Shown here: positions 1-64,000 of the stretch, in pieces
Layout of the letters: each line of letters starts with the position of its first letter
Position numbering within the stretch: the stretch's first letter is position 1
Source of the DNA: Nitrospira sp. MA-1
GTDB lineage: Bacteria > Nitrospirota > Nitrospiria > Nitrospirales > UBA8639
Assembly: GCA_032139905.1 (NCBI GenBank)
Contig: JAQJDB010000005.1
Span: 169,001 to 233,000, forward strand
DNA length: 64,000 nucleotides
Direction of reading: 5' to 3'
Made by a program: the position numbers and the translations under genes
The notes under the pieces: generated by a model
The model's database searches: none
Told to the model about the DNA's origin: nothing
The model's input: only the letters and a program-made list of their open reading frames with translations

Positions 1-635
1 CCTGCAATCAAGGCTCCGATTCCCACCGGTGCCACCCACATCAGTAGATGGACGATGGCCATCATGGCATCGTTTATTCCTTCGAATAAGCGAATGACCA
101 GGATGCCTTTTTCTCCGATGGTGGTAAGGACGCCACCAAAAATTAGCGCGAAGACAATCAACGGTAAGATTTGCGTTTCCGCCATAGCGGCAAACAGGTT
201 TTTTGGCACTAAGCTGGTCAGAATAGTTTCGAACAGCTCAACGAGGGAGGTCGGTTGGTCCTTCATCTGTAAGGAAACTTCCGATGGCGGAGCCGGGGCG
301 GTTCCGTTGGGTAGTTGCTCGAGTGGCACCCCGGGATGAAGAACAATCACCAGGATCAATCCGACCAAGACGGCCAGGCCCGTGGTGGTCATGAAGAACA
401 GCACGGTTCGAATGCCGAGAGGTCCCAATTGTCGAACATCACCCAAACTGGCGATTCCCACAATCATGGAACTCACTACCAATGGCACGACAAGCGCAAA
501 TAACGCCTGAAGAAATAGATCACCCAGGAATTGGATGCCCAATCCAAAGGACGGGAAAAGACCTCCCAGCAGGATACCTGTGAAAATCCCAAGCAGCATG
601 CCGATCAACAGGTTGTGGGGGCCGGAGGTCTTCAA
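1..635 (-). CDS. Dicarboxylate/amino acid:cation symporter (DAACS/SDF family), C-terminus cut by window edge
   Basis: The minus-strand frame from 635 downwards has no stop and encodes a hydrophobic transporter of the GltP/DctA type. Such proteins import C4-dicarboxylates or acidic amino acids with Na+ or H+ across the inner membrane. Visible are the first helix (LLIGMLLGIFTGILLGG), the family-typical LGDLFLQALFALVVPLVVSSM region and IASLGDVRQLGPLG, followed by further membrane segments. About 211 residues are present, roughly half of the usual 400-450, and the rest lies beyond position 1. The frame is closed by a stop at 654-656, and the most likely start is TTG at 635. It lies 66 bp downstream of gcvP on the same strand, so the two may be co-transcribed. 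The exact substrate cannot be told. Confidence 0.85.
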   Translation of the reverse strand, partial: MKTSGPHNLLIGMLLGIFTGILLGGLFPSFGLGIQFLGDLFLQALFALVVPLVVSSMIVGIASLGDVRQLGPLGIRTVLFFMTTTGLAVLVGLILVIVLHPGVPLEQLPNGTAPAPPSEVSLQMKDQPTSLVELFETILTSLVPKNLFAAMAETQILPLIVFALIFGGVLTTIGEKGILVIRLFEGINDAMMAIVHLLMWVAPVGIGALIA

Positions 636-701
636 ATGACTAGGCCTGGTTAGTTATAGGGAGAGAGACTAGATGGAGTTCTCGTATGGCAAGCCAGTGA
701 T

Positions 702-3554
702 TTAGGAAGGATAGGATTCCATGGGTGGACAGGTACAGACCAAATTTCGATCTCCATAAACGTTATCGATTCTGGATACGGATGGCCAAAATTTATGCTG
801 CCGTAACCAGGGAGCTGGAAATGCAGCGGTTTCGCGGGTATAGGGGTGTGGCCATTCGGATTGGGCGATGACCTCAATAGTATGAGGCGCATGTTTTAAG
901 GGATTATTGTCGCGAGGGAGGTGTCCCTCCTCAATCTCGGCAATTTCCTGGCGGATCAGGATGAGTGCGTCGCAATACCGGTCTAATTCCACCTTGGATT
1001 CACTTTCGGTCGGCTCGATCATCAGGGTTCCGGGGACCGGCCACGAAATCGTGGGAGCATGGAATCCAAAGTCCATGAGCCGTTTGGCCACATCTTCGAC
1101 TTCTACCTCTGCGGATTTTTTGAAAGGTCGCAGGTCTAAGATAAATTCGTGAGCCGCCATGCCGTTTTTCCCGGTAAAAAGCACAGGATAATATTTAATC
1201 AATCGGCTGGCCATATAGTTGGCATTTAAGATGGCCACTTGCGTGGCTTTTGTCAGTCCCTCACTGCCCATGAGTTTGATAAAGACCCACGAGATAGGAA
1301 GAATATTCGGGCTGCCATACGGAGCAGCGGCGATGGGACCAATGCCTTTTGATCCTCCCACCTTGGCCAAGGGATGACCTGGTAGAAAAGGAGCCAAGTG
1401 GGGTGCGACGGCAATGGGGCCCATCCCTGGGCCTCCTCCACCGTGGGGGATGCAGAAGGTTTTATGCAGGTTGAGATGACACACATCGGCGCCAATCGCA
1501 CCTGGGCGGACCAGGCCAACCATGGCATTCATATTGGCACCATCCAAATAGACTTGGCCTCCGTGCGTATGGAGGATTTCACAGACCTTGCGAATGCCTT
1601 CTTCAAACACGCCATGGGTGGAAGGGTAGGTGACCATCAAGCAGGCCAGGGTGTCATGGTATTGGGCTGACTTGGCTTCTAAATCAGGAATGTCGATGTT
1701 TCCATGGTTATCACAGGCGACAGGGACGACCTTCAGTCCGGCGATGACCGCACTCGCAGGGTTGGTCCCATGCGCCGATACCGGAATGAGGCAGATATTC
1801 CGTTGTCCTTGCCCCCGCTCCTCCTGATAGGCCCGGATAACCATCAACCCGGCATATTCCCCCTGCGAACCGGCGTTGGGTTGCAGTGAAACAGCCTCAA
1901 ATCCGGTGATCTCGGCGAGCCATGCTTCCAAGTGTTGAAACAACAACTGATACCCTTGCGCCTGATCGCTGGGGGCAAAAGGGTGTAGCCGACTGAATTC
2001 CGGCCAGGTCACGGGAATCATCTCGGCCGTCGCATTGAGTTTCATCGTGCATGATCCCAATGGAATCATGGAATGGACGAGGGAGAGGTCTTTGGATTGT
2101 AGCCGATACATATACCTGAGCAATTCGTGCTCGGAATGATAGTCGTGAAAAACAGGATGTGTAAGAAAAGGGGAATGTCGCTGAAGGGTGGGTGGGATGG
2201 ATGAACCGAGCTGTTCCGCCAGATCGTTTAAGGAGAAGGGAAGTGACTCATTGTCGGTAAAGAGGGTCAAGAGCTGGCTCACGTCTGTGATAGTGGTCGC
2301 CTCGTCCAACGCGATGCCAAAGGACCCGTCGGCATATTGCCGAAGATTCATGAAATTCTGCTGACTATTCGCGATGATTTTGGCCTGGCTCAGGTGAGGG
2401 CACCGAACCCGTAGGGTATCAAAGAAGGCATTAGAGTCGAGTTGGCATCCCAAGCGACGAAGACCTTCGGCCGTGAGCGCAGTGAGCTGATGAACAGTGG
2501 TGGCGATGTTCTTTAATCCTTCTGGACCATGGTAGACCGCATACATGCCTGCAATATTTGCCAGCAGCACCTGTGCGGTACAAATGTTACTCGTTGCCCG
2601 ATCGCGCCGGATATGTTGCTCCCGGGTTTGGAGCGCCAAGCGATACGCCTTTTGACCATGAGCATCTTTGGATACTCCCACCATCCGGCCTGGGATGTGT
2701 CGTTTAAAGGTTTCTTTTGTGGCCAGAAATGCTGCATGAGGGCCGCCATAGCCCAGCGGTACTCCAAATCGTTGCGACGACCCCACCGCAATATCCGCTC
2801 CCCATTCACCCGGGGGCACCAAGAGGGTCAGGGCAAGGAGATCGGTACTGACCACGACGAGTGCACCGGATTCATGTGCCTGGTTGACCAAGGCTTCATA
2901 AGAGCGGAGCGTACCGTCAGTGGATGGATAGGAGAGGAGAATTCCGAAGGTCTCATCGTTTGAAAAATTTAATGTGTCTGGATTTCCCACGGTAATTGAG
3001 ATATTCAATGGCTGGGCTCGAGTCTGCAAGACGCTAATGATTTGCGGATGACAATCATCCGCGACGAAAAAAGTCTGTCCATGCAGGGTGCTGAGCGCAC
3101 GACACATACTCATGGCTTCCGCCGCCGCCGTGGCTTCGTCTAACAGTGAAGCATTCGCCAGAGGAAGTGCGGTTAGATCGGCGACCATTGTTTGGAAATT
3201 GAGCAACGCCTCCAATCGTCCCTGGGCAATTTCCGCTTGATAGGGCGTGTATTGGGTATACCATGCGGGGTTTTCCAGAATGTTCCGTCCAATCACCGGA
3301 GGGGTCAGACAATCGTAATAGCCCATGCCGAGAAAAGATCGATAGATCTGATTCCGTGCGCTCAGGTGGCGGAGTTCTGAAAGTACCTCTTCCTCAGATT
3401 GTGCCCTTGGCAAATTCAAGGACTGGGTTAGGCGAATGTCCTGCGGAACCGTGGCTTGCACAAGGGCATCGAGGGAAGACAGCCCCAGTGCTCCTAACAT
3501 TTCCTGGATTTGGCTCTCACTGGATCCGATATGGCGGTGGGCGAACGTGGTCAT
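702..3554 (-). CDS. gcvP: Glycine dehydrogenase (decarboxylating), glycine cleavage system P protein
   Basis: This is the PLP enzyme that decarboxylates glycine and passes the aminomethyl group to lipoylated GcvH, in the cytoplasm. At 950 residues it is full length for the fused (non-split) P protein. The N-terminus has the family motif [17 protein letters not shown]. The middle carries [16 protein letters not shown], and the PLP-binding lysine is K698 in [20 protein letters not shown]. The glycine-rich loop following the lysine is intact. No other gcv genes (T, H, L) are visible in the window, so the system must be dispersed. The ATG at 3554 gives the expected N-terminus. Identification is firm. 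Confidence 0.97.
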
Positions 3555-4005
3555 GCCTGACTATACCTCTTTGATGTTGAAGGATAACCCTCAAGCAGTT
3601 GGGAAGGTTGTTGCGTTAACCCTGTTGAGAAAATAACGGGTTTTTGTCCGGAATCAATGGTGAAATACTTCGAGCGGTACTCGGAAGAAAACATAGCTGA
3701 CAAATGCGTCTTTCATAAATAGAGAAAGGAGATGAGGCAGTATCTTCGAAGATTATCATGTTTATGATGATTCCGCAAAATTTACATGCCGACTAATACT
3801 GTCAATGTGGTTAATTACCAGATGTTAAAAAATGAACGCGGTCAGGTTGAGTTGTGCTCAGAGGGAGGACGGTAAACATTCCATGCTTGTCGGGAAGATT
3901 TTTACAGAAATGAGCCTTATCGCTTATGTTGCGGATTTGGACGTATATACGGTAGAGAAATCTGAGGGGAGTTAGTAACAATTATATCTTGAAGAGAGGA
4001 ATATC
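3555..4005. other. Divergent intergenic region between gcvP and the amidohydrolase gene
   Basis: About 450 bases without a convincing ORF lie between two divergent genes, so promoters for both must lie here. I see no glycine riboswitch-like pair of conserved glycine-aptamer motifs and no clear hairpin-plus-T-tract. The sequence is AT-richer around 3700-3830. A plausible ribosome-binding site (agagagga) sits just before 4006. Confidence 0.5.
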
Positions 4006-5325
4006 ATGATTGTTCTCTCAAATATTCACAAACTCTATGATGGGACATCCGCAACAACTGAGTCTATTCACGAACGGGTAGATGTGTGGATTGATGAGGG
4101 AACCATCAAGACGGTTTCTCCACATAACCCTACTCGTCCGCAAGGATCTAATGTTCAGCGGATCGACTGCGCGTCCTTTACCGTCACCCCTGGACTTATC
4201 GACTGTCATGGGCATGTGACCCTTTGGGGAGTGGGAAATGCTGAACTGGACCGAATGAATTCCCCGGAGGCTCCGTTTTGGGCTGAACGTATCTTATATC
4301 GCACATTAGTTCAGGGAGGCGTGACGACTTTGCGGGATGTGGGTGGAGCCACCTCTGTCCTGAAGCGGCTTGTGGATCAGGGGGTGATGTTGGGTCCACG
4401 TCTCAAGTTGGCTATTTGTATGCTCTCCACCACCGGAGGGCATGCGGATTTTCGAGGGCCGGATCGTTGCTGTGGGGCGCTTTCCCGTCTGTGGCCCGCT
4501 GGTCCCGGTCGTCCGTCCAGTATCGTCGATGGACCGTGGGAATGTCGAAAGCGGGTCAGGGAGATTGCCGCCTGCGGGGGTGATCTTGTGAAAATTTGTG
4601 CCAGTCCGGGTGTGGTCTCCCCTTCCGACCATTTAGAACATCGAGATTTTACTCTTGAGGAAGTGGAAGCGATTTGTGATGAAGCGGCTGGGCGTGGGAT
4701 GTATGTAGCGGCCCATGCCCATAGTTATAATGGCATCAAGCTGGCTATTCAAGCTGGGGTGAACGATATCCAACATATTTCATTTATGAATGAGGATCTA
4801 GCCGAACTCGCGTATGCGAAAGGGTGTGTGGTGACTCCGACTGCATGGGTGGGACAGAGATTGGCTCAGTCAGAGGGATTTAGTGACTTCATCCGCAGCA
4901 AAGTTCGACAGGTGGCCGAAAGCCATGCCCAGGCAGTCAAATCTGCGCAAGCCAGCGGGCTCAAACTGTTGGCTGGCACTGATCCGGTATTGCCTGATAT
5001 GCATGGCCGGAATTACATGGAGTTGGTGGCATTGATTGCAGAGGGCATACCGCCTCTGGCGGCATGGTTTGGAGCGACGGGGTTGGCGGCAGATCAACTT
5101 GGACAAACTGATACGGGAAGACTCGTAGAGGGGAAACGCGCTGACATTCTGGTGTGCCGGGAAGATGTGGTTGAGGACCCGTCACGCTTTCAAAACGGAG
5201 CCCTCGTGGAGGTGTTGAAAGATGGATGGGCCTATCGGAATGGACTTCCGGGTATGAGGCAACGTACATTTTCGGGCTGCGTGGACTTGGCCCTCGGATC
5301 AAGCGCTACTCCGGAACAGAATTGA
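4006..5325 (+). CDS. Amidohydrolase family metal-dependent hydrolase (imidazolonepropionase/prolidase-like)
   Basis: This is a 439-residue TIM-barrel metallohydrolase of the amidohydrolase superfamily. All metal-site residues are visible: H68 and H70 (DCHGHVT), a likely carboxylated lysine K196 (LVKICASPG), histidines in AAHAHSYNG (237/239), H257 (DIQH) and the catalytic D326 (LAGTDP). This set matches the subgroup that hydrolyses cyclic amides or Xaa-Pro-type dipeptides in the cytoplasm; the real substrate is unknown. The N-terminal beta-sandwich begins directly at the ATG, which is preceded by agagagga at good spacing. It converges with the hypothetical gene at 5339, leaving only 13 bp between them, with no obvious terminator. 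Confidence 0.85.
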   Translation: MIVLSNIHKLYDGTSATTESIHERVDVWIDEGTIKTVSPHNPTRPQGSNVQRIDCASFTVTPGLIDCHGHVTLWGVGNAELDRMNSPEAPFWAERILYRTLVQGGVTTLRDVGGATSVLKRLVDQGVMLGPRLKLAICMLSTTGGHADFRGPDRCCGALSRLWPAGPGRPSSIVDGPWECRKRVREIAACGGDLVKICASPGVVSPSDHLEHRDFTLEEVEAICDEAAGRGMYVAAHAHSYNGIKLAIQAGVNDIQHISFMNEDLAELAYAKGCVVTPTAWVGQRLAQSEGFSDFIRSKVRQVAESHAQAVKSAQASGLKLLAGTDPVLPDMHGRNYMELVALIAEGIPPLAAWFGATGLAADQLGQTDTGRLVEGKRADILVCREDVVEDPSRFQNGALVEVLKDGWAYRNGLPGMRQRTFSGCVDLALGSSATPEQN

Positions 5326-5338
5326 ACTGTAATGATTT

Positions 5339-5941
5339 TTAGGACAATGGTTGTGTGTCTGTTTTGGGTGTAGGGGCAATATCATCGCCTGTTTCAGCGA
5401 CTTCTTCCATATCCACGATGAGATCGCCCTTCGGGGAATAAAACCCCTGTCCGTCGATTTGCACAATGCCATTGCAGTTTTCCTGAAAAAATTCCAGAAT
5501 CCAGCCGTTAAAATCATAGCCCTCATCAGTCATATCTTTTTTCACCATTTGGGTGGTGGCGATGAAGCGAGCTGTTGAAATACATTCTCGGGCAATTTCA
5601 GCTTCGACATCATCAAAGACAGTTATACGATTGAAAAAAGAGGTTTTTTCTCCTTCAAACACGTCCTGATAGGTGCCACGGTTGCGCACGCAAAATAACT
5701 GAATGGGTTTCCTCTCCCGGCTATAACCGAGAGATATATGAACCCAATCCCAATCCTCAAGAGCGGCCGGATCCATTTTGGGAATCAGCGGAACCTGATT
5801 CTTGGATTTGAGAAAGTCTAAAAGCAACTTCAGTGGTGGGCTATCTTCCCGCGTGCAAAACACCCGTGAATACGTCAGTTCTTCCTTTTCGGGAGTTTCT
5901 GATTGTTTGGGGGAGGGGAGAACAGGTAACTCTTTTGCCAT
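5339..5941 (-). CDS. Hypothetical protein, soluble, acidic C-terminus
   Basis: This is a 200-residue cytoplasmic protein with no signal peptide or membrane segment, which I do not recognise. It has a mixed alpha/beta-looking central part (HISLGYSRERKPIQLFCVRNRG and FNGWILEFFQENCNGIVQIDG) and a Pro/Glu-rich N-terminus and acidic tail. I chose the ATG at 5941 over the in-frame TTG at 5947 because a GAGG lies 8 bases upstream. Codon structure and length make it a likely real gene. It converges with the amidohydrolase and diverges from the HU gene. No function can be assigned. Confidence 0.65.
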   Translation of the reverse strand: MAKELPVLPSPKQSETPEKEELTYSRVFCTREDSPPLKLLLDFLKSKNQVPLIPKMDPAALEDWDWVHISLGYSRERKPIQLFCVRNRGTYQDVFEGEKTSFFNRITVFDDVEAEIARECISTARFIATTQMVKKDMTDEGYDFNGWILEFFQENCNGIVQIDGQGFYSPKGDLIVDMEEVAETGDDIAPTPKTDTQPLS

Positions 5942-6275
5942 GATCAATGCCTCGTGAGTGTTGTGCCAATTGCACGTATGACTAAAATAGGTAAAATGTG
6001 TATTCTCGCTACTTTACCGTGGTAAAAGCCGAGGCAGCAAGGCAGAAGAATCATTTGAGAAATTATGGTAAAAGAATATTCCCCGCACTGGGCTTGTTTT
6101 TTGTTGACAGTTTTTGAGCCATTCGGTAGACTCTGGCGCCGTTGTGACAGAGGGGAAAGGTGTTCCTGCGTTAAACTCTTTCTCCAAAATGACAGACAAG
6201 GCAATCCTTCCTTGGAATTTTAGAATCAACAAATGGTGTCTCTTACTAAACAATTCAATTGAGGAGGAAATGTGT

Positions 6276-6566
6276 ATGGGAAAGGCCATGACAAAGTCCC
6301 AGATTGCCGATCACCTGGCTAAAAAAGCGGATGTCACCAAGAAAATTGCGACGCAAATTCTTGATGATTTTGCGGCTTTGGCTTATAAAGAAGCCAAAAA
6401 TGCGTTTGTAGTACCTGGTGTTGGCAAGCTCGTACTTGCGCACCGAAAAGCCAGAATGGGCAGAAATCCCCAAACTGGAGCCGCGATTAAAATCCCAGCC
6501 AAGCGGGTAGTGAAATTCCGAGTGGCCAAAGCGGCAAAAGATGCGATCTTGGGGGTTAAAAAGTAA
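6276..6566 (+). CDS. HU/IHF-family DNA-binding protein
   Basis: This 96-residue histone-like nucleoid protein should bind and bend DNA as a dimer. Family marks are MTKSQIADHLAKKADVTKK at the N-terminus, the VPGVGKLVLAHRKARMGRNP segment that forms the DNA-embracing arm (with RNPQTG and the conserved proline), and the lysine-rich end (VVKFRVAKAAKD). An upstream ATG at 6270 is only two bases from the strong GAGGAGG at 6261-6267, whereas the ATG at 6276 has a spacing of 8, so I use the latter. A perfect terminator follows at 6672. Naming it HU rather than IHF is tentative. Confidence 0.92.
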   Translation: MGKAMTKSQIADHLAKKADVTKKIATQILDDFAALAYKEAKNAFVVPGVGKLVLAHRKARMGRNPQTGAAIKIPAKRVVKFRVAKAAKDAILGVKK

Positions 6567-6671
6567 CTGTACACTTCCCAAGGAATTATCCTGTCGGCTT
6601 TTCCCTCTCTAAGCCGGTTGGTTTAAATGAATGTAGGGGAAGGCCACACCTTTCCCATTAGAATGTCCTTC

Positions 6672-6709
6672 AACAGCCGAGTCCAGACATCTGGACTCGG
6701 CTGTTGTTT
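6672..6709 (+). terminator. Intrinsic terminator after the HU-like gene
   Basis: A perfect 15-bp inverted repeat (6672-6686 with 6691-6705) with the 4-base loop ACAT is followed by GTTTT. It is about 105 bp downstream of the HU stop codon and very likely ends that transcript. Confidence 0.85.
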
Positions 6710-7027
6710 TATGAGGCTGAATGGGCTCTATAAAGACTCAAAGGGGATGGGACACCTTTCAGGCTGAATGTCGCAACTGCCCTTCTCCCAAAAGCTTACA
6801 TCTGGGATTTTCATGATCAAGATGGTATTCAGGCCATAGAATGTTGCTACTCCTCGATCCGGTGATACCTTCCAGCTCTTTGTCAGAGAAAGGTGCATTC
6901 TTGTCAAGGTGCGGCTCCGGGTATAGGCTTACAGGCAGGAGCAAGCATAGTGAGTCGTTGTCGGATGGATGTTTTACCGAATTTTGTCTGAGAACTGAAC
7001 AATTGTCACGGGATTTTCTTTAACATC
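6710..7027. other. Intergenic stretch before the TPR gene
   Basis: About 320 bases hold short, unsupported ORFs on both strands only. I see no terminator or clear promoter. The reading frame of the TPR gene is open back to 6992 but has no standard start codon there. Confidence 0.4.
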
Positions 7028-7789
7028 ATGGCCAGCGCTGCTTCGCATCTCGGCGAAATTTTTCTGCATCGTGGGAATCTTTCAAAAGCGCATGAGTGCT
7101 ATGAACAGGCTACCGAGGAGGCAAGGCAATTGGGATCTCCCAAGGCCTTGTCAGATGCATTGGGTAATCTGGGAAATGTCAGCGCCTTGTTAGAACGCTA
7201 TGAGCAAGCCGAGGCCTGTTATCGAGAAGTTCTGGAAATTCAACGAACCTTGCAAGAAGCGCATGCTATCGGGGAAACACTGGTGAATTTAGGAAGCCTT
7301 AAAGCCGACAGGGGAGAGCCGGAAACGGCGCACGCATTTTATTTGGAAGCTATTGACTATTTAACCCCTTTAGGCCATGACCGGGCGTTGGGTATTTTAT
7401 ATAGCAATCTGGCCCTGCAGGAATTGCATTTACATCAGTCCGAACCTGCCATTCAAGCCTTTCACAGGGCTTTAGACTACCATCGCAAAGTGGGGAATGA
7501 AGACGGCTTGGCTACTACCTATGGGCAACTTGGGAAAACCTTTCTTCACCTGGGCTATCTTGAACGGGCCGAGGCCTGTCTCAATAATGCGACTGAACAT
7601 TTCATCAAGCTAGGAAATACCACGGGAGAGGCAGGGGCCTTGCGTCTATTGGCTGACGTCTATCTGGAGCGAAAAGATACCATCTCAGCACTTCGCTGTC
7701 TGGAGCGTGTGGTGCAAATCGATCTGACCTATCGTCTTCCACAATATGAAGATGATCGTCAACGATTAGCCTGTTTGCGTGATTCCTAA
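7028..7789 (+). CDS. Tetratricopeptide-repeat protein
   Basis: This 253-residue protein is built almost entirely of TPR units of about 40 residues, the Rapsyn/kinesin-light-chain-like variety. Examples are HLGEIFLHRGNLSKAHECYE, ALGNLGNVSALLERYEQAEA, LVNLGSLKADRGEPETAHAF and YGQLGKTFLHLGYLERAEAC. These repeats form an alpha-solenoid for protein-protein contacts. There is no signal peptide or catalytic domain. No good ribosome-binding site precedes the ATG, and the protein starts abruptly within a repeat. It may therefore be the remnant of a longer TPR regulator or be translated weakly. Neighbours give no hint of a partner. Confidence 0.75.
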   Translation: MASAASHLGEIFLHRGNLSKAHECYEQATEEARQLGSPKALSDALGNLGNVSALLERYEQAEACYREVLEIQRTLQEAHAIGETLVNLGSLKADRGEPETAHAFYLEAIDYLTPLGHDRALGILYSNLALQELHLHQSEPAIQAFHRALDYHRKVGNEDGLATTYGQLGKTFLHLGYLERAEACLNNATEHFIKLGNTTGEAGALRLLADVYLERKDTISALRCLERVVQIDLTYRLPQYEDDRQRLACLRDS

Positions 7790-8246
7790 GTGGACTTTCC
7801 TGAATAATAGTCTTCATGCTGGTGGAATTTGTTTTGCGGAAATTTCCAAGCTTTTCACGAGTCTGTAATGAGAGGTCATCACCCCATAAAGGAGTGAAAA
7901 TTATTTGTTCTGGTTTTCCAATTGAACTTAGAATCCTGCCAGCACTATCCTGCCTTTTTCAACTCTGGACGCGGCTCCGGCGAAATTCTTGGCGTTAGGT
8001 TGGGCCGTAAAGTTCGGTCCAGAATTTCCAGGCCATGAGCCCGTGCCTCAAGGGCAGAACCAGCTTCTTTACGTAATCGTAGCACCGTATATTTTGCCGG
8101 ATGTGTTCCCATTCCATTTGTGCATTAGGGCGTGTTCTGACACCGACCATAGAGCCTGAACACGTCGGTGTGATAAATTGACCTCCTCCTGGGGGCCAGT
8201 ATTTGGCCCCGTTCACACACAAAGGGCTAGGAGCTAGAGCGTAAGA
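7790..8246. other. Structured intergenic region upstream of ppnN
   Basis: About 455 bases contain no convincing gene. A 75-residue minus-strand ORF (7995-8222) exists but resembles nothing I know. Two structures stand out: interleaved inverted repeats at 8131-8171 (listed separately), and a 7-bp hairpin at 8192-8210 (GGGGCCA paired with TGGCCCC). These could belong to a small repetitive or mobile element. Confidence 0.4.
8131..8171. repeat. Two interleaved inverted repeats (possible H-type pseudoknot)
   Basis: Arm A (8131-8137, CGTGTTC) pairs with 8158-8164 (GAACACG), and arm B (8140-8147, ACACCGAC) pairs with 8164-8171 (GTCGGTGT). The order A-B-A'-B' is that of a pseudoknot, with one base shared by A' and B'. 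It lies 75 bases before ppnN. It may be regulatory or part of a small repeat element; only the pairing itself is observed. Confidence 0.45.
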
Positions 8247-9656
8247 ATGGAAAACAATCGTGAGTACATAACGTCGAAGCGAACATCCTCAGGGCAGGGC
8301 GTGAGTGTGAGCATCACCCCCGATACGGCTATGCATATGCTGTCGCAGCACGAAGTGGAGAAGCTCAGGGAAACCAGTGAGGGCGGCTTGCATGAACTAT
8401 TCAGAAGTAGTGCCCTGGCGGTCCTAACGAGTGGGAATGATACGGACGACACGAAAGCATTTTTTGCCCGCTATGCAGATTTCGACATTGCCTTGGAGCA
8501 AAGGGATCGCGGAGTGAAGCTTGAACTCATCAATGCCCCTGCCAGCGCGTTTGTGGATGGGGAAATTATTCAAGGAATTAAAGAGCATCTCTTTTCGGTG
8601 CTACGAGACATTATTTATGTCCATAACGAAATACACCACAATAAAAAATTCGATTTAACCACCTCCAATGGGATCACCAACGCGATTTTCCATATCCTAC
8701 GAAATGCGGAAATCATTCATTCGGTGGAGGATCCACATTTGGTGGTGTGCTGGGGAGGCCATTCAATCAGCGAGGTCGAATATCGCTACACGAAAGAAGT
8801 CGGGCATCAACTCGGTTTACGTTCCATGGATATTTGCACGGGTTGTGGTCCAGGGGCTATGAAGGGACCGATGAAAGGAGCAACGATCGCTCACGCGAAA
8901 CAACGTATTAAAAATGGTCGATATTTGGGCGTCACGGAGCCGGGTATCATTACGGCTGAAGCTCCGAATCCCATTGTAAATGAATTGGTGATTATGCCGG
9001 ATATTGAAAAACGTCTTGAAGCGTTTGTTCGTGTTGGACATGGGTTTGTCGTGTTTCCCGGCGGTGCGGGGACTTTGGAGGAAATTCTCTATCTCCTCGG
9101 TGTTCTACTACATCCTGACAATAATGAGGTGCCCTTCCCGCTTATTTTTACGGGCCCCCAAGGCAGTGCCAGCTATTTTGAAACCATTGATACCTTTATC
9201 AAGCAGACACTTGGACTTCATGCGGCGCAACGGTATCAAGTCATCATTGATGATCCTCAGCGTGGAGCCTATGAAATAACGACAGGCATACAACGTGTAC
9301 GGGAATTTCGAAAACGGACACATGACGCCTTCTATTTCAACTGGCACCTGACCATCGACCATGAATTTCAAAAACCATTTGAGCCGACACATGAGTCGAT
9401 GGCGAAATTGAATCTCCATGCCGACCAACCGATTCATATGTTGGCTGCGAATTTGCGTCGGGCATTTTCAGGAATTGTTGCCGGCCATGTGAAGCCACAA
9501 GTGCTCAATGCCATTGAAAAAAATGGGCCATTTAAAATTCACGGGGATTCAACGATTATGAGACTCATGGATGAACTCCTGCAATCCTTCATTAACCAAC
9601 ACCGGATGAAAATTGATCAACAGAATTTCAAGCCTTGTTATGAAATTATCGCCTAG
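8247..9656 (+). CDS. ppnN: Pyrimidine/purine nucleotide 5'-monophosphate nucleosidase (LOG family)
   Basis: This 469-residue protein matches the PpnN/YgdH architecture in length and order: an N-terminal PpnN-specific part (ITPDTAMHMLSQHEVEKL), then the Rossmann-like lysine-decarboxylase-homologous (LOG) core with GCGPGAMKGPMKGA and the nucleotide-binding PGGAGTLEE motif at 271-279, then a C-terminal domain. The enzyme cleaves nucleoside monophosphates to base and ribose 5-phosphate, and in E. coli it binds (p)ppGpp. It acts in the cytoplasm in nucleotide salvage. The ATG at 8247 lies about 12 bases after AGGAG. The gene stands alone, with 775 bases of apparently empty DNA after it. Confidence 0.88.
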   Translation: MENNREYITSKRTSSGQGVSVSITPDTAMHMLSQHEVEKLRETSEGGLHELFRSSALAVLTSGNDTDDTKAFFARYADFDIALEQRDRGVKLELINAPASAFVDGEIIQGIKEHLFSVLRDIIYVHNEIHHNKKFDLTTSNGITNAIFHILRNAEIIHSVEDPHLVVCWGGHSISEVEYRYTKEVGHQLGLRSMDICTGCGPGAMKGPMKGATIAHAKQRIKNGRYLGVTEPGIITAEAPNPIVNELVIMPDIEKRLEAFVRVGHGFVVFPGGAGTLEEILYLLGVLLHPDNNEVPFPLIFTGPQGSASYFETIDTFIKQTLGLHAAQRYQVIIDDPQRGAYEITTGIQRVREFRKRTHDAFYFNWHLTIDHEFQKPFEPTHESMAKLNLHADQPIHMLAANLRRAFSGIVAGHVKPQVLNAIEKNGPFKIHGDSTIMRLMDELLQSFINQHRMKIDQQNFKPCYEIIA

Positions 9657-10431
9657 TCCTCGGATGGCATCTTTTGTTTTCGAGAATAGCGTTCTCCCCC
9701 CATCTCTTTAATTGAAGTTGGGCTTTCCGCTTTCCCGCAAATACCAAATTGTAGAATTCTACCCAACATCATCTTCATGGTTTTTCGCAATTGTCAGCTT
9801 AATCTTGCCTTTTAATATTCCGGCGCTTGTAGACGTGATTTTTTGCAACAAGGAATCGAGCATGGTCCCCCGGTCTTAGTATTCCCTTTGACCTGTATAG
9901 ACTCTTCCTTGGATTTCCCCCTGCCAATTAAAGAATCAAATCAAAGGTGCTCCCTTTACAAAAGCAAAAAGACGAAGTCAATGGATAAGGTATTGACTCT
10001 TAATCCCAATACATCCAATCCCAAATGTAGGCCTCCCTCGTTTATTCTCAATAGAGTGTAGGTATATCGTTTGTATACGTAGGGTCTTCCCTACGCTATG
10101 TCTGGAAAAAGCAGGATATGCGAAAAGGAAGTCCTAGGGCCGGATTCTGCGCTTATGCCTTATGTTATGCCCTGTAGGTTGGTACTTCTGTGCCTTGTGC
10201 GGACATTTTGGCCTGGCTTTTGCGTGACAAGTAAAATAGGGATGAAAAATCCCGTCATGAAAAAGATTACGTTGGCCCGATTCTATCCATGTCGATCCTA
10301 AAGGAGATTCAAATTTTCTGGACTTATTGCTTGAGTTTGCACCGTGGCCGTTTCGGAAAAAAAACATGTAGGTTTCCTTGGTCTCAGCTTGCTGAGGAAT
10401 ATTAATTTTAATTTAAAAAGGGAGAAATGGT
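9657..10431. other. Long intergenic region with no supported gene
   Basis: Short ORFs (for example 9843-10061 and 10098-10301) lack ribosome-binding sites and family features. A 7-bp hairpin (CGTAGGG-TCTT-CCCTACG, 10078-10095) is present without a T-tract. The promoter of the DUF4168 gene is expected near the right end. Confidence 0.4.
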
Positions 10432-10839
10432 ATGAAATCCATAGCAATGAGGTTACAGAAGTTGGGTGTGCTGCTAGTGGTCCCGAGTGTCCTTGGATTG
10501 GGATTTCTTTCTGTCGCGAATGCGCAAAATGTCAATTCCCAGCCACAGGGAGTTGAATCCCAACCTGCGCAGAAAGAATTGATTGAGCCGAATCTCCAAC
10601 CTTTTGCTGGGGCTTACAAGGAAATCTCCCAGATTCATTCGACATACAAAGAGCGAATTATGCAAGCAGATGACCCAAGCAAAACGGAATCTCTCCAACA
10701 AGAGGCTAACGAGAAGATGAGCCAGGCCGTCACGGATCATGGCCTGACCATTTCGGACTACAATGCTATTTTTCAATCAATTCAAAATGACCCGGCCCTC
10801 AAGGAAGAATTCATGACGGTACTGAATCGAACACAGTAA
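10432..10839 (+). CDS. Exported DUF4168-domain protein
   Basis: This 135-residue protein has an N-terminal signal peptide (basic start, hydrophobic core LLVVPSVLGLGFLSV, cleavage near VANAQ). The DUF4168 part covers roughly residues 60-130: a FAGAYKEISQIHSTY helix, a coiled-coil-like middle, then GLTISDYNAIFQSIQNDPALKEE. The function of DUF4168 is not known. Export suggests a periplasmic or envelope role. A good ribosome-binding site (GGGAG) precedes the ATG. The next gene, a lipoprotein, follows 123 bp later on the same strand and may share the transcript. Confidence 0.8.
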   Translation: MKSIAMRLQKLGVLLVVPSVLGLGFLSVANAQNVNSQPQGVESQPAQKELIEPNLQPFAGAYKEISQIHSTYKERIMQADDPSKTESLQQEANEKMSQAVTDHGLTISDYNAIFQSIQNDPALKEEFMTVLNRTQ

Positions 10840-10962
10840 ATGAATTACTCATCCCCACCCTCACGCTTTATGGAAGGAATGGAATCTTTATTAAAAAACG
10901 GAAACCGTTTTTTCATGTGGTTAAATGATGGGAAGGGGAGGCCACTTATATGGGAGGAACAG

Positions 10963-11595
10963 ATGGTAGTAATGGAGCAAGTGGTTGGAAGAGCAGCAAT
11001 TTTAATTTTACTACTACTACTTGTCATCGGTGGGTGTTCTAATGCAACCACTGACACCGCTTCCGAAGAGCCTAAGGCTAATCAGTCGGGATTTACTGCA
11101 AGTGTATCCGGCTCTGTTGATGGAGAAGTATCCGGGGCTGGTGTCGCTACGTACCTTCCCCCGAAAGAGCGAGATCCAGTAACCGGGAGTCGTCCCGGTT
11201 ACTTTTTGGTGGCGAACCTTAATTCAGATGGGACGGAGGAAAGAGAATTTCTTTTTATCTTCCGAATCCCTGATAAGGCAGAGCCTGGCGATTATGACCT
11301 GGTGACGCCCAATCCATTGAATGTGGGTGAAAACTTTGATGTGCAGGTCGAAATGGTGGAAAAAGGAGAATCCATTTCCTACCAAACCAATACCGTGGGA
11401 ACCATCACTTTAGAAAATTTTGCTCCTGAACCTACTGATTCAGGAAATAGTAATATTACCGGAACATTTCAATTTGTCACCGAGAATAGTGAAGGGGACC
11501 AGATTTCAGCCACTGGCACATTTGATTTCCCCTTGGGAAGAAAAATGGTATCTCAGTATTCAGGCTATTCCGTGAAGGAAGTGTTCAGGGGATGA
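10963..11595 (+). CDS. Predicted lipoprotein of unknown function
   Basis: The frame is open from 10840, but the ATG at 10963 has GGGAGG just upstream. From there it gives a lipoprotein signal: a hydrophobic stretch ending in the lipobox VIGGC, cysteine about residue 26. The mature part (about 185 residues) looks like a beta-rich secreted domain (ASVSGSVDGEVSGAG near the start; NITGTFQFVTENSEGD and ATGTFDFPLG near the end). I recognise no specific family. It is likely anchored in the outer membrane facing the periplasm. It follows the DUF4168 gene closely, so a shared envelope role is possible. Confidence 0.75.
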   Translation: MVVMEQVVGRAAILILLLLLVIGGCSNATTDTASEEPKANQSGFTASVSGSVDGEVSGAGVATYLPPKERDPVTGSRPGYFLVANLNSDGTEEREFLFIFRIPDKAEPGDYDLVTPNPLNVGENFDVQVEMVEKGESISYQTNTVGTITLENFAPEPTDSGNSNITGTFQFVTENSEGDQISATGTFDFPLGRKMVSQYSGYSVKEVFRG

Positions 11596-11965
11596 AAGAA
11601 AACTCCATAATAGCCTGTTAAAATAGTGTGGAGACCTGAGGGCGATCCTGATCTCAAATCTATTTCTGGTGGACGTTCTCCAAAGCGAGAGGAGGATTGC
11701 GTTCGATCCACAGAATGTTAAGTTACTAAATTCTTCCGTGATCTCCCGCGTTCTTTGCCATTTGTTTAATAAAAATTTCTCGTTGTGATCGATCTCTCCT
11801 ATCCGAGGTTCCTATCCGCTTCATCCCTAGATTTTATTTGATCATTTTGGCACAGTTTCCCCAGCAATGCCTCATGCCTTCCTTGGAAAAGTAAATGGCA
11901 TCTGAATCATTCTATGGTTCTGTTTTTAATCCCATGTAGGTTCAGTCCATAAGGAATTCAAATAT
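11596..11965. other. Intergenic region between lipoprotein and lipase genes
   Basis: About 370 bases, AT-rich, show no ORF with support, no strong hairpin and no recognised site. Confidence 0.4.
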
Positions 11966-12943
11966 ATGCCAAAGATTATTCCTGATCCAACTGTAGAGGT
12001 GGTGTTACCTCCAAATTTCAATCATGAATATTTTGCCGAGGCCAGCCAGCATCCGTTCCGGTTTAAGGCTCGAAGGTTTCAACTGGTGAATGCCTGGTGG
12101 TTGGCCGAGGCCGCCTTGTTGGCATATGCCGAGAATGAATTTGCGATTCCTCAATACTCAAAGGTGGGCTTAAACGTGGAAGGCAATCAGCCCTTTAGCC
12201 GTGGTGGAAGTACCCAATGCTATGTGGCTCACAATCAGGATGTTGTGATCGTGGCCTTTCGCGGCACGCAGGTGCCGAAGCCGGTGGCAGGGAAACTTCC
12301 TGGTGAGATTTGGCGTCAGGTAGTAAAAGATCTGTGGACGGACGGGAAATTCCGTTTAGTCGTATCTGGTCAAGGTGGGTCTGTGCATGAAGGCTTTAAA
12401 ATGGCGTTGGACGAAGTGTGGGAACCCCTCAAGTCATATTTAGATGGATTGAAAGAGGAAAAGCCGACTCGAACATTTTGGTTTACCGGCCATAGCCTTG
12501 GCGCGGCTCTGGCAACATTAGCTGCTGACCGCTATGGGAATGTGCAAGGGCTCTATACCTTTGGATCTCCGCTGGTAGGGGATGAGGGTTTTGCCAGAGA
12601 TTTCTATGTGGGTGGATATCGGTTTGTGAACAATAACGATGTGGTTGCTCGGATACCACTCTGGGGTCCAAGTGCGATGAACCTGATGAAGTGGGGTCGC
12701 TATGAACATGTCGGTCTCCTCGAATACATCGATGAAGCTGGCATGCTTTTCGATAACCCCTCCATGTTGGAAAGGCTACAACATGGTGTGGGAGGGCAGG
12801 TTCAACTCCTTCGCCAGTTGATGAACCAATGGGCCAATGGAGACTTTGGGGCCATACCCATTGATTGTTTCAATGATCACGCTCCCCTGTATTATACCCT
12901 TCGTATTTGGAATTGTTATGAGCAGGAACTCCAAGGTGTCTAG
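11966..12943 (+). CDS. Class 3 lipase (alpha/beta hydrolase)
   Basis: This 325-residue protein has the lipase class 3 layout. The oxyanion-side motif VIVAFRGTQ lies near residue 95. The nucleophile elbow is FTGHSLGAALATLAA with S177 as catalytic serine. Further downstream is TFGSPLVGDEGFA, containing the usual catalytic-acid segment region. The final histidine is plausibly in DHAPLYY near the C-terminus. Such enzymes hydrolyse acylglycerols or other esters. There is no obvious signal peptide, so it is probably cytoplasmic or membrane-associated. It is a single gene flanked by empty regions. Confidence 0.88.
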   Translation: MPKIIPDPTVEVVLPPNFNHEYFAEASQHPFRFKARRFQLVNAWWLAEAALLAYAENEFAIPQYSKVGLNVEGNQPFSRGGSTQCYVAHNQDVVIVAFRGTQVPKPVAGKLPGEIWRQVVKDLWTDGKFRLVVSGQGGSVHEGFKMALDEVWEPLKSYLDGLKEEKPTRTFWFTGHSLGAALATLAADRYGNVQGLYTFGSPLVGDEGFARDFYVGGYRFVNNNDVVARIPLWGPSAMNLMKWGRYEHVGLLEYIDEAGMLFDNPSMLERLQHGVGGQVQLLRQLMNQWANGDFGAIPIDCFNDHAPLYYTLRIWNCYEQELQGV

Positions 12944-13549
12944 GAGTAGATTTCCCCCAGGTTTCCAATGTGAATGCGGTATCTGTGACTTCATTCCATC
13001 ATGGGAAGCCACGCTTATCCCCCTCTCTTCGCAACGACAAATCAATATCTAAGCCAGGTAGCTTAGGCCAAATCCGTCCATCGGGCCGGGAACAGCCTGA
13101 CCGTTCCGGAAATCCTGGGAAAAATAGCATGGAAGCCGATGAGAAATTCTGGTTTGGATACGGTATTTCTGACGTGTTTCCCCACTGCACTTTTGTGCCA
13201 GGAAGGGTTGGCTTTCTCGTAGAATGCTGAAAATGCTGAAGAAAAAGACCTTCTTGCCTCAATTGCTCAGAGCCAGGTCCATATTTCAGTCAAAATTTTC
13301 CGTTCCCTTCTACTGGAATTGGCTATCTTCTTCCCTTCTCTTGTGCTAGTTTGAATGAACTTAACGCCTAGGGCTTGGCGATGAGCAATCAAATTACCAA
13401 AGCCCGTAACCGGTGTTGTTTTGCCCGAGAGATAACTCGAAAGTGTCTGTCCACTGTCGCATGAATGCAGCGTCCGCGGCCTACTCCTTCTCCAGGTTTT
13501 ACCCTTTCTCGAGCCTAAGACAATATCATTTTTCAAAAGGAGGACCCCC
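12944..13549. other. Intergenic region before the RRM gene
   Basis: About 600 bases have only overlapping short ORFs on both strands. The stretch probably contains the promoter and a long 5' leader of the RRM gene, as is common for cold-responsive RRM genes (inference). No certain site is identified. Confidence 0.4.
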
Positions 13550-13873
13550 ATGGGTTCAAAATTGTATGTAGGTGGTTTGCCGTATTCCGCGACTCAAGCA
13601 GAATTAACCGACTTGTTTTCGGCACACGGCACCGTCGAGTCAGCCAATGTCATTAGCGACAAGTTCACCGGCCAATCGCGCGGGTTCGGATTTGTCGAAA
13701 TGTCTTCGGGAGAGGAAGCGCAAGCCGCGATTTCAGCCCTGAACTCTACCGAGTTTGGTGGCCGCACTTTGACGGTCAACGAAGCTAAACCCCAAGCTCC
13801 ACGCACGGGTGGTGGAGGGTATGGTGGCGGCGGTGGAGATTTTGGCGGAGATAAACGTCGTAGCCGGTTCTAA
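13550..13873 (+). CDS. Glycine-rich RNA-binding protein with one RRM domain
   Basis: This 107-residue protein has a single RNA-recognition motif at residues 3-80 and a short glycine/arginine tail. RNP2 is LYVGGLPY and RNP1 is SRGFGFVEM, both with the aromatic residues that stack on RNA. The tail has GGGGYGGGGGDFGG and ends basic. Bacterial RRM proteins of this type bind single-stranded RNA and are often cold-induced. The ATG has a strong AAGGAGG upstream. A clear terminator follows within 25 bp. Confidence 0.93.
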   Translation: MGSKLYVGGLPYSATQAELTDLFSAHGTVESANVISDKFTGQSRGFGFVEMSSGEEAQAAISALNSTEFGGRTLTVNEAKPQAPRTGGGGYGGGGGDFGGDKRRSRF

Positions 13874-13895
13874 CCAGAACACCAATACGTTTCAG

Positions 13896-13930
13896 AAAAG
13901 GGAGAGGTCAATGAGACCTCTCCCTTTTTT
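13896..13930 (+). terminator. Intrinsic terminator after the RRM gene
   Basis: A 14-bp stem (13896-13909 with 13915-13928) and loop AATGA are followed by an uninterrupted T-tract. It lies 23 bp after the RRM stop codon. Confidence 0.88.
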
Positions 13931-14280
13931 TGTAAAAATTCAGCAGTTGCAAGGTATGGTCAATATAAGTCAAATGGGCATTAATTGGACCTGTGGAGAG
14001 TGCAGCGTCCAGAGCGGATATATAGCCTAACATCTTGCCATTTGTTAAACACGACAGGGCTTGGCGGAGCACGCAGTCGTGTTATTGTTTTCCGACTCAG
14101 GGCACATCGGATTGATTCTCAACGCGTTAAAGGACGGACCGAGTGCATGGATCTGAACTGAATGAAGAGTTGATACATACCAGTTAGAGCCAGGGTAGTC
14201 ATAATCCCGCCAATGACCTTGCAAAAACGGCTGCGCCTGCGAACAATGTCACATCGCCACAGTCTGTCAATATTAAGGGC
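13931..14280. other. Intergenic region before the spermidine-synthase-like gene
   Basis: About 350 bases without a supported gene. An 8-bp inverted repeat (AACACGAC 14048-14055 with GTCGTGTT 14076-14083) is followed by ATTGTTTT and could be a weak terminator, but the 20-base loop makes this uncertain. Confidence 0.35.
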
Positions 14281-16413
14281 ATGACTTCCTTCCCACCAAA
14301 AATTCCACCGGTGTCTGTCCTCCCGTACGCCTTTGCGATATTTCTGAGTGCCTTTCTGCTGTTTCAAGTAGAGCCCATCATCGCCCGCTATATTCTTCCC
14401 TGGTTTGGTGGCACCCCGGCGGTCTGGACCACGTGTATGCTCTTCTTCCAGGTCTTTCTTCTGGGTGGGTATGGCTATGCCCATCTTCTTGCAAGCCACC
14501 TCTCCCCTCGGCATCAGGCGCTGGTTCACCTCGGTCTGGTGGTATGTTCCCTGGTCTTTCTCCCTATCACCCCAGATGATGTATGGAAGCCGGATGTGAC
14601 ACAGGACCCCATGCTGGCGATTATTCTTCTCCTCATGGTGACGATTGGGGTGCCGTTTCTCCTCATCTCGGCTTCTGGCCCTCTCCTGCAACATTGGTTC
14701 AACCGAGTCCATCCCACTGTGGCACCCTATCGGCTTTTCGCCTTATCCAATCTGGGCTCTCTCTTGGGATTGGTCTCCTATCCGTTTTTTATCGAGCCGC
14801 AACTGGGGTTGCGAATGCAGACCCTCTTCTGGTCGGCCGGGTACGGACTGTACGCGGTCATGTGTACCTGGGGGGCCTTACCGCTGTTTCGATTCCCCCT
14901 GAGAAGCGAATCCTCAGAAAATCCTGAGTATCGACAAGACAAAAAGCCGCGTCTGCCGGAGAGTTTCCTGATCCTCTCCCTAGCAGCTTGCGGATCAGTG
15001 GTCCTCCTAGCAAGCACGAATCAGATTTGTCGGGATATCGCGGTCATCCCGTTTCTTTGGGTTCTCCCGCTGGGTCTCTACCTTATCTCCTTCATTCTGT
15101 GTTTTGATCACCCGCGATGGTACGACCGACGGATCTGGGTGCCCGTGTTGCTGGTATTGCTCTCCGCGGTCGTCTACCTGCTGCACCAGGAATATGCGGA
15201 GACGGAGGTCATTGTCTATATCCAAATTTTCATCTATTCGGCCGTCCTCTTTGCCTGCTGCATGGTGTGCCATGGCGAACTGGTTCGCTTGAGGCCTCCC
15301 GCCAGATTTCTCACATCCTTTTATCTCATGGTCGCGTTGGGAGGAGCCTTGGGGGGGGTGTTTGTCAACCTGGTCGCACCTGTTCTCTTTAAAGGATACT
15401 GGGAATTTCATTTTGGGCTGGTGGCCACGATGATGCTCCTGGCAATCTGCCTGTTTCGGACGAGGGATCCGCTCAGATCACCACGCATTCTCTGGTCAGA
15501 AAGGGTTTTTTTTGTTGGGGGAATTGCCACGCTTGCAGGTTTTCTGGCCCTGCATATTCAGGAGGAGCAAGCGAGCACCATCCTGACAACGCGTAATTTT
15601 TATGGTGTTCTCCGAGTGAAGGAGACGGAGAGAGGGACGGAGTCCGCCAGCCGTTTCCTCTATCATGGTCGCATCAACCATGGCAGGCAATTCCTAACTC
15701 CCCGTCGGCACATGTACCCGACTGCCTATTACGGGCCGTTCAGTGGAATCAGCTTGGCCATCAACCGTCATCCCCGACAACAGAGGTTGAACACACTCGA
15801 GGACAGGAAAGCGCAAGGGGGCTTGCGCGTCGGGAACATCGGGTTGGGGGTAGGCACCACCGCAGTGTATTCCCGGTCTGGTGATATCTATCGATTTTAT
15901 GAAATCAATCCTGACGTGGATCGAATGGCCAGGGAGTACTTCACGTATCTCAAAAACGCCCAGGGAGCCCAGCAGGTTGTCCTTGGAGATGGACGAATTT
16001 CTCTCGAACGAGAATTGAGGAACAAGCATCGACAGCAGTTCGACATCTTAGCGGTAGATGCCTTCAGTGGCGACGGCATTCCTGTGCATCTCCTCACGAG
16101 AGAGGCGTTTGCTCTGTACTGGGAGCATCTACGACCTGACGGGATTCTCGCCCTCCATATCACAAACCTTCACTTTGACTTCAGCCCCGTAGTCCGGGCC
16201 CTGGCCAGAGAGTCAGGTAAGCAGGCCCTGTGGATCAAGGACATGGCTGATCATGGGAAAGGGAATAGCTATAGTGATTGGGTTCTGGTCACGAACAACC
16301 AGGCATTTTTGGATGACTTCTTCGTCAACATCCGGATCGTACCCTGGCGTTCTCTCGAAGAAATTATCTGGACAGACGACTACAGCAATCTCTTTCAAGT
16401 GGTGGCCCCATGA
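14281..16413 (+). CDS. Fused membrane (MFS-like)/spermidine-synthase-like protein
   Basis: This 710-residue protein has an N-terminal half of about 12 membrane helices (residues 10-430, starting LPYAFAIFLSAFLLFQVEPIIARY) and a C-terminal soluble half with the spermidine-synthase fold. The cytoplasmic half has FYGVLRVKE, the SAM-site-like NIGLGVGTTAVYSR, the acidic YEINPD and DGR motifs, and ILAVDAFSGDGIPVHLLT. The family is widespread, but the substrate is not established; true polyamine synthesis is unproven for fused forms. The family usually has VGLG(T/V)G, as here. It is a single gene with a weak ribosome-binding site. An aminopropyl or methyl-type transfer at the membrane is inference. 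Confidence 0.85.
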   Translation: MTSFPPKIPPVSVLPYAFAIFLSAFLLFQVEPIIARYILPWFGGTPAVWTTCMLFFQVFLLGGYGYAHLLASHLSPRHQALVHLGLVVCSLVFLPITPDDVWKPDVTQDPMLAIILLLMVTIGVPFLLISASGPLLQHWFNRVHPTVAPYRLFALSNLGSLLGLVSYPFFIEPQLGLRMQTLFWSAGYGLYAVMCTWGALPLFRFPLRSESSENPEYRQDKKPRLPESFLILSLAACGSVVLLASTNQICRDIAVIPFLWVLPLGLYLISFILCFDHPRWYDRRIWVPVLLVLLSAVVYLLHQEYAETEVIVYIQIFIYSAVLFACCMVCHGELVRLRPPARFLTSFYLMVALGGALGGVFVNLVAPVLFKGYWEFHFGLVATMMLLAICLFRTRDPLRSPRILWSERVFFVGGIATLAGFLALHIQEEQASTILTTRNFYGVLRVKETERGTESASRFLYHGRINHGRQFLTPRRHMYPTAYYGPFSGISLAINRHPRQQRLNTLEDRKAQGGLRVGNIGLGVGTTAVYSRSGDIYRFYEINPDVDRMAREYFTYLKNAQGAQQVVLGDGRISLERELRNKHRQQFDILAVDAFSGDGIPVHLLTREAFALYWEHLRPDGILALHITNLHFDFSPVVRALARESGKQALWIKDMADHGKGNSYSDWVLVTNNQAFLDDFFVNIRIVPWRSLEEIIWTDDYSNLFQVVAP

Positions 16414-16614
16414 CCTGTCCTCTGGTGTGATTGCCTGCGTGGTTCGTGAAGGCGGGTGTCTGACCATGTCTCAGAGCATGCTTCACTGATCCTTCCGCAA
16501 AGTCGTTGCAGGTGCGAAAGGAAAGCTTCTCTAGGCTACCTAGTACATTAGGTCCAATCTGAGCTATCGCAATCTTTTGGAGATGATGGACATCGGGAGT
16601 GCCCCCTTGATGAT

Positions 16615-16986
16615 TTACGGTGTTTCGAGCGTTTTATTGACCAACGTTACAAAATTTAAAAAATTGTATGGTTTGCTCAGCACGGCTAGGGCTCCTGCCT
16701 CATTTGCCCGTTGGGACATTTCGTCGGTGATGTTTCCCGAATACAGAATAAAAGGGATGGAGCTGAACTGAGGATTGGCTTTTGTGTGGAGGAGAAAGTC
16801 CATCCCTGTCATGATGGGCATGAAGTTATCGGAAACGATGAGATCCACACTCGGTCCTTGATCCAACCTGACCAGAGCGGCGGCTCCATGCTCGGCTTCA
16901 TCACAGGCATACCCATGGTGCTCAAGAAAAAGCTTCATGGCTTTCCTGGCCATTTCATGATCATCTACAAGGAGGATGCGTTTCAT
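16615..16986 (-). CDS. Single-domain response regulator (CheY-like receiver)
   Basis: This 123-residue receiver domain has no output domain. The phospho-acceptor pocket is complete: acidic pair D8-D9 (LLVDDHE), phosphorylation site D53 (LIVSDNFMP), S83 (ILYSGN) and K105 (LSKPYNF). It should take phosphate from a histidine kinase and act by protein contact. No kinase gene is nearby, so it is an orphan in this window. It lies between the spermidine-synthase-like gene and the IS element and is intact. Confidence 0.9.
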   Translation of the reverse strand: MKRILLVDDHEMARKAMKLFLEHHGYACDEAEHGAAALVRLDQGPSVDLIVSDNFMPIMTGMDFLLHTKANPQFSSIPFILYSGNITDEMSQRANEAGALAVLSKPYNFLNFVTLVNKTLETP

Positions 16987-17221
16987 GATGGAAAACCTAT
17001 TCCAGAAAGGTTAGGTGCGTTCAATCCATAGTGAAGGAAAAACCAAAAGCTCCCAAATCGAAACGCGTTTTACCGGAACCGATCTACTGTATTCTCTTCT
17101 TTCAAAAATTTCAAAGGAGGCGTGAGGAGGGGGTGATAGCTTTTTCCCACAGAGACTTCCCCAGAGCGGAGCGATACTGTCCCAACCCGGCCGCCAAGTG
17201 TGTTGAAATTTTGAGTATAGA

Positions 17222-17244
17222 AGTGGACCCCGATTTCTGGACAG
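17222..17244. repeat. IS3 element terminal inverted repeat, left
   Basis: AGTGGACCCC followed by a variable middle and TGGACAG; pairs with the right repeat at 18468-18490. Confidence 0.75.
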
Positions 17245-17271
17245 CTTGATAAGTGAAATTTCTGCTTTTCA

Positions 17272-18117
17272 TTAGGCTGCTTGTTTCTCTCTGGGATCGG
17301 CAAAATACACCGCGTCTGGTGTTTGGCGATTCAACGCCTGATGGCCCCGTTCCGTGTTATAGAACTGAAAATAGTGAGTCAGGCCCATACGTAGAGCCGC
17401 TGGGGTTTCATATGCTTGCAGATACACGTCCTCATACTTGACGCTCCGCCAAAGCCGTTCGACGAACACATTGTCGACCCACCGACCTTTGCCATCCATA
17501 CTGATCGTCACGCCGTGGGATTTGAGCACGGCCGTGAATGCTTCACTGGTGTATTGCGCTCCCTGATCCGTGTTGAAGATCTCCGGGGCTCTATAGCGCC
17601 CCAGGGCTTCTTCTAAGGCCTCCACGCAGGCCTCGGTCTCTAGGGTATTCGACACCCGCCAAGCCAAGACCCGGCGCGAATACCAGTCCATGATTACCGT
17701 GAGATACATAAAGCCTTTGGCCATCGGAATGTAGCAGATATCGCTCGCCCCGGCCTGATTGGGCCGAGTGATGGTGAGGCCACGCAGGCGGTAGGGATAA
17801 ATCTTGTGTCCGTGCCCGGGAAGACTGGTCCGTGGCTTTGGATAGATGGCCCGCAGGCCCATCTGTCGCATCAGACGCTGCACCCGCTTGCGATTGACTC
17901 CATGTCCTCGTTGTTGGAGGACCGCGCACAGGCGACGGCTGCCATAGAAGGGCCACTTCAGATACACTTCATCCAGGATACGCATGAACGTGAGGTCGGC
18001 TGCTGCGACCGGCTGTGAGCGTGCGTACGCACTGGAGCGTGGCACGGTCAGCAACTGACACTGCCGCGTGACGGGAAGGGGTTGCCGAGTCCTAATCATC
18101 GCTTTGCGCTCAGTCAT
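17272..18117 (-). CDS. IS3-family transposase OrfB (DDE integrase core)
   Basis: This 281-residue catalytic part of the transposase has an N-terminal HTH_21-type segment (FYGSRRLCAVLQQRG), then the rve integrase core with the DD(35)E triad D126 (ASDICYIP), D184 (NTDQGAQYTS) and E220 (VFVERLWRS). Exactly 35 residues lie between the second D and the E, as expected. It catalyses cut-and-copy transposition of the element. Its ATG overlaps the stop of OrfA by four bases, so it can be made by coupling or, more likely, as an OrfAB fusion by frameshifting (see 18141-18147). Confidence 0.95.
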   Translation of the reverse strand: MTERKAMIRTRQPLPVTRQCQLLTVPRSSAYARSQPVAAADLTFMRILDEVYLKWPFYGSRRLCAVLQQRGHGVNRKRVQRLMRQMGLRAIYPKPRTSLPGHGHKIYPYRLRGLTITRPNQAGASDICYIPMAKGFMYLTVIMDWYSRRVLAWRVSNTLETEACVEALEEALGRYRAPEIFNTDQGAQYTSEAFTAVLKSHGVTISMDGKGRWVDNVFVERLWRSVKYEDVYLQAYETPAALRMGLTHYFQFYNTERGHQALNRQTPDAVYFADPREKQAA

Positions 18118-18404
18118 CGGCTGTGCCCAAGCGCGTGTGCTAAAAAATCCTTCTCCATCGTCAACTGCCCGATCTTGGCGTGAAGTTGTTGTTGCCGCTG
18201 CTCCTGGGTGGCCGTTTCGGCTAGACCGGAGCCAAACACATGGTCGGCTTTCGCGATGAGCTGTTTCTTCCAGTCTTGAATCTGATTGGGATGGACGTCA
18301 AAATGCTCAGCCAACTCGGCGAGAGTCCGGTCGCCCCGAACGGCGGCTAACGCCACCTTCGCTTTAAACGCCGGGGAATGATTGCGTCGTGATCGTCGGG
18401 CCAT
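18114..18404 (-). CDS. IS3-family transposase OrfA (helix-turn-helix)
   Basis: This 96-residue DNA-binding subunit of the IS3 transposase has a HTH (FKAKVALAAVRGDRTLAELAE and VHPNQIQDWKKQL), then a leucine-zipper-like helix (LHAKIGQLTMEKDFLAHAL) for multimerisation. It recognises the terminal repeats. The gene is complete. Confidence 0.94.
   Translation of the reverse strand: MARRSRRNHSPAFKAKVALAAVRGDRTLAELAEHFDVHPNQIQDWKKQLIAKADHVFGSGLAETATQEQRQQQLHAKIGQLTMEKDFLAHALGHSR
18141..18147 (-). promoter_or_regulatory. Probable -1 ribosomal frameshift site (T TTT TTA) in orfA
   Basis: On the minus strand the OrfA frame reads gaT TTT TTA, a classic X XXY YYZ slippery heptamer. A -1 slip enters an open frame that runs without a stop into OrfB. 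This matches the known IS3 strategy for making OrfAB transposase. Confidence 0.7.
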
Positions 18405-18467
18405 CTTCTGCTCCTTTCGTTGAAGAGGAATATACCGCAGAAGATTTCACTTAGCATCCGAGATGTT

Positions 18468-18490
18468 CTGTCCAAGACATGGGGTCCACT
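18468..18490. repeat. IS3 element terminal inverted repeat, right
   Basis: CTGTCCAAGACATGGGGTCC at its start; reverse complement begins AGTGGACCCC as the left end does. Confidence 0.75.
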
Positions 18491-18894
18491 GCTTATTTCA
18501 GCTCAACTTAGAAATGGTATATCGGTATTTACCTAAGCGGCTCTTTTGTCGATCCTCAAAAAAGTCCAGGGCGTGGTTGAAAAATTGATACTCAGACTTT
18601 CCTGCCTTTCAAAAAAGTGAAAAGTTCCTAATCACAGCTGCGCTGCAAAAGGGTAATCCAGATCGACTGTATGGCGGTGTGGTAACGAAGGACAGCATGC
18701 CCCGTGGCCACATGAAGATTGCCTCTTCGGCATTTTTTAACAAAAGCGGAATGAAAATAATCGAAATCCTTAAGATGAATTAACCGGAAGCAACTAAAGC
18801 CAGGTCCTGGTTAGGGAGGAGAGTAGTGGGGAATTTTAGTTTGACGAAAATTCATATGAACTGAGGTAACCCTGTTTTCATGGTTTCAGAGGGA
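18491..18894. other. Empty stretch right of the IS element
   Basis: About 400 AT-rich bases contain no supported ORF and no recognised site. Confidence 0.4.
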
Positions 18895-18938
18895 TTGACG
18901 AACAGGCTTAGTTTATATTAATAATAACAATCAATATC
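18895..18938 (+). promoter_or_regulatory. Fur-box-overlapped promoter upstream of the first FecI locus
   Basis: A -35-like TTGACG (18895-18900) is followed by an AT-rich -10 region that merges into AATAATAACAATCAATATC (18920-18938). By eye this matches 15 of 19 positions of the classical Fur consensus GATAATGATAATCATTATC. Fur with iron should repress initiation here. A strong terminator lies 125 bp downstream, before the sigma gene. Confidence 0.65.
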
Positions 18939-19098
18939 AATTTTTAGGTTTACAGGACCATTCTTCGGATCGCCATGGCTACTTCTTTCTATTGAAAAAT
19001 TTAAATGACATACAACACCAGCGGCGCTGGTTCGAATGAGAGGCTAGAGATCCGAGAGACCAAAGCCCAATGATGCAACTGCACATTGGGCTTTTTTA
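18930..19098 (+). ncRNA. Candidate Fur-repressed small RNA (locus 1)
   Basis: A transcript from the Fur-controlled promoter would run about 150-165 nt and end at the strong terminator 19062-19097, all upstream of the sigma-factor gene and without a good ORF. This is the layout of RyhB/PrrF-type iron-sparing RNAs. The 5' end is estimated. No sequence similarity to known sRNAs could be tested. It could also be a 5' leader with an attenuator. Confidence 0.4.
19062..19097 (+). terminator. Strong intrinsic terminator upstream of the FecI-type gene
   Basis: An 11-bp perfect stem (AAAGCCCAATG 19062-19072 with CATTGGGCTTT 19084-19094), extended by TGC/GCA around an AACT loop, ends in six Ts. It separates the Fur-box promoter from the sigma gene. 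Confidence 0.85.
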
Positions 19099-19248
19099 AT
19101 GGATAAAACAAGAAGATTCCACGTGTAACGGATTTCATTTTATGGGATTGCGAAAATTTGTGGATAAGCGCTACCAAGGGGTGACAGTGGTTTTGGAGTT
19201 GAAAAAGTGCACCAGATTGAAGGACTTTCTGCCATAAATAGGAAGATC

Positions 19249-19779
19249 ATGGATATGATGCAATTACAGGTGGCTCAAATGTTTGATCAGCATAGGCAAG
19301 AGGTGAAGCGTTTTCTCATCAGTCGTGTCTCTTGTGAGGCGACTGCTGCGGATCTAACCCAGGAAACCTTCCTTCGCTTATCTCAATTATCAGATCTTCA
19401 GTCGATTCGTAACATTCGATCCTACCTTTTTCGGATTGCTGCCAATTTGGCGACGGATCATCTCCGAACGCAAATACGATGGAAAATGGCATCCTCCGAA
19501 GAGGAGCCTCTCCTGCTTGAGAAAGCGGATACCTCATCCACGCCGGAATCGGTTCTGGTAGCAAAAGAAGAATTGAGGATTGTCCTTCAAGCTATTCAGG
19601 AATTGTCGCCGTTGTGTCGGGAAATTTTTTTGTTGAATCGATATGAAGGTTTTGCGCATCGTGAAATCGCGAATCGGTTGAATATCTGTATGAGTACTGT
19701 CGAAAAAAATATCGCCCGTGCACTCAATCAATGCCGTCGCCGACTGAACGAGGCAGCGGAATCCTCCCAAAAGCTTTAG
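19249..19779 (+). CDS. ECF sigma factor, FecI/FpvI-type
   Basis: This 176-residue ECF sigma factor has region 2 (MFDQHRQEVKRFLISRV... ATAADLTQETFLRL, IRSYLFRIAANLATDHLR) and region 4 (LSPLCREIFLLNRYEGFAHREIA then MSTVEKNIARAL). The pattern is that of iron-starvation sigma factors activated by FecR. I prefer the ATG at 19249 (AGGAAG just upstream) to the GTG at 19207. It should direct RNA polymerase to the receptor gene at 21452 and perhaps others. FecR follows after 304 bp. Transcription is probably under Fur control (box at 18920). Confidence 0.9.
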   Translation: MDMMQLQVAQMFDQHRQEVKRFLISRVSCEATAADLTQETFLRLSQLSDLQSIRNIRSYLFRIAANLATDHLRTQIRWKMASSEEEPLLLEKADTSSTPESVLVAKEELRIVLQAIQELSPLCREIFLLNRYEGFAHREIANRLNICMSTVEKNIARALNQCRRRLNEAAESSQKL

Positions 19780-20083
19780 CCGTTTTTTCTGAACCTCTCC
19801 CTTTTAACATCAGGGGCTACTGAATTCCCTCGTGTCCCTGGTATTTATCGGGCCACCCGCATAATTTTTCTAATAAACTGTAGGGTCTGATTGGATCTGG
19901 CGCAGTCCTCCTCCCCTTCATTCAATCTCCCTGTGTGGGAAAACAAAAAAGTAAGATGGAGTCATTCATGTGTGGACCATCCGGTTTTTGTCGATTGAAT
20001 CGTTCTTATAGTGAATTTCTTGAACGGCGCAGGGTATTATCCGATGCACAATATTCAACAGGTTGGGAGGAGGGAACTGTCAG
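19780..20083. other. Spacer between sigma factor and FecR genes
   Basis: About 300 bases have no supported gene. The spacing is unusually long for a fecI-fecR pair, and a separate promoter for fecR may be here. Confidence 0.35.
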
Positions 20084-21109
20084 ATGTCGGACGCTGATTG
20101 CCCGGACAGCGAACAAGAGCGTCTGGAAGCCGAAGCTGTGACGTGGATGGTCCGCCTCACATCAGGGGAGACGACTGATGCAGACCGTCGTGCAGCGAAT
20201 TTGTGGTGCCGGAAAAGTGTGGCGCATCAGCGAGCCATGGAGAAGGCGTTCCGAATTTGGAATGGTATGGAAGGATTGCGAGACTCACTAATCATTCCGG
20301 ACAGATCTGGGGAAGTCCGCGGACAGACTCAGCGGACAATTCGGCACCCTCTTTTCCCATCAGCATATTTTTACAGGCAAGACTGGTGGGTTTGGAAAGT
20401 GATCGTCGCCGCTATTGCGGTATTGGCTCTTTCCTATACTTTTCAATCCGATTTCCTCATCGACTGGAGGGCGGATTATTCCACCGGAACGGGAGAGCAA
20501 GCCACATGGGAATTTATAGACGGCAGTATTGTCCAATTAAACACACATACTGCGTTGAATATTGCCTATTCCCAGAATATGCGGCGTGTGGATCTGCTGC
20601 AAGGAGAAGCGGCGTTTCGCGTCGCCAAGGATCCCTCACGGCCATTTATTGTGCAAGCCGACCAAGGAATGATTCGCGCGGTTGGGACTGAATTCTTCGT
20701 CTATAAGTTGGATCGCTCTGTCCTTGTGACGGTGGTAGAAGGTGTCGTCGATGTGTCGGTTCCGCCAGGGCACGAAAGGCCCAGCTCCTCCGCACGTCTG
20801 AAATCCGGTCAAAGTATTCAATTTGGGACCAACTCCGGATTGAGTGAAGTGAAAGACGTAGATTTAGGCATAGCCACAGCCTGGCAGCGTGGAAGACTTA
20901 TTTTTGAGGCTGCCCCCTTGACTGAGGTGGTGGAAGAGATCAATCGTTACCGGTCCGGACACATCGTTATTCTCAACGACACCCTTCGAGAACATTTGGT
21001 CAGCGGTGTATTCGATCTTGATAGTTTAGACTCCGCTGTGGCCACGATTGAGCGGACCTTGCCTATTGCCTCGCTGCATCTCACTGATCGATTAATTGTC
21101 CTCCAATAA
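20084..21109 (+). CDS. FecR-family anti-sigma/regulator, first iron-signalling locus
   Basis: This 341-residue inner-membrane regulator senses receptor occupancy and controls its FecI-type sigma factor. It has an N-terminal cytoplasmic DUF4880-like sigma-binding part (EAVTWMVRLTSGETTDADRR), one membrane helix (WVWKVIVAAIAVLALSYTF, about residue 100), the periplasmic FecR domain (GEQATWEFIDGSIVQLNTHT, LLQGEAAFRVAKDPSRPF, AVGTEFFVY) and a C-terminal STN-like part that contacts the receptor (VEEINRYRSGHIVILND). The ATG at 20084 follows GGAGGAGGG, better than the TTG at 20063. The receptor gene follows 342 bp later. Confidence 0.9.
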   Translation: MSDADCPDSEQERLEAEAVTWMVRLTSGETTDADRRAANLWCRKSVAHQRAMEKAFRIWNGMEGLRDSLIIPDRSGEVRGQTQRTIRHPLFPSAYFYRQDWWVWKVIVAAIAVLALSYTFQSDFLIDWRADYSTGTGEQATWEFIDGSIVQLNTHTALNIAYSQNMRRVDLLQGEAAFRVAKDPSRPFIVQADQGMIRAVGTEFFVYKLDRSVLVTVVEGVVDVSVPPGHERPSSSARLKSGQSIQFGTNSGLSEVKDVDLGIATAWQRGRLIFEAAPLTEVVEEINRYRSGHIVILNDTLREHLVSGVFDLDSLDSAVATIERTLPIASLHLTDRLIVLQ

Positions 21110-21201
21110 GATTCCTTACTCCCCTATCCCCTTTCACTCAACAAACCTTCCTGCGGAAAAAAGACATTTGTTCGCTTTTTGCGGAGAGGGATCGCTCCTG
21201 C

Positions 21202-21225
21202 AAAATTTTTGGATTTTGTCTGTCT
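21202..21225 (+). promoter_or_regulatory. Candidate ECF-sigma promoter for the first receptor gene
   Basis: AAATTTTTG (21203-21211) followed after 10 bases by GTCT (21222-21225). The same words, AAATTTTTG with GTCT after 9 bases, occur on the minus strand before the second receptor (39168-39191). FecI-type promoters are recalled as having a GGAAAT-like -35 and a GTC-containing -10. The match here is only suggestive. Confidence 0.35.
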
Positions 21226-21451
21226 GGGTTTCTTCTGCTGAACCGTCTTGTGAAGTAGGCATGTTCAAGGGAGGCTGACCTTCTTTGTCGTAAGTGCTCA
21301 CCTTGAAATCGAATTTCCTAAAGAGAAGCGGTGCTTTCTTCTTGAGCCGCGCTTGGCCAGCAACCTGAAGAGTTAGCGGCATGGCCCATCATTTTTTTCT
21401 TTATATATACCATACCTCATTCACATGATGATTTAGGAAGGAAGTGAAACG

Positions 21452-24016
21452 ATGTCAAAAACTAGTGTAGGAGCACAAAGACAGAAAGCAAAGGAGTTCA
21501 GGCGAAAGCGAGTGTCAGGATGGTTGATGGGGCTGACCTTAGTGATCCTCCAACTCCTGGGGAATTTGACGAACTCTGCATCCGCGCAAGAGTCAATTCG
21601 GTTCGACATTCCTTCGCAAGCTCTGAATACCGCACTGACAGCCTTTGCGGAACAAAGTTCATGGCAATTATTTTATAGCACGGAGATCGCTGAAGGCCTT
21701 CAGAACAAGGCCTTGTCGGGTGCGCATGAACCGGAATCCGCCCTGAAGCATTTACTGTCAGGTACAGGCCTCGAATATCGTATAACTGGTCCTCAGATCG
21801 TGAGGATTAGTAAAGGGGGGAATTCTGCAGTCCTGCCCCCTGTGCCTCTGGCGGATACTTCCGTACAACAATCCTCCCAAAGCGTGAATGGCCAAACATC
21901 CCAGCCAAGGACGGTCAAGGTGCCGGAGGTTGTGGTGAAGGATGTTCGTGATCGTCCGTACACCACCGAAGATGTGTCAAGTGCCTCCAGAATTCCTGTT
22001 CCCGTCCAGGAGATGCCCCGGTCGGTTGAAACGGTGACAAAGGAGGTGATTGAAGACCAGAAGGTCATTCGTATGAACGAGGCGCTTCGAAATGCGAGTG
22101 GTACCTATCAATCCAGTACACAAGGCGGTCAGGGCGGCACCTTCATAATACGGGGCTTTGCGTCCGATCTGAATGTGTTCAAGAACGGCTTTCGGGACGA
22201 CAGCACATTTAGTTCGCGAGCTCCACGCGACATTATCAACCTTGAGAGCATTGAAGTGGTAAAGGGGCCGCCGTCTTATCTTTACGGGCGTTCCGATCCC
22301 GGCGGTGTGATCAATCAAATTACGAAAGCCCCTTTGAAGAACGCTTTTTATTCCGGAGAAATGATTGGCGGCAGTTATGAACTCTACCGCCCGACGGTAG
22401 AGCTCGGAGGGCCGTTGAACCAAAGTAAGACCTTGACCTATCGATTCAATGGCATGTTCGAATCGGCCGAAAGTTATCGGGAGGGGGTCAAGTCAAAACG
22501 CGCTTTTCTCGCCCCGGTATTCGGGTGGGACATCAGCTCGCGGACGACGTTCCGGCTTGAGGGTGAATATCTTTATAATAAGGCCCCTATCGATCGGGGG
22601 TTGGTGGCCATCGGTGACGGAGTTGCGCCGATCTCTATCAAGAGTTTCCTCGGAGACCCGACAAAAAAGGATGAGAATAATAGCGGTAAGGTCACCGCGA
22701 CAGTTCTGCACGAATTCAATGATATGTTCACATGGCGCACTGCGTATAGAGGGGCTTGGACCAGCAGCCGATATGACGCTCTGGAGTCCTGGTTTTTGGT
22801 CGGTCCTGAAAGTGATGGAATTCTCGATCTGGCGCGATTTAAATTACCGACGAACGTTTCAAGCAACTACATGCAAAACGAAGTCCACGGCAAATTCTCA
22901 ACCGGTTCGATTAAGCATAAAACCCTTTTTGGCATCGAACTGGGTCGAGAGAGTTCCTCGGCAAAAGCCTACTCGGATTTCGGTGGTGATACAACCACAC
23001 CAGGAGGATTCAGCTACATTAATATCTTCGATACATCTGACAAGCAGTTCGTAGACATTCCTCTTGATGAATTCAGCCATACCAAACAAACCAACTATAT
23101 TTTCGGTCTTTATTTCGGCGATCAAATCGACCTCCTGGAAAACCTCCATGTCCATGGAGGCGGCCGGTTCGATATCTTTGAACAGAAACTCACCAACCGC
23201 CCAAATGATTTTGATCCCGACACGAACAAGGATAAACAGACCAAACACAGATTCAGCCCGTCGGTGGGGATAACGTACCAGCCGTGGAAGCCCATGGCCA
23301 TCTACGCCAATTACACGGAGTCCTTCGTACCCCAAGCAGTCGGATCAAGAGGCATCGACGGAAAACTTTTTAATCCCGAGCGTGGAAAAGCATGGGAAGG
23401 TGGTTTCAAATTTCAGTTGTTTGACAACAAATTGCGGACCACCATGGCGGTGTTTCAAATCGACAAAACGAATGTGTTGACGGCCGATCCGGCCAACGGA
23501 TTCGCGTTTTCCAAGGCAACCGGCAAACAGCGCAGCAGAGGGTTCGAACTCGATGTGGCCGGGACGATATTGCCTGGGTGGGAGATCATTGCCAACTATG
23601 CGTATACCGATACGCGTGTCCGCAAAGATGTCATGTTTCGTGAGGGGAGTCGAGTCTCCAACGTCCCTTATAACCAAGGCAGCATATGGACAACCTACTT
23701 TTTCCAAGAAGGCGTGGTGAAGGGCTTCGGGGCCGGAATCGGTATGTATGCGCAAGGCGAACGGAATGGTGTCTTCGAATGTGAGGATCCGGCCAATTGC
23801 CAGGCGCCGTTCAAGATGAAGGGCTTTGTCAGAATGGATGCGGCATTGTATTACCGTAAGCCGAATTTTTCCCAAGGAACTAATTTGCTGGCTGCGGTGA
23901 ACTTTACGAATCTTCTGGATCAACGGTACATGACCGGCAGTCAGAATTTTAGGGAAATCGTCTACACGGGTGCGCCTTTAACCGTGATTGGCTCTCTCAA
24001 ATTTGAGTTTTTCTGA
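21452..24016 (+). CDS. TonB-dependent siderophore receptor with signalling domain (FpvA/FecA type)
   Basis: This 854-residue outer-membrane receptor imports a ferric siderophore and signals to FecR. A signal peptide (to about residue 47, SASAQ) is followed by the STN signalling domain (FDIPSQALNTALTAFAEQSSW ... LLSGTGLEYRI, residues 50-115). A TonB box lies near VPEVVVK (157-163). The plug follows, with MPRSVETVTKEVIEDQ, FIIRGFA and IEVVKGPPSYLYGRSDPGGVIN. A 22-strand barrel follows, ending in the aromatic GSLKFEFF. A strong ribosome-binding site (AGGAAGGAAG) precedes the ATG. With the sigma factor and FecR upstream it forms a complete cell-surface signalling set. The ligand is unknown; the nearby NRPS/PKS product is a candidate. 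Confidence 0.94.
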   Translation: MSKTSVGAQRQKAKEFRRKRVSGWLMGLTLVILQLLGNLTNSASAQESIRFDIPSQALNTALTAFAEQSSWQLFYSTEIAEGLQNKALSGAHEPESALKHLLSGTGLEYRITGPQIVRISKGGNSAVLPPVPLADTSVQQSSQSVNGQTSQPRTVKVPEVVVKDVRDRPYTTEDVSSASRIPVPVQEMPRSVETVTKEVIEDQKVIRMNEALRNASGTYQSSTQGGQGGTFIIRGFASDLNVFKNGFRDDSTFSSRAPRDIINLESIEVVKGPPSYLYGRSDPGGVINQITKAPLKNAFYSGEMIGGSYELYRPTVELGGPLNQSKTLTYRFNGMFESAESYREGVKSKRAFLAPVFGWDISSRTTFRLEGEYLYNKAPIDRGLVAIGDGVAPISIKSFLGDPTKKDENNSGKVTATVLHEFNDMFTWRTAYRGAWTSSRYDALESWFLVGPESDGILDLARFKLPTNVSSNYMQNEVHGKFSTGSIKHKTLFGIELGRESSSAKAYSDFGGDTTTPGGFSYINIFDTSDKQFVDIPLDEFSHTKQTNYIFGLYFGDQIDLLENLHVHGGGRFDIFEQKLTNRPNDFDPDTNKDKQTKHRFSPSVGITYQPWKPMAIYANYTESFVPQAVGSRGIDGKLFNPERGKAWEGGFKFQLFDNKLRTTMAVFQIDKTNVLTADPANGFAFSKATGKQRSRGFELDVAGTILPGWEIIANYAYTDTRVRKDVMFREGSRVSNVPYNQGSIWTTYFFQEGVVKGFGAGIGMYAQGERNGVFECEDPANCQAPFKMKGFVRMDAALYYRKPNFSQGTNLLAAVNFTNLLDQRYMTGSQNFREIVYTGAPLTVIGSLKFEFF

Positions 24017-24845
24017 GAATTTGGAAATTAGATAAGATTTTTCGACGCTCAAATTTCAGAAAACGTGGGATCCTGAGAAATGGACGGCGGTATGACATAA
24101 CTTACGCAGTGGTCTGCATGGAGGAGGGCCGACCTGATTTGGCACCTGATGTTTGAGCAGGGTTTTACGATTTCGTACAACGGGTGTCCGATCCTTTCGT
24201 GTGAATAAGTACTGGAATTGCCAGACTCCGTGGGCTAATTTACGGAAAGGCCTAAAACTGATTATTAGATTTCGACCTACGTCGAAAGGATCTGCATGAC
24301 AGATTGGGTGCAAGGACCTACATAACCACACTCCGACGCTTCTGTGAGGACGGGTTCATGGATTCGACCTGCATTGATGCCAAACAATCCTTGTGGCCTT
24401 GAGAGGATGAGAAAGAATTCGAATAGCGTGGAGAAGTTTCGACGATGGAAGTTCCTGAACTTCATTGTCCCGGAACTGTCTGGAAGTTTGGGAATCGGCG
24501 CATTGATGCGTTAGTGGTCCTACCGAATTAGATGTTCTCTGGCCCTTGACCGGCGGCAATATGGTCGCAGTAGATCTTTCCCTATTTAATGAAAAATGGA
24601 TCACCATGTGCTGTCCGTTCCGTGTTGTAGTGGCCCGACAATTTGGGTCGTAACGATCTCGCCTGATGCTCATTTTCTGAACTTGGGAAATGCCGCCCCC
24701 GTTGTAATTTGCAGGAAAGATGGTGGGAGTGTATGACTTGTTCTTTTTCTTCTCAACGGAAAAAATCTACCTTCGGATCGTTCATGCCGGACGAGGTCCT
24801 CTTTGGAAAAACCTTCTGGGAAAATGTACTGTGGAGGAAAGGCCA
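24017..24845. other. Long intergenic region between receptor and DUF6607 genes
   Basis: About 830 bases hold scattered short ORFs, mostly minus strand, with no family features or ribosome-binding sites. The frame of the DUF6607 gene is open back to 24720 but the upstream part does not look like a natural N-terminus. Confidence 0.4.
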
Positions 24846-25907
24846 ATGAATGCAAGATTTATCCTCTTCACGGCCAGATCGGGACAGGTGTCCGAAACGT
24901 TTCTGATGACCGTCTTCCTCGTGTTGTGTTGTTGGGGCGCTATTGCTCTGGCAGAAAATCAGGGACCGGGAGCGACGGAAAAGGATGACAAATTTCGGCG
25001 CGATCGCGAAGCCATCCTCGCGATGGCGGGTAATTACCGTGTAACGTTCGATTTCAGAGAGACGGTTTCGTTCGTCGAGGGATATCAGCTCAAAAAGCCG
25101 TATGAGGTCGATGGCTATGAAATCGTTCGCGTGATCCGCGACGACGGTGAATTCATTAGCCTTCAACACATTCTCGTCGTTGATGGGATTTGGGAAGACC
25201 AAATGCCCATCAAGCATTGGCGGCAGGATTGGATCTATGAACCGAGACAACAGTTTGAGTATGTCGGCCGCAATGTCTGGCAAATCCGCCAGCTGGATGA
25301 GGCCGAACGCCGAGGGAACTGGGCCCAGCTCGTGTACCAGGTTGATGATAGCCCCAGGTATGCCGCAGTTGCGGCATGGACACACCGCCACGGGGAGTCC
25401 GCATGGATGTCACCTCCGACCTGGCGCCCCCTTCCACGGCGTGAACGGACCAAGCGGGACGATTATGATGTTCTGATTTCCGTGAATCGTCAGGCGTTAA
25501 CTCCGAACGGGTGGGTACATGAACAAGACAGTTCGAAAATCATCCTACGGACCGACCCGAAAATTCTGGCTAGAGAGATGGGTGTGAACACCTATACGTC
25601 GTCGGATGCGTTTAAAATTCAGGTTGCCGAAGACTATTGGAACGAAACCAGGGAGTTTTGGGCGGAGGTCAGGGATGAATGGAGCAAGATTCAACAGGAA
25701 TTGGAGGCCTTCAGCCTGGAATCTCATGGACAATCCGGAAAACTCTATAATCAAATTCTGCGTTTGGCCAAGGACGCGAGGGAAGGAAATCTGTCCATGA
25801 AGACTGCCTCAATGCGCGCACGGAACCTCATTCGCGATTCGACGACGAACGAGGTCTCTGTGCGCAATTTACGGGCGGAGGTTCAGGGTCAGAAAGCAAA
25901 CAACTAA
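24846..25907 (+). CDS. Exported DUF6607-family protein
   Basis: This 353-residue protein has a signal-peptide-like N-terminus (hydrophobic TFLMTVFLVLCCWGAIA, cleavage near ALAEN). The mature part reads like DUF6607: REAILAMAGNYRVTFDF, the EGYQLKKPYEVDGYE segment, IKHWRQDWIYEPRQQFEYVG and WTHRHGESAWMSPPTWRPLPRRE. The biochemical role of DUF6607 is not known. I recall it being found near TonB receptors and PepSY proteins in iron-uptake loci, and that is the context here. The ATG follows GGAGGA. A beta-structured periplasmic protein is likely. Confidence 0.75.
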   Translation: MNARFILFTARSGQVSETFLMTVFLVLCCWGAIALAENQGPGATEKDDKFRRDREAILAMAGNYRVTFDFRETVSFVEGYQLKKPYEVDGYEIVRVIRDDGEFISLQHILVVDGIWEDQMPIKHWRQDWIYEPRQQFEYVGRNVWQIRQLDEAERRGNWAQLVYQVDDSPRYAAVAAWTHRHGESAWMSPPTWRPLPRRERTKRDDYDVLISVNRQALTPNGWVHEQDSSKIILRTDPKILAREMGVNTYTSSDAFKIQVAEDYWNETREFWAEVRDEWSKIQQELEAFSLESHGQSGKLYNQILRLAKDAREGNLSMKTASMRARNLIRDSTTNEVSVRNLRAEVQGQKANN

Positions 25908-26082
25908 CCTTGATCGGGGACGGGTGATTCCCTCGTGGCTGTGGTCATTCTCAACATGCCGGGTAAATGGCTATATCCGGGATTTTTTGCAGATATTTTC
26001 CAGGTTAACCTTTCGGTCAGAGCGTTCCCTTCAAGACATTGGCTATGCTGATTATTTCGGAAAAGCTGGAAAGACCATTCCG

Positions 26083-26424
26083 TTAATCTAACAAAAAAAC
26101 CAAGACCGCGAGGGGTCCGCCGCAGCAGGTCAAAATACCCAATAGCAGGACGAGCCGGGGAGCAAACGGAAGCCCAAAGATCAGCGTGAGTCCACCGATG
26201 GCAAGATAACCTACCCATCGGACCGGGCCGAATGACCATCCCGCAGTGTCGACAGCCATAGCAAATGATAGTCCCAGGATCAGCCATCCTACGATTTTTA
26301 GTATTAACAAGGACGGGCTGGAAGGAAGAAATGGCTTGCCCAGCATGTCCTGAAAATGCTTCGGCATGGCCAGGCACAAGGTAAATAACCCGGCATAAGA
26401 GAGTAGGAATACGAGGATATCCAT
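26083..26424 (-). CDS. DUF3325-family small membrane protein
   Basis: This 113-residue inner-membrane protein has three to four helices (ILVFLLSYAGLFTLCLAM, LLILKIVGWLILGLSFAMAV, YLAIGGLTLIFGLPFAP, LVLLLGILTCCGGPLAVLVF). The start, a helix with ALAM followed by HFQDMLGKP, is typical of DUF3325. The ATG at 26424 is used because the longer frame to 26511 adds a non-family tail overlapping the PepSY gene. It is the last gene of a DUF3649-PepSY-DUF3325 set that accompanies siderophore receptors in many Proteobacteria. Its role is unknown. Confidence 0.7.
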   Translation of the reverse strand: MDILVFLLSYAGLFTLCLAMPKHFQDMLGKPFLPSSPSLLILKIVGWLILGLSFAMAVDTAGWSFGPVRWVGYLAIGGLTLIFGLPFAPRLVLLLGILTCCGGPLAVLVFLLD

Positions 26425-26446
26425 GTCAGGATCGGCTCGTTTGCGT

Positions 26447-27997
26447 TCATCCACCCGAAGCGACCGGGTGGGAGGGCCTGGGACGGGATGATGTACGTGC
26501 AAGTTGGTCAAGACGCCTAGCGGTCCAGCCCAATCCTAATCCGCCTATCAAGGCCGTGAGGTCCACCGCGGCCACCTCCCACTGTCCTTTTGGCACTGTC
26601 ATGAACAGATGGTGTTCCGTGGTGATAACATTCACGACCGGCAGCAGTATGAAAAATAGGGCCGCGACGGACAGTTGTGTTTTCCATATTCGCAAAGATG
26701 GCCTGAGTTGGAAAAGTTTTTTGATTAAGGCATGCCCCAGGCAGAGACTCCAGGCCGTGAAAAATATCTGCAACTCCCGGAGTTCACGTGCAGGAAGGTC
26801 GGCAGGCAACAGACGATTGGCCCAAAAGAACGTCGCCGTGGCCGCCAATAATCCCGCTATCGCCGCCACGTTCACTCCTTCCACGAGCCGATATCCCACT
26901 GCGTCGGTTGTAGTGTGACGCCCCTGCCGCTTCACGACCCACAGGACCAACCCTGTGGCAATCATGGCGCTTGCCGCCAATCCCATGCCGAAGTACAGCC
27001 ACCGTATAGTGGCACCGCCGAATTGCACAAAGTGCAATCCGGAGAGGACCGACTGAGTCATATACGCAGGTTTGGAATTGATCCAGACGGTCCGAAGTGC
27101 ACCGCTTTCCCCATCGAAACTCACGCGGTCGCTATATAAGCTCAAGCGATCGGTCGACTGACGATTAACATGTACCAGGGCATGACGATCGCCCGGATGA
27201 CTTACCAGGATCGACCTGGTTTGACCTCCCTGCCAATAGGGCCGGGCCTCGCGTTCCAGGTCTCTCAATGAAACCAGTGGAGCCGGCTGATTCGCTCTCT
27301 CCGGTTCAATGAAGGATTCAGCCTCTGCCCAGAAGCCCTCCATCTCGCCATCATAATGAACCTGTAATCCTGCCGGCATGTAGATCGACCAAAAGATTAC
27401 CAGGCCGCTAAAGGTAATCATGATGTGAAACGGAAGAGCCAGCACGCTTGTGACATTGTGCGCATCCAGCCAGGACCGATGAGACGAGGCGCCTGGGCGG
27501 AAGGTAAAAAAGTCCTTAAAAATGCGATGGTGAATCATGATGCCGGTCACCAAGGCGGCCAGCATGGCCATGGCCGCGGCGCCCACGATCCAAGTGCCGG
27601 CCTGGTCTAATAAGAGTTGATAGTGAAATCGATAGAAAAATTCTCCTCCATGAGTGTTACGAACAGTGATGGGCTGTCCTGTCTTGGCATTGATCATCCT
27701 GGCAACGGACGTACCGTCCTGGCTCCATCGAATGGTGGAGACCGGTGTGCGTTCGCTGGGCAGCTCAATCGACCAGCGTTCGGCCTGCGGGGCAAACTGT
27801 TCCAAAGTTCGCACGGCGGCATCCACATTAAGCGGGGAAGGGATGACATGATGCAGTTCCGGTTTCATCCAATAGGTGATTTCTTGATCGAACACCGTCA
27901 GCGTGCCGGTGAAAAAGATTGCAAACAACAGCCAGCCGAAGAGCAGGCCTGCCCAGGTATGGAGCCAATCCATGCACTGTGTGAAGCTTTCTTTCAT
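26447..27997 (-). CDS. PepSY-associated membrane protein, siderophore-iron reduction type
   Basis: This 516-residue inner-membrane protein of the PepSY_TM family has an N-terminal helix after a conserved His/Trp segment (MDWLHTWAGLLFGWLLFAIFF), periplasmic PepSY parts and paired helices with conserved histidines (FHYQLLL, IHHRIFKDFF, LPFHIMITFSGLVIFW, GLHFVQFGGATIRWLYF). An extra four-helix C-terminal part follows. Related proteins (PiuB/FoxB/FpvG type) are thought to reduce ferric siderophores in the periplasm using heme-bound helices. It lies between the DUF3649 and DUF3325 genes with gaps of 46 and 22 bp, clearly an operon. Confidence 0.85.
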   Translation of the reverse strand: MKESFTQCMDWLHTWAGLLFGWLLFAIFFTGTLTVFDQEITYWMKPELHHVIPSPLNVDAAVRTLEQFAPQAERWSIELPSERTPVSTIRWSQDGTSVARMINAKTGQPITVRNTHGGEFFYRFHYQLLLDQAGTWIVGAAAMAMLAALVTGIMIHHRIFKDFFTFRPGASSHRSWLDAHNVTSVLALPFHIMITFSGLVIFWSIYMPAGLQVHYDGEMEGFWAEAESFIEPERANQPAPLVSLRDLEREARPYWQGGQTRSILVSHPGDRHALVHVNRQSTDRLSLYSDRVSFDGESGALRTVWINSKPAYMTQSVLSGLHFVQFGGATIRWLYFGMGLAASAMIATGLVLWVVKRQGRHTTTDAVGYRLVEGVNVAAIAGLLAATATFFWANRLLPADLPARELRELQIFFTAWSLCLGHALIKKLFQLRPSLRIWKTQLSVAALFFILLPVVNVITTEHHLFMTVPKGQWEVAAVDLTALIGGLGLGWTARRLDQLARTSSRPRPSHPVASGG

Positions 27998-28043
27998 GGA
28001 TCAGTGACTTTTCCTGTAGGTTGTCTCGACTTGACATCCCGCC

Positions 28044-28385
28044 TTACGTTATCAGCAACGTCATGCCCCCCAAGAGCACGGTGGGAATCAAGAGGACGAC
28101 CCATGCCCGCATCGGGGTGGCTGTCGCAAACGCGCAGAGAATGGCTCCCGTATAGATCAGGAAGGACATCATGCTGGCAGTCAGCACAGCTTCGGATTTG
28201 GCCAAAGGCAGGACAATGGAAAGCCAGGCCGTGCAGGCATACGCCAGCGCATATCCGCCAAACACTGCAGCGGCAACCCGGGAAGACGTTGTGATCCAGG
28301 TGTTAGATGATTTCGTTCGACGAGCTTTGGAAATCAAAGATATGGCCTTTTGGGCTCCTGACGTGAAAGCCAAATGGAAAAACAC
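28044..28385 (-). CDS. DUF3649-family small membrane protein
   Basis: This protein of up to 113 residues has three membrane helices (RVAAAVFGGYALAYACTAWL, ASMMSFLIYTGAILCAFA, WVVLLIPTVLLGGMTLLI). The first resembles DUF3649 (arginine, then GGYALA, then a second alanine-rich turn). The frame opens with a GTG at 28385 but no ribosome-binding site is visible there. A TTG nearer the first helix is possible, so the start is uncertain. It is the first gene of the three-gene PepSY operon, probably aiding the iron reductase in the inner membrane. Confidence 0.65.
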   Translation of the reverse strand: MFFHLAFTSGAQKAISLISKARRTKSSNTWITTSSRVAAAVFGGYALAYACTAWLSIVLPLAKSEAVLTASMMSFLIYTGAILCAFATATPMRAWVVLLIPTVLLGGMTLLIT

Positions 28386-28747
28386 CTACGAATAGGAGGA
28401 CGAACGAATATGTCAAAACCTTACGCATTGCTAAGTTTTAATACGTAGAATGCGCCAAGCTCATGCAAAGAACACCAAGCAAAGCAAGCTTAGGGGACGC
28501 CAGGAGCAGTCTTTTATGAGGTCGGAGATGCCACCTTTCATAGAAGTCCTTTCAATTTCCAATCTCTTATCTGTCTCCAGACAGTTTGGTATCGATGACT
28601 TCGATCATCCCGGTCTGTTTCCGAGGACTTTACCGGCTCCTTCGCATTAAGCCATCCTGAAATACTTCTTGTGATTCACACAGCCACATATTTTTTTTAG
28701 GACTCGAAATGTAAACAGGCTCTTCGGTCCATCTTGCTGACGGATTG
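28386..28747. other. Intergenic region between the DUF3649 operon and the serine hydrolase gene
   Basis: About 360 bases without a supported gene. It should hold the promoter of the DUF3649-PepSY-DUF3325 operon. I could not see a Fur box. Confidence 0.35.
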
Positions 28748-29656
28748 CTAAATTCCCATTGCAATTTGTAATGCAGCTGCCTCAGTGATCCCTTCATCTT
28801 TGAAAGGGCCAAAAACCGCTATCGTCCTTTTCGAAGAAGTATCGGGAAAATGATAGACGGCACCGACACTGCCTGAACCGGCAGCGGAATGCCCGATTGC
28901 CCGTGTAGATTGTGCCATACCTTCCCTCCCTATCTGACCAATCATGAATCCAAGACCATAGCCTGTCGTTTTCCATGGGCGCCCCGGGATTTCACCTCCG
29001 ACCGGATAACATTGAAGCATCTCGTTGAGTGAGTGGGTCCGAAGTAATTTTCCATTCAATAATCCATATAAGCCAAGTGCGGCTTCGGCAACAGAACCCA
29101 TAATTAAACCATGGTACACCCATCCGGGATGGTAACCATGGTCTGTCTTAAAGGTCGAAAGTTCCATGTCCTCACGGGTTTCAACGACTCGTGCAGAGCC
29201 TAAGTTTAGAGGACCAAAAACCAACCGATGGAGACATCGGGAAAGTGGTTCGCCGGTAATCCTTTCCATGAGCCGGCAAACATAGAAGTACCCAATATTC
29301 GAGTACATAAATCTTTGACCGGGATTGAAACGAAGGTTCTCCACATTCATGCGCGCTAGCAGCTCCTCGGTGGTCAATGGTTCTTCTCCCCTGGAGACAG
29401 CCTCATGGTAAGCCCTGAGGCCTCCATAATTTGCGATACCGGCTCGATGTTGTAACAGTTGCCGAAGTGTATAGGGTTTTCCCTCCAGCGAGTTGTCTAA
29501 TTTGACGTGGCCTTGCTCAACAAGGCGAAGGGCACAGGCAGCTATTAAAGTTTTTGTAAAGCTCCACCATGGAACGAGGTCCTGCGATGACTCTTTCGAA
29601 AGTACACCTTGATCGTTAACCGATGCCATGAGCATATTTTTTAGATCGGTTTGCAA
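28748..29656 (-). CDS. Serine beta-lactamase-like hydrolase (class C/penicillin-binding fold)
   Basis: This 302-residue protein of the beta-lactamase/transpeptidase-like family has nucleophile S32 and base K35 (WWSFTKT) and Y118-S-N120 (MYSNIGY). The third motif is probably HSAAGSGS near the C-terminus in place of KTG. LLQHRAGI and FNPGQRFMYSN are typical of the serine hydrolase branch (EstB/DAP-like). There is no signal peptide, unlike true AmpC, and the N-terminus is short, so periplasmic antibiotic resistance is unlikely. It may hydrolyse an ester or peptide in the cytoplasm. Its place among iron genes may be coincidence. Confidence 0.82.
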   Translation of the reverse strand: MQTDLKNMLMASVNDQGVLSKESSQDLVPWWSFTKTLIAACALRLVEQGHVKLDNSLEGKPYTLRQLLQHRAGIANYGGLRAYHEAVSRGEEPLTTEELLARMNVENLRFNPGQRFMYSNIGYFYVCRLMERITGEPLSRCLHRLVFGPLNLGSARVVETREDMELSTFKTDHGYHPGWVYHGLIMGSVAEAALGLYGLLNGKLLRTHSLNEMLQCYPVGGEIPGRPWKTTGYGLGFMIGQIGREGMAQSTRAIGHSAAGSGSVGAVYHFPDTSSKRTIAVFGPFKDEGITEAAALQIAMGI

Positions 29657-29857
29657 TGTGAACCCTCAATTGATGGGATTTGTGTCAACATGGAATAATT
29701 TCAGGCCTTTCCCTGCCAGATAGCAAGTTTTATACGGGTGACGTTTTGATTGCTTGAATTTTTTTCTTCGCTAAACGTTCACTATCTTGAACGTAATGCC
29801 ACACGACTTCATGCCTGAAGCAATATGGAGGAAAGCCGTCCTCTGTATCTGGGATGT

Positions 29858-31033
29858 TCAGGGGATGGGTGCAACAATTGGCGAAGGGGGGGCGATTGTG
29901 ACCTGCATGCCTTCTATCGGAACGTCTATACCGGACACGACGACCTGGTCCCCGGCCTGCAACCCTCCGCGGACGACAAGACGATCGGTTTCAGATTTCA
30001 ATACATCCAACGGTTGAAGCTTGAGCCGGTTAGTGTCATCCACGATCAGGACTTGCTCCGTCCTGGTGTTGAGAACGGCGGGTGGTAGGACAAAGACCTG
30101 GTGATATTCCCGGCCTTCGATCTCCGCCTGTAGGAATGTTCCCGGTAATAACGGTCGCCGATGGTGTTGATCGGACTTCGGTTCCGAGACGCGTGCGACA
30201 AGGGAAAGCTGCCCGGAGCTTGGTTCTAATGCGCCTTCGGTTCGGATGATGTATCCAACCCAACGACCCATGATTCCGCCGATGGTGGTGTGCAGGGTTA
30301 CGGAAGGTGCCGTATGGGTTGATCCGTTCTTTTCCGAAATCCATGGGATGTCTATAAATGCTAATTGTTCCATGGATACGGGGAGACGCACTTCCAGGCT
30401 GTCAGTGGCATAAAGGCGGGCGACTTTTTCTCCTGGAACGATGTATTGGCCCATGTCTACATGCTTAGCCCGAATTCGTCCATCGAACGGTGCGCGTAGC
30501 ACGCAGCGGATCTGCTGAAGTTTGGCCTTTGCCCCATCCGCTTTGGCTGCAGCCACTTTTGCACGTATTTCCCGTAGTTGTGGTGTGCGCAACGCCAACG
30601 CGGTTGCTTCACCCTTACCAAGCACCTGCCATTCTTTGAGTGCTTGTTCGACTTGCGCCTCCTCCTGGGCCAAAAGCCGTTGGGCTTCCGCGAGTCGGCT
30701 TTGGGCTTCAATCCGCGCGAATTGATAATCCCGGGGATCCACCGCCACGAGGACGTCTCCACGATAAAAAGATCCGCCGGCGGCGAAGGCGGGATGGACG
30801 TGAATCACCTTGCCAGCGACCTCTGTGACCAGATCAATCTCTGTGCGTGGCATCGCCACTCCTTGCGAGGTCACGGTCACACGCACGCTTTGAGGTTGGA
30901 CCTCAATGACCTCAACACGTGGCGGCTCCGGCTGGAGACTTTCCGCCTCCGGCTGTGAGCGATTGGTCAGGAGGAGGAAAGCAGTGAGTAATCCCATCGA
31001 TAGCACGCCGATGGGCAGCAGTATTCGCGTCAT
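29858..31033 (-). CDS. RND efflux periplasmic adaptor (HlyD/MFP family)
   Basis: This 391-residue adaptor has a signal/anchor helix (LLPIGVLSMGLLTAFLLL), a lipoyl half-motif (VEVIEVQPQSVRVTVTSQG ... AGGSFYRGDVLVAVDPRDYQ), an alpha-helical hairpin (AEAQRLLAQEEAQVEQALKEW) and the second half (LRAPFDGRIRAKHVDMGQYIVPG), followed by beta-barrel and membrane-proximal domains. It links the inner-membrane pump (32733) to the outer-membrane channel (31030). Its ATG overlaps the channel gene stop by four bases, and GGAGG lies 7 bases upstream. Confidence 0.93.
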   Translation of the reverse strand: MTRILLPIGVLSMGLLTAFLLLTNRSQPEAESLQPEPPRVEVIEVQPQSVRVTVTSQGVAMPRTEIDLVTEVAGKVIHVHPAFAAGGSFYRGDVLVAVDPRDYQFARIEAQSRLAEAQRLLAQEEAQVEQALKEWQVLGKGEATALALRTPQLREIRAKVAAAKADGAKAKLQQIRCVLRAPFDGRIRAKHVDMGQYIVPGEKVARLYATDSLEVRLPVSMEQLAFIDIPWISEKNGSTHTAPSVTLHTTIGGIMGRWVGYIIRTEGALEPSSGQLSLVARVSEPKSDQHHRRPLLPGTFLQAEIEGREYHQVFVLPPAVLNTRTEQVLIVDDTNRLKLQPLDVLKSETDRLVVRGGLQAGDQVVVSGIDVPIEGMQVTIAPPSPIVAPIP

Positions 31034-32421
31034 ATGGCGCCTCCAAGTGCCAGATATATATCAATGCGGTTGTTCAGCAGGCGCCGTTTGACGGTCAAAT
31101 GAGCACTTTGAGCCATTAAGGTTCCCCGGAAGCTGTCGAGTAACGTGAGAATGGTCGTAAATCCATGACGGTAGGCATAGACCGCCATCTGTTGATTGGC
31201 TTGGGCATGCTTCACCGCCTCTGACAAAGCTTGTTCCTGTGCCGATAATTGTTCTTCGGCTGCCAGTGCCTGTTCTACTTCACGGAATGCCTCCAGAGCG
31301 GTTTGTTGAAAATTCTCCATGGCTTCGGTGACGGCCGCGCGGTTACGTGCGATCTCACCGTAGAGTTGGTCTCCGGCAAAGATGGGTTGGAGCAAGCCGG
31401 CTCCGACATTCCATGCAAGGGACCCGGGCTGCGTCAGTTCTTTCAGTGAATTACTCCTGGTGCCGCCGGTCCCCGTTAAGGTGATGCGCGGCAATAGCGC
31501 GAGGTTGGCGCTGATGAACCGCTGGTCTTCTGCACGCAGGCGTTCCATGGCTGCGGCAATGTCGGGTCGGCGACTGAGCAATTCAGACGGAACCCCCGCT
31601 GTAAGCGTTGAAGGTAATGCCGGTAATGGCAACTGGGCATTCAATTCGCCGGCGGGATAACGACCAAGCAACACTTCCAACCTGCGGGCGGTCAGCTGGA
31701 CCTGGTTCTGTGTGTCGGCCAGTTGAGCCTCAGCGTTGGCGAGGTCTGTCAGCGCCAACCCCAGATCCAATCCTGGTGTGAGCCCGCGGGTAAACCGCCC
31801 TCGGACCAGCTCCACAAGCATACGTCGATCGGCGACTGATTGTGAGGCGACCTTTTCCTGAAGGCCTGCTTCCAGCAATTCAAACCAGGATTGTGCTGTT
31901 CGTGCCGCGAGCGATAATGCGGCTCCCTGCAAGTCCGTTCCCACGGCCATGGCGTCCAATGCAGCCGCCTCCTGCGAGGCACGAATTCGTCCCCAAATAT
32001 CCAGTTCCCAGGAAAGGTTAAAGACTACTTCCAGGAAACTGTAATTCTCGTTGGCGACATCGCTATCGAATGTCCCGAAACGGCCGTGGCGAAAGTCCGG
32101 GGAAAAATTGACCTGAGGAAGACGGGGAGCGCCAGCGATTCGCACATTGGCTCGTGCAATCTCTACCCGAGCCGCTGCGGCCTTGAGGTCATGATTAAAT
32201 TCCAACGCCTCGCGGACCATAGCCGTCAGTATCGGGAGGTGAAACGTGTCCACCCAACTATCCGTGACACGTTCGACGGTTCTGTCCGTAATCTTGGACC
32301 ATTGCTCGGGTACCTGGCTCATGATGACTTCGCCATCCCGTTCCGGGGTGGATAGACATCCCGACAGAAGGATGAGACAGACTCCGACCGTCATGATGAG
32401 AGGTTTGCCTGTTTCAGACAT
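31030..32421 (-). CDS. RND efflux outer-membrane channel lipoprotein (NodT/OprM family)
   Basis: This 463-residue TolC-like protein has a lipoprotein signal (lipobox LLSGC), two outer-membrane-factor repeats of long helices and short beta strands (LEFNHDLKAAAARVEIARANV, ELDIWGRIRASQEAAALDAM; LSRRPDIAAAMERLRAEDQRF) and the final ALGGAI. The family marks RPDI and LSWELDIWGR are clear. ATG at 32421 is used; a TTG at 32442 would add RRF before the hydrophobic core and is a real alternative. It forms a tripartite pump with the adaptor and permease. About 310 bases upstream, to the permease stop, are non-coding. Confidence 0.9.
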   Translation of the reverse strand: MSETGKPLIMTVGVCLILLSGCLSTPERDGEVIMSQVPEQWSKITDRTVERVTDSWVDTFHLPILTAMVREALEFNHDLKAAAARVEIARANVRIAGAPRLPQVNFSPDFRHGRFGTFDSDVANENYSFLEVVFNLSWELDIWGRIRASQEAAALDAMAVGTDLQGAALSLAARTAQSWFELLEAGLQEKVASQSVADRRMLVELVRGRFTRGLTPGLDLGLALTDLANAEAQLADTQNQVQLTARRLEVLLGRYPAGELNAQLPLPALPSTLTAGVPSELLSRRPDIAAAMERLRAEDQRFISANLALLPRITLTGTGGTRSNSLKELTQPGSLAWNVGAGLLQPIFAGDQLYGEIARNRAAVTEAMENFQQTALEAFREVEQALAAEEQLSAQEQALSEAVKHAQANQQMAVYAYRHGFTTILTLLDSFRGTLMAQSAHLTVKRRLLNNRIDIYLALGGAI

Positions 32422-32732
32422 GAGGCTAAATCGGCGAATCAATGTCCTTGGCCATCTTATGGGCTATAGACCTCACAAGAGCGTGGAATGCGTTGTTGTG
32501 GGGATCCGAATCAGAATTTGTAAACGCATACTTCGGGAAAACTGACGGCATTCTGTTCACCATTGTGAGCTATGAGCCGGGTGCATCGTTCACGTTCGAT
32601 CCGTTGGGTCTTTTTAGCTAATGGCCAGCAAGAATGACCACATGGGATTTCGACGCCTTCCTCTGTGTCTTCCTACCTAGGAGACGTTTGAGTGGGCCCA
32701 ATCCCCCACGAGATGGCATCGTTTGCGCAAAT

Positions 32733-35700
32733 TCAAGAATATTCGGGTGTCCCACCATGACGTGACAGGGTGGTAGGGTGGGTTCGGGAGTGGGAATGCT
32801 CCAAAATCAGAGTCGTGGCCGGAATGAGCAATAACGTGGCGACCAACCCTCCAAAAAGTCCTGCGGCTAATGCGACGGCCATCGGAACAAGGAACTGAGC
32901 TTGAGCACTCGTCTCAAACAACATGGGCACGAGGCCTACCAAGGTCGTCAGAAACGTGAGCACAATCGGGCGAAAGCGAACTTCGCAGGCCTGGCGAATA
33001 AGACTTTGCTGATTAAGGGTGGTCTCTTCCCGCTTGCGTCGTTGTATGTAATTGAGCAAGACCAAACTATCATTGATGACTACTCCACTGGCGCCAATCA
33101 TTCCTACTAACGATTCCATGGAAAGGGGAAATCCCAGGACGAGGTGAGCGAGCACACCCCCTACCCAGGCCATGGGAATGGCAAGAAGAATGAGCAGAGG
33201 GTAGCGATACGAACGAAATGCGACGGCTAAGAGGGCATAGATGATTCCTACCGCAAATAGAGCATTGCGTCCGAGTGTTTCGAAGGCTGCGATCTGTTCT
33301 TGTCGGGTATGTCCGACAGTGATACTCAATCCCGGAAAACGCTGCCTGAGGTTTTCGAAAAACCCTGTTTGCATCGTCGAATAGATGGCATTGGCATCGG
33401 CAAGGTCCGGATTGAGCCGAGCTCTGACCCAGACCAACTGTTGTCGATCCTCTCGTGTAATGCTTTCCGCTTGAGGAAGCCAATGCCATGTCGCCAGGAC
33501 TTCCAGGGGGGCCTGGTCACCCGTGGGCAACAGGATCGGTAACTGCCGAAAATCATCGAATTCACGTCGTTCATTCAGGGGCAAACGTACCACGACTTTG
33601 ACTTGTTCACGTTGACGCTGGAACCGTTGCACCTCCTCCCCCAGATAGGCCTGACGCACTTGCGTGGCCACGTCCTCAAGACGCAGCCCGAGTCGCTCGG
33701 CCTCCGGTCGGAGTTGCAGGCTCAGCTGTGGTTTACCCTTGATTTGTGAATGCGTTACATCAAACACCCCAGGAAGGCTGGAAAGGTGTTCGGTGAGTGT
33801 GCCCAGCGCAGCAGTCATGGTTTCGGAGTCGGTCGCGCGGACTGCCCATTCCAGGTCGTAATAATTGTCTCCCTGTCTGTACAGAAAGTCGAGTTTGGCC
33901 TTGCCGATATCGCCAATATGGGTTCGCCACTCCCGCGCGATGGTTTCGACTGAAAATCGCTGTCGAGCGTCTGGAGCCAACTCGACCCAGAATCCAGACC
34001 AATTGTCAAAGATCATGCTCTCAATCCCGGAGACGGGGCTGGCCTCTTCAGGTGGTTGGCGGGTTTCAAGGGAATAGCGTAATTGCTTGTAGGCATCTTC
34101 AATCTGAGCTGACAATTTCTGTACGGTCGCAAATGGCGCATCAGGAGGGACGCTGAGATAGAGGGTAATCGTATCTTTCGGCACATCGGCTTGGATGGTA
34201 AGACGGACATGGCCTCCTGAAACCAGAGCGGCGGTAATCATGATTGCTGAAGCGCAGAACGCCATAATCAAATAAGGTTGGCGACATGACCGATCCAACA
34301 ACGGCAAATAGGCACGATGGATGAAAGCCTCCAGCCCGCGAGTCACTCGTTGCCGAAGGGTGGCCATCCATCGGGTTGATACGGGAACGGGTGTGGTCAG
34401 ATGAGCAGGCAGAATGCACAGGGCCTCGACAAGAGAAAATCCTAATGCCAACACCATGACCATGCAAATAGGGCCTAACAACGCTTCAGCCCATCCAGAA
34501 AGGAACAGACCTGGGAGGAAGGCGATCCCCGTCGTCACCACGGCCAGGGTGACCGGTCCGGCCACTTCCCTGACCCCGTCAATGGTCGCGGAACGCATGA
34601 TTTTTTTCATACGTCTTGAGGATTCGGTTCCGGTGAGTTGCTGTGTCGCGGCATTCTGATGCCGGTTGATGCTCTCACTCACAATGATGGTATCGTCCAC
34701 CAAAATACCCAATGCGAGCACGAATCCGAATAGGCTGAGCATGTTGAGGGAAACGCCCAGCACCCACATGCCTGCTAACGCTCCCAGCAACGCCGTGGCC
34801 AGCCCAGCGGCCACCCAAATCGCGAGATGTCGATTCAGGAAAAGGGTCAAGAGGAGGAAGATGAGGATAAAACCGAGAATCCCGTTTTCCAGCAACGTCC
34901 TGACTCGTTCGTCGAACGCTTGAGAATCGTCGTACCAGTAAATGAGCTTCAGGCCTTCCGGGAGCCGTGGGGCCATCTCTGCCACATAGGCTTTAACGCG
35001 TCGAGCGACCGCGACTTCGTCCTGCTTCGCATAGATAGCCCAACCCTGCGAGGGAAAACCGTTGTGGTGCCATGAAAAGTTTTGCTCAGCCAATCCGTCC
35101 CGGATGGTGGCGATATCCTGAAGGTGAACCATGTTGCCATTTGAGCTGGGGAGCAGAACTCGACTACCAAATGTGGCCTCATCGATGGCTTGGCCCTGGG
35201 TTTGCAATATGACATCGCCGGCTTGGGACTTGAGAAGGCCTCCTGGAAGATTGAGGGAGCTTTGCCGCACGGCATCGGCAATCTCGCTGAGCGTCAATTT
35301 GGATCGACGGAGCTGTTCCGAAGGAATTTCGATGGCTAACTCGTAAGGAATGTATCCGTAATTTTCAGCTTCCTCCACTCCTGGAATACGTGAGAGCGCC
35401 GCCTTGATTTCCTCTCCGAGACGGACTAACGAAATCATATCGGTTTGGCCGTAGAGAGCCACCCAGATCACTCCGTCGTCATCGTCAGCACGCCCTTCTT
35501 TCACCTCAATGCGATCCATCCCATTCGGGAGGTGTGGAATATTCCTGATCCGGGTCTGGATGGCTCCAATGAGGGTTTGGAGGTCCCGGTTTTCAGCGGC
35601 TTGTACGCGAATCGCACAGACGGCTTCCTTTCGGTCAGTTTGCCCGGCTGTGGTTTTCAGGCGGGTGATCCCCGGTAAATTATGGATGGCCTCCTCTATA

Positions 35701-35897
35701 GGGATGCAAATCCGTTGTTCGATCTCTTCAGGACTGCCTCCCGGATAGAACGCGTGGATATCGATCGTCTGCTGACTGAAACGGGGAAACACTTCTTTCT
35801 CTACCGTGAAAAGGCCGACGAGCCCGGAAAGGACAATTAGCCCCATAAGAACGTTAGCTGCGACAGGGTTTTTAATGAACCAGGTTATGGCCTTCAT
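32733..35897 (-). CDS. RND efflux permease (AcrB/HAE1-like)
   Basis: This 1054-residue inner-membrane proton-driven pump is of normal length. It has TM1 (MKAITWFIKNPVAANVLMGL), a first periplasmic domain, TM4 with the proton-relay pair D401-D402 (LALGILVDDTIIV), then the second repeat with the matching GVVINDSLVLLNYIQRR helix region and LVPMLFETSAQAQFLVPMAVAL. VFPRFSQQTIDI and YPGGSPEEIEQ are typical of the hydrophobe exporter branch. It exports small molecules from the periplasm or membrane. Located between two siderophore receptors, it could recycle or secrete the siderophore, but that is inference. Confidence 0.93.
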   Translation of the reverse strand: MKAITWFIKNPVAANVLMGLIVLSGLVGLFTVEKEVFPRFSQQTIDIHAFYPGGSPEEIEQRICIPIEEAIHNLPGITRLKTTAGQTDRKEAVCAIRVQAAENRDLQTLIGAIQTRIRNIPHLPNGMDRIEVKEGRADDDDGVIWVALYGQTDMISLVRLGEEIKAALSRIPGVEEAENYGYIPYELAIEIPSEQLRRSKLTLSEIADAVRQSSLNLPGGLLKSQAGDVILQTQGQAIDEATFGSRVLLPSSNGNMVHLQDIATIRDGLAEQNFSWHHNGFPSQGWAIYAKQDEVAVARRVKAYVAEMAPRLPEGLKLIYWYDDSQAFDERVRTLLENGILGFILIFLLLTLFLNRHLAIWVAAGLATALLGALAGMWVLGVSLNMLSLFGFVLALGILVDDTIIVSESINRHQNAATQQLTGTESSRRMKKIMRSATIDGVREVAGPVTLAVVTTGIAFLPGLFLSGWAEALLGPICMVMVLALGFSLVEALCILPAHLTTPVPVSTRWMATLRQRVTRGLEAFIHRAYLPLLDRSCRQPYLIMAFCASAIMITAALVSGGHVRLTIQADVPKDTITLYLSVPPDAPFATVQKLSAQIEDAYKQLRYSLETRQPPEEASPVSGIESMIFDNWSGFWVELAPDARQRFSVETIAREWRTHIGDIGKAKLDFLYRQGDNYYDLEWAVRATDSETMTAALGTLTEHLSSLPGVFDVTHSQIKGKPQLSLQLRPEAERLGLRLEDVATQVRQAYLGEEVQRFQRQREQVKVVVRLPLNERREFDDFRQLPILLPTGDQAPLEVLATWHWLPQAESITREDRQQLVWVRARLNPDLADANAIYSTMQTGFFENLRQRFPGLSITVGHTRQEQIAAFETLGRNALFAVGIIYALLAVAFRSYRYPLLILLAIPMAWVGGVLAHLVLGFPLSMESLVGMIGASGVVINDSLVLLNYIQRRKREETTLNQQSLIRQACEVRFRPIVLTFLTTLVGLVPMLFETSAQAQFLVPMAVALAAGLFGGLVATLLLIPATTLILEHSHSRTHPTTLSRHGGTPEYS

Positions 35898-36182
35898 GGT
35901 GTCGGTCGTTTTTTGTGATTTTATTGTTCCGTCATCTTGGCGGGTTCAAATCGATCAGATGGGAATTTTTAGGGCCACACAAACAGGAGTCTTGTCTATC
36001 AAATGGAGGGAAAACGCACAAGAGGGGAAAGGGCCTAGCCCTAAGGTTCACTCAAAAATCCGATGATCAAGTTAAACATGAGGAGGGTACTTGGAGGGAG
36101 AATCAAAGACCAAAAATTGAGGCTCCTCTCAAAATAGTACAAATTCCAACATTTTATTCCAGTCGGAGTGAAAAGGAGAGCG

Positions 36183-36443
36183 TCAGTGGTTCGTGGGAAT
36201 ATCCATGCTGGAATTAGGCGGCGGTGGAACTTCGTAGCGATACCCTTTTGATTGCATGCATCCACTCAGGTTGATGCCGCCCGCCAACGAACTTTTCCCA
36301 TGCTCCTTTCCCGACAGCACTTCGGCCTTGCAAGTATCCCAATCTTCCTGGGTTTCTTCCACCGAGATCTTGGTCGGATGCACCCACCGGCCTTCGGCGC
36401 AGGCAGTGAGAGCAAGCACCACCATGAGGAATGCGATTTTCAT
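36183..36443 (-). CDS. Small lipoprotein of unknown function
   Basis: This 86-residue protein has a lipoprotein signal (MKIAFLMVVLALTAC, lipobox cysteine at residue 15). A short mature part has conserved-looking WVHPTKISVEETQEDWDTC, GINLSGCMQSKGYRYE and three cysteines in total. The ATG at 36443 has AAGGAG at a spacing of 7; the longer frame to 36671 overlaps the receptor and is rejected. The layout resembles small envelope lipoproteins that end in an MQSKGY-type motif. It follows the second receptor gene by about 100 bp and may be co-transcribed. Confidence 0.75.
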   Translation of the reverse strand: MKIAFLMVVLALTACAEGRWVHPTKISVEETQEDWDTCKAEVLSGKEHGKSSLAGGINLSGCMQSKGYRYEVPPPPNSSMDIPTNH

Positions 36444-36546
36444 ATGTGACTCCTTCGTAATGGACTTTCTCTTGAGGAAAGCCGTGATCCGGTTGGCAAC
36501 TTCTCCAACTGACTGGGTGTTTCCGTTCTCTCCTTGTCTGGCACTC

Positions 36547-39135
36547 CTAGAATCGTATTCCCAAGGTTCCCAGCACTGTAAGCGGCTCGCCGAAGAAGAA
36601 ACTTGATGAACCGTTATATGACGTGGCGACGTATCGCTGATCGAGCAGGTTGCGGAAGTTAAGCGCTGCATTCACTCCCTTCGCTCCCAACCAGTTTCCC
36701 GGTGGCAGTTCACGATTGTAGTACAAGGCGGCGTCGGCCCTGACATAGCCGGGCATGGTGGGCATATTTTCAAAAATTGTGGCATTGCGATCGGTGTATG
36801 CGAAAATGCCGCCGCCAACTCCGAATCCTTTGAGGACCCCTTCCTGAAAATGGTACGTGGACCAAAGAGTAAATTTATTGTACGGCACATTGGCCAGACG
36901 CTTATGTTCTAATGTCGGATCGTTGTCTTTTGTCACCTCGGCATCGGTATAGGCATAGCCGGCGATCACGTTCCAGCCAGCCGTCAGTTGGGCAGTGACA
37001 TCAAATTCAACTCCCTGACTGCGTTGCTCGCCCGTTTGTACCATGAACCCTTGGGCTGCCTGCGCAGGATTAGAATCAGGGGTCAGCAGATTTTTTCGAG
37101 TCAGGTGGAACCAGGCGAGCGTGGCGGAAATACGATTATCCAACAGGAAGGCTTTGATCCCCACTTCATATTGGGTGGACCGTTCCGGCTTGAAAGATTC
37201 ACCATCAGGATTAACCGACGAGGCTGAGCTTGGCTGAAAACCTTTCGTCCAGGAGGTATAGAGGGACACTGGTTCGATCGGTTGATACACTAACCCTAAC
37301 CGAGGACTCCAGGCATCGTTATCCAAGGAATCCTTTGTGGAGTCTCCCGCAAAGGTAAACTTTTGGTACTGGTCGACATAGTCGTATCGCACGCCACCCA
37401 GGAATTTTAAATTCGGGAGAATGGTCACCTGGTCTTGCATATAGACCCCGACGCTTTTTGTGTCACCCACATTGCTGATCCTGGGTCCGTCAAACGGGTT
37501 AGGGCGCAGGGAATAGTCGGGATTATAGAGATCCAACGGTGGCGCTTCCCCGAAGGCAAAGGTGAACTGATCGGTTTTTTCCTGCCTGAGTTCGACGCCG
37601 GTCAATAGGGTATGCTCCATATTCAGGAACTGCAGATGTCCCACCACATTCGTCACCATCGAGTGGGCATGCCGGCGGGCCACCACCGGCTGCAGCACCT
37701 GAAATCTTTGGATGGTTCGTTGGTCAGGGTCCAAAGAATCAAAACCGGCGTACAAGTTGTCTTTGTCATCTTCCACGATCGAATATCTGTACGCATTGCG
37801 AACGGACCATTTGTCATTGAACTGATGGGAGAGATCGTAACCAACCCGGTAGGAGCTACGGTTAAACGTGCTGAAGCTGCCGAGAGTCGTCGAGGTCTTT
37901 CGAGATATGGGGCCGTTAGGATTCGGGAGGTAGGTGCCCTGGGCCGGAAGTCCGTAGGGGTCGTTGGTCCAACGCCGCATGTAATCGAAATCGACCGTGA
38001 AGGAGGTCCGTGAACCTATAAGCCAGGTCAGGCTTGGAGCGACTGCCACAAGATCGCGATTGGCATAATCAATGAAGCTATTCGCCTTTTGGCCCGCCAC
38101 ATTCAGACGGTAGAGCAGCGTCTTATTCTTATTGAGCGGACCCGTGGCGTTGAGATCAGATCGATAAAAGTTATAATTCCCCAAGGTGGTGCTGGCGGAA
38201 TACTCCGCATTCGGTAAAGCCTTGTTGGTGACGAGATTAATGATGCCGCCTGGATCTCCCTGTCCGTACAGCACCGATGCCGGCCCTTTCAGTACTTCGA
38301 TTCGCCGGATATTATATGTGTCCGACGCCATAAACTGAGCGAAGGGGTCGAGCAAGCCATTGCGATAATAGGACCGGTCGGTGGCAGCGAATCCTCGAAT
38401 GATGAGTGAATCGTAGAGGGAGGCTGTGGACTCCGTCGCATTGATGCCTGAGATATTTTCCAGCGTGTTTTGCAGGCGGTAGGTTCGCTGTTCTTCAATC
38501 ACCTTCCTGGTGATGACCTGGATCGACTGCGGCACATCACGAATCGGCGTATCCGTTCGGGTGGCCGTATGGGACTCTTCGGCCACATAGGTTTTTGCGT
38601 CGTCCCGCTCTCGCACCTCTTTCACCACGATCTCAGGCACCTTCACCGTTTTGGGTGTCGCCTTACTGCTTGAAGGTGGGGATTCCCTCGAGACCACCGG
38701 ACGTTGCGATGGGAGGGCTGAGGGGACAGCTCCCGTTGATGATTGCTGAACCAGGATGACAGCGTTGGTATCTGCAAGTTGATAGGTCAATCCTGTTCCT
38801 GAGAGCAACGTTTGCAACGCCACTTCCGGGGTGTAACTGCCAATGACTCCCGGCGACGTCAGCCCGGCGGCGAGTTCCGTCGGCAAACTAATCTGCCAAC
38901 CGGTCGCATCGGCAAAGGCATTCAACGCCGACCCGACCGGTTGAGAGGGAATGTCGAAATTGACTATCTGCGTTGGCCCTGTCTCGGCGAGGACTGCTTG
39001 AACCAAGGCGGGTGACATATGCATGACTATGAGCAGGATCACGACAAGCACTCTCCCAAGCCTTGTCTTCGGATGTGACCGATTCGCGTGTTGTCGCAGA
39101 TAAGGTTCAACTATCGATTGATTGTCTGATCGCAT
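36547..39135 (-). CDS. Second TonB-dependent siderophore receptor with signalling domain
   Basis: This 862-residue receptor is built like the one at 21452. After a long basic leader and signal peptide (cleavage near VLAET) comes the STN signalling domain (FDIPSQPVGSALNAFADATGW ... LLSGTGLTYQL). A TonB box lies near VPEIVVK (about 163). The plug has DVPQSIQVITRKVIEEQ, LIIRGFAATDRSYYRNG and IEVLKGPASVLYGQGDPGGIIN. The barrel ends in GTLGIRF. AGGAGG precedes the ATG. It is downstream of its FecR and FecI genes on the same strand. The two receptors share domain order but differ in barrel sequence, so they may take up different or related ferric siderophores. Confidence 0.94.
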   Translation of the reverse strand: MRSDNQSIVEPYLRQHANRSHPKTRLGRVLVVILLIVMHMSPALVQAVLAETGPTQIVNFDIPSQPVGSALNAFADATGWQISLPTELAAGLTSPGVIGSYTPEVALQTLLSGTGLTYQLADTNAVILVQQSSTGAVPSALPSQRPVVSRESPPSSSKATPKTVKVPEIVVKEVRERDDAKTYVAEESHTATRTDTPIRDVPQSIQVITRKVIEEQRTYRLQNTLENISGINATESTASLYDSLIIRGFAATDRSYYRNGLLDPFAQFMASDTYNIRRIEVLKGPASVLYGQGDPGGIINLVTNKALPNAEYSASTTLGNYNFYRSDLNATGPLNKNKTLLYRLNVAGQKANSFIDYANRDLVAVAPSLTWLIGSRTSFTVDFDYMRRWTNDPYGLPAQGTYLPNPNGPISRKTSTTLGSFSTFNRSSYRVGYDLSHQFNDKWSVRNAYRYSIVEDDKDNLYAGFDSLDPDQRTIQRFQVLQPVVARRHAHSMVTNVVGHLQFLNMEHTLLTGVELRQEKTDQFTFAFGEAPPLDLYNPDYSLRPNPFDGPRISNVGDTKSVGVYMQDQVTILPNLKFLGGVRYDYVDQYQKFTFAGDSTKDSLDNDAWSPRLGLVYQPIEPVSLYTSWTKGFQPSSASSVNPDGESFKPERSTQYEVGIKAFLLDNRISATLAWFHLTRKNLLTPDSNPAQAAQGFMVQTGEQRSQGVEFDVTAQLTAGWNVIAGYAYTDAEVTKDNDPTLEHKRLANVPYNKFTLWSTYHFQEGVLKGFGVGGGIFAYTDRNATIFENMPTMPGYVRADAALYYNRELPPGNWLGAKGVNAALNFRNLLDQRYVATSYNGSSSFFFGEPLTVLGTLGIRF

Positions 39136-39167
39136 GCGGCGCCTCCTGGTTGTTCGTATGTCTGTTT

Positions 39168-39191
39168 AGACGGAAGCCCACAAAAATTTCC
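39168..39191 (-). promoter_or_regulatory. Candidate ECF-sigma promoter for the second receptor gene
   Basis: Read on the minus strand: GGAAATTTTTG, nine bases, then GTCT. GGAAAT and CGTC are the FecI-type -35 and -10 words as recalled. The same AAATTTTTG/GTCT pair is found upstream of the other receptor gene (21202-21225). It sits about 35-55 bp before the receptor start. Confidence 0.45.
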
Positions 39192-39229
39192 TCACTTCTT
39201 CTGCCAAAGATTGTGAGGAAAACGATTTT

Positions 39230-40225
39230 TTAAAAGAGGATGACGAACCGGTTGGCAAGATTGAACATGTGAGTTGGAAAGGTCTTGGCAAGGAGGGAGA
39301 GGCTCTTGGAGGGATCTTCCAGATTGTATGTACCTGTGACCTGCATGTCGCGGATGGGTTGATTCAAAAGCAGGATCGTGCCTGGATAATACCGGCGTAC
39401 CTCGTCAATTACCTGTTCCAGCGGGACTCCATTGACGATGAGCCGTCCATTTAACCAGGCCGATACCGTCGCGAGATCGACGGAAAAAGGACGACCTAAT
39501 CGACCGTGTTCAAATTGGACCCGGGATCCGGCGGATACGAGCGCGGGCAAATTTTGATCATGCAGACTACTGACTTCAACCGTCCCTTCAAGCACCGTCA
39601 CCAGTTCCTGATCCTGCTGAGTTCGAACCATAAATTCCGTTCCCACTGCGCGGGTAGCGGTTTGTTGACTTTCGACGACGAACGGACGATGTGAATCAGG
39701 TTGGACGTTGAACGAGGCTTCACCTTTCAGCAAACGGATTCGTCGAGCGCTTTGATCAAATGAGGTGGCAATGGCTGTTTGTGTATTGAGTATGACTGTG
39801 GATCCGTCCGGTAACGCAATCGTTCGTTGTTCCCCGATGGCTGTCTGGTAGTCTGCCTGAAGCCACGTCAGTGGATCATAGTGGACGATCGCCATTGTGA
39901 ATAGCATGGCACAGGCCGCAATCGCCCCCGCATGCTGCAGCCAACGGCGAGGAGTCGCGGATGGTTGAGGAAGGAAGGATGCTGGTTCCTGCGCGCGTTG
40001 AGTGGCGGCTGCGTGAAGATCCGGGTCCCCCCAGATGGCCGATACTTTCTGAAAAGCCTGTAAATGTATGGTGCTTTTGGCCTTCCAGGCTTCGAAAGCC
40101 TGTTGGTCTTCCGGGGAAACCCGACTGTTATGTAGTCGCACGACCCAGGCAATCGCTTCTTGTCTTAACGTGGTCTCGTCCTCATGGTAAGACGGGTTTT
40201 CGAACTGTTTGTCTGTTGGTGCCAT
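39230..40225 (-). CDS. FecR-family anti-sigma/regulator, second iron-signalling locus
   Basis: This 331-residue FecR has an N-terminal DUF4880 part (EAIAWVVRLHNSRVSPEDQQAF), a membrane helix near residue 95-112 (AGAIAACAMLFTMAIVHY), the FecR periplasmic domain (IGEQRTIALPDGSTVILNTQT, LLKGEASFNVQPDSHRPFVV, AVGTEFMV) and a receptor-contacting STN-like end (VRRYYPGTILLLNQ, VTGTYNL). It should restrain and license the sigma factor encoded 81 bp upstream, depending on the receptor encoded 94 bp downstream. It is a paralogue of the FecR at 20084. Confidence 0.92.
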   Translation of the reverse strand: MAPTDKQFENPSYHEDETTLRQEAIAWVVRLHNSRVSPEDQQAFEAWKAKSTIHLQAFQKVSAIWGDPDLHAAATQRAQEPASFLPQPSATPRRWLQHAGAIAACAMLFTMAIVHYDPLTWLQADYQTAIGEQRTIALPDGSTVILNTQTAIATSFDQSARRIRLLKGEASFNVQPDSHRPFVVESQQTATRAVGTEFMVRTQQDQELVTVLEGTVEVSSLHDQNLPALVSAGSRVQFEHGRLGRPFSVDLATVSAWLNGRLIVNGVPLEQVIDEVRRYYPGTILLLNQPIRDMQVTGTYNLEDPSKSLSLLAKTFPTHMFNLANRFVILF

Positions 40226-40306
40226 AGACTGCCCTCGATCCTCGATATGCCCGGCGTTGAAAGAAAGGGCTAGTATATCTAGTGACGAATTTGTGGGCCA
40301 ATCCCC

Positions 40307-40825
40307 TCACTCATCGGCATCAAGAGGATCAAACAGGGTACAGAACTGATCCAAGGCGCGCATGAGCAGCTTCTCCACCCCGCTATCCGAGATGCCCATG
40401 CGTGTGGCGATTTCACGGTAAGAATAGCCGTAGACACGATAGAGGAGAAACGCTTCCCGGGTTCGTGGAGGAAGTTTGTCGATTGCCCGAAGGGATAACT
40501 GAAACCGCTCCTTGCCGAGCAGGATGCGCTCCTGGCAGGGCGATCCGCAGGGCACCTCCATGGCGACATCCAGGGAATCGACTGCATGAAAGGGGCGTTT
40601 TTGTTTTCGGAGATAGTCGATTGCCAGATTAGTGGCAATTCTATGCAACAGGGCGCGGGGGTGCTCCACGGCTTGGGTGTTCACCAGACCCAAGAGTTTC
40701 GCATAGGTTTCTTGCATGAGATCCGCTGCGGTATCCCGAGAGTTGACCATGGTCACGAGACGACGGGTCAGTTCGTCCCGATATTGATGAAACAGATCTT
40801 CAATTTGTTCAGAGGTAAGAGTCAT
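40307..40825 (-). CDS. ECF sigma factor, FecI/PvdS-type, second locus
   Basis: This 172-residue ECF sigma factor has region 2 (LFHQYRDELTRRLVTMVNSRDTAADLMQETY, ALLHRIATNLAIDYLRKQ) and region 4 (KLPPRTREAFLLYRVYGYSYREIA, MGISDSGVEKLLMRALDQF). It heads a sigma-FecR-receptor set. A Fur-box match lies 23 bp upstream of the ATG (40848-40866), so it is probably made only in iron shortage. No good ribosome-binding site is visible. Besides its own receptor, it could drive the NRPS cluster, as PvdS does for pyoverdine (inference). Confidence 0.92.
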   Translation of the reverse strand: MTLTSEQIEDLFHQYRDELTRRLVTMVNSRDTAADLMQETYAKLLGLVNTQAVEHPRALLHRIATNLAIDYLRKQKRPFHAVDSLDVAMEVPCGSPCQERILLGKERFQLSLRAIDKLPPRTREAFLLYRVYGYSYREIATRMGISDSGVEKLLMRALDQFCTLFDPLDADE

Positions 40826-40847
40826 GATGCGGCCTAAAAAAAATCAT

Positions 40848-40866
40848 GATACCAATTCTCATTTTC
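40848..40866 (-). promoter_or_regulatory. Fur box upstream of the second FecI-type gene
   Basis: On the minus strand GAAAATGAGAATTGGTATC matches 14 of 19 positions of the classical Fur consensus by eye. It lies 23 bp from the sigma-factor start codon, where repressor binding would block transcription or initiation. Confidence 0.6.
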
Positions 40867-41052
40867 ACTGACAACAATCTTTTTTCGGTTGTTCCTGCCC
40901 ATACTTGGTGGGTTTACCTGAGTATTACTGTCTGCACACCCGAGGTGTACATGCATCCTGAGCATTTGTGGTGAGGGATCACTCGACTGATTCGTCTTAA
41001 TGATCAAGGGAATTTCCTCAGGCCACTGTGTACTTTTTCAGGAGTGTTGATA

Positions 41053-41412
41053 ATGGTGAATGCGAAAACTGCCCTTGATGCCTACCAGGTTGACTTCGAA
41101 GAATGTGTTTCTCTTCCCCCGATTCCCAAATGGCATGCTTGTCTAACACGGCACCGGTTGAAACCCAGCAAACAGCGGGATGTAATTCTTGCCGCATTTG
41201 CGAGGCAAAAACACGTCACGGCTCCAGCTTTATATGGGGTACTTTTCGAAGAAGGACACAGAATTTCCTTGGGGACTGTGTATCGGACCTTGAACCTATT
41301 GTGTAAATTGGGATTTGCCAAGACTCGACGCTTCTATTCCCAAACTCTCTATGAACATGTTTTGAATCAGACTCAGCAACAGAACAATCGAATCTCTTGC
41401 CGGCTGGTTTGA
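41053..41412 (+). CDS. Fur-family protein lacking the C-terminal metal-binding domain (truncated or atypical)
   Basis: This 119-residue protein carries an N-terminal extension of about 30 residues and a complete Fur winged-helix domain: LTRHRLKPSKQRDVILAAFA, KHVTAPALYGVLFEEGHRIS and LGTVYRTLNLLCKLGFAKTR, then FYSQTLYEHV. The family recognition helix SLGTVYRTL is intact. It stops where the histidine-rich hinge and the zinc/iron-binding dimerisation domain (HHDHLIC..CG) should begin, and I find that domain in no other frame downstream. It is either a decayed Fur gene or a DNA-binding-only form. GGAG is 8 bases before the ATG. It diverges from the second sigma operon. Confidence 0.75.
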   Translation: MVNAKTALDAYQVDFEECVSLPPIPKWHACLTRHRLKPSKQRDVILAAFARQKHVTAPALYGVLFEEGHRISLGTVYRTLNLLCKLGFAKTRRFYSQTLYEHVLNQTQQQNNRISCRLV

Positions 41413-42056
41413 CCGAGACCCGGATCACGGTTCTTGAAGTATCTGGTATTTTCCACGTGAATACCGGAGAAAAATATTGAGGTGATCTATGTTACTTGCC
41501 TGAAAGCAGACGGGTGAAATGGATTAGAAACCGTACGAAAATTCCGCTGGAAATTAATCGGTAGGTTGTACAAAAAGATCAGGCAAATTGTCAGGCTGAA
41601 TGAAACCCATGACAAGGCATCCCGGTCACCATTACCCAACAAAAGCTCAATGGGGTTAGGACACGATAGCCGGAGAGCGATGTGCCAGATCACTTAGGTG
41701 TGAGGAAAGGTTTTAACCTATACCTTTCACTACTTGGTCTTTCCATCGGGTCAGCCTTTTTTGGCAAGGTGTTAAGAAAGGATTGATTGACCCGCACCCG
41801 TAGGCACGTGAATACGCGATTTCTATAACGCAACAACTGGTCCAATCAAAGGGACGATTCGGGTAGATGGGTGAAGCGGAGGAGGAGGTGTGTAGAATGG
41901 CATTTTCTTGATATACAAATCCCAGGGCTACCTTTATGACTCACAGTGAAAGAACCTCCACCATAACCGCATTTCCATTCTACGAAACCTTTCGAGATGG
42001 TCTATGTATGAAACCTAATCTGGGTTTCCCTTCAGGACTTTTGGTTAATTTTTTAA
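41413..42056. other. Intergenic region between the truncated Fur gene and the PepSY gene
   Basis: About 640 bases have no supported gene. A 28-base segment (41500-41527) is similar (23 of 28) to 44686-44713 in another empty stretch, suggesting decayed duplicated DNA. No Fur C-terminal domain remnants are seen. Confidence 0.4.
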
Positions 42057-43337
42057 TTATCCTGCTGGAATAGGTGCATGCCCTTCGCTTTCCTTGTGTG
42101 CCTTTTGGATTTGTACAGCCCGTTTCCGCCACCAGATAATCACTCCGGTTATGGAGAGGATTGCTGTCCCTAACCCCATGATTGATACCAGGATACGACC
42201 GGGCAGACCCAGGATGCGCCCGGAATGCAGAGGAAACTGGGCTTGCACGAAGATGTCCGCTGCGGTACCTTTCCACGGCTGCCGATCCCCCAGATACCGC
42301 CCGTCACCGGCATCGAAATAGAGCACGGGGGGGCCAACGCCCGCAGCCCCGTGATCGTCGCCAGGATGATAGAAACCGACTCCATAGACACCGAAATGTT
42401 CCGCATAGAACACCTCGCCGACCGGCTCAGGCCAGTTCCGTTTCGACGCAATCTCAACCGCATGTTCAATAATTGGGGCAAAGCCCATTTTGGGTGAAAT
42501 AGGCTCGTGCAAGTCGGTTTCTGTTCGCAAGTCGAAGGGACTTGGGGTGACCTCAGTCATGACGGACATGACCGGATAGAAGACTTCACGATAGAGGTTG
42601 AGAGAGAACGCCGTGAACGCAAGCATAAACAGAAGACCCCATGCCCAGAGCCCAAAAGCACGGTGGATATCAAAATTGATGCGCTTGATCGTTCCCGAAG
42701 TCTTGATCTTCCATGCCGGCGCCCAGCGAGTTCGCCAGCTCTGTACCGTTGGTCGATCAGATACGGTTGAGGAACCTGAGGTCAATGCGCGCCGCGGCAG
42801 TGTCAGGTAGAAGCCGACAAAGCAGTCCGCCGTCCAGAGAATGGCGATCCCTCCCAATAGCCACTCCCCCCAATGGTCAATGCCCCACATCTCTGGTATG
42901 TGAAGCGAAAAGTGCAGCTTGTAGAGGAAGGAGACTAAGTTTTCCTGTGTCACAGGCCAGACCGCGCCCCATTCCCGACGGCCTAACTCATTTCCTGTTA
43001 CGGGATCGATAAAAACTTGATTATAGCCGAGTTCATACAATCTATCCGTGGCAGGATTCACGCGAGGGCCGACACCGAAAGCAAGTGCCTCGCCCGCTTC
43101 TGGGGCAAGCGGCACAAAGGTCACTTTTGCCCGTGGGTCACGGGTTTCGATCGCTTGGGCCAGATCAAGTGAAGAGAGATATGTCCCGCGGCTGTCCACA
43201 TGGGTCAGGTGGGGGTTTAGCAGGTCGTCAAGTTCGTGATCCCAAGAGATCACCGCCCCTGTCAATCCGGATATAATTAAAAATCCGGCGATTACCAGTC
43301 CCACCCATCGGTGAAGGAGAATAAAGAGGTAATGCAT
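42057..43337 (-). CDS. PepSY-associated membrane protein (siderophore-iron reductase-like), second copy
   Basis: This 426-residue inner-membrane protein begins with the family mark HRWVGLVIAGFLIISGLTGAV (residues 9-29). It continues with a periplasmic PepSY part (VFIDPVTGNELGRREWGAVWP), LHFSLHIPEMWGIDHWGEWLLG with helix histidines, INFDIHRAFGLWAWGLLFMLAF, and FPLHSGRILGLPGRILVSIMG near the end with IIWWRKR. This is the compact PepSY_TM form, as in FoxB-type reductases that strip iron from siderophores. GGGAAGGAAATA precedes the ATG. It stands between the second FecI locus and the biosynthetic cluster. No Fur box could be made out. Confidence 0.88.
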   Translation of the reverse strand: MHYLFILLHRWVGLVIAGFLIISGLTGAVISWDHELDDLLNPHLTHVDSRGTYLSSLDLAQAIETRDPRAKVTFVPLAPEAGEALAFGVGPRVNPATDRLYELGYNQVFIDPVTGNELGRREWGAVWPVTQENLVSFLYKLHFSLHIPEMWGIDHWGEWLLGGIAILWTADCFVGFYLTLPRRALTSGSSTVSDRPTVQSWRTRWAPAWKIKTSGTIKRINFDIHRAFGLWAWGLLFMLAFTAFSLNLYREVFYPVMSVMTEVTPSPFDLRTETDLHEPISPKMGFAPIIEHAVEIASKRNWPEPVGEVFYAEHFGVYGVGFYHPGDDHGAAGVGPPVLYFDAGDGRYLGDRQPWKGTAADIFVQAQFPLHSGRILGLPGRILVSIMGLGTAILSITGVIIWWRKRAVQIQKAHKESEGHAPIPAG

Positions 43338-45016
43338 TATTTCCTTCCCAGTAAAAAATCAGACTTCCTGCACACCCCGATGAGCGGGGTCATAATAAAT
43401 CGTTATAAAACAGTAAAAAAAGAGTGCTTCATAAAGAGTTAGACGAATGATATAAAAAAAACCTGACTTCCCACCTCAGCAGAAATATTCAATCCATCTT
43501 CAAACAGAATTCAGCTTTTTTAAATCGGGGAAGGACAGCCGGTGCAATCAGAAAATTAAACAATTCTATCCAAGGTCAAGGGAGAGGATGAATACCTCCA
43601 CGGATGCCAAGGTTGGTCATTCGGATACATAAAATTGAAGAAACCCTACTCGAATTCTGGCAAATATAGGGCATAGATTTTTCGGTAGTCGATGGAGCGG
43701 ATATATGATGGCTCGCTTGCCTGCCGGCAGTTGGGCGCCTCAACCGCGCGGTTCCGGTTTGGGAAATCGAGGGTGGAGCAGGATCCTATCACGTCACCCA
43801 GAGAAAGGCTTCACGCCGTGCCTTCCGATGTCAGCGTCTCATACGCAGAAGGCTCTTTGCATAATCGGGAATTTTCGATTCCAATAGACTGTGCAATCCG
43901 GAACCTTCCATTTCCGTTTTTCATAAAAATATTGCCGGTCGTGGCAGCAGAGAAATACCGTCCGAATTCCAAGCGCCTTAGCCCAACCGAGTAACCCCTA
44001 AGAGCGCCTTGTTTGGACTTGAGCTCAGGTCGAATCTCATGCCCATATCATTCAAGGCGAATTGCGCGATATCTACAACAGAGTTGCAACCAAAAGAGAT
44101 GAATGCAATCGGAAGCCCTTGAGGGTCCCACAGAACTTTCAGAGTCTCTTCGGACCGCGTCCGAGAGCAATTGTGTTGGCTTCTGTCCCCACTCTTCCAT
44201 CAGTTCTTAGGAACCAGAGGGAATGTGCGTCGACTATTCAATTAATGGAAATTTTCTCATCGTTGTCCTTTGGAAAAGCCAGAAGATCTAAATGCCAGAT
44301 ACATTAATTATGGGTGTGGTCTTACCAGGGCGTTTATCAAGCATGACGGGTTCATTTCCATGAAACCTGCCCGAGTGATCACCATGAAATTTTTTGAAGT
44401 AAGGCAGGCTAGGGTACATTTGGCCGCACACGAAGGTGAGAAAAAAGGGTCAAACCTATAGAGGAATTCAAAGAGAGTGCTGCAACGAGACGGTGGACTA
44501 TTTACAAAAAACATCGGAGTCCAAATGCTATTTTCCCCTGTTCAATCACCCAACCCCACATCCCCTGACGCATGGCTCGATCTATGGTTATCTCAGTTCA
44601 ATGTGGCGGTACCTGCCCATACAGATTCTGAGCGGATCCTATCGACAAAAAACAAATGAGCAAAAGCCAAACGTGATCGCCTTTTCTGAAGGCGGACAGA
44701 TGATATGGATTAGCTTTTCAGGACATTGAGGTGTCGGGGCGAGGATCCCTTTATCCCCTACTTCGATAGTGGTTTGATTCCAAGTGTCAGGAGTCGGTTT
44801 GTTTCTGGACCCTTAATGCTTGATCGTTGATGAACAAACAATCCTGCTGTAGTTGAATTTCTTGAGAGGCTGGATGCGGAAAAGATGTGAAGGTAACCCC
44901 CGATTATTTGGCCGAAGTTCTGTGTAGACTGAGAGATAGTCCTTGCCGTGTAGAACTTCTTGCGTGAAAAGCGGGCGGAAAAATTTTTCATGGTACGTGC
45001 AACCGTCAGGCAGTAC
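43338..45016. other. 1.7-kb gene-poor region before the biosynthetic cluster
   Basis: Only short ORFs without family features are present (for example 43692-43994, 44062-44307, 44436-44729). The base composition is more AT-rich than in the cluster. A segment at 44686-44713 repeats one at 41500-41527. It looks like decayed or transferred DNA, with no recognisable gene. Confidence 0.45.
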
Positions 45017-45063
45017 TTGACAGGTAGGGATCGATAAATGTATTGATATTGATAATTAATATC
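45017..45063 (+). promoter_or_regulatory. Promoter with a strong Fur box upstream of the NRPS gene
   Basis: A perfect -35 (TTGACA, 45017-45022) is followed by a -10 area (TGTATTGAT) that runs into GATATTGATAATTAATATC (45045-45063). That sequence matches 16 of 19 positions of the Fur consensus by eye, the best in the window. Fur should repress this promoter when iron is plentiful. A terminator at 45126-45161 lies between it and the NRPS gene. Confidence 0.72.
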
Positions 45064-45162
45064 GGTATCGTTTTTTGTGCATTCAATCACATACGGCAAG
45101 AGGCCAAAGTGCTGCAAGTCCAGAGCCCACGCTCGCCGCCCGGCGACTGTGGGTTTTTTTTA
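45050..45162 (+). ncRNA. Candidate Fur-repressed small RNA (locus 2)
   Basis: Transcription from the Fur-box promoter would yield an RNA of about 100 nt ending at the terminator 45126-45161, some 400 bp before the NRPS start. No ribosome-binding site plus ORF is seen in it. The arrangement copies that at 18895-19098. The 5' end is estimated. An attenuated leader is the alternative. Confidence 0.42.
45126..45161 (+). terminator. Intrinsic terminator between Fur box and NRPS gene
   Basis: CCCAC (45126-45130) pairs with GTGGG (45149-45153), with an inner CGCCG/CGGCG stem separated by a small internal loop. An eight-T tract follows. Confidence 0.72.
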
Positions 45163-45303
45163 TGGTTACGAGGAGCGCCGGCGAGACAAAATTGGCGGGC
45201 CACTCTCAAATGCTGTTTTGCATGAATTCCCGTTTCATGGGCAATTTAAACATGGAGTATTCACATCATTGTTCCAGTTGAATGTGCCTTAATTTTTTAC
45301 CTA

Positions 45304-45427
45304 AACGATTTATTTAAAGGAACAAAATTGCAGGAGTACGGGTAATCGTGTCGTATACGTCTTAGCTCTATCGGCCAGATAGCGTGGGGCAGAGTTTGGG
45401 TTTTGAGTAAAAAGAAAAAAATGAATT
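45304..45427 (+). repeat. Tandem 124-bp repeat, copy 1, upstream of the NRPS gene
   Basis: Copy 1 of a direct repeat with period 124 bp. The core 45336-45367 is identical in 31 of 32 bases to 45460-45491 and contains GGTAATCGTGTCGTAT then CGTCTTAGCT. The flanks are more diverged. The conserved GGTAAT and CGTCTTAG words resemble ECF-sigma promoter elements. Confidence 0.8.
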
Positions 45428-45548
45428 TTTAATTTATTCATCGGGACAAGATGGCAAGCGTACGGGTAATCGTGTCGTATCCGTCTTAGCTTTATTGGTC
45501 AGGCAGCGCGGAGCAGGGATTAACCTTTGAGTAGAAAGAAAGTGAATT
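45428..45548 (+). repeat. Tandem 124-bp repeat, copy 2, ending 8 bp before the NRPS start codon
   Basis: Second copy of the repeat at 45304-45427. Its end (GAGTAGAAAGAAAGTGAATT) supplies the bases just upstream of the NRPS ATG, so transcription and translation start signals probably lie in this copy. Confidence 0.8.
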
Positions 45549-45555
45549 CCCCTTC

Positions 45556-48500
45556 ATGAATGTTGAGCACGAGACAATCGTCGATCTTTTACGAATGTGG
45601 GCGAGCCGGATCCCGCAGCAACAAGCCTATATTTTTTTAGTGGACGGTGAAACGGACGCCGTCCACGTGACTTATGAGGAGCTTGACCGGCGAGCGCAGG
45701 CTATTGCTACACGATTGAAAAGTTTAGGTGTCACCGGTGAACGCGCGCTTTTACTGTATCCACCGGGACTTGATTTTATCATCGCCTTCTTCGCCTGCTT
45801 ATATGCAGGTGTGATTGCGGTACCGGCCTATCCTCCGCAACGTAAGCGTACGTTGCCACGCCTGCAAGCTATCCTGACAGATGCACAACCTAAATTAGCG
45901 CTAACAACGACACAAGTTCACGCAAGTGTCGAGCGATTCTGCAATCAGGATTCCGGGTTGGATAATTTAAAGAATCTGCAATGGTTGAGCACTGATGTGC
46001 TCACACCGGACACCGAAACAGTTTGGTGCATGCCTGACATTAACGGTCGGACACTCGCATTTCTTCAATACACATCAGGGTCGACAGGCTTACCGAAGGG
46101 CGTCATGGTCAGTCACGGTAATCTGTTGGACAACGAGCGGGTAATCAAGCAGGCATTTGGACATACGGAGCAAACGGTCGTGCTCGGATGGCTCCCCCTC
46201 TATCACGATATGGGATTGATCGGGAACGTGTTGCAACCTCTGTATCTCGGTGCGCCGTGCGTGCTCATGTCTCCTCTTCACTTTCTGCAGAAGCCGTTAC
46301 GGTGGCTGTCCGCGATTTCGCGATATCGTGCGACGACCAGCGGGGGGCCGAATTTTGCTTATGACCTGTGCGTGCGCCAAACGACTCCGGAGCAGCGCGC
46401 GTCGTTGGATCTCAGTTGTTGGACGGTCGCGTTTAATGGGGCTGAACCGATTCACCCTAGCACGCTGGATCGATTCACGGACGCCTTCAGTGGGTCGGGG
46501 TTCCGTCGGGAGGCGCTGTATCCGTGTTACGGGTTGGCAGAGGCGACCTTGTTTGTTTCCGGGGGTGAGAGGACAAAGCCTCCGGTACTTCGAAGGATTA
46601 ACAAAAACGAATTGCAGGAGCACCGCATCCTTGATCGGACGGAATCCGATGCCGAGATGCAACAATTGGTGGGGTGTGGATATTCACGTTTCGAACAAGA
46701 GATTCGCATTGTAGACCCCGAGTCGTTACGAATTTGTCTGGTTGGCCGCGTCGGAGAAGTGTGGGTGAAAGGGCCTAGCATCGCAAGGGGTTATTGGAAT
46801 CGACCGGAAGACACGTCACGGACATTCGGAGGTTATACCTCGGATACCAGCGAAGGACCGTTCCTTCGAACAGGTGATCTTGGGTTTGTGAAGGAAGGTG
46901 AACTGTTCATCACGGGGCGGTTGAAAGATCTCATCATAATCCGTGGTCGCAACTATTATCCCCACGATGTCGAACTGACGGCACAACAGAGTCATGAGAG
47001 CCTTCGACCGGAAGGCGGCGCGGCGTTCTCGATTACGCTCCAAGAAGAAGAGTCCCTGGTGGTCGTCCATGAAGTGGACTCCCGTCCTGCCTCATTCAAT
47101 GCCCAGATGGTGATAGCCGCAATTCGTCAGGCCATCACCGAACATCATGAAGTACAAGTTGCGGCAGTGGTGCTCATCAAGGCAGGGACACTCCCCAAAA
47201 CGTCCAGTGGAAAAGTTCAGCGAAACCTGTGTCGTCTGAAGTTTCTCGCTCAGGGATTCAATGTGATCGGGCAGTCCGCCCTGCCGACATCTCCTTTTGA
47301 AACCGAATACGAACGGGGAGAGCAAGCAGACCGGGGGCAAGGGAATGAGCTAGAAGCAACCGTCATCGGGATTTGGTCGAAGGTGTTGCAGCAGCCGAGA
47401 ATTCACCTCCAGGACAATTTTTTTGCCATGGGGGGGGATTCATTGCGCGGAATGCAGATGTTGGCTCGTCTACAGGAAATCTGTCGAGTCGATGTGCCGT
47501 TGGATGCGCTTTTCGATTATCCGACCGCGGCGGAATTTGCCGCCCACATCGGGACCCTCACGCCCTCTGTCGAATCGACTTCGGGGACGTCCATTCACCA
47601 TACGTCACGAGAGGGAGCGTCGCCCCTGTCGTTTGCTCAGGAACGGTTCTGGTTTCTTGAGCAGTTATCACCCGGTACTCCGTTTAACAATATTCCCATC
47701 GCACTGCGGCTGAAGGGTTCGCTCGATATCGAGGTCCTCCGTCGATCGCTCGACGAAATTGTTTCTCGTCATGAGATTCTCCGTGCCACCTTCGTTCTAC
47801 GCAATGGCCAACCGGCTCAGATCATTGCACCTCGTCTTGAGCTTCCATTGTTGATAGAGGACTTGCAGCGGGTTTCCGAGTCGAGTCGTGAAGAGCAGCT
47901 TCAAAGCCTGCTCGGAGATGAGGCTCGTCGACCTTTTGATTTGATTAAGGATCCACTTCTTCGCTTTCGATTATTCCGGGTTAGCGAAGCCGACCATGTT
48001 CTTTCGCTGACTATTCATCATATTGTCGCGGACGGTTGGTCGATGGGTATTTTCAGCCGTGAACTGGCAGCGTTGTACCAGGCATTTCTGCAGGGGGGGG
48101 GCTCCCCGTTGCCGGCTCTTCCGGTCCAGTATCTCCATACGGTCATTCAGCAGAGAGAAAGTGTTCGAGAACAAATATTTCAACGGCAGGTGACCTATTG
48201 GCAACAGCGCCTGGACCATGCTCCCCACACCCTGAATCTGCCGTTTGATTTTCCCCGACCGGAAGTACAGGGGTATCGAGGGGCACGCTATGAGTGGACA
48301 TTGGATGGGTCACTTGTCCAGCAGTTGCAGGCGGTTGGGTATCGATATCGGACCACGTTGTTCATGACGTTGCTGGCGACCTTTAATATTCTCTTGTCGC
48401 GCTATAGCGGTCAATCAGATCTCTGTGTCGGAACGCCGGTTGCTAACCGTAACCGGATTGAGTGCGAATCCCTGATTGGTTGTTTCGTCAATTCGGTCGC

Positions 48501-51279
48501 CTTGCGTGCCGATCTTTCCGGCAATCCACCATTTCCTGATTTCCTCGATCAGGTTCGAGCGACGGTTCTTGGCGCCCAGGCGAACCAGGAGATTCCATTC
48601 GAGCGATTGGTCGATGAGTTGAAGGTGGGTAGAGACTTAGGTCATACGCCGATCTTTCAGGTGATGTTCGTCCTGGCGGATCGTCCATCGGATGTCCGTG
48701 CGTTGGGAGGCCTGGAAGCGTGCAGGATGAGTGTGAATACACAAACATCCGTGTTCGACCTGACGTTGGAGATGGCAGAAAAGGCCAACGGGAATCTGGG
48801 GGGAGTATTCGAATACAGTACGGATCTGTTTACGAGCCGGACAATCGTTCGTATGGCCGAACATTTTCAGGCCTTGTTGGCTCAAGTCGTCGCATGTCCG
48901 GAGTCCCGCGTGGATGATTGGCCAATGGTGACGGCGAACGAGCGCGCGTATGTCCTCGTAAACTGCAATGAGACGACAACGCCTTATCCTGATGAGTCTT
49001 GTCTACATCAATTGCTTGAGGCTCGGGTCGCTGAAAGTCCGGATGCCGTGGCGCTGCTGTGCGAGGGGCGTTCGTATGCCTATGACTTCATAAACAGCAG
49101 AGCGAATCAACTCGCCCGGTATTTACGGGCTCAAGGAATCGGTCCGGAGATTCCCGTGGCCCTGTGCGTGGATCGGTCTCTCGAAATGGTGGTTGGTCTC
49201 CTGGGCATCCTCAAGGCCGGCGCGGCCTATGTGCCCATGGATCCGACCTATCCCAAAGAGCGGCAGTCGATCATTCTCAAAGATGTCCACCCCCGGCTGC
49301 TCTTAACGCAAGGGAAATTTTCCGGAGAGCTGCCGGATCAAGCGGTACCGGTCTTTGCACTCGATAGTGATTGGCCCGTGGTGGCCGGGTTTCCGGACAC
49401 CAATTTGCCGAATCTCACGAGCCCCGACAATCTGGCTTACATTCTCTATACCTCCGGGACTACCGGCCGGCCAAAGGGAACCGGCATTTCCCATCGAGCA
49501 CTGGTAAATCACGCGACCGCGATGGTGAGGCAATACGGTCTTGCTTCGACGGATCGTGTCCTTCAGTTTGCATCCGTCAGCTTTGATGTGGCTGCCGAAG
49601 AATGTTTCCCGACATGGATTGCGGGGGCAACGGTGGTGTTGCGCCCCAATGAGCCGGTTCCTGCCTGTACCGATTTCCACACATTTCTTTGCGAGCAGGG
49701 CCTGACTGTCCTGAATCTTCCGACGCCCTATTGGGCGGGGTGGGTCGAAGAGATGGAGCGAATCAGCCTGCCGGTTCCACCGTTGATCAGACTGGTCATC
49801 GTGGGGAGCGAAAAGGCCTTGCCTGCCTCTCTGGTCCGCTGGCGACGCGTCGTTGGAGATCGTGTTGTCTGGTGCAACTCGTATGGCCCCACGGAAACCA
49901 CGGTCACCGCCAGCAGTTATGTGCCAGGACCGGAGGTGGATTGGACAACCATGCCCAACGTACCGATCGGACAACCAATTGCGAATGTCGAGTTGTATGT
50001 TCTTGACTCGAATATGCAGCCCGTTCCGCTCGGTGTGCCGGGCGATCTGTACATCGGAGGACTGGGGCTGGCTCGTGGATACCACCAGATGCCGGCCCTC
50101 ACTGCTGAAAAATTCATTCCGCATCCATACAGCCGTGGGGCAGGGGAACGGTTGTACCGAACCGGTGATCGTGTCCGTCGGCGGCCGGACGGGCAGGTGG
50201 AATTTCTGGGACGACGGGATGAACAGGTAAAGATCCGAGGATTCCGGATCGAGCTTCCTGACATTGAGTTCCATGCGCGCCAATGTCCCCAGGTAAAGGA
50301 GGTCAGAGTGTTTTTGGAATCCGGTGGGGTTCCCGGATGGCCGGCACTCATCGGCGGCCTCAGTGAGATCGAACAAGACCGGAGGCTGCAGGAAGTTGAG
50401 TGTTTGACTGCAGTGGAAGCGCAGTGGGTGTATGACGTGGAATCGAATGCTGAGGAACGGAGGAAGACTGTGATTCAACGAAAGCCGGAGTTTGATGTGT
50501 TCCTGAAAATCAATAACGGAGAGTTCTTAACGCCACCGCGTGAAAATCAGCGCAACTGGCTTATGCGCCGGGCCCTTGACGAATTTTCTGATGATCTCGT
50601 CGCCCTCGACGCAATTTCTAAGCGGTTTGTTTCCGGGTCAGACCGGGTCAGCATCGATCAGAGCTGGACGGGAAGTCGGGCCGAATATACGCCTTCTGAA
50701 CTGATCATCGAAGGGCAACAAGTCATGCAGGATTGGGAAGCGCCCTTGATGAAGGCGATGGCCGACATTGCCACGGAATCCCGTGGCGATGTGCTTGAGG
50801 TCGGATTCGGAATGGGTATTTCAGCGACGTACATTCAGGCCGGTCAACCTCGTTCGCACACCATCATTGAGTGCAACCGTGATGTGATGAATGTGTTTTC
50901 GGACTGGACCGGGCGATACCCGGGTCGGGATATTCGTCTCGTTCAAGGACAGTGGCAGGAAGTCGTTGGGACATTGTCTGACTTTGACGCCGTATTTTTT
51001 GATACCTATCCGGCGAGTGAAGCAGAGTTTGAAGAGACGGTGATCAATAGCATCAACTTTGCCGAAGCCTTTATACCTTCGGCTGCAAAATTATTGCGGC
51101 CGGGTGGCGTATTTACCTATTACACGAACGAGATTGATTCCTTCAGCCGACGGCATCAACGATTCCTCTTCCAGCATTTTAGTTCATTCACCCTCAGCAT
51201 CGTCCGATCGCTGCTTCCGCCGGAGGATTGTCATTATTGGTGGGCAGATTCGATGGCTGTCGTCAAGGCGGTGAAGTGA
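45556..51279 (+). CDS. NRPS: fatty acyl-AMP ligase - ACP - condensation - adenylation (N-terminal part) - guanidino-type N-methyltransferase
   Basis: This 1907-residue megasynthase starts peptide assembly with a fatty acid. Domains: FAAL at about 1-585 (YTSGSTGLPKG at 172; WLPLYHDMGLIGNVLQPLY; SSGKVQR); ACP at 590-665 with phosphopantetheine site S629 (GGDSLRG); condensation at 690-1120 with H821-H822-IVADG; adenylation from about 1150 (YTSGTTGRPKG at 1298, NSYGPTETT about 1440, A8 VKIRGFRIE about 1560). Instead of A9/A10, a methyltransferase follows at 1690-1907 (LEVGFGMGIS, HTIIECN, FDTYP, LLRPGGVFTYY). It resembles guanidinoacetate N-methyltransferase (GAMT), with E1728 and D1816 at the guanidino-binding positions. 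The rest of the adenylation domain is in the next gene, one base after the stop. No strong ribosome-binding site precedes the ATG. The product is an N-acylated residue, perhaps methylated on a guanidino group. Confidence 0.93.
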   Translation: MNVEHETIVDLLRMWASRIPQQQAYIFLVDGETDAVHVTYEELDRRAQAIATRLKSLGVTGERALLLYPPGLDFIIAFFACLYAGVIAVPAYPPQRKRTLPRLQAILTDAQPKLALTTTQVHASVERFCNQDSGLDNLKNLQWLSTDVLTPDTETVWCMPDINGRTLAFLQYTSGSTGLPKGVMVSHGNLLDNERVIKQAFGHTEQTVVLGWLPLYHDMGLIGNVLQPLYLGAPCVLMSPLHFLQKPLRWLSAISRYRATTSGGPNFAYDLCVRQTTPEQRASLDLSCWTVAFNGAEPIHPSTLDRFTDAFSGSGFRREALYPCYGLAEATLFVSGGERTKPPVLRRINKNELQEHRILDRTESDAEMQQLVGCGYSRFEQEIRIVDPESLRICLVGRVGEVWVKGPSIARGYWNRPEDTSRTFGGYTSDTSEGPFLRTGDLGFVKEGELFITGRLKDLIIIRGRNYYPHDVELTAQQSHESLRPEGGAAFSITLQEEESLVVVHEVDSRPASFNAQMVIAAIRQAITEHHEVQVAAVVLIKAGTLPKTSSGKVQRNLCRLKFLAQGFNVIGQSALPTSPFETEYERGEQADRGQGNELEATVIGIWSKVLQQPRIHLQDNFFAMGGDSLRGMQMLARLQEICRVDVPLDALFDYPTAAEFAAHIGTLTPSVESTSGTSIHHTSREGASPLSFAQERFWFLEQLSPGTPFNNIPIALRLKGSLDIEVLRRSLDEIVSRHEILRATFVLRNGQPAQIIAPRLELPLLIEDLQRVSESSREEQLQSLLGDEARRPFDLIKDPLLRFRLFRVSEADHVLSLTIHHIVADGWSMGIFSRELAALYQAFLQGGGSPLPALPVQYLHTVIQQRESVREQIFQRQVTYWQQRLDHAPHTLNLPFDFPRPEVQGYRGARYEWTLDGSLVQQLQAVGYRYRTTLFMTLLATFNILLSRYSGQSDLCVGTPVANRNRIECESLIGCFVNSVALRADLSGNPPFPDFLDQVRATVLGAQANQEIPFERLVDELKVGRDLGHTPIFQVMFVLADRPSDVRALGGLEACRMSVNTQTSVFDLTLEMAEKANGNLGGVFEYSTDLFTSRTIVRMAEHFQALLAQVVACPESRVDDWPMVTANERAYVLVNCNETTTPYPDESCLHQLLEARVAESPDAVALLCEGRSYAYDFINSRANQLARYLRAQGIGPEIPVALCVDRSLEMVVGLLGILKAGAAYVPMDPTYPKERQSIILKDVHPRLLLTQGKFSGELPDQAVPVFALDSDWPVVAGFPDTNLPNLTSPDNLAYILYTSGTTGRPKGTGISHRALVNHATAMVRQYGLASTDRVLQFASVSFDVAAEECFPTWIAGATVVLRPNEPVPACTDFHTFLCEQGLTVLNLPTPYWAGWVEEMERISLPVPPLIRLVIVGSEKALPASLVRWRRVVGDRVVWCNSYGPTETTVTASSYVPGPEVDWTTMPNVPIGQPIANVELYVLDSNMQPVPLGVPGDLYIGGLGLARGYHQMPALTAEKFIPHPYSRGAGERLYRTGDRVRRRPDGQVEFLGRRDEQVKIRGFRIELPDIEFHARQCPQVKEVRVFLESGGVPGWPALIGGLSEIEQDRRLQEVECLTAVEAQWVYDVESNAEERRKTVIQRKPEFDVFLKINNGEFLTPPRENQRNWLMRRALDEFSDDLVALDAISKRFVSGSDRVSIDQSWTGSRAEYTPSELIIEGQQVMQDWEAPLMKAMADIATESRGDVLEVGFGMGISATYIQAGQPRSHTIIECNRDVMNVFSDWTGRYPGRDIRLVQGQWQEVVGTLSDFDAVFFDTYPASEAEFEETVINSINFAEAFIPSAAKLLRPGGVFTYYTNEIDSFSRRHQRFLFQHFSSFTLSIVRSLLPPEDCHYWWADSMAVVKAVK

Positions 51280-51280
51280 T

Positions 51281-51937
51281 ATGGAGGATGCTGTTCAACG
51301 GATCAATCGCCTGACCGAACCGCAGCGAAAACTTCTTCGCTTCAGATTGGGGGGCATGCGGTACGAACGGGAAGGGGAATCTCGACTGGTGGGGTATGTC
51401 GTGCCTTGTGTCCAAGATGCGACGACTGTTCAGGATCTCCGCGGATTTTTGGCAGAACGTCTCCCGGATTATATGGTGCCAAGAACCTGGATTGTTCTCG
51501 ACGCTTTCCCTCTGACATCCCGCGGAAAGGTAGATCGCAAGGCGTTACAGGATATGGCTCGGTCGGCACCGGATGCGGTGTCTCATCAGCAGGGCGCGCC
51601 TCGAAACGACTGCGAGCGAAATATCGCAGCGATTTGGAAAGAAGCGCTGGGTCTGCACGCCGTCGGACTGCACGACAATTTTTTTGATCTGGGCGGGCAC
51701 TCCCTTCTGTTGCCGAAGGTCCTCACTCAGATACGAGCCTTGACCAAGCGCCAGGTGGCGATGGTCGATCTGTTTCGTTATCCGACGGTACAGGCATTGG
51801 CCGCATTTGTCTCGGCGGATGGGGCGCCAATTGTGGAAGCAGGGGCAACGCAACAGGTTCGTGATAAGCGAGAAGCGGGAGTGAGGCGGATGAAGCAGCA
51901 ACGACGACAGAGACAAGAAGCGGTGAGGGGCGAATGA
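51281..51937 (+). CDS. NRPS fragment: C-terminal adenylation subdomain plus peptidyl carrier protein
   Basis: This 218-residue protein completes the adenylation domain begun in the previous gene. Residues 1-30 form a short amphipathic leader (RINRLTEPQRKLLRFRL) like module-start linkers. Then come RLVGYVVP and A9 (LPDYMVPRTWIVLDAFPLT). A10 is RGKVDRKAL with catalytic lysine K83. A carrier domain follows with S141 (DLGGHSLLL). A basic, glutamine-rich tail (residues 195-218) may dock to the PKS. It starts at TGATATG, one base after the upstream stop, which suits reinitiation. Its own stop overlaps the PKS ATG (ATGA). The break lies between methyltransferase and A9, so the two proteins must associate to activate the amino acid. 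Confidence 0.92.
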   Translation: MEDAVQRINRLTEPQRKLLRFRLGGMRYEREGESRLVGYVVPCVQDATTVQDLRGFLAERLPDYMVPRTWIVLDAFPLTSRGKVDRKALQDMARSAPDAVSHQQGAPRNDCERNIAAIWKEALGLHAVGLHDNFFDLGGHSLLLPKVLTQIRALTKRQVAMVDLFRYPTVQALAAFVSADGAPIVEAGATQQVRDKREAGVRRMKQQRRQRQEAVRGE

Positions 51938-54900
51938 CGGACGCCGTGGAGCTATCCAATGAGGACCCAGTCGCTGAGGGCTTGGAAGTAGCCATCGTCG
52001 GGATGGCCGGCCGATTTCCAGGTGCGAACAATCTTGATGAGTTTTGGCGCAATCTTCATGGTGGCGTCGAGTCTGTCTCCACGCTGAGTCGTGAAGAGCT
52101 ACTGGAGTCTGGAGTGGAGGCAAAGGTTTTGGATCGGACGAACTATGTCCGGGCTCGCGCGGTATTAGATGAGGTCGATCTCTTCGATGCCAAATTTTTC
52201 AATATGACACCTAAAGAAGCCGAGATCATGGACCCTCAGCAGCGACTGTTCCTTGAATGTGCATGGGAAACACTGGAACGCGGTGGATATGACCCGGAGC
52301 AATATCAAGGATTGATCGGCGTTTACGCAGGATCGAGCACCAGCGGTTATCTCTTTAATTTATTCCCTCGCCGGATACTCTTACAGTCGGCCGCTGACAT
52401 GGCGGCGATGCTCGGCGTGGAAAAGGATTCACTCTCGACGCGTGTGTCCTACAAATTGAATCTGGAAGGGCCCAGTTTAGCGGTGCAAACGGCCTGTTCG
52501 ACGTCCCTGGTTGCGGTTCATCTTGCCTGCCAAGCCCTGCTGAGTGGTGAATGTGATATGGCCCTGGCAGGCGGTGTCTCTATCAGTGTCCCGCAGAAAG
52601 TGGGCTATCTCTATCAGGAGGGCGGCATCGTCTCTCCGGATGGTCATTGCCGGACCTTCGATGCTGATGCCGAAGGCACTGTCGGCGGGAGTGGCGTGGG
52701 CCTGGTGTTGCTCAAGCGGTTGCAGGAGGCGGAAGCGGATGGCGATCATATTTTTGCGGTGATCAAGGGTTCGGCGATTAATAACGATGGGGCCGCCAAA
52801 GTCGGTTACACAGCCCCTCGTATCGAGGGCCAGGCTAAAGTGATTAGAGCGGCGCACCTGGCATCCGGCGTGACGGCTGACTCCATCTCGTATGTCGAGG
52901 CTCATGGAACAGGGACCCCAATGGGGGACCCGATCGAAGTAGAGGCGCTGACCCAGGCCTTTCGAGCTTCGACGGTTCGTACCGGATTCTGTGCCCTCGG
53001 TTCAGTCAAAACCAATATCGGCCATTTGGATGCTGCGGCCGGCATCGCCGGTTTGATCAAGACGGTACTGGCCCTCTCCCATAGGCAGATTCCCGCAAGC
53101 TTGCATTACGTTCGCCCCAATCCCGCCATCGATTTTTCCGCTACACCGTTTTATGTGAACAGGACCTTGTCGGAGTGGGGGCGTGGCGAGTCACCGCGCC
53201 GCGCGGCCGTCAGTTCGTTCGGGCTTGGAGGCACGAATGCGCATGTGGTTCTGGAGGAGGCACCGTCACCTCAGAGCGCATCTGAAGTGGGTGAGGAAGG
53301 CCGTTGTCAGTTACTTCTGTTGTCGGCCCGGTCGGAAGCGGCCTTGAACGAAACGACAACTCGTCTTGCGACGCATCTCCATGCACATCCGGACCTCTGC
53401 CTTGCCGACGTGGCCCATACTCTTCAATCAGGTCGGAAAGCCTTTCCGTATCGTCGTTGGCTGATGGCCAGGAATACTGAGGAAGCCGTGCGGCTGTTGG
53501 GTCGCCCCATAGTTAGGGGAGGAACCGCCGGCCCTGTGGAAGGAGAACATCGGGTTGCCTTCATGTTTTCCGGACAGGGTTCCCAGTATCCACATATGGG
53601 GCATTCTCTTTATCAGCAACAGTCTCTGTTCCGCGAGCATGTGGATCGGTGCGCGTCGATGTTAAATCGGCGGCTCGATCGGGACATTCGGACAGTACTG
53701 TTTCCTGCCTCTGGTGCAGAAAAGGATCTGATTCATCAGACCAGCCTGACCCAGCCGGCACTGTTCGTGTTCGAGTATGCCCTTGCGCAACTCTGGAAGG
53801 CATGGGGAATTCACCCACATGCCATGATCGGGCACAGCATCGGGGAATATGTCGCGGCCTGCCTATCCGGGGTATTTTCAGTTGAAGACGCGTTGGCGAT
53901 CGTCGCGATGCGCGGGAGATTGATGCAGGAGCTTCCACCCGGAAGCATGCTGGCCGTTCCGCTCACCGAGCTGGAGTTAACACCGTATCTGGGCGGCAAT
54001 CTGGATCTCGCTGCAGTCAATGCTCCTGGACAGTGTGTGGTCTCCGGAGCTGATGACCGGATCGATGCATTGGACCGTACGTTGGCAGCTCAGAGCATTC
54101 GAGGTCGGCGCCTCAAGACCTCGCATGCGTTTCATTCATCCATGATGGATCCGATTCTGAAGCGCTTTGAATCCTTTCTTGCCGGAATAGAAATGCAAGC
54201 CCCCCAAGCTCCCTGGGTATCGAATGTGAGTGGTACTTGGATTCGATCCGAAGAAGCGTTGGATCCCGCTTACTGGTCCCGTCATTTGCGCTCAACGGTG
54301 CGCTTCTCCGATGGGGTTCGAACATTGTTGGAAGAACCGGCGCCGGTATTTTTGGAGATCGGTCCCGGTCGCACGTTGCAAAATCTGGCCAGGAGGCATC
54401 CCGTTCCGGTTGGCTCATTTGTGCTGGCCTCACTTGATGGCCTCGATCAAAAGGCGGCCGGTCAGGACGAAATGCCTGTCATCCTGGCGACGCTTGGTTC
54501 TCTTTGGGGGGCTGGGGTTCGAGTGCATTGGAGCGGTCTGCAGAGCGGGCATCGGCCACGACGAGTTGTTCTGCCGACCTATCCTTTTGAGCGGCAGCGT
54601 TACTGGGTGGAACCTGGTCGGAGTGAACCTGTCCAGGTTCCTGCGTCCGGTAAAAGGCAGGCCGATCTCTCGAAATGGTTTTATCAACCCTCGTGGAAAC
54701 GGTCAGTACTCGTGGCGAAGGGTAAACAACGTCCGGACGAAACGTGGCTGGTTTTTCTCGATGAACGGTCGAGCGGCGCGGGACCTGTCAGAGAGCTGGA
54801 ACGACAGGGCCGGTCGGTGGTCACCGTGTTGGCCGGCAGGGGATTTAAACGGTGTGTCGATGGGACCTATCGAGTAAGACCAGATTCCCGTGAGGATCAT

Positions 54901-56484
54901 GAGTTGTTGCTTCGAGAATTGACCAGCCGGAATCACCTTCCATCCTGTCTCCTGCATGCCTGGACCATCGGGGATGAATTGCAAGAAACAACTGCTACCG
55001 GGCGACTCCAGGTGACACAAGAAAGAGGATTTCTCCATTTGCTCATTCTTGCGCAAATTTTCGGATGCCGGCGCACGGCTCGACTCTCGATCCTCGTCCT
55101 TTCTCAAGGGTTGCATGATGTCACGGGCCAGGAATCATTACGTCCTGAACAGGCCACCGTGCTGGGAGCCTGTCGTGTCATTCCACAAGAGTATCCGGGC
55201 GTGACATGCGGTGTGATCGACCTGGAACAAGTTGCTACGGAGACGCCATTTTTCGATGAAATTTGTGAACGGCTCATCGAGGAAGTCTCCAATCTTGATG
55301 CTGAGACGGTCGTGGCCTACCGAGGTGGACATCGATGGGTACAGACGTTTGAGCCACTCATCCTTGCAGAAAGCGATACAGATACTTCTCTGCTGTGGGA
55401 GGAAGGGGTGTATCTCATTACGGGCGGTTTGGGCGGGGTGGGACTCTGCCTTGCCGAGTATCTCATTCGTACGGTGCATGCGCGGGTGATTTTGACGAGT
55501 CGGACCCTCCCGACTCCTGAGCAGCGTGAGCGTGTGGCCGGCCTGGCGCAATCGGGCGATCGCGTTCTGGTTCTTCAGGCCGATGTCGCTGATCCTGTGC
55601 AAATGCAGGGAGTGATTGATGAAGCCCTTCGACAGTTCGGCCGAATTCATGGGGTGTTTCATGCAGCGGGAATCGCCGGCGGCGGACTTCTGGAGCTGAA
55701 AAACCCGGAATCCGTATGGAATGAATTTCGTCCAAAGGTTTCCGGAGCCTTGGTGCTGGAAGAGGCGTTTCGCGATAGGCAACTTGATTTTGTGATGTTC
55801 TGTTCGTCCCTGACGGCTGTGGTTGGAGGGGTGGGCCAGGCGGCCTATTGCGCGGCCAACGCCTTTCTGGATGCCATGGCACATGCCAGCACGAAAAAAG
55901 GAACACGCGTCATCTCTGTGAATTTCGATCGATGGAAACAGGTCGGTATGTCGGTTGCAGCGGAAGAGTGGCTCAAGACCTTGCAGGTCCCTGAAGAGGA
56001 TTTGGATGGCATGACTCCGCAGGAAGGTCAGGACGTGGTCCACCGAATTCTTTGCGGGCCGAACCTCCCGCAGGTTGCCGTGTCCATCCGTGATCTGCCG
56101 ACAGTGGTCGCTTCCGTTACGCGGATTTCGTTGACGCCATCACAGATGAGGCAGGCAACGACTCCGTCTGTCATCGGAGGCGCCACGGAGTCCTTGGAAC
56201 AAGAGGTGGCAGACTTGTGGCAACAGATTCTGGGCACCGGACGTGTGGGGCTTGAGGATGATTTTTTCCGGGTGGGGGGCGAATCCTTGAGCGCCCTTCA
56301 GCTGTTGAATCGTGTTCAAGAGCTTTTTGGTATCGAGCTGTCGCTCCGCGAATTCTTTGATGCACCGACGGTTTCGGGATTGGTCAAGCAAATTCGCGCG
56401 GCGCGAGCCACCGGAGCACAGCAAGAGCCGAAAATTGTTCCCATTCCTCGTCAAGCCCGACGATTGCGGGGGGCTTCGGTATGA
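51934..56484 (+). CDS. Type I polyketide synthase module KS-AT-KR-ACP
   Basis: This 1516-residue module extends the acyl-aminoacyl chain by one ketide unit and reduces it to a hydroxyl. The ketosynthase (about 15-450) has the triad C188 (TACSTS), H324 (EAHGTGT) and H364 (NIGHLDAAAG). The acyltransferase (about 540-860) has S635 (GHSIGE) and HAFHS at 731, which favours malonyl-CoA. The ketoreductase (about 1155-1400) has TGGLGGVG at 1163-1170 and catalytic Y1305 (YCAANAF). The ACP has S1451 (GGESLSA). There is no dehydratase, enoyl reductase or thioesterase. It overlaps the preceding gene by four bases. It should give a beta-hydroxy acid (statine-like if joined to the amino acid) for the following modules, which lie outside the window. 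Confidence 0.95.
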   Translation: MTDAVELSNEDPVAEGLEVAIVGMAGRFPGANNLDEFWRNLHGGVESVSTLSREELLESGVEAKVLDRTNYVRARAVLDEVDLFDAKFFNMTPKEAEIMDPQQRLFLECAWETLERGGYDPEQYQGLIGVYAGSSTSGYLFNLFPRRILLQSAADMAAMLGVEKDSLSTRVSYKLNLEGPSLAVQTACSTSLVAVHLACQALLSGECDMALAGGVSISVPQKVGYLYQEGGIVSPDGHCRTFDADAEGTVGGSGVGLVLLKRLQEAEADGDHIFAVIKGSAINNDGAAKVGYTAPRIEGQAKVIRAAHLASGVTADSISYVEAHGTGTPMGDPIEVEALTQAFRASTVRTGFCALGSVKTNIGHLDAAAGIAGLIKTVLALSHRQIPASLHYVRPNPAIDFSATPFYVNRTLSEWGRGESPRRAAVSSFGLGGTNAHVVLEEAPSPQSASEVGEEGRCQLLLLSARSEAALNETTTRLATHLHAHPDLCLADVAHTLQSGRKAFPYRRWLMARNTEEAVRLLGRPIVRGGTAGPVEGEHRVAFMFSGQGSQYPHMGHSLYQQQSLFREHVDRCASMLNRRLDRDIRTVLFPASGAEKDLIHQTSLTQPALFVFEYALAQLWKAWGIHPHAMIGHSIGEYVAACLSGVFSVEDALAIVAMRGRLMQELPPGSMLAVPLTELELTPYLGGNLDLAAVNAPGQCVVSGADDRIDALDRTLAAQSIRGRRLKTSHAFHSSMMDPILKRFESFLAGIEMQAPQAPWVSNVSGTWIRSEEALDPAYWSRHLRSTVRFSDGVRTLLEEPAPVFLEIGPGRTLQNLARRHPVPVGSFVLASLDGLDQKAAGQDEMPVILATLGSLWGAGVRVHWSGLQSGHRPRRVVLPTYPFERQRYWVEPGRSEPVQVPASGKRQADLSKWFYQPSWKRSVLVAKGKQRPDETWLVFLDERSSGAGPVRELERQGRSVVTVLAGRGFKRCVDGTYRVRPDSREDHELLLRELTSRNHLPSCLLHAWTIGDELQETTATGRLQVTQERGFLHLLILAQIFGCRRTARLSILVLSQGLHDVTGQESLRPEQATVLGACRVIPQEYPGVTCGVIDLEQVATETPFFDEICERLIEEVSNLDAETVVAYRGGHRWVQTFEPLILAESDTDTSLLWEEGVYLITGGLGGVGLCLAEYLIRTVHARVILTSRTLPTPEQRERVAGLAQSGDRVLVLQADVADPVQMQGVIDEALRQFGRIHGVFHAAGIAGGGLLELKNPESVWNEFRPKVSGALVLEEAFRDRQLDFVMFCSSLTAVVGGVGQAAYCAANAFLDAMAHASTKKGTRVISVNFDRWKQVGMSVAAEEWLKTLQVPEEDLDGMTPQEGQDVVHRILCGPNLPQVAVSIRDLPTVVASVTRISLTPSQMRQATTPSVIGGATESLEQEVADLWQQILGTGRVGLEDDFFRVGGESLSALQLLNRVQELFGIELSLREFFDAPTVSGLVKQIRAARATGAQQEPKIVPIPRQARRLRGASV

Positions 56485-56524
56485 GATCGACTGCGGTGTG
56501 GCAGCCGCGAAGGAACGAATTCAG

Positions 56525-58267
56525 ATGAACTTGATCAGATTTTTGATACGCAGTTCCTGGCAATTGCTGCTGGGTTCCATTCTGGCCGGTGTGGTGAGCG
56601 GGCTTGCCGGAGCCGGAATTATTGCGGTCATCCATAGGGGAATGAACGGGACCGATTGGTCGTCCATGCTTGCCTGGAGTTTTCTGGCCCTCGCGGTACT
56701 GGTCGCCGTGACCAAAGCCCTGTCGGAAATTCTGCTGACCAGGTTGGGCCAACGCACCATTTCAGAGTTACGAATGCAGCTGAGTCGACGCATTCTGCAT
56801 GCCCCGCTCCGTCAGTTTGAGGAACTGGGTTCACATCGGTTGCTCGCTGCCTTGAGCGACGACACGGACGTTATCGCGCAGGCCTATGTCCAGTTGCCGC
56901 TTATCTGCGTCAATCTCGCGACGACGATCGGCTGTCTTGCATACTTGGGATGGCTATCCTGGCCACTGCTGATTCTCGTTCTGGCATTTATGGCACTCGG
57001 GAGCATGACGTTCAATCTGCAGGAACAGCGCGCATTGCAATATTTCAAACAAGCACGAGAGACCAACGATGCCCTGTTCGGACATTTCCGTTCCATCATG
57101 GCCGGGATCAAAGAACTCAAGTTGCATCGGCCGCGGCGGGAGGCGTTTCTCGAAACATTGCTTCAGCGAACTGTGAGGGAGTATCAGCGGGACTTTGTCG
57201 GGGGCATGACGGTGTATTCCATCGCGTCCAGTTGGGGAACGTTTCTCTTCTATGCCGTCATCGGCGTCATCCTCTTCCTCTGGCCGTCATGGCGTGACCT
57301 GCCTATTGAGACTGTGGTCGGCGTCACTCTGGTCCTGTTGTACATGATGGGTCCGTTTGCGCAGATTATAGAATTGTTGCCGGGTGTCGGTCGCGCGAAT
57401 ATCGCTCTGAAGAAAATTGAGGCGCTGGGCCTGTCGTTGGCTGCCTCTGCCACGAATCTTACTGGTGAAGCCGTTTCCGGCCCAGCGATTGAACTCGATC
57501 CCAGTGGCTGGCGGTGTCTGGAATTATCAAACGTCACGCATCGGTATTATCGCGAGGGAGAGGATTCCAGTTTTACTGTGGGTCCGATCAATTTAAGTTT
57601 TTCTCCCGGTGAAGTGACGTTTCTCATCGGCGGAAACGGAAGCGGTAAGACCACGCTGGCGATGTTACTGTTGGGTCTCTACACACCTGAGTCTGGAACG
57701 GTTTGCCTCGACGGTGTCCCGATCGAGGACGCCAATCGTGAAGCCTATCGACAATTGTTTTCAACGGTATTCTCGGATTTCTGTTTATTTGATTCCCTGC
57801 TGGGTCTCCAGAGAGACGATCTGGATGCGGAGGCTCTTATGTATTTGGAACGATTGCAACTCCGGTCCAAGGTACAAATCGAGCAAGGCGCCTTCTCGAC
57901 CCAGGCGCTTTCTCAAGGACAACGGAAACGACTGGCGCTGTTGACGGCCTATGTTGAAGACCGGCCGTTTTACGTGTTCGATGAATGGGCAGCCGATCAG
58001 GACCCGCTGTTTCGAAAAGTGTTTTACACGGAGCTTCTTCCGGATCTGAAGGCACGGGGCAAGACGGTTTTCGTCATTACGCATGACGACCAATATTTTC
58101 CGTTGGCCGATCGGTGCATTCGAATGGATTACGGAATGATCGTGGATGTCGCCGCACAATCCACGATTTGCAGCGAGCAGGATTTTGCATTGTCTCAATC
58201 CACGGGGTCCGGAGTGGCCGGGAACCCAGTACGGGCGGGTTCTTTATTCAAGGAGGATCAAGTATGA
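56525..58267 (+). CDS. Cyclic peptide/siderophore export ABC transporter (PvdE/SyrD family)
   Basis: This 580-residue half-transporter has six N-terminal membrane helices (from SSWQLLLGSILAGVVSGLAGAGIIAVIH) and a C-terminal ATPase: Walker A IGGNGSGKTT with K375, signature LSQGQRKRLALL and Walker B FYVFDEWAADQDP. The DEWAADQDP and THDDQYF segments are hallmarks of the PvdE/SyrD branch that moves siderophore or lipopeptide precursors to the periplasm. ATG at 56525 is used (AAGGAA upstream); the longer frame overlaps the PKS. Its stop overlaps the next start (ATGA). With the periplasmic acylase encoded downstream it suggests export of an acylated precursor. Confidence 0.94.
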   Translation: MNLIRFLIRSSWQLLLGSILAGVVSGLAGAGIIAVIHRGMNGTDWSSMLAWSFLALAVLVAVTKALSEILLTRLGQRTISELRMQLSRRILHAPLRQFEELGSHRLLAALSDDTDVIAQAYVQLPLICVNLATTIGCLAYLGWLSWPLLILVLAFMALGSMTFNLQEQRALQYFKQARETNDALFGHFRSIMAGIKELKLHRPRREAFLETLLQRTVREYQRDFVGGMTVYSIASSWGTFLFYAVIGVILFLWPSWRDLPIETVVGVTLVLLYMMGPFAQIIELLPGVGRANIALKKIEALGLSLAASATNLTGEAVSGPAIELDPSGWRCLELSNVTHRYYREGEDSSFTVGPINLSFSPGEVTFLIGGNGSGKTTLAMLLLGLYTPESGTVCLDGVPIEDANREAYRQLFSTVFSDFCLFDSLLGLQRDDLDAEALMYLERLQLRSKVQIEQGAFSTQALSQGQRKRLALLTAYVEDRPFYVFDEWAADQDPLFRKVFYTELLPDLKARGKTVFVITHDDQYFPLADRCIRMDYGMIVDVAAQSTICSEQDFALSQSTGSGVAGNPVRAGSLFKEDQV

Positions 58268-59661
58268 CGGTTCATGTCGATGAAATATGGGAATCCATTG
58301 CGACCGGTCAAACTGCCCGGATAGAACATCTGGGCGCCAATCCCTATCTGGAGCGGCAAGCGCTGAGAGAGTCGAGTGCACGCAGTTACCCGCGCCGGCT
58401 GCCACTGGCGCTCAAGAAGGGGAAGGGCATCTATGTTCAAGATCACGAGGGGCGGACCTATATTGATTGTCTGGCCTGTGCCGGGGCATTGGCTCTTGGC
58501 CACAATCATCCTGTCGTTGTCGAGGCGATCAGCCGGATGCTGCGGGACGAACTTCCGTTTCAGACGCTGGATTTGACCACGCCGGTCAAAGACCGCTTTG
58601 TGGAGAAAGTGTTTGAGTGTTTGCCGAAGGAATTTGCCGATGGTGCGAAAATTCAATTCTGTGGACCATCCGGGGCCGATGCGGTCGAGGCGTCGATCAA
58701 ACTGGTGAAGATCGCGCGTGACCGACGGACGATCCTGGCATTTCAAGGGGCCTATCATGGGATGACGCATGGCACGCTGGGACTGACAGGCGATCTGGGC
58801 CCGAAAAGAGCCATCAGCGGGCTCATGGCTGATGTCCATTTTCTACCCTATCCCTATGCCTATCGTTGCCCGTTCGGTGTGGGAGGCGAAGAGGGGCATC
58901 GTCTCTCCAGTGCGTATATTGAGCGGCTCCTTGACGATCCCAACAGCGGTATCGTGGAGCCGGCCGGGATGATCCTGGAGGTAGTCCAGGGGGAGGGCGG
59001 AGTTATTCCGGCGTCGCTGAGCTGGCTTCAGGAAATCCGCCGTATTACTCGAGAGCGCAACATTCCCTTAATTGTCGACGAAGTTCAAACAGGCCTCGGT
59101 CGAACGGGGACCCTGTTTGCGTTCGAACAGGCGGGCATTGTGCCGGACGTCGTTGTCTTGTCCAAAGCGATCGGCGGCGGATTGCCGTTGAGCGTGGTGG
59201 TCTATCGGCCTGAATTGGATCGATGGACGGCAGGGGCGCATGCAGGCACCTTCAGGGGTAATCAAATGGCGATGGCGACCGGGGAGGCCACGATTGATTT
59301 TATTTGCCGCGAGCAGGTGGCATTGCATGCCGCCAGAATGGGCGAACGGCTGATGAGCAGCTTGAAACGAATACAGGGTGACTCACGGAGTCTCGGCGAT
59401 GTGCGGGGTCGAGGTTTGATGGTGGGTGTGGAAGTTGTCGACACCAACAAGTCCTCGGATAAGTCCGGGGGGTTCGCTGCTGCGCCGGCTATCGCGAGCA
59501 AGATCCAGAACGAAGCCTTGCGGCGAGGACTGATACTGGAACTGGGCGGGCGGAATAACAGTGTTGTGCGGTTTCTTCCTCCCTTGATCGTCACAACGGA
59601 ACAGATCGATACGATCTCGACAATTTTCTCAGAGGCCGTCTCGGCGGCGGAGCGGGATTAA
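58264..59661 (+). CDS. Diaminobutyrate--2-oxoglutarate aminotransferase (class III, PvdH/EctB-like)
   Basis: This 465-residue PLP aminotransferase of class III has K301 as Schiff-base lysine (LSKAIGGGLPLS), FCGPSGADAVEASIKL, FQGAYHGMTHGTLGLTG, LEVVQGEGGV and LIVDEVQTGLGRTG. The whole pattern is that of the DABA aminotransferase family, which makes L-2,4-diaminobutyrate from aspartate semialdehyde with glutamate as donor. Length equals PvdH. A strong AAGGAGG precedes the ATG, which overlaps the transporter stop. It should supply DAB as a monomer for NRPS modules further right. Confidence 0.92.
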   Translation: MTVHVDEIWESIATGQTARIEHLGANPYLERQALRESSARSYPRRLPLALKKGKGIYVQDHEGRTYIDCLACAGALALGHNHPVVVEAISRMLRDELPFQTLDLTTPVKDRFVEKVFECLPKEFADGAKIQFCGPSGADAVEASIKLVKIARDRRTILAFQGAYHGMTHGTLGLTGDLGPKRAISGLMADVHFLPYPYAYRCPFGVGGEEGHRLSSAYIERLLDDPNSGIVEPAGMILEVVQGEGGVIPASLSWLQEIRRITRERNIPLIVDEVQTGLGRTGTLFAFEQAGIVPDVVVLSKAIGGGLPLSVVVYRPELDRWTAGAHAGTFRGNQMAMATGEATIDFICREQVALHAARMGERLMSSLKRIQGDSRSLGDVRGRGLMVGVEVVDTNKSSDKSGGFAAAPAIASKIQNEALRRGLILELGGRNNSVVRFLPPLIVTTEQIDTISTIFSEAVSAAERD

Positions 59662-59666
59662 TCGAC

Positions 59667-62048
59667 ATGACGCCTTTTCGTGTGGTGGCGATTGTCACTG
59701 TTGTCATTGTGGCAGCTGCGGGTGGATGGAGCGTGCTGGTGCTGCGCGCCTCCCTCCCGGTTTTGGACGGCGACGTGAAGATAGGAGGAATACAGGCGCC
59801 CGTGACCGTGACGTTTGACCCACAAGGCATTCCCACGATCATCGCCGCATCACGATTGGATGCGCTACGGGCGCTGGGGTTCGTGACGGCGCAGGACCGC
59901 CTCTTTCAAATGGATGTATTGCGTCGAAGCAGTGCCGGACGGCTGGCCGAGGTGTTCGGGGAGTCGGTCGTGGATATGGACATCAAGCAACGAACGGTCG
60001 GGTTTACACAGGTGGCGGACGCCGTCATGAGCCGTATGCCCGAAGAGCAGAGATCGGCTTTGGAGGCTTACGCAGAAGGAGTCAATGCATTTCTCGACCA
60101 GATGGAGGGGCTTCCGGTCGAATGTGTGATGCTCGGTTACCGTCCGGAGATCTGGCGGCCGGCAGACAGTGTGCTGGTCGTATTGGGAATGTTTCAGGTG
60201 CTGAACGGATATGAGGAGGATGAACGCATGCGCACCGTCATGGGCAGCGTCCTTCCAGACGACGTTTTGGCCTTTCTCGTTCCTGCCGTCGATGCCTACA
60301 CCGATAAGCTGCTGCGAGGCATTACATCACAGGCCGCGATGTCTCCTATCCCGGTGCAGACTCTGGCCACGATTCGGCGTCCCTTGGACCTGAGCCGGAT
60401 ATCCCGGGCGTCGATTGTCAATTCCGATAAACCCGTCGTGGGATCGAACGCCTGGGCAATCGGGGGATCCAGAACAACAGACGGCCGAGCCATTCTCGCC
60501 AACGATATGCATCTTGACGTGGCGGTTCCCAATATCTGGTATCGCGTCCAGCTTCAGTACGAGGACGTCGAGATGGCCGGCATTGTCGTGCCGGGAATTC
60601 CTGTGATGATCACGGGGTCGAACGGGTATGTCGCGTGGGGCTTGACCAATGTAGAAGGAGATTTTCTTGATCTCGTACAGGTGGAACTTAATCCTCGTAA
60701 TGCGCAGGAATATGCGACTCCGGAAGGCTGGCGTTCCTTTACCACCCGTGGAGAAACGATTGTGGTCAAGGATGGAGATGACCGGCAGGTCGAGGTGAAG
60801 GAAACGCTCTGGGGGCCCCTGGCGTCCGAACCTTTGCTTGGACGACCGGTGGCAATTCGTTGGACCGCCCTTGATCCGGATGCAGTGGATGTGGGGTTGC
60901 TGCACCTGGATCGGGTCCGTTCTTTGGCGGAGGCGATCTCTGTGGTGAATCGCGCGGCCGGACCCGCAAACAATGTGCTGCTTGCGGATAGGGATGGTCA
61001 CATTGCCTGGACCTATACAGGCAGGATTCCCATTCGCCATGGATTTGACGGTTCCGTCAGCCTTTCATGGGCGGATGGCCAGGCAGGATGGTCGGGATTC
61101 ATCGAACCGGATCAGTTGCCGCGAATTGTGAACCCTCCGTCAGGATTTCTGGTGAATGCGAATCAACGCATGGTGGACGGCAACGACCCCTATGTGATCG
61201 GCCATTCATTTGCCGGCGGGTATCGAGCGTATCGAATTACTGAGCGCTTGCGCACCATGGTCCCGGCGCGTGAGCCGGACTTGTTCTCCATTCAACTGGA
61301 TACGACGACGGAGATCTATGAGTTCTACCGGAGCCTGGCGTTAGAGTTGCTGAACCAGGCGGAGGTTCAGCAGAAACCTCATCTGTGGGAAGCCCATCGT
61401 GTTCTTGATGCCTGGAATGGAAAGGCTGATGCCGGGAGCATTGGAATTGGGCTATTGGCGGAATTTAGGAACTCGTTGGCGCGCTCGGTCTTTACACCAT
61501 TTTTGGAAGAATGCCGTGAGAAAGACAAAGGTTTTGTCTATGACGGAAATCTGGATACCCCTTTGCGCGCCCTCCTGACTGCGCAAGTGCCTCAGCTTCT
61601 CCCGGATCAGGAGCACTTCACGGATTGGCATGACTTTCTTCTGCATGTGCTGGAGCAAAGCATTGAGGATCTGAAGGCCAGATATCATGTGGTGACCCTG
61701 AGTGAATTGACCTGGGGAACCATGAATCGGGTCGAGATGGTGCATCCGTTGGGGAATGCAATTCCGGGTTTGGGATATGTATTAAATATGCCGGAAGAAA
61801 AAATGCCCGGATGCAGCCAGTGTGTGCGAGTTATTAGCGGAAGTCTCACAGCCAGCCAGCGCATGGTGGTGTCTCCGGCTCATCATGAAGACGGAATATT
61901 TCATATGCCGGGCGGACAGTCGGGGCATCCGTTTTCACCTCACTACCGAGATCAGCAGCCCTACTGGAGTAAAGGCATTCCCACGCCATTGTTGGCAGGC
62001 CCGGTCACGCATCGACTTACATTGAGCCCTTTGCCGGGGCACACGTAA
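59667..62048 (+). CDS. Penicillin acylase-family Ntn hydrolase, probable PvdQ-like siderophore precursor deacylase
   Basis: This 793-residue precursor has an N-terminal signal or anchor helix (VVAIVTVVIVAAAGGWSVLVL), an alpha-chain region (FDPQGIPTIIAASRLDALRALGF, QDRLFQMDVLRR), and the self-cleavage site G259-S260-N (VGSNAWAIGG), where Ser260 becomes the N-terminal nucleophile of the beta chain. LANDMHLDVAVPNIWYRV follows as in the family. PvdQ removes the fatty acyl chain from pyoverdine precursors in the periplasm. The same job fits here because the NRPS begins with a fatty acyl ligase and a PvdE-like exporter is encoded upstream. Family assignment is firm; the substrate is inference. Confidence 0.92.
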   Translation: MTPFRVVAIVTVVIVAAAGGWSVLVLRASLPVLDGDVKIGGIQAPVTVTFDPQGIPTIIAASRLDALRALGFVTAQDRLFQMDVLRRSSAGRLAEVFGESVVDMDIKQRTVGFTQVADAVMSRMPEEQRSALEAYAEGVNAFLDQMEGLPVECVMLGYRPEIWRPADSVLVVLGMFQVLNGYEEDERMRTVMGSVLPDDVLAFLVPAVDAYTDKLLRGITSQAAMSPIPVQTLATIRRPLDLSRISRASIVNSDKPVVGSNAWAIGGSRTTDGRAILANDMHLDVAVPNIWYRVQLQYEDVEMAGIVVPGIPVMITGSNGYVAWGLTNVEGDFLDLVQVELNPRNAQEYATPEGWRSFTTRGETIVVKDGDDRQVEVKETLWGPLASEPLLGRPVAIRWTALDPDAVDVGLLHLDRVRSLAEAISVVNRAAGPANNVLLADRDGHIAWTYTGRIPIRHGFDGSVSLSWADGQAGWSGFIEPDQLPRIVNPPSGFLVNANQRMVDGNDPYVIGHSFAGGYRAYRITERLRTMVPAREPDLFSIQLDTTTEIYEFYRSLALELLNQAEVQQKPHLWEAHRVLDAWNGKADAGSIGIGLLAEFRNSLARSVFTPFLEECREKDKGFVYDGNLDTPLRALLTAQVPQLLPDQEHFTDWHDFLLHVLEQSIEDLKARYHVVTLSELTWGTMNRVEMVHPLGNAIPGLGYVLNMPEEKMPGCSQCVRVISGSLTASQRMVVSPAHHEDGIFHMPGGQSGHPFSPHYRDQQPYWSKGIPTPLLAGPVTHRLTLSPLPGHT

Positions 62049-62106
62049 CGGACGGAGCAACTTACGCGACGTCAGAGACTTTACCCTAACCATATAAGGA
62101 GGATTC

Positions 62107-62343
62107 ATGGGAAACGACGAACAGGAAGATACGACAGTCTACAAAGTAGTGATGAACCATGAGGAGCAATATTCCATCTGGCCGTCCTATCGAGATAATC
62201 CTCTCGGATGGTCGGATGTGGGGAAAACCGGCCTCAAAGAAGAATGTTTGGACTATATCAAGGAGGTATGGACGGATATGCGTCCGTTGAGTTTGCGAAA
62301 GTGGATGGCCGAACAAGCTGAAAAAACGGGTTCTTCATGCTAA
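62107..62343 (+). CDS. MbtH-family adenylation chaperone
   Basis: This 78-residue MbtH-like protein has the family string split as [31 protein letters not shown] and [15 protein letters not shown], with all three conserved tryptophans. These proteins bind and activate adenylation domains, and here possibly the split one. AAGGAGG precedes the ATG. Its end overlaps the thioesterase gene by 7 bases. Confidence 0.97.
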
Positions 62344-63089
62344 CCGCTGCACGATCACAACCATGGATTGTCACCTGCCGTCCGACGTCGGGAGTCCGGT
62401 TGTTGTGTTTTCCGTATGCCGGTGGAGGGCCTTCGGTGTTTCGCGGTTGGGCGCAATATCTTTCGCCGGAGATTGAACTCTGTGCTGTCCAGCTGCCTGG
62501 GCGAGAGGCGCGGATGAAGGAGTTACCCATCGGAAATCTCAGGCGTTTGGTTGCCGAACTCACGGACGCTCTCGAACCGAGTCTGGACAGACCCGTTGCC
62601 CTATTCGGGCACAGCATTGGCGGACTGATTGCATTTGAACTCGCACGGGAGATACGGCGGCGCTATGCCATCGAACCGGTGCATCTCTTTGTCTCGGGAT
62701 GTCCAGCGCCGCAGATCCGCGACAACGATCCACTGTTCGATCTACCGGAGGACGAATTTCTCGATCATATGCGGCGGTTCAATGGAACCCCACGGGAAGT
62801 GTTGGAACATCCGGAGATGATGCAACTTGTTCTTCCCGCGCTCCGTGCGGATTTTTCGCTCCGCGACACCTATGTGCATGTCGAGGAACCTCCTTTGCAC
62901 TGTGCGATTTCGGTGTTCGGCGGCCTGGAGGACACTCGTGTAGGCACAGAGGAACTGGAGAAATGGAGAGCCCATACGTCCGAATCGTTTCAGATGTGCC
63001 TGTTCCAGGGCGGGCATTTCTTCTTACGGACCGCGCAAGCCGCCGTAGTGGAATCCGTTACCCGGACATTGCATCGGTATGGACGGTGA
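62337..63089 (+). CDS. Type II thioesterase (GrsT-like)
   Basis: This 250-residue alpha/beta hydrolase belongs to the external NRPS/PKS thioesterases, which clear mis-primed carrier domains. It has [28 protein letters not shown], nucleophile S93 in FGHSIGG, and GGHFFL with the catalytic histidine near the end. It is not a chain-releasing domain, so the final thioesterase must lie outside the window. Translation is coupled to mbtH by overlap. Confidence 0.95.
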
Positions 63090-63195
63090 CGGGGAATATG
63101 CGGGACCGACAGATTTTTATTTACATTGCTGCCGATCCAATTCGGATGGGTTTAGTGGAGTGAGAAGGAATCTACAATGATCCGGAGGTGCAGTT

Positions 63196-64000
63196 ATGAA
63201 CAATGATGGTCAAACGACTTGTACCATCCCGTCGCAGACCTGTGGGGATGGCGATCCGGCATCGATATTTTCAACTGGGCCGCTCGTCCCCGGAGTTCGT
63301 CTCCCGTTGTTGATGACGGCGCAGGAGGGACGGGATCTGGGCGAACTTTCAGCAGCTGCGCGTTGCGGTGCCGACGAGTTTTTGTCGATTCATGGGGGCG
63401 TGTTGTTTCGAGGATTACCGGTGGAATCGCCGTCGGACTTCGAATCCTTTGTGAAGGTCTTCACCCAATCGATGATCGCCTATGAATTCGGTTCTACGCC
63501 GCGCTCGCAGGTTCATCATCAGGTCTACACGTCGACGGAATATCCTTCGGATCAACATATTCCTTTGCACAACGAGCAGGCCTATACCACGGAATGGCCG
63601 ATGAAGATCTGGTTTTACTGCGGCCAGCCGTCCGAGGAAGGCGGATATACGCCCATTGCCGACAGCCGGGAAGTGTTGACACGGATTCCGTCGCATATCC
63701 GGAAACGGTTTATCCGGAAAGGGGTCATGTATGTGCGTAACTATGGCAACGGGCTCGATGTGCCATGGCAAAAAGTGTTCAACACCGAGGATCGTGCCAT
63801 CGTTGAGCAGTTCTGCCGGAAGAACGGGATCCTGTTCGAGTGGAAGCCGGATGGTGAACTGCGGACACGACAGATCGCGCAGGCGGTAGCGGTGCATCCC
63901 GTGACTCAGGAGGAGGTCTGGTTTAATCAGGCGCATTTGTTCCACGTCTCGAATTTGGAGCCGGACGTGCGCGAGGCACTTTTGTGCGCCGTGAGCGAGG
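63196..64000 (+). CDS. SyrP-like Fe(II)/2-oxoglutarate hydroxylase (TauD family), C-terminus cut by window edge
   Basis: An open frame runs from ATG 63196 (GGAGG 7 bases upstream) to the right edge, 268 residues without a stop. It shows the TauD/TfdA-type iron site H125-N-E127 (PLHNEQAYTTEWP), ADSREVL, GVMYVRNYGNGLDVPWQ, LFEWKPDGELRTRQ and EVWFNQAHLFHVSNL. These are typical of SyrP-type hydroxylases that beta-hydroxylate aspartate or other carrier-bound residues. Such beta-hydroxy-aspartate groups bind iron in siderophores. About 60 residues are missing, including the second iron histidine and the 2-oxoglutarate arginine. It is the last gene seen; the cluster continues. Confidence 0.9.
   Translation, partial: MNNDGQTTCTIPSQTCGDGDPASIFSTGPLVPGVRLPLLMTAQEGRDLGELSAAARCGADEFLSIHGGVLFRGLPVESPSDFESFVKVFTQSMIAYEFGSTPRSQVHHQVYTSTEYPSDQHIPLHNEQAYTTEWPMKIWFYCGQPSEEGGYTPIADSREVLTRIPSHIRKRFIRKGVMYVRNYGNGLDVPWQKVFNTEDRAIVEQFCRKNGILFEWKPDGELRTRQIAQAVAVHPVTQEEVWFNQAHLFHVSNLEPDVREALLCAVSE

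What the first reader, a model, noticed from the sequence alone, without database searches (positions are those of the whole stretch)
50620..51279. NRPS-embedded methyltransferase that looks like guanidinoacetate N-methyltransferase
The methyltransferase following A8 is not of the usual NRPS N-MT type. Its motifs VLEVGFGM, HTIIECN, GQWQEVV, FDTYP, LLRPGGVFTYY and LPPEDCHYWW track the GAMT/RMT2 family from end to end. VMQDWEAPLM precedes motif I exactly as VMERWETPYM does in animal GAMT. The two acids that hold the guanidino group in GAMT (Glu45 and Asp134 of the rat enzyme, from memory) correspond to E1728 and D1816 here. This suggests methylation of a guanidino nitrogen (for example on a carrier-bound arginine) rather than of the backbone amide.
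Basis: partly seen in the sequence, partly recalled or inferred. Interest (0 to 1): 0.88.

Follow-up and report, generated by a model that had tools for sequence, protein, structure and literature searches.

The report
Creatine-enzyme-like methyltransferase inside a peptide synthetase
A Nitrospira peptide-making assembly line carries, inside a split amino-acid-loading domain, a methyltransferase related to the enzyme that makes creatine; it most likely methylates the guanidine group of a carrier-bound arginine, a modification not described in the open-access literature searched here.

Summary
Observation confirmed. Residues 1689-1907 of the 1907-aa NRPS (window 45556-51279) form a methyltransferase whose only convincing solved relatives are guanidinoacetate N-methyltransferases (GAMT): phmmer E 3e-28, structural Z 25 against 15.7 for the next fold. 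It matches no Pfam family. E1728 and D1816 align with rat Glu45/Asp134 and are invariant in every relative examined. Guanidino methylation is supported by neighbours elsewhere. In two Streptomyces genomes the next gene is a GntD/VioC-like arginine/enduracididine hydroxylase. In two Allokutzneria genomes the domain stands alone among genes resembling the arginine-to-4-guanidinobutyryl-CoA starter pathway, whose acyl unit has no alpha-amine. A-domains paired with the methyltransferase usually have an acidic specificity pocket. Substrate and methylated nitrogen remain inferred; GAMT and BlsL precedents favour delta-N. The adenylation domain is split: core plus methyltransferase on one protein, C-terminal subdomain plus carrier on the next. 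This recurs across phyla and has an experimental precedent, corallorazine Crz1/Crz2, which however makes backbone N-methylglycine; Crz1's sequence could not be compared. The cluster looks like a FAAL-started lipopeptide siderophore (Dab, Ser, Asp codes). A 2024 review lists only main-chain N- or side-chain O/S-methylating insertions, so this is a new variant of a known kind.

The parts
45556..51279 (+). NRPS, 1907 aa: FAAL (45556-47265), ACP (47359-47550), C (47614-48948), A core to A8 (49015-50310), N-terminal extension, GAMT-like MT, stop
   Evidence: Pfam/NCBIfam; coordinates
49015..50310 (+). Adenylation core A1-A8, specificity code DVENIGSVTK (N. defluvii DVENIGSITK)
   Evidence: alignment to GrsA, whose sequence was confirmed against 1amu
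50311..50619 (+). Linker; its second half (from ~50497) is a conserved extension that accompanies the MT even in stand-alone homologues
50620..51276 (+). GAMT-like SAM methyltransferase domain
50737..50739 (+). E1728, equivalent of rat GAMT Glu45
51001..51003 (+). D1816, equivalent of rat GAMT Asp134
51277..51283 (+). TGA-N-ATG junction splitting the adenylation domain; same spacing in all Nitrospira homologues read
51281..51937 (+). A subdomain (A9-A10) plus carrier protein on a separate ORF
   Evidence: Pfam AMP-binding_C and PP-binding
51934..56484 (+). PKS module KS-AT-KR-ACP extending the methylated residue
56312..58267 (+). Cyclic-peptide export ABC transporter (TIGR01194 match starts at residue 73, so the true start is probably later)
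58114..59661 (+). Diaminobutyrate-2-oxoglutarate transaminase (Dab supply)
59667..62048 (+). Penicillin-amidase family acylase (weak PvdQ match)
62107..62343 (+). MbtH-like protein
62337..63089 (+). Type II thioesterase
63196..63999 (+). TauD-family dioxygenase (complete 345 aa beyond the window), candidate Asp beta-hydroxylase
36547..40825 (-). STN-type TonB receptor, FecR, ECF sigma factor (siderophore uptake signalling)

Best explanation
The domain is a GAMT-superfamily guanidino-N-methyltransferase built into an NRPS module. The module is FAAL-ACP-C-A(core)-MT on one protein and A(sub)-PCP on the next; the two halves assemble in trans into a working adenylation domain, as shown for Crz1/Crz2. 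It loads a cationic residue, most likely L-arginine, onto the PCP. The MT then transfers a methyl group from SAM to the side-chain guanidine, held by E1728 and D1816, most likely at the substituted (delta) nitrogen as in creatine and blasticidin. The fatty-acylated methylarginine is passed to the PKS module and then to Dab/Ser/Asp modules to give a lipopeptide siderophore. Shown here by computation: fold, homology, acid pair, split, cluster content. Inferred: arginine as substrate, methylation on the PCP, delta-N, the in-trans assembly of this A domain, the siderophore role.
For: GAMT is the best sequence and fold match by a wide margin. Glu45/Asp134 equivalents and Trp19, Met41, Trp44 are conserved in the window MT and all 13 other sampled members of this MT family, in the eight small bacterial GAMT-like proteins and in rat GAMT. 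In two Streptomyces genomes the MT ends an A-PCP-MT protein whose coding sequence overlaps the start of a gene scoring above the NCBIfam cutoff for GntD, L-enduracididine beta-hydroxylase, with arginine hydroxylases as PDB relatives. A related GntD/VioC-like gene, below cutoff, lies two genes upstream of the MT in Streptacidiphilus. In two Allokutzneria genomes the MT is a stand-alone gene beside a CN-hydrolase, acyl-CoA-ligase-like enzyme, L-amino-acid monooxygenase-like oxidase and PKS, matching the arginine to 4-guanidinobutyryl-CoA route of azalomycin (PMC5082578). A-domain codes paired with the MT have Asp/Glu at 239 or 278 in 7 of 8 lineages against 1 of 12 other non-Dab codes (Fisher p 8e-4). 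[quoted passage not shown]
Against: No product, substrate or activity is known for any member of this family. The code DVENIGSVTK was not found in the searched literature, and the nearest published DVEN code belongs to the Ahp position of cyanopeptolin. The paired codes differ between lineages, so they need not load the same residue; one (L036) is degenerate. The only characterised split A domain of this architecture, Crz1/Crz2, carries an nMT that makes backbone N-methylglycine (PMC11342130), and its sequence could not be compared. The Fisher test treats related codes as independent. Azalomycin's guanidine methyl groups are reported without the nitrogen being resolved in what was read.
Confidence: 0.78

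Rival explanations
1. The domain is a backbone (alpha-amino) N-methyltransferase that has merely been recruited from the GAMT fold; the methyl ends on the amide nitrogen to which the fatty acid is attached.
For: It sits between A8 and A9, the usual place of backbone N-MTs (PMC11355689). The identical split architecture in corallorazine makes N-methylglycine.
Against: No sequence match to NRPS N-MTs was listed. The guanidine-binding acid pair is invariant. Stand-alone homologues occur with a guanidinobutyryl-type starter that has no alpha-amine. By size Crz1 has about 860 residues after its C2 domain against 776 here, which fits a longer conventional nMT.
Confidence: 0.12
2. The enzyme methylates another cationic side-chain nitrogen, for example that of ornithine, lysine or an amidino group, rather than arginine's guanidine.
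For: The acidic pocket only indicates a positive charge; the same cluster uses Dab in three modules.
Against: Two carboxylates bracketing a planar guanidinium are a GAMT feature, and neighbours in other genomes act on arginine or enduracididine.
Confidence: 0.07
3. The MT is degenerate or structural, a relic of gene insertion that leaves the A domain broken.
For: The A domain is cut by a stop codon after the MT; one homologue (L036) has a degenerate A domain.
Against: SAM motif, acid pair and junction are conserved at 80-85% identity across Nitrospira and in other phyla with intact frames. Crz1+Crz2 shows that such a split A domain is active when both parts are mixed.
Confidence: 0.03

Closest known systems
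Guanidinoacetate N-methyltransferase (rat 1xcj, human 3orh)
   Same: Fold (Z 25), motifs from end to end, Glu45/Asp134 pair, Trp19, Met41, Trp44
   Different: Fused to an NRPS adenylation domain with an extra N-terminal segment; GAMT acts on free guanidinoacetate. The 160-180 loop, which I recall binding the guanidinoacetate carboxylate, differs (invariant N-E in this family)
BlsL (blasticidin S guanidine N-methyltransferase)
   Same: Reported GAMT-like (33% identity to GAMT), methylates delta-N of an arginine moiety in natural-product biosynthesis (PMC5572114)
Interrupted adenylation domains with M insertions (TioS, TioN, KtzH, McyA)
   Same: Methyltransferase inserted in an A domain, in most cases between A8 and A9 as here
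   Different: Reviewed members methylate main-chain N or side-chain O/S (PMC11355689); the MT here is GAMT-type and the A domain is not rejoined in the same polypeptide
Corallorazine Crz1/Crz2 split adenylation domain
   Same: A(core)-MT ending in a stop codon, A9-A10 plus T on the next ORF; shown active in vitro when mixed (PMC11342130)
   Different: Its nMT is described as conventionally embedded and gives N-methylglycine

Membership tests
GAMT superfamily (GAMT/RMT2-type guanidino N-MT) | Significant sequence similarity over the full catalytic domain | tested here: met
   E 3e-28 phmmer, 7.6e-37 profile, full-length profile alignment
GAMT superfamily (GAMT/RMT2-type guanidino N-MT) | GAMT fold | tested here: met
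   AlphaFold model pLDDT 82.5; 3orh Z 25.4 (197 residues, 1.9 A), 1xcj Z 25.1 (203, 2.1 A); next 15.7
GAMT superfamily (GAMT/RMT2-type guanidino N-MT) | Glu45 and Asp134 equivalents | tested here: met
   E1728, D1816; invariant in family, small GAMT-likes and rat. Side-chain geometry not measured
GAMT superfamily (GAMT/RMT2-type guanidino N-MT) | Methyl transfer to a guanidino nitrogen | not testable with these tools
   needs assay
GAMT proper (creatine synthesis) | Free guanidinoacetate as substrate, single-domain protein | tested here: not met
   Domain of an NRPS with FAAL, C, A and carrier domains; filed only as a relative
Interrupted A domain with M insertion | MT between A8 and A9 | tested here: met
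   A8 upstream in the same ORF; A9-A10 at start of 51281-51937
Interrupted A domain with M insertion | Both A parts on one polypeptide | tested here: not met
   Stop TGA at 51277-51279; split conserved in Nitrospira homologues
Conventional NRPS backbone N-MT | Similarity to known NRPS N-MT domains | tested here: inconclusive
   No Pfam MT family at 1e-3 and no NRPS N-MT chain at E<=10; absence of a hit is weak, and Crz1 could not be compared
Beta-hydroxyaspartate lipopeptide siderophore clusters | FAAL, Dab/Ser/Asp codes, TauD hydroxylases, TonB/FecR/sigma, exporter, MbtH, TE | tested here: met
   this is gene content only, iron binding and Asp hydroxylation are not testable here

The most novel reading that the evidence does not exclude
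A rare but widespread family of assembly-line guanidino-N-methyltransferases, found in Nitrospirota, Thermodesulfobacteriota, Pseudomonadota and Actinomycetota, acts on carrier-bound arginine-type or guanidinoacyl units. In several lineages the MT cassette lies inside the A-domain gene and keeps its own stop codon, so that one adenylation domain is made from two or, in some actinobacteria, three consecutive genes. In Nitrospira it yields N-methylarginine-containing siderophores.
Probability: 0.55. Interest if true: 0.72.

Novelty: new variant of a known kind. Interest (0 to 1): 0.62.

Why it matters
The methylating insertions listed in a 2024 review of adenylation domains act on backbone nitrogen or side-chain oxygen/sulfur. 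A guanidine-specific one adds a side-chain nitrogen chemistry to assembly lines, gives genome miners a marker for N-methylarginine-type residues, and points to a methylated lipopeptide siderophore in environmentally important nitrite oxidisers. The recurrent split after the MT is useful for engineering, because it suggests a natural place at which an adenylation domain can be divided.

Tried and rejected
Programmed frameshift joining the two halves: not favoured, because the distance and frame between the MT stop and the next start differ between lineages (TGA-N-ATG in Nitrospira, TGA-CG-ATG in Nocardiopsis, a longer gap between stop and ATG in the Thermodesulfobacteriota locus). Sequencing error as cause of the split: rejected, the split occurs in many independent genomes. 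Direct comparison with Crz1: no tool gave its sequence; the search of the phylum around G430 (listed genomes up to 5.6 Mb) apparently did not reach Corallococcus and found no NRPS-sized hit of family strength. SznE/variochelin/methylarginine literature searches gave no matching system. Plasmid collection: only distant stand-alone MTs. The VIA-align list names no NRPS N-MT in the rows shown; this absence proves nothing. Antisense ORFs over the gene (for example 49303-50478 minus) were taken as spurious.

Full report
Check of the observation. The region is the last 219 codons of a 1907-aa ORF at 45556-51279. All quoted motifs are present. phmmer against the PDB ranks rat and human GAMT first (E 3e-28 and 1e-27), with nothing else convincing; the next unrelated entries start at E 0.014. 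A 12-member family profile gives E 7.6e-37 to GAMT. Pfam has no hit at 1e-3. The AlphaFold model of residues 1586-1907 (pLDDT 82.5) matches human GAMT at Z 25.4 and rat GAMT with bound guanidinoacetate at Z 25.1, then drops to 15.7 for spermine synthase. E1728 and D1816 align with Glu45 and Asp134. That these two acids hold the guanidinium in rat GAMT is from general knowledge, not from a structure read here. Chance is excluded by these scores.

Anatomy. Pfam and NCBIfam give FAAL-ACP-C-A up to A8, then the MT, then a stop. The missing A9-A10 part and the carrier protein open the next ORF, one base after the stop codon (junction AAG TGA T ATG). A PKS module KS-AT-KR-ACP follows. Further on lie an exporter, a Dab transaminase, a penicillin-amidase-family acylase, MbtH, a type II thioesterase and a TauD dioxygenase. 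Beyond the window the cluster continues with modules whose codes I read as Dab-Ser-Dab-Ser-Asp-Dab-Asp, a fused TauD and a TE; the reading of DIWELTADDK, DVWHISLIDK and DLTKIGHVGK as Dab, Ser and Asp is from my own knowledge. Upstream are a TonB receptor with an STN domain, FecR, an ECF sigma factor and a short Fur-family protein. The whole reads as a lipopeptide siderophore locus; iron binding is inferred.

Relatives. The window's genome belongs to the Nitrospirales: relatives with the gene are named Nitrospira defluvii, other Nitrospira and a Nitrospirales MAG. Strong matches occur in 14 of 396 sampled Nitrospirota genomes, the window's own included (the other four of the 18 matches are weak or partial), 3 of 393 Streptomyces and 1 of 300 genomes of the order of the Pseudoduganella genome, that genome itself, so the family is rare. 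A named-genome scan adds Thermodesulfobacteriota, Micromonospora, Allokutzneria (two), Pseudoduganella, Streptacidiphilus, Nocardiopsis and Streptomyces at 53-65% identity, and small stand-alone GAMT-like proteins at 35-38%. The family members share an N-terminal segment that the small proteins lack in the alignment. In the tree the small bacterial proteins and rat GAMT fall together with full support on a long branch; other deep branches are unresolved.

Split adenylation domain. In Nitrospira, the Thermodesulfobacteriota locus and Pseudoduganella the A core and MT share one ORF and the A subdomain is separate. In Streptacidiphilus and Nocardiopsis the A core, the MT and the A subdomain lie in three separate ORFs, the MT in a different frame from its neighbours, so the MT gene sits between the halves of the A gene; in Streptomyces L036 the A-core and MT frames are likewise separate, but its A domain is degenerate and no A subdomain was matched there, only a carrier. 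In two other Streptomyces the A domain is intact and the MT follows the carrier. In Micromonospora an intact A domain is followed by a separate MT. In Allokutzneria the MT stands alone. The variable spacing after the MT stop argues for separate translation rather than frameshifting. The precedent is corallorazine: Crz1 ends after an nMT, Crz2 starts with A9-A10, and the mixture is active (PMC11342130).

Substrate. Three lines point to a guanidine. First, the acid pair, invariant in all sampled family members. Second, neighbours: in two Streptomyces the gene overlapping the MT's end scores 375 bits (one of the two copies was scanned; the other is 95% identical) against a cutoff of 345 for GntD, and its PDB relatives are named L-arginine hydroxylases and CmnC; Streptacidiphilus has a related gene below cutoff (319.5); the Allokutzneria loci carry a flavin oxidase closest to an L-amino acid oxidase/monooxygenase, a CN-hydrolase, an AMP-ligase and a PKS (families were scanned in L032, L047 is collinear by eye), the set described for 4-guanidinobutyryl-CoA in azalomycin biosynthesis, where the guanidine is methylated by an unidentified enzyme (PMC5082578). 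That starter has no alpha-amine. Third, the paired A codes have an acid at 239 or 278 in 7 of 8 lineages against 1 of 12 others excluding Dab (p 8e-4; 2 of 13 and p 2e-3 if Dab is counted among the others). The third line only shows charge, and the codes differ from each other.

Which nitrogen. [quoted passage not shown] By analogy the product would be Ndelta-methylarginine; this is inference and could be wrong.

Main counter-argument. Crz1, with the same split, makes N-methylglycine. From published numbers (7131-bp gene, C2 at residues 1076-1516) about 860 residues follow C2, against 776 after the C domain here, and the authors call the nMT conventionally embedded; both suggest a different, larger MT, but this is not a test.

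Verdict. Membership of the GAMT superfamily is met on sequence, fold and acid pair; enzymatic function is untested. A 2024 review lists interrupted-A methyltransferases as main-chain N or side-chain O/S types (PMC11355689). Novelty is judged against an open-access library only.

Noticed in passing
L034 8430-11291, L035 8404-11310 (L036 4071-11352 similar, but A domain degenerate): In Streptacidiphilus and Nocardiopsis one adenylation domain is encoded in three consecutive ORFs: A core, methyltransferase, A subdomain plus carrier. In Streptomyces L036 the A-core and MT frames are also separate, but no A subdomain was matched.
   Followed up: partly
L032 7252-20657, L047 7236-20660: Allokutzneria guanidinobutyryl-type PKS starter locus with its own GAMT-like methyltransferase; azalomycin's guanidine methyltransferase is reported as unidentified.
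   Followed up: partly
L030 3666-12039: Thermodesulfobacteriota mini-cluster: MbtH-like protein (by eye), carbamoyltransferase, another methyltransferase, C-A-GAMT, A-sub-PCP with partial thioesterase match; a possible small carbamoylated methylarginine peptide.
   Followed up: no
L054, L055, L062: A separate Streptomyces group of stand-alone MTs keeps the Glu and Asp of GAMT ('AMQAWERDLM', 'FFDPALD') but lacks the N-terminal Trp; flanking proteins look like a CHAT-type domain protein and a nucleoside deoxyribosyltransferase by eye.
   Followed up: no
L039, L041, L043: Small GAMT-like proteins occur in candidate phyla (Staskawiczbacteria, Nomurabacteria, Magasanikbacteria), where creatine metabolism would be unexpected.
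   Followed up: no
window 41044-41412: Short Fur-family protein (122 aa) near the siderophore uptake genes; may be a truncated or divergent regulator.
   Followed up: no
L027 16645: In one Nitrospira homologue the module after the PKS has a Gly-type code (DILQLGLVWK) instead of Dab, so the peptide probably varies between species.
   Followed up: no
window 50311-50619: Conserved N-terminal extension of the MT (two short strands and a long helix in the model) has no assigned fold or role; it could be a lid or a carrier-docking element.
   Followed up: no

What the first reader, a model, noticed from the sequence alone, without database searches (positions are those of the whole stretch)
50200..51560. 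Methyltransferase-interrupted adenylation domain split over two genes
The first protein contains A1-A8 and then ends right after the methyltransferase. The second begins one base after the stop (TGATATG), in another frame, and contains the strand RLVGYVVP, A9, A10 lysine K83 and the carrier domain. Interrupted A domains with an MT between A8 and A9 are known, but the A domain is then one polypeptide. Here the catalytic C-terminal subdomain would have to act in trans. The second protein has its own module-start-like leader and the upstream frame is closed by a stop at 51272-51274, which argues against a simple sequencing slip.
Basis: seen in the sequence. Interest (0 to 1): 0.8.

Follow-up and report, generated by a model that had tools for sequence, protein, structure and literature searches.

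The report
Adenylation domain split across two genes
In Nitrospira relatives, one amino-acid-activating domain of a peptide-building enzyme is always made as two separate proteins, cut just after a built-in methylating domain; one published antibiotic pathway shows such a cut domain can work, but this is a different, widely conserved version that probably methylates arginine.

Summary
Confirmed. ORF1 (45556-51279) is FAAL-PCP-C-A(A1-A8)-MT; TGA 51277-51279, one base, then ORF2 (51281-51937), which holds A9, A10 (K83) and the PCP. It is not a sequencing slip: 14 distinct Nitrospirales junctions have the identical stop-N-ATG layout, each with an ORF2-frame stop 9 nt before the ATG, and A9-A10 is mostly under purifying selection like the A core. 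The same two-gene split occurs in Nostoc, Thermodesulfobacteriota, Pyrinomonadaceae and Massilia; three actinomycetes use three genes (A1-A8 | MT | A9-A10-PCP). No single-ORF version was found. One Nitrospirales genome lost the MT core by an in-frame deletion yet kept the split. The idea is not new: corallorazine Crz1/Crz2 (PMC11342130, 2024) has the same split, and its halves reconstitute ATP exchange. Different here: the MT is a guanidinoacetate-methyltransferase homologue keeping GAMT's catalytic Asp134, and the A core's nearest solved structures are the bispecific A-domain set I take to be ApnA-A1 (Arg/Tyr). Best model: A-core/MT and A9-A10-PCP proteins assemble in trans, activate arginine (or a similar basic residue) and methylate its guanidine, in a siderophore-like cluster. 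New variant of a known kind.

The parts
45556..51279 (+). ORF1: FAAL-PCP-C-A(A1-A8)-MT, 1907 aa, no PCP after its A domain
49006..50331 (+). A core plus A8 (hinge D1555 at 50218, A8 Lys K1559 at 50230); specificity code DVENIGSVTK, its last K on ORF2
50332..50487 (+). linker with a predicted helical hairpin (WPALIGGLSEIEQDRRLQEVECLTAVEAQWVYDVE), kept in the relative that lost the MT; possible docking tail (inference)
50488..51276 (+). GAMT-like methyltransferase; SAM motif VLEVGFGMG at 50791, Glu45-equivalent E1728 (50737), Asp134-equivalent D1816 (51001)
51277..51283 (+). junction TGA-T-ATG, stop-N-ATG in 14 distinct Nitrospirales junctions; ORF2-frame stop at 51272-51274
51281..51937 (+). 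ORF2: helix-turn-helix leader (1-24), A9-A10 (25-95, K83), PCP (105-180, S141), basic C-terminal helix (187-216)
51934..56484 (+). next protein: PKS module KS-AT-KR-ACP
56312..58267 (+). cyclic-peptide/siderophore export ABC transporter (TIGR01194)
58114..59661 (+). diaminobutyrate--2-oxoglutarate transaminase
59667..62048 (+). penicillin-amidase-family acylase, weakly PvdQ-like
62107..62265 (+). MbtH domain, the only MbtH in the genome (G000:C5:231107-231265)
62337..63089 (+). type II thioesterase

Best explanation
This is a genuine split adenylation domain. ORF1 supplies the core, the A8 hinge and the methyltransferase; ORF2 supplies the remaining C-terminal subdomain with the A10 lysine, and the carrier domain. 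The two proteins, probably made in equal amounts by coupled translation, assemble so that the ORF2 part completes the C-terminal subdomain in trans, adenylates the residue and loads it on the ORF2 carrier domain; the GAMT-like domain then methylates it, most likely on a guanidine nitrogen of arginine. Shown: the architecture, its conservation, intact catalytic motifs. Inferred: assembly in trans (by precedent of Crz1/Crz2), translational coupling, arginine, guanidine methylation and docking by the flanking helices.
For: Stop-N-ATG junction with an ORF2-frame stop at -9 in 14 distinct Nitrospirales junctions. A9-A10 dN/dS 0.12-0.28 in six of seven pairs, like the A core. Same split in Nostoc, Thermodesulfobacteriota, Pyrinomonadaceae and Massilia, with different gaps or overlaps. 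Three-gene form in L042, L043, L045. ORF1 has no PCP after its A domain, so ORF2 is needed anyway. A10 Lys and PCP Ser conserved. Precedent: Crz1.2 alone inactive, with Crz2 1:1 near-quantitative glycine turnover. Arginine and guanidine: the top four structural neighbours of the A core are 4d4g/h/i and 4d56, titled bi-specificity of A-domains, 45-46% identity, which I recall as ApnA-A1; code DVEN(I/V)G(S/A)(V/I)TK against ApnA Arg codes DVEDIGAIEK and DVESIGAIEK; MT homologous to GAMT with Asp134 and Glu45 equivalents kept.
Against: No biochemistry on this pair. Window/L025 gives dN/dS 0.54 for A9-A10, from few substitutions. Code positions 278 (N) and 331 (T) differ from ApnA. In L035 and L038 the A cores have other codes (DAWD..., DASD...) although the MT is the same family, so the MT substrate need not be arginine everywhere. 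Complex formation could not be modelled.
Confidence: 0.85

Rival explanations
1. The two frames are really one gene, joined by a programmed frameshift or broken only by a sequencing error.
For: The proteins lie in register, one base apart, and interrupted A domains are normally single polypeptides.
Against: The junction is the same in 14 distinct Nitrospirales sequences, ORF2's frame is closed at -9 in all of them, leaving a few bases for any shift. Elsewhere the genes are separated by 157 nt (L034) or 14 nt (L035), or overlap by 4 nt (L038).
Confidence: 0.03
2. ORF2's A9-A10 stretch is a relic: the A domain is dead and another A domain loads the ORF2 carrier in trans.
For: Such trans-loading is reported for capreomycin CmnI (abstract). 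L043 Streptomyces has lost both A8 and the A10 lysine, so dead versions exist.
Against: A8, A9, A10 and the specificity code are kept across all aligned Nitrospira sequences, and A9-A10 evolves mostly under the same constraint as the core. In L043 both halves decayed together, as expected if they form one unit.
Confidence: 0.08
3. The split A domain works, but the MT methylates the alpha-amine of the carrier-bound residue like ordinary interrupted A domains, not the guanidine.
For: Most MTs inserted between A8 and A9 are listed as backbone N-MTs. The MT occurs with A cores of different codes.
Against: The MT is homologous to a guanidine N-methyltransferase and keeps its catalytic Asp and the Glu45 equivalent; the A core resembles the ApnA set.
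Confidence: 0.35

Closest known systems
Corallorazine synthetase Crz1/Crz2 (Corallococcus coralloides, PMC11342130)
   Same: MT after A8, stop codon, A9-A10 and T domain on the next ORF; both proteins needed for adenylation in vitro.
   Different: There the MT is described as a type I N-MT acting on glycine and ORF2 ends in a reductase; here a GAMT homologue, an Arg-like code, ORF2 is only A9-A10-PCP and feeds a PKS. I could not compare the sequences directly.
Interrupted adenylation domains A-MT-A (TioS 5WMM, KtzH, McyA)
   Same: MT inserted between A8 and A9; 5WMM is the fifth structural neighbour of the model.
   Different: Those are single polypeptides.
Guanidinoacetate N-methyltransferase (1xcj, 3orh)
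   Same: Homologous over the catalytic core (E 6.6e-28), with Asp134 and Glu45 equivalents.
   Different: GAMT is a free enzyme of creatine synthesis; this copy is built into an NRPS module.
ApnA-A1 of anabaenopeptin synthetase (4D4G-I, 4D56; name recalled, the PDB titles say bi-specificity of A-domains)
   Same: Nearest solved A domain (45-46% identity) and similar code DVExIG.
   Different: Positions 278 and 331 of the code differ; ApnA-A1 was not tested here for any inserted MT or split.
Pyoverdine biosynthesis (PvdQ, PvdE, PvdH functions)
   Same: Fatty-acid start, cyclic-peptide-type exporter, diaminobutyrate transaminase, penicillin-amidase acylase, TonB-dependent siderophore receptor with ECF sigma and FecR.
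   Different: Acylase matches PvdQ only weakly (44.7 bits, cut-off 950); codes suggest Dab, Ser and Asp rather than a chromophore.

Membership tests
Split A domain of the Crz1/Crz2 type | ORF1 holds A1-A8 and ends after the inserted MT | tested here: met
Split A domain of the Crz1/Crz2 type | adjacent ORF holds A9, A10 and the carrier domain with catalytic residues | tested here: met
Split A domain of the Crz1/Crz2 type | halves inactive alone, active together | not testable with these tools
   needs ATP-PPi exchange
Interrupted A domain (A-MT-A) | MT between A8 and A9 | tested here: met
Interrupted A domain (A-MT-A) | single polypeptide | tested here: not met
GAMT family methyltransferase | sequence homology to GAMT | tested here: met
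   E 6.6e-28
GAMT family methyltransferase | catalytic Asp134 and Glu45 equivalents | tested here: met
   (role of Glu45 from memory)
GAMT family methyltransferase | methylates a guanidine | not testable with these tools
   needs enzyme assay
Arginine-activating A domain (ApnA-like) | specificity code of known arginine domains | tested here: inconclusive
   DVENIGSVTK against DVEDIGAIEK / DVESIGAIEK; two discriminating positions differ
Frameshift error or pseudogene | disruption absent from relatives, relaxed selection | tested here: not met

The most novel reading that the evidence does not exclude
A family of adenylation domains built from two or three polypeptides, with flanking helices serving as docking elements, that carries a guanidine (side-chain) methyltransferase of the GAMT family instead of a backbone N-methyltransferase, and in which the split outlives the loss of the methyltransferase.
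Probability: 0.45. Interest if true: 0.65.

Novelty: new variant of a known kind. Interest (0 to 1): 0.5.

Why it matters
One split A domain has been shown to work, and its authors wondered whether it came from an erroneous recombination. Here the split recurs in at least six bacterial phyla, is fixed in every Nitrospira homologue found, exists in a three-gene form and survives deletion of the methyltransferase, so it is a stable design. It gives natural, diverse test pieces for cutting and recombining A domains at A8/A9 and a predicted guanidine-methylating module. It also marks a candidate siderophore of nitrite oxidisers.

Tried and rejected
Sequencing slip or programmed frameshift: rejected. 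Backbone N-MT annotation: no Pfam match for the MT and only weak NCBIfam matches; PDB search shows GAMT. First code extraction was one column off at positions 299 and 301; corrected by the pattern of the Ser/Dab/Asp modules. Wider MT searches in cyanobacteria, one actinomycete order and one betaproteobacterial order added only one locus (L058), an uninterrupted A-PCP-MT. Plasmids: no match. The 2020 survey of interrupted A domains (PMC8341866) is not held, so I cannot say whether it lists this type. Literature searches on Nitrospira NRPS and on GAMT-like NRPS domains gave nothing useful.

Full report
Observation. ORF1 (45556-51279, 1907 aa) reads FAAL-PCP-C-A-MT. Its A domain has motifs up to A8 (50209 onward), then a linker, then a methyltransferase that ends at the stop 51277-51279. 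ORF2 begins at 51281 in another frame and carries RLVGYVVP, A9, A10 with K83, and a PCP with S141. Pfam finds AMP-binding_C and the module's carrier domain only on ORF2. The stop at 51272-51274 closes ORF2's frame, as stated. One refinement: published anatomy puts A8-A10 in the small subdomain after a GRxD hinge, so the cut is within that subdomain.

Not an error. A search of 395 genomes of the phylum gave 16 with a match, 14 of them with the fused MT. All 14 have stop, one base, ATG, and in all of them ORF2's frame is closed 9 nt before the ATG. dN/dS of A9-A10 is 0.12-0.28 in six of seven pairs, like the A core (0.10-0.20); the close pair window/L025 gives 0.54 from few changes. A10 lysine is conserved in 17 of 18 ORF2 proteins and the PCP serine in all.

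How general. A scan of named genomes found 24 loci. Two-gene splits of the same form occur in Nostoc sp. S4 (L034), a Thermodesulfobacteriota MAG (L035), a Pyrinomonadaceae MAG (L036) and Massilia frigida (L038), with gaps from 157 nt to a 4-nt overlap. In Aeromicrobium (L042), Streptomyces sp. JHD 1 (L043) and Streptacidiphilus (L045) there are three genes: A1-A8, MT, A9-A10-PCP. In L043 both A8 and the A10 lysine are gone, so that copy looks dead as a whole. Other contexts are a complete A domain plus separate MT (L040), a fused A-PCP-MT (L058) and free MTs (L037, L039, L041, L044, L046-L048). A single-ORF A1-A8-MT-A9-A10 was not seen, though the sample is limited by the search. The MT tree needs three changes for the two-gene state and neither proves nor excludes a single origin. 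MT identity to the window exceeds A-core identity in the distant relatives (L035: 63% against 35%), so A cores seem to have been exchanged.

A natural deletion. In L053 (G189, same order, single-contig genome) the cluster is syntenic, but ORF1 ends ...PEVDVYLKIHEADSMAAKAVK: the two ends of the MT remain and its core is missing, in frame. A1-A8 and A9-A10-PCP stay on two genes with all motifs and the same type of code. No other MT match was found in that genome. The linker hairpin is kept there, and helical-looking tails also end the A1-A8 genes of the three-gene form; the ORF1 model predicts two helices in the linker and the ORF2 model two in the leader. I read these as docking elements; this is inference.

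Chemistry. The MT matches guanidinoacetate methyltransferase (E 6.6e-28). The GAMT catalytic Asp134 (role confirmed) and Glu45 (role from memory) are conserved in every intact MT aligned. The nearest solved structures of the ORF1 model are 4d4i, 4d4g, 4d56 and 4d4h, titled Understanding bi-specificity of A-domains; from memory these are ApnA-A1, which activates Arg and Tyr. The code is DVENIGSVTK here and DVEN(I/V)G(S/A)(V/I)TK in relatives; reported Arg codes of ApnA are DVEDIGAIEK, DVEDIGAVEK and DVESIGAIEK. Arginine with guanidine methylation is therefore the favoured substrate, at about 0.5-0.6.

Surroundings. Downstream are a KS-AT-KR-ACP protein, an exporter of the cyclic-peptide type, a diaminobutyrate transaminase, a penicillin-amidase acylase, the genome's only MbtH (window 62107-62265), a thioesterase and further NRPSs with codes DIWELTADDK (three times), DVWHISLIDK (twice), DLTKIGHVGK and DLTKIGHIGK, which from memory read Dab, Ser and Asp, and a C-terminal TauD-type oxygenase. 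Upstream are a TonB-dependent siderophore receptor, FecR, an ECF sigma factor, two PepSY proteins and an RND efflux set. This reads as a fatty-acid-started, Asp-hydroxylating siderophore pathway with late acyl removal (inference).

Comparison. Crz1/Crz2 of corallorazine is the direct precedent: MT after A8, stop, A9-A10-T on the next gene, Crz1.2 inactive alone and active 1:1 with Crz2. Classical interrupted A domains are single chains. The present case works like Crz1/Crz2 by anatomy, is not a member of the single-chain class, and differs by its MT family, its likely substrate, its deep conservation, its three-gene form and its MT-free form.

Noticed in passing
L053 (G189:C1:1100000-1118000), minus strand, 9154-14181: Clean in-frame loss of the MT core while the A domain stays split; a natural MT knock-out.
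   Followed up: yes
window 36547-40825 and 56312-63089, plus L055-L056: TonB siderophore receptor/FecR/ECF sigma, exporter, Dab transaminase, acylase and TauD-type oxygenase around Dab/Ser/Asp modules: a candidate beta-hydroxyaspartate lipopeptide siderophore of Nitrospirales.
   Followed up: partly
L055 about 4800-6500 and 11330-13030: Two Ser-type A domains in different NRPS proteins are identical at DNA level over about 1.6 kb while the upstream sequence is unrelated: recent copying or gene conversion of an A domain alone, or an assembly collapse.
   Followed up: partly
L042, L043, L045: Actinomycete NRPS clusters in which one A domain is spread over three genes; in L043 A8 and A10 are both degenerate.
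   Followed up: partly
L039, L041, L044, L048: Stand-alone relatives of the MT in loci with large type I PKS genes in Phytohabitans and Allokutzneria; possibly guanidine methylation of a polyketide.
   Followed up: no
window 51841-51928: ORF2 ends in a long basic helix (VRDKREAGVRRMKQQRRQRQEAVRGE) just before the PKS; possible docking element to the KS protein.
   Followed up: no
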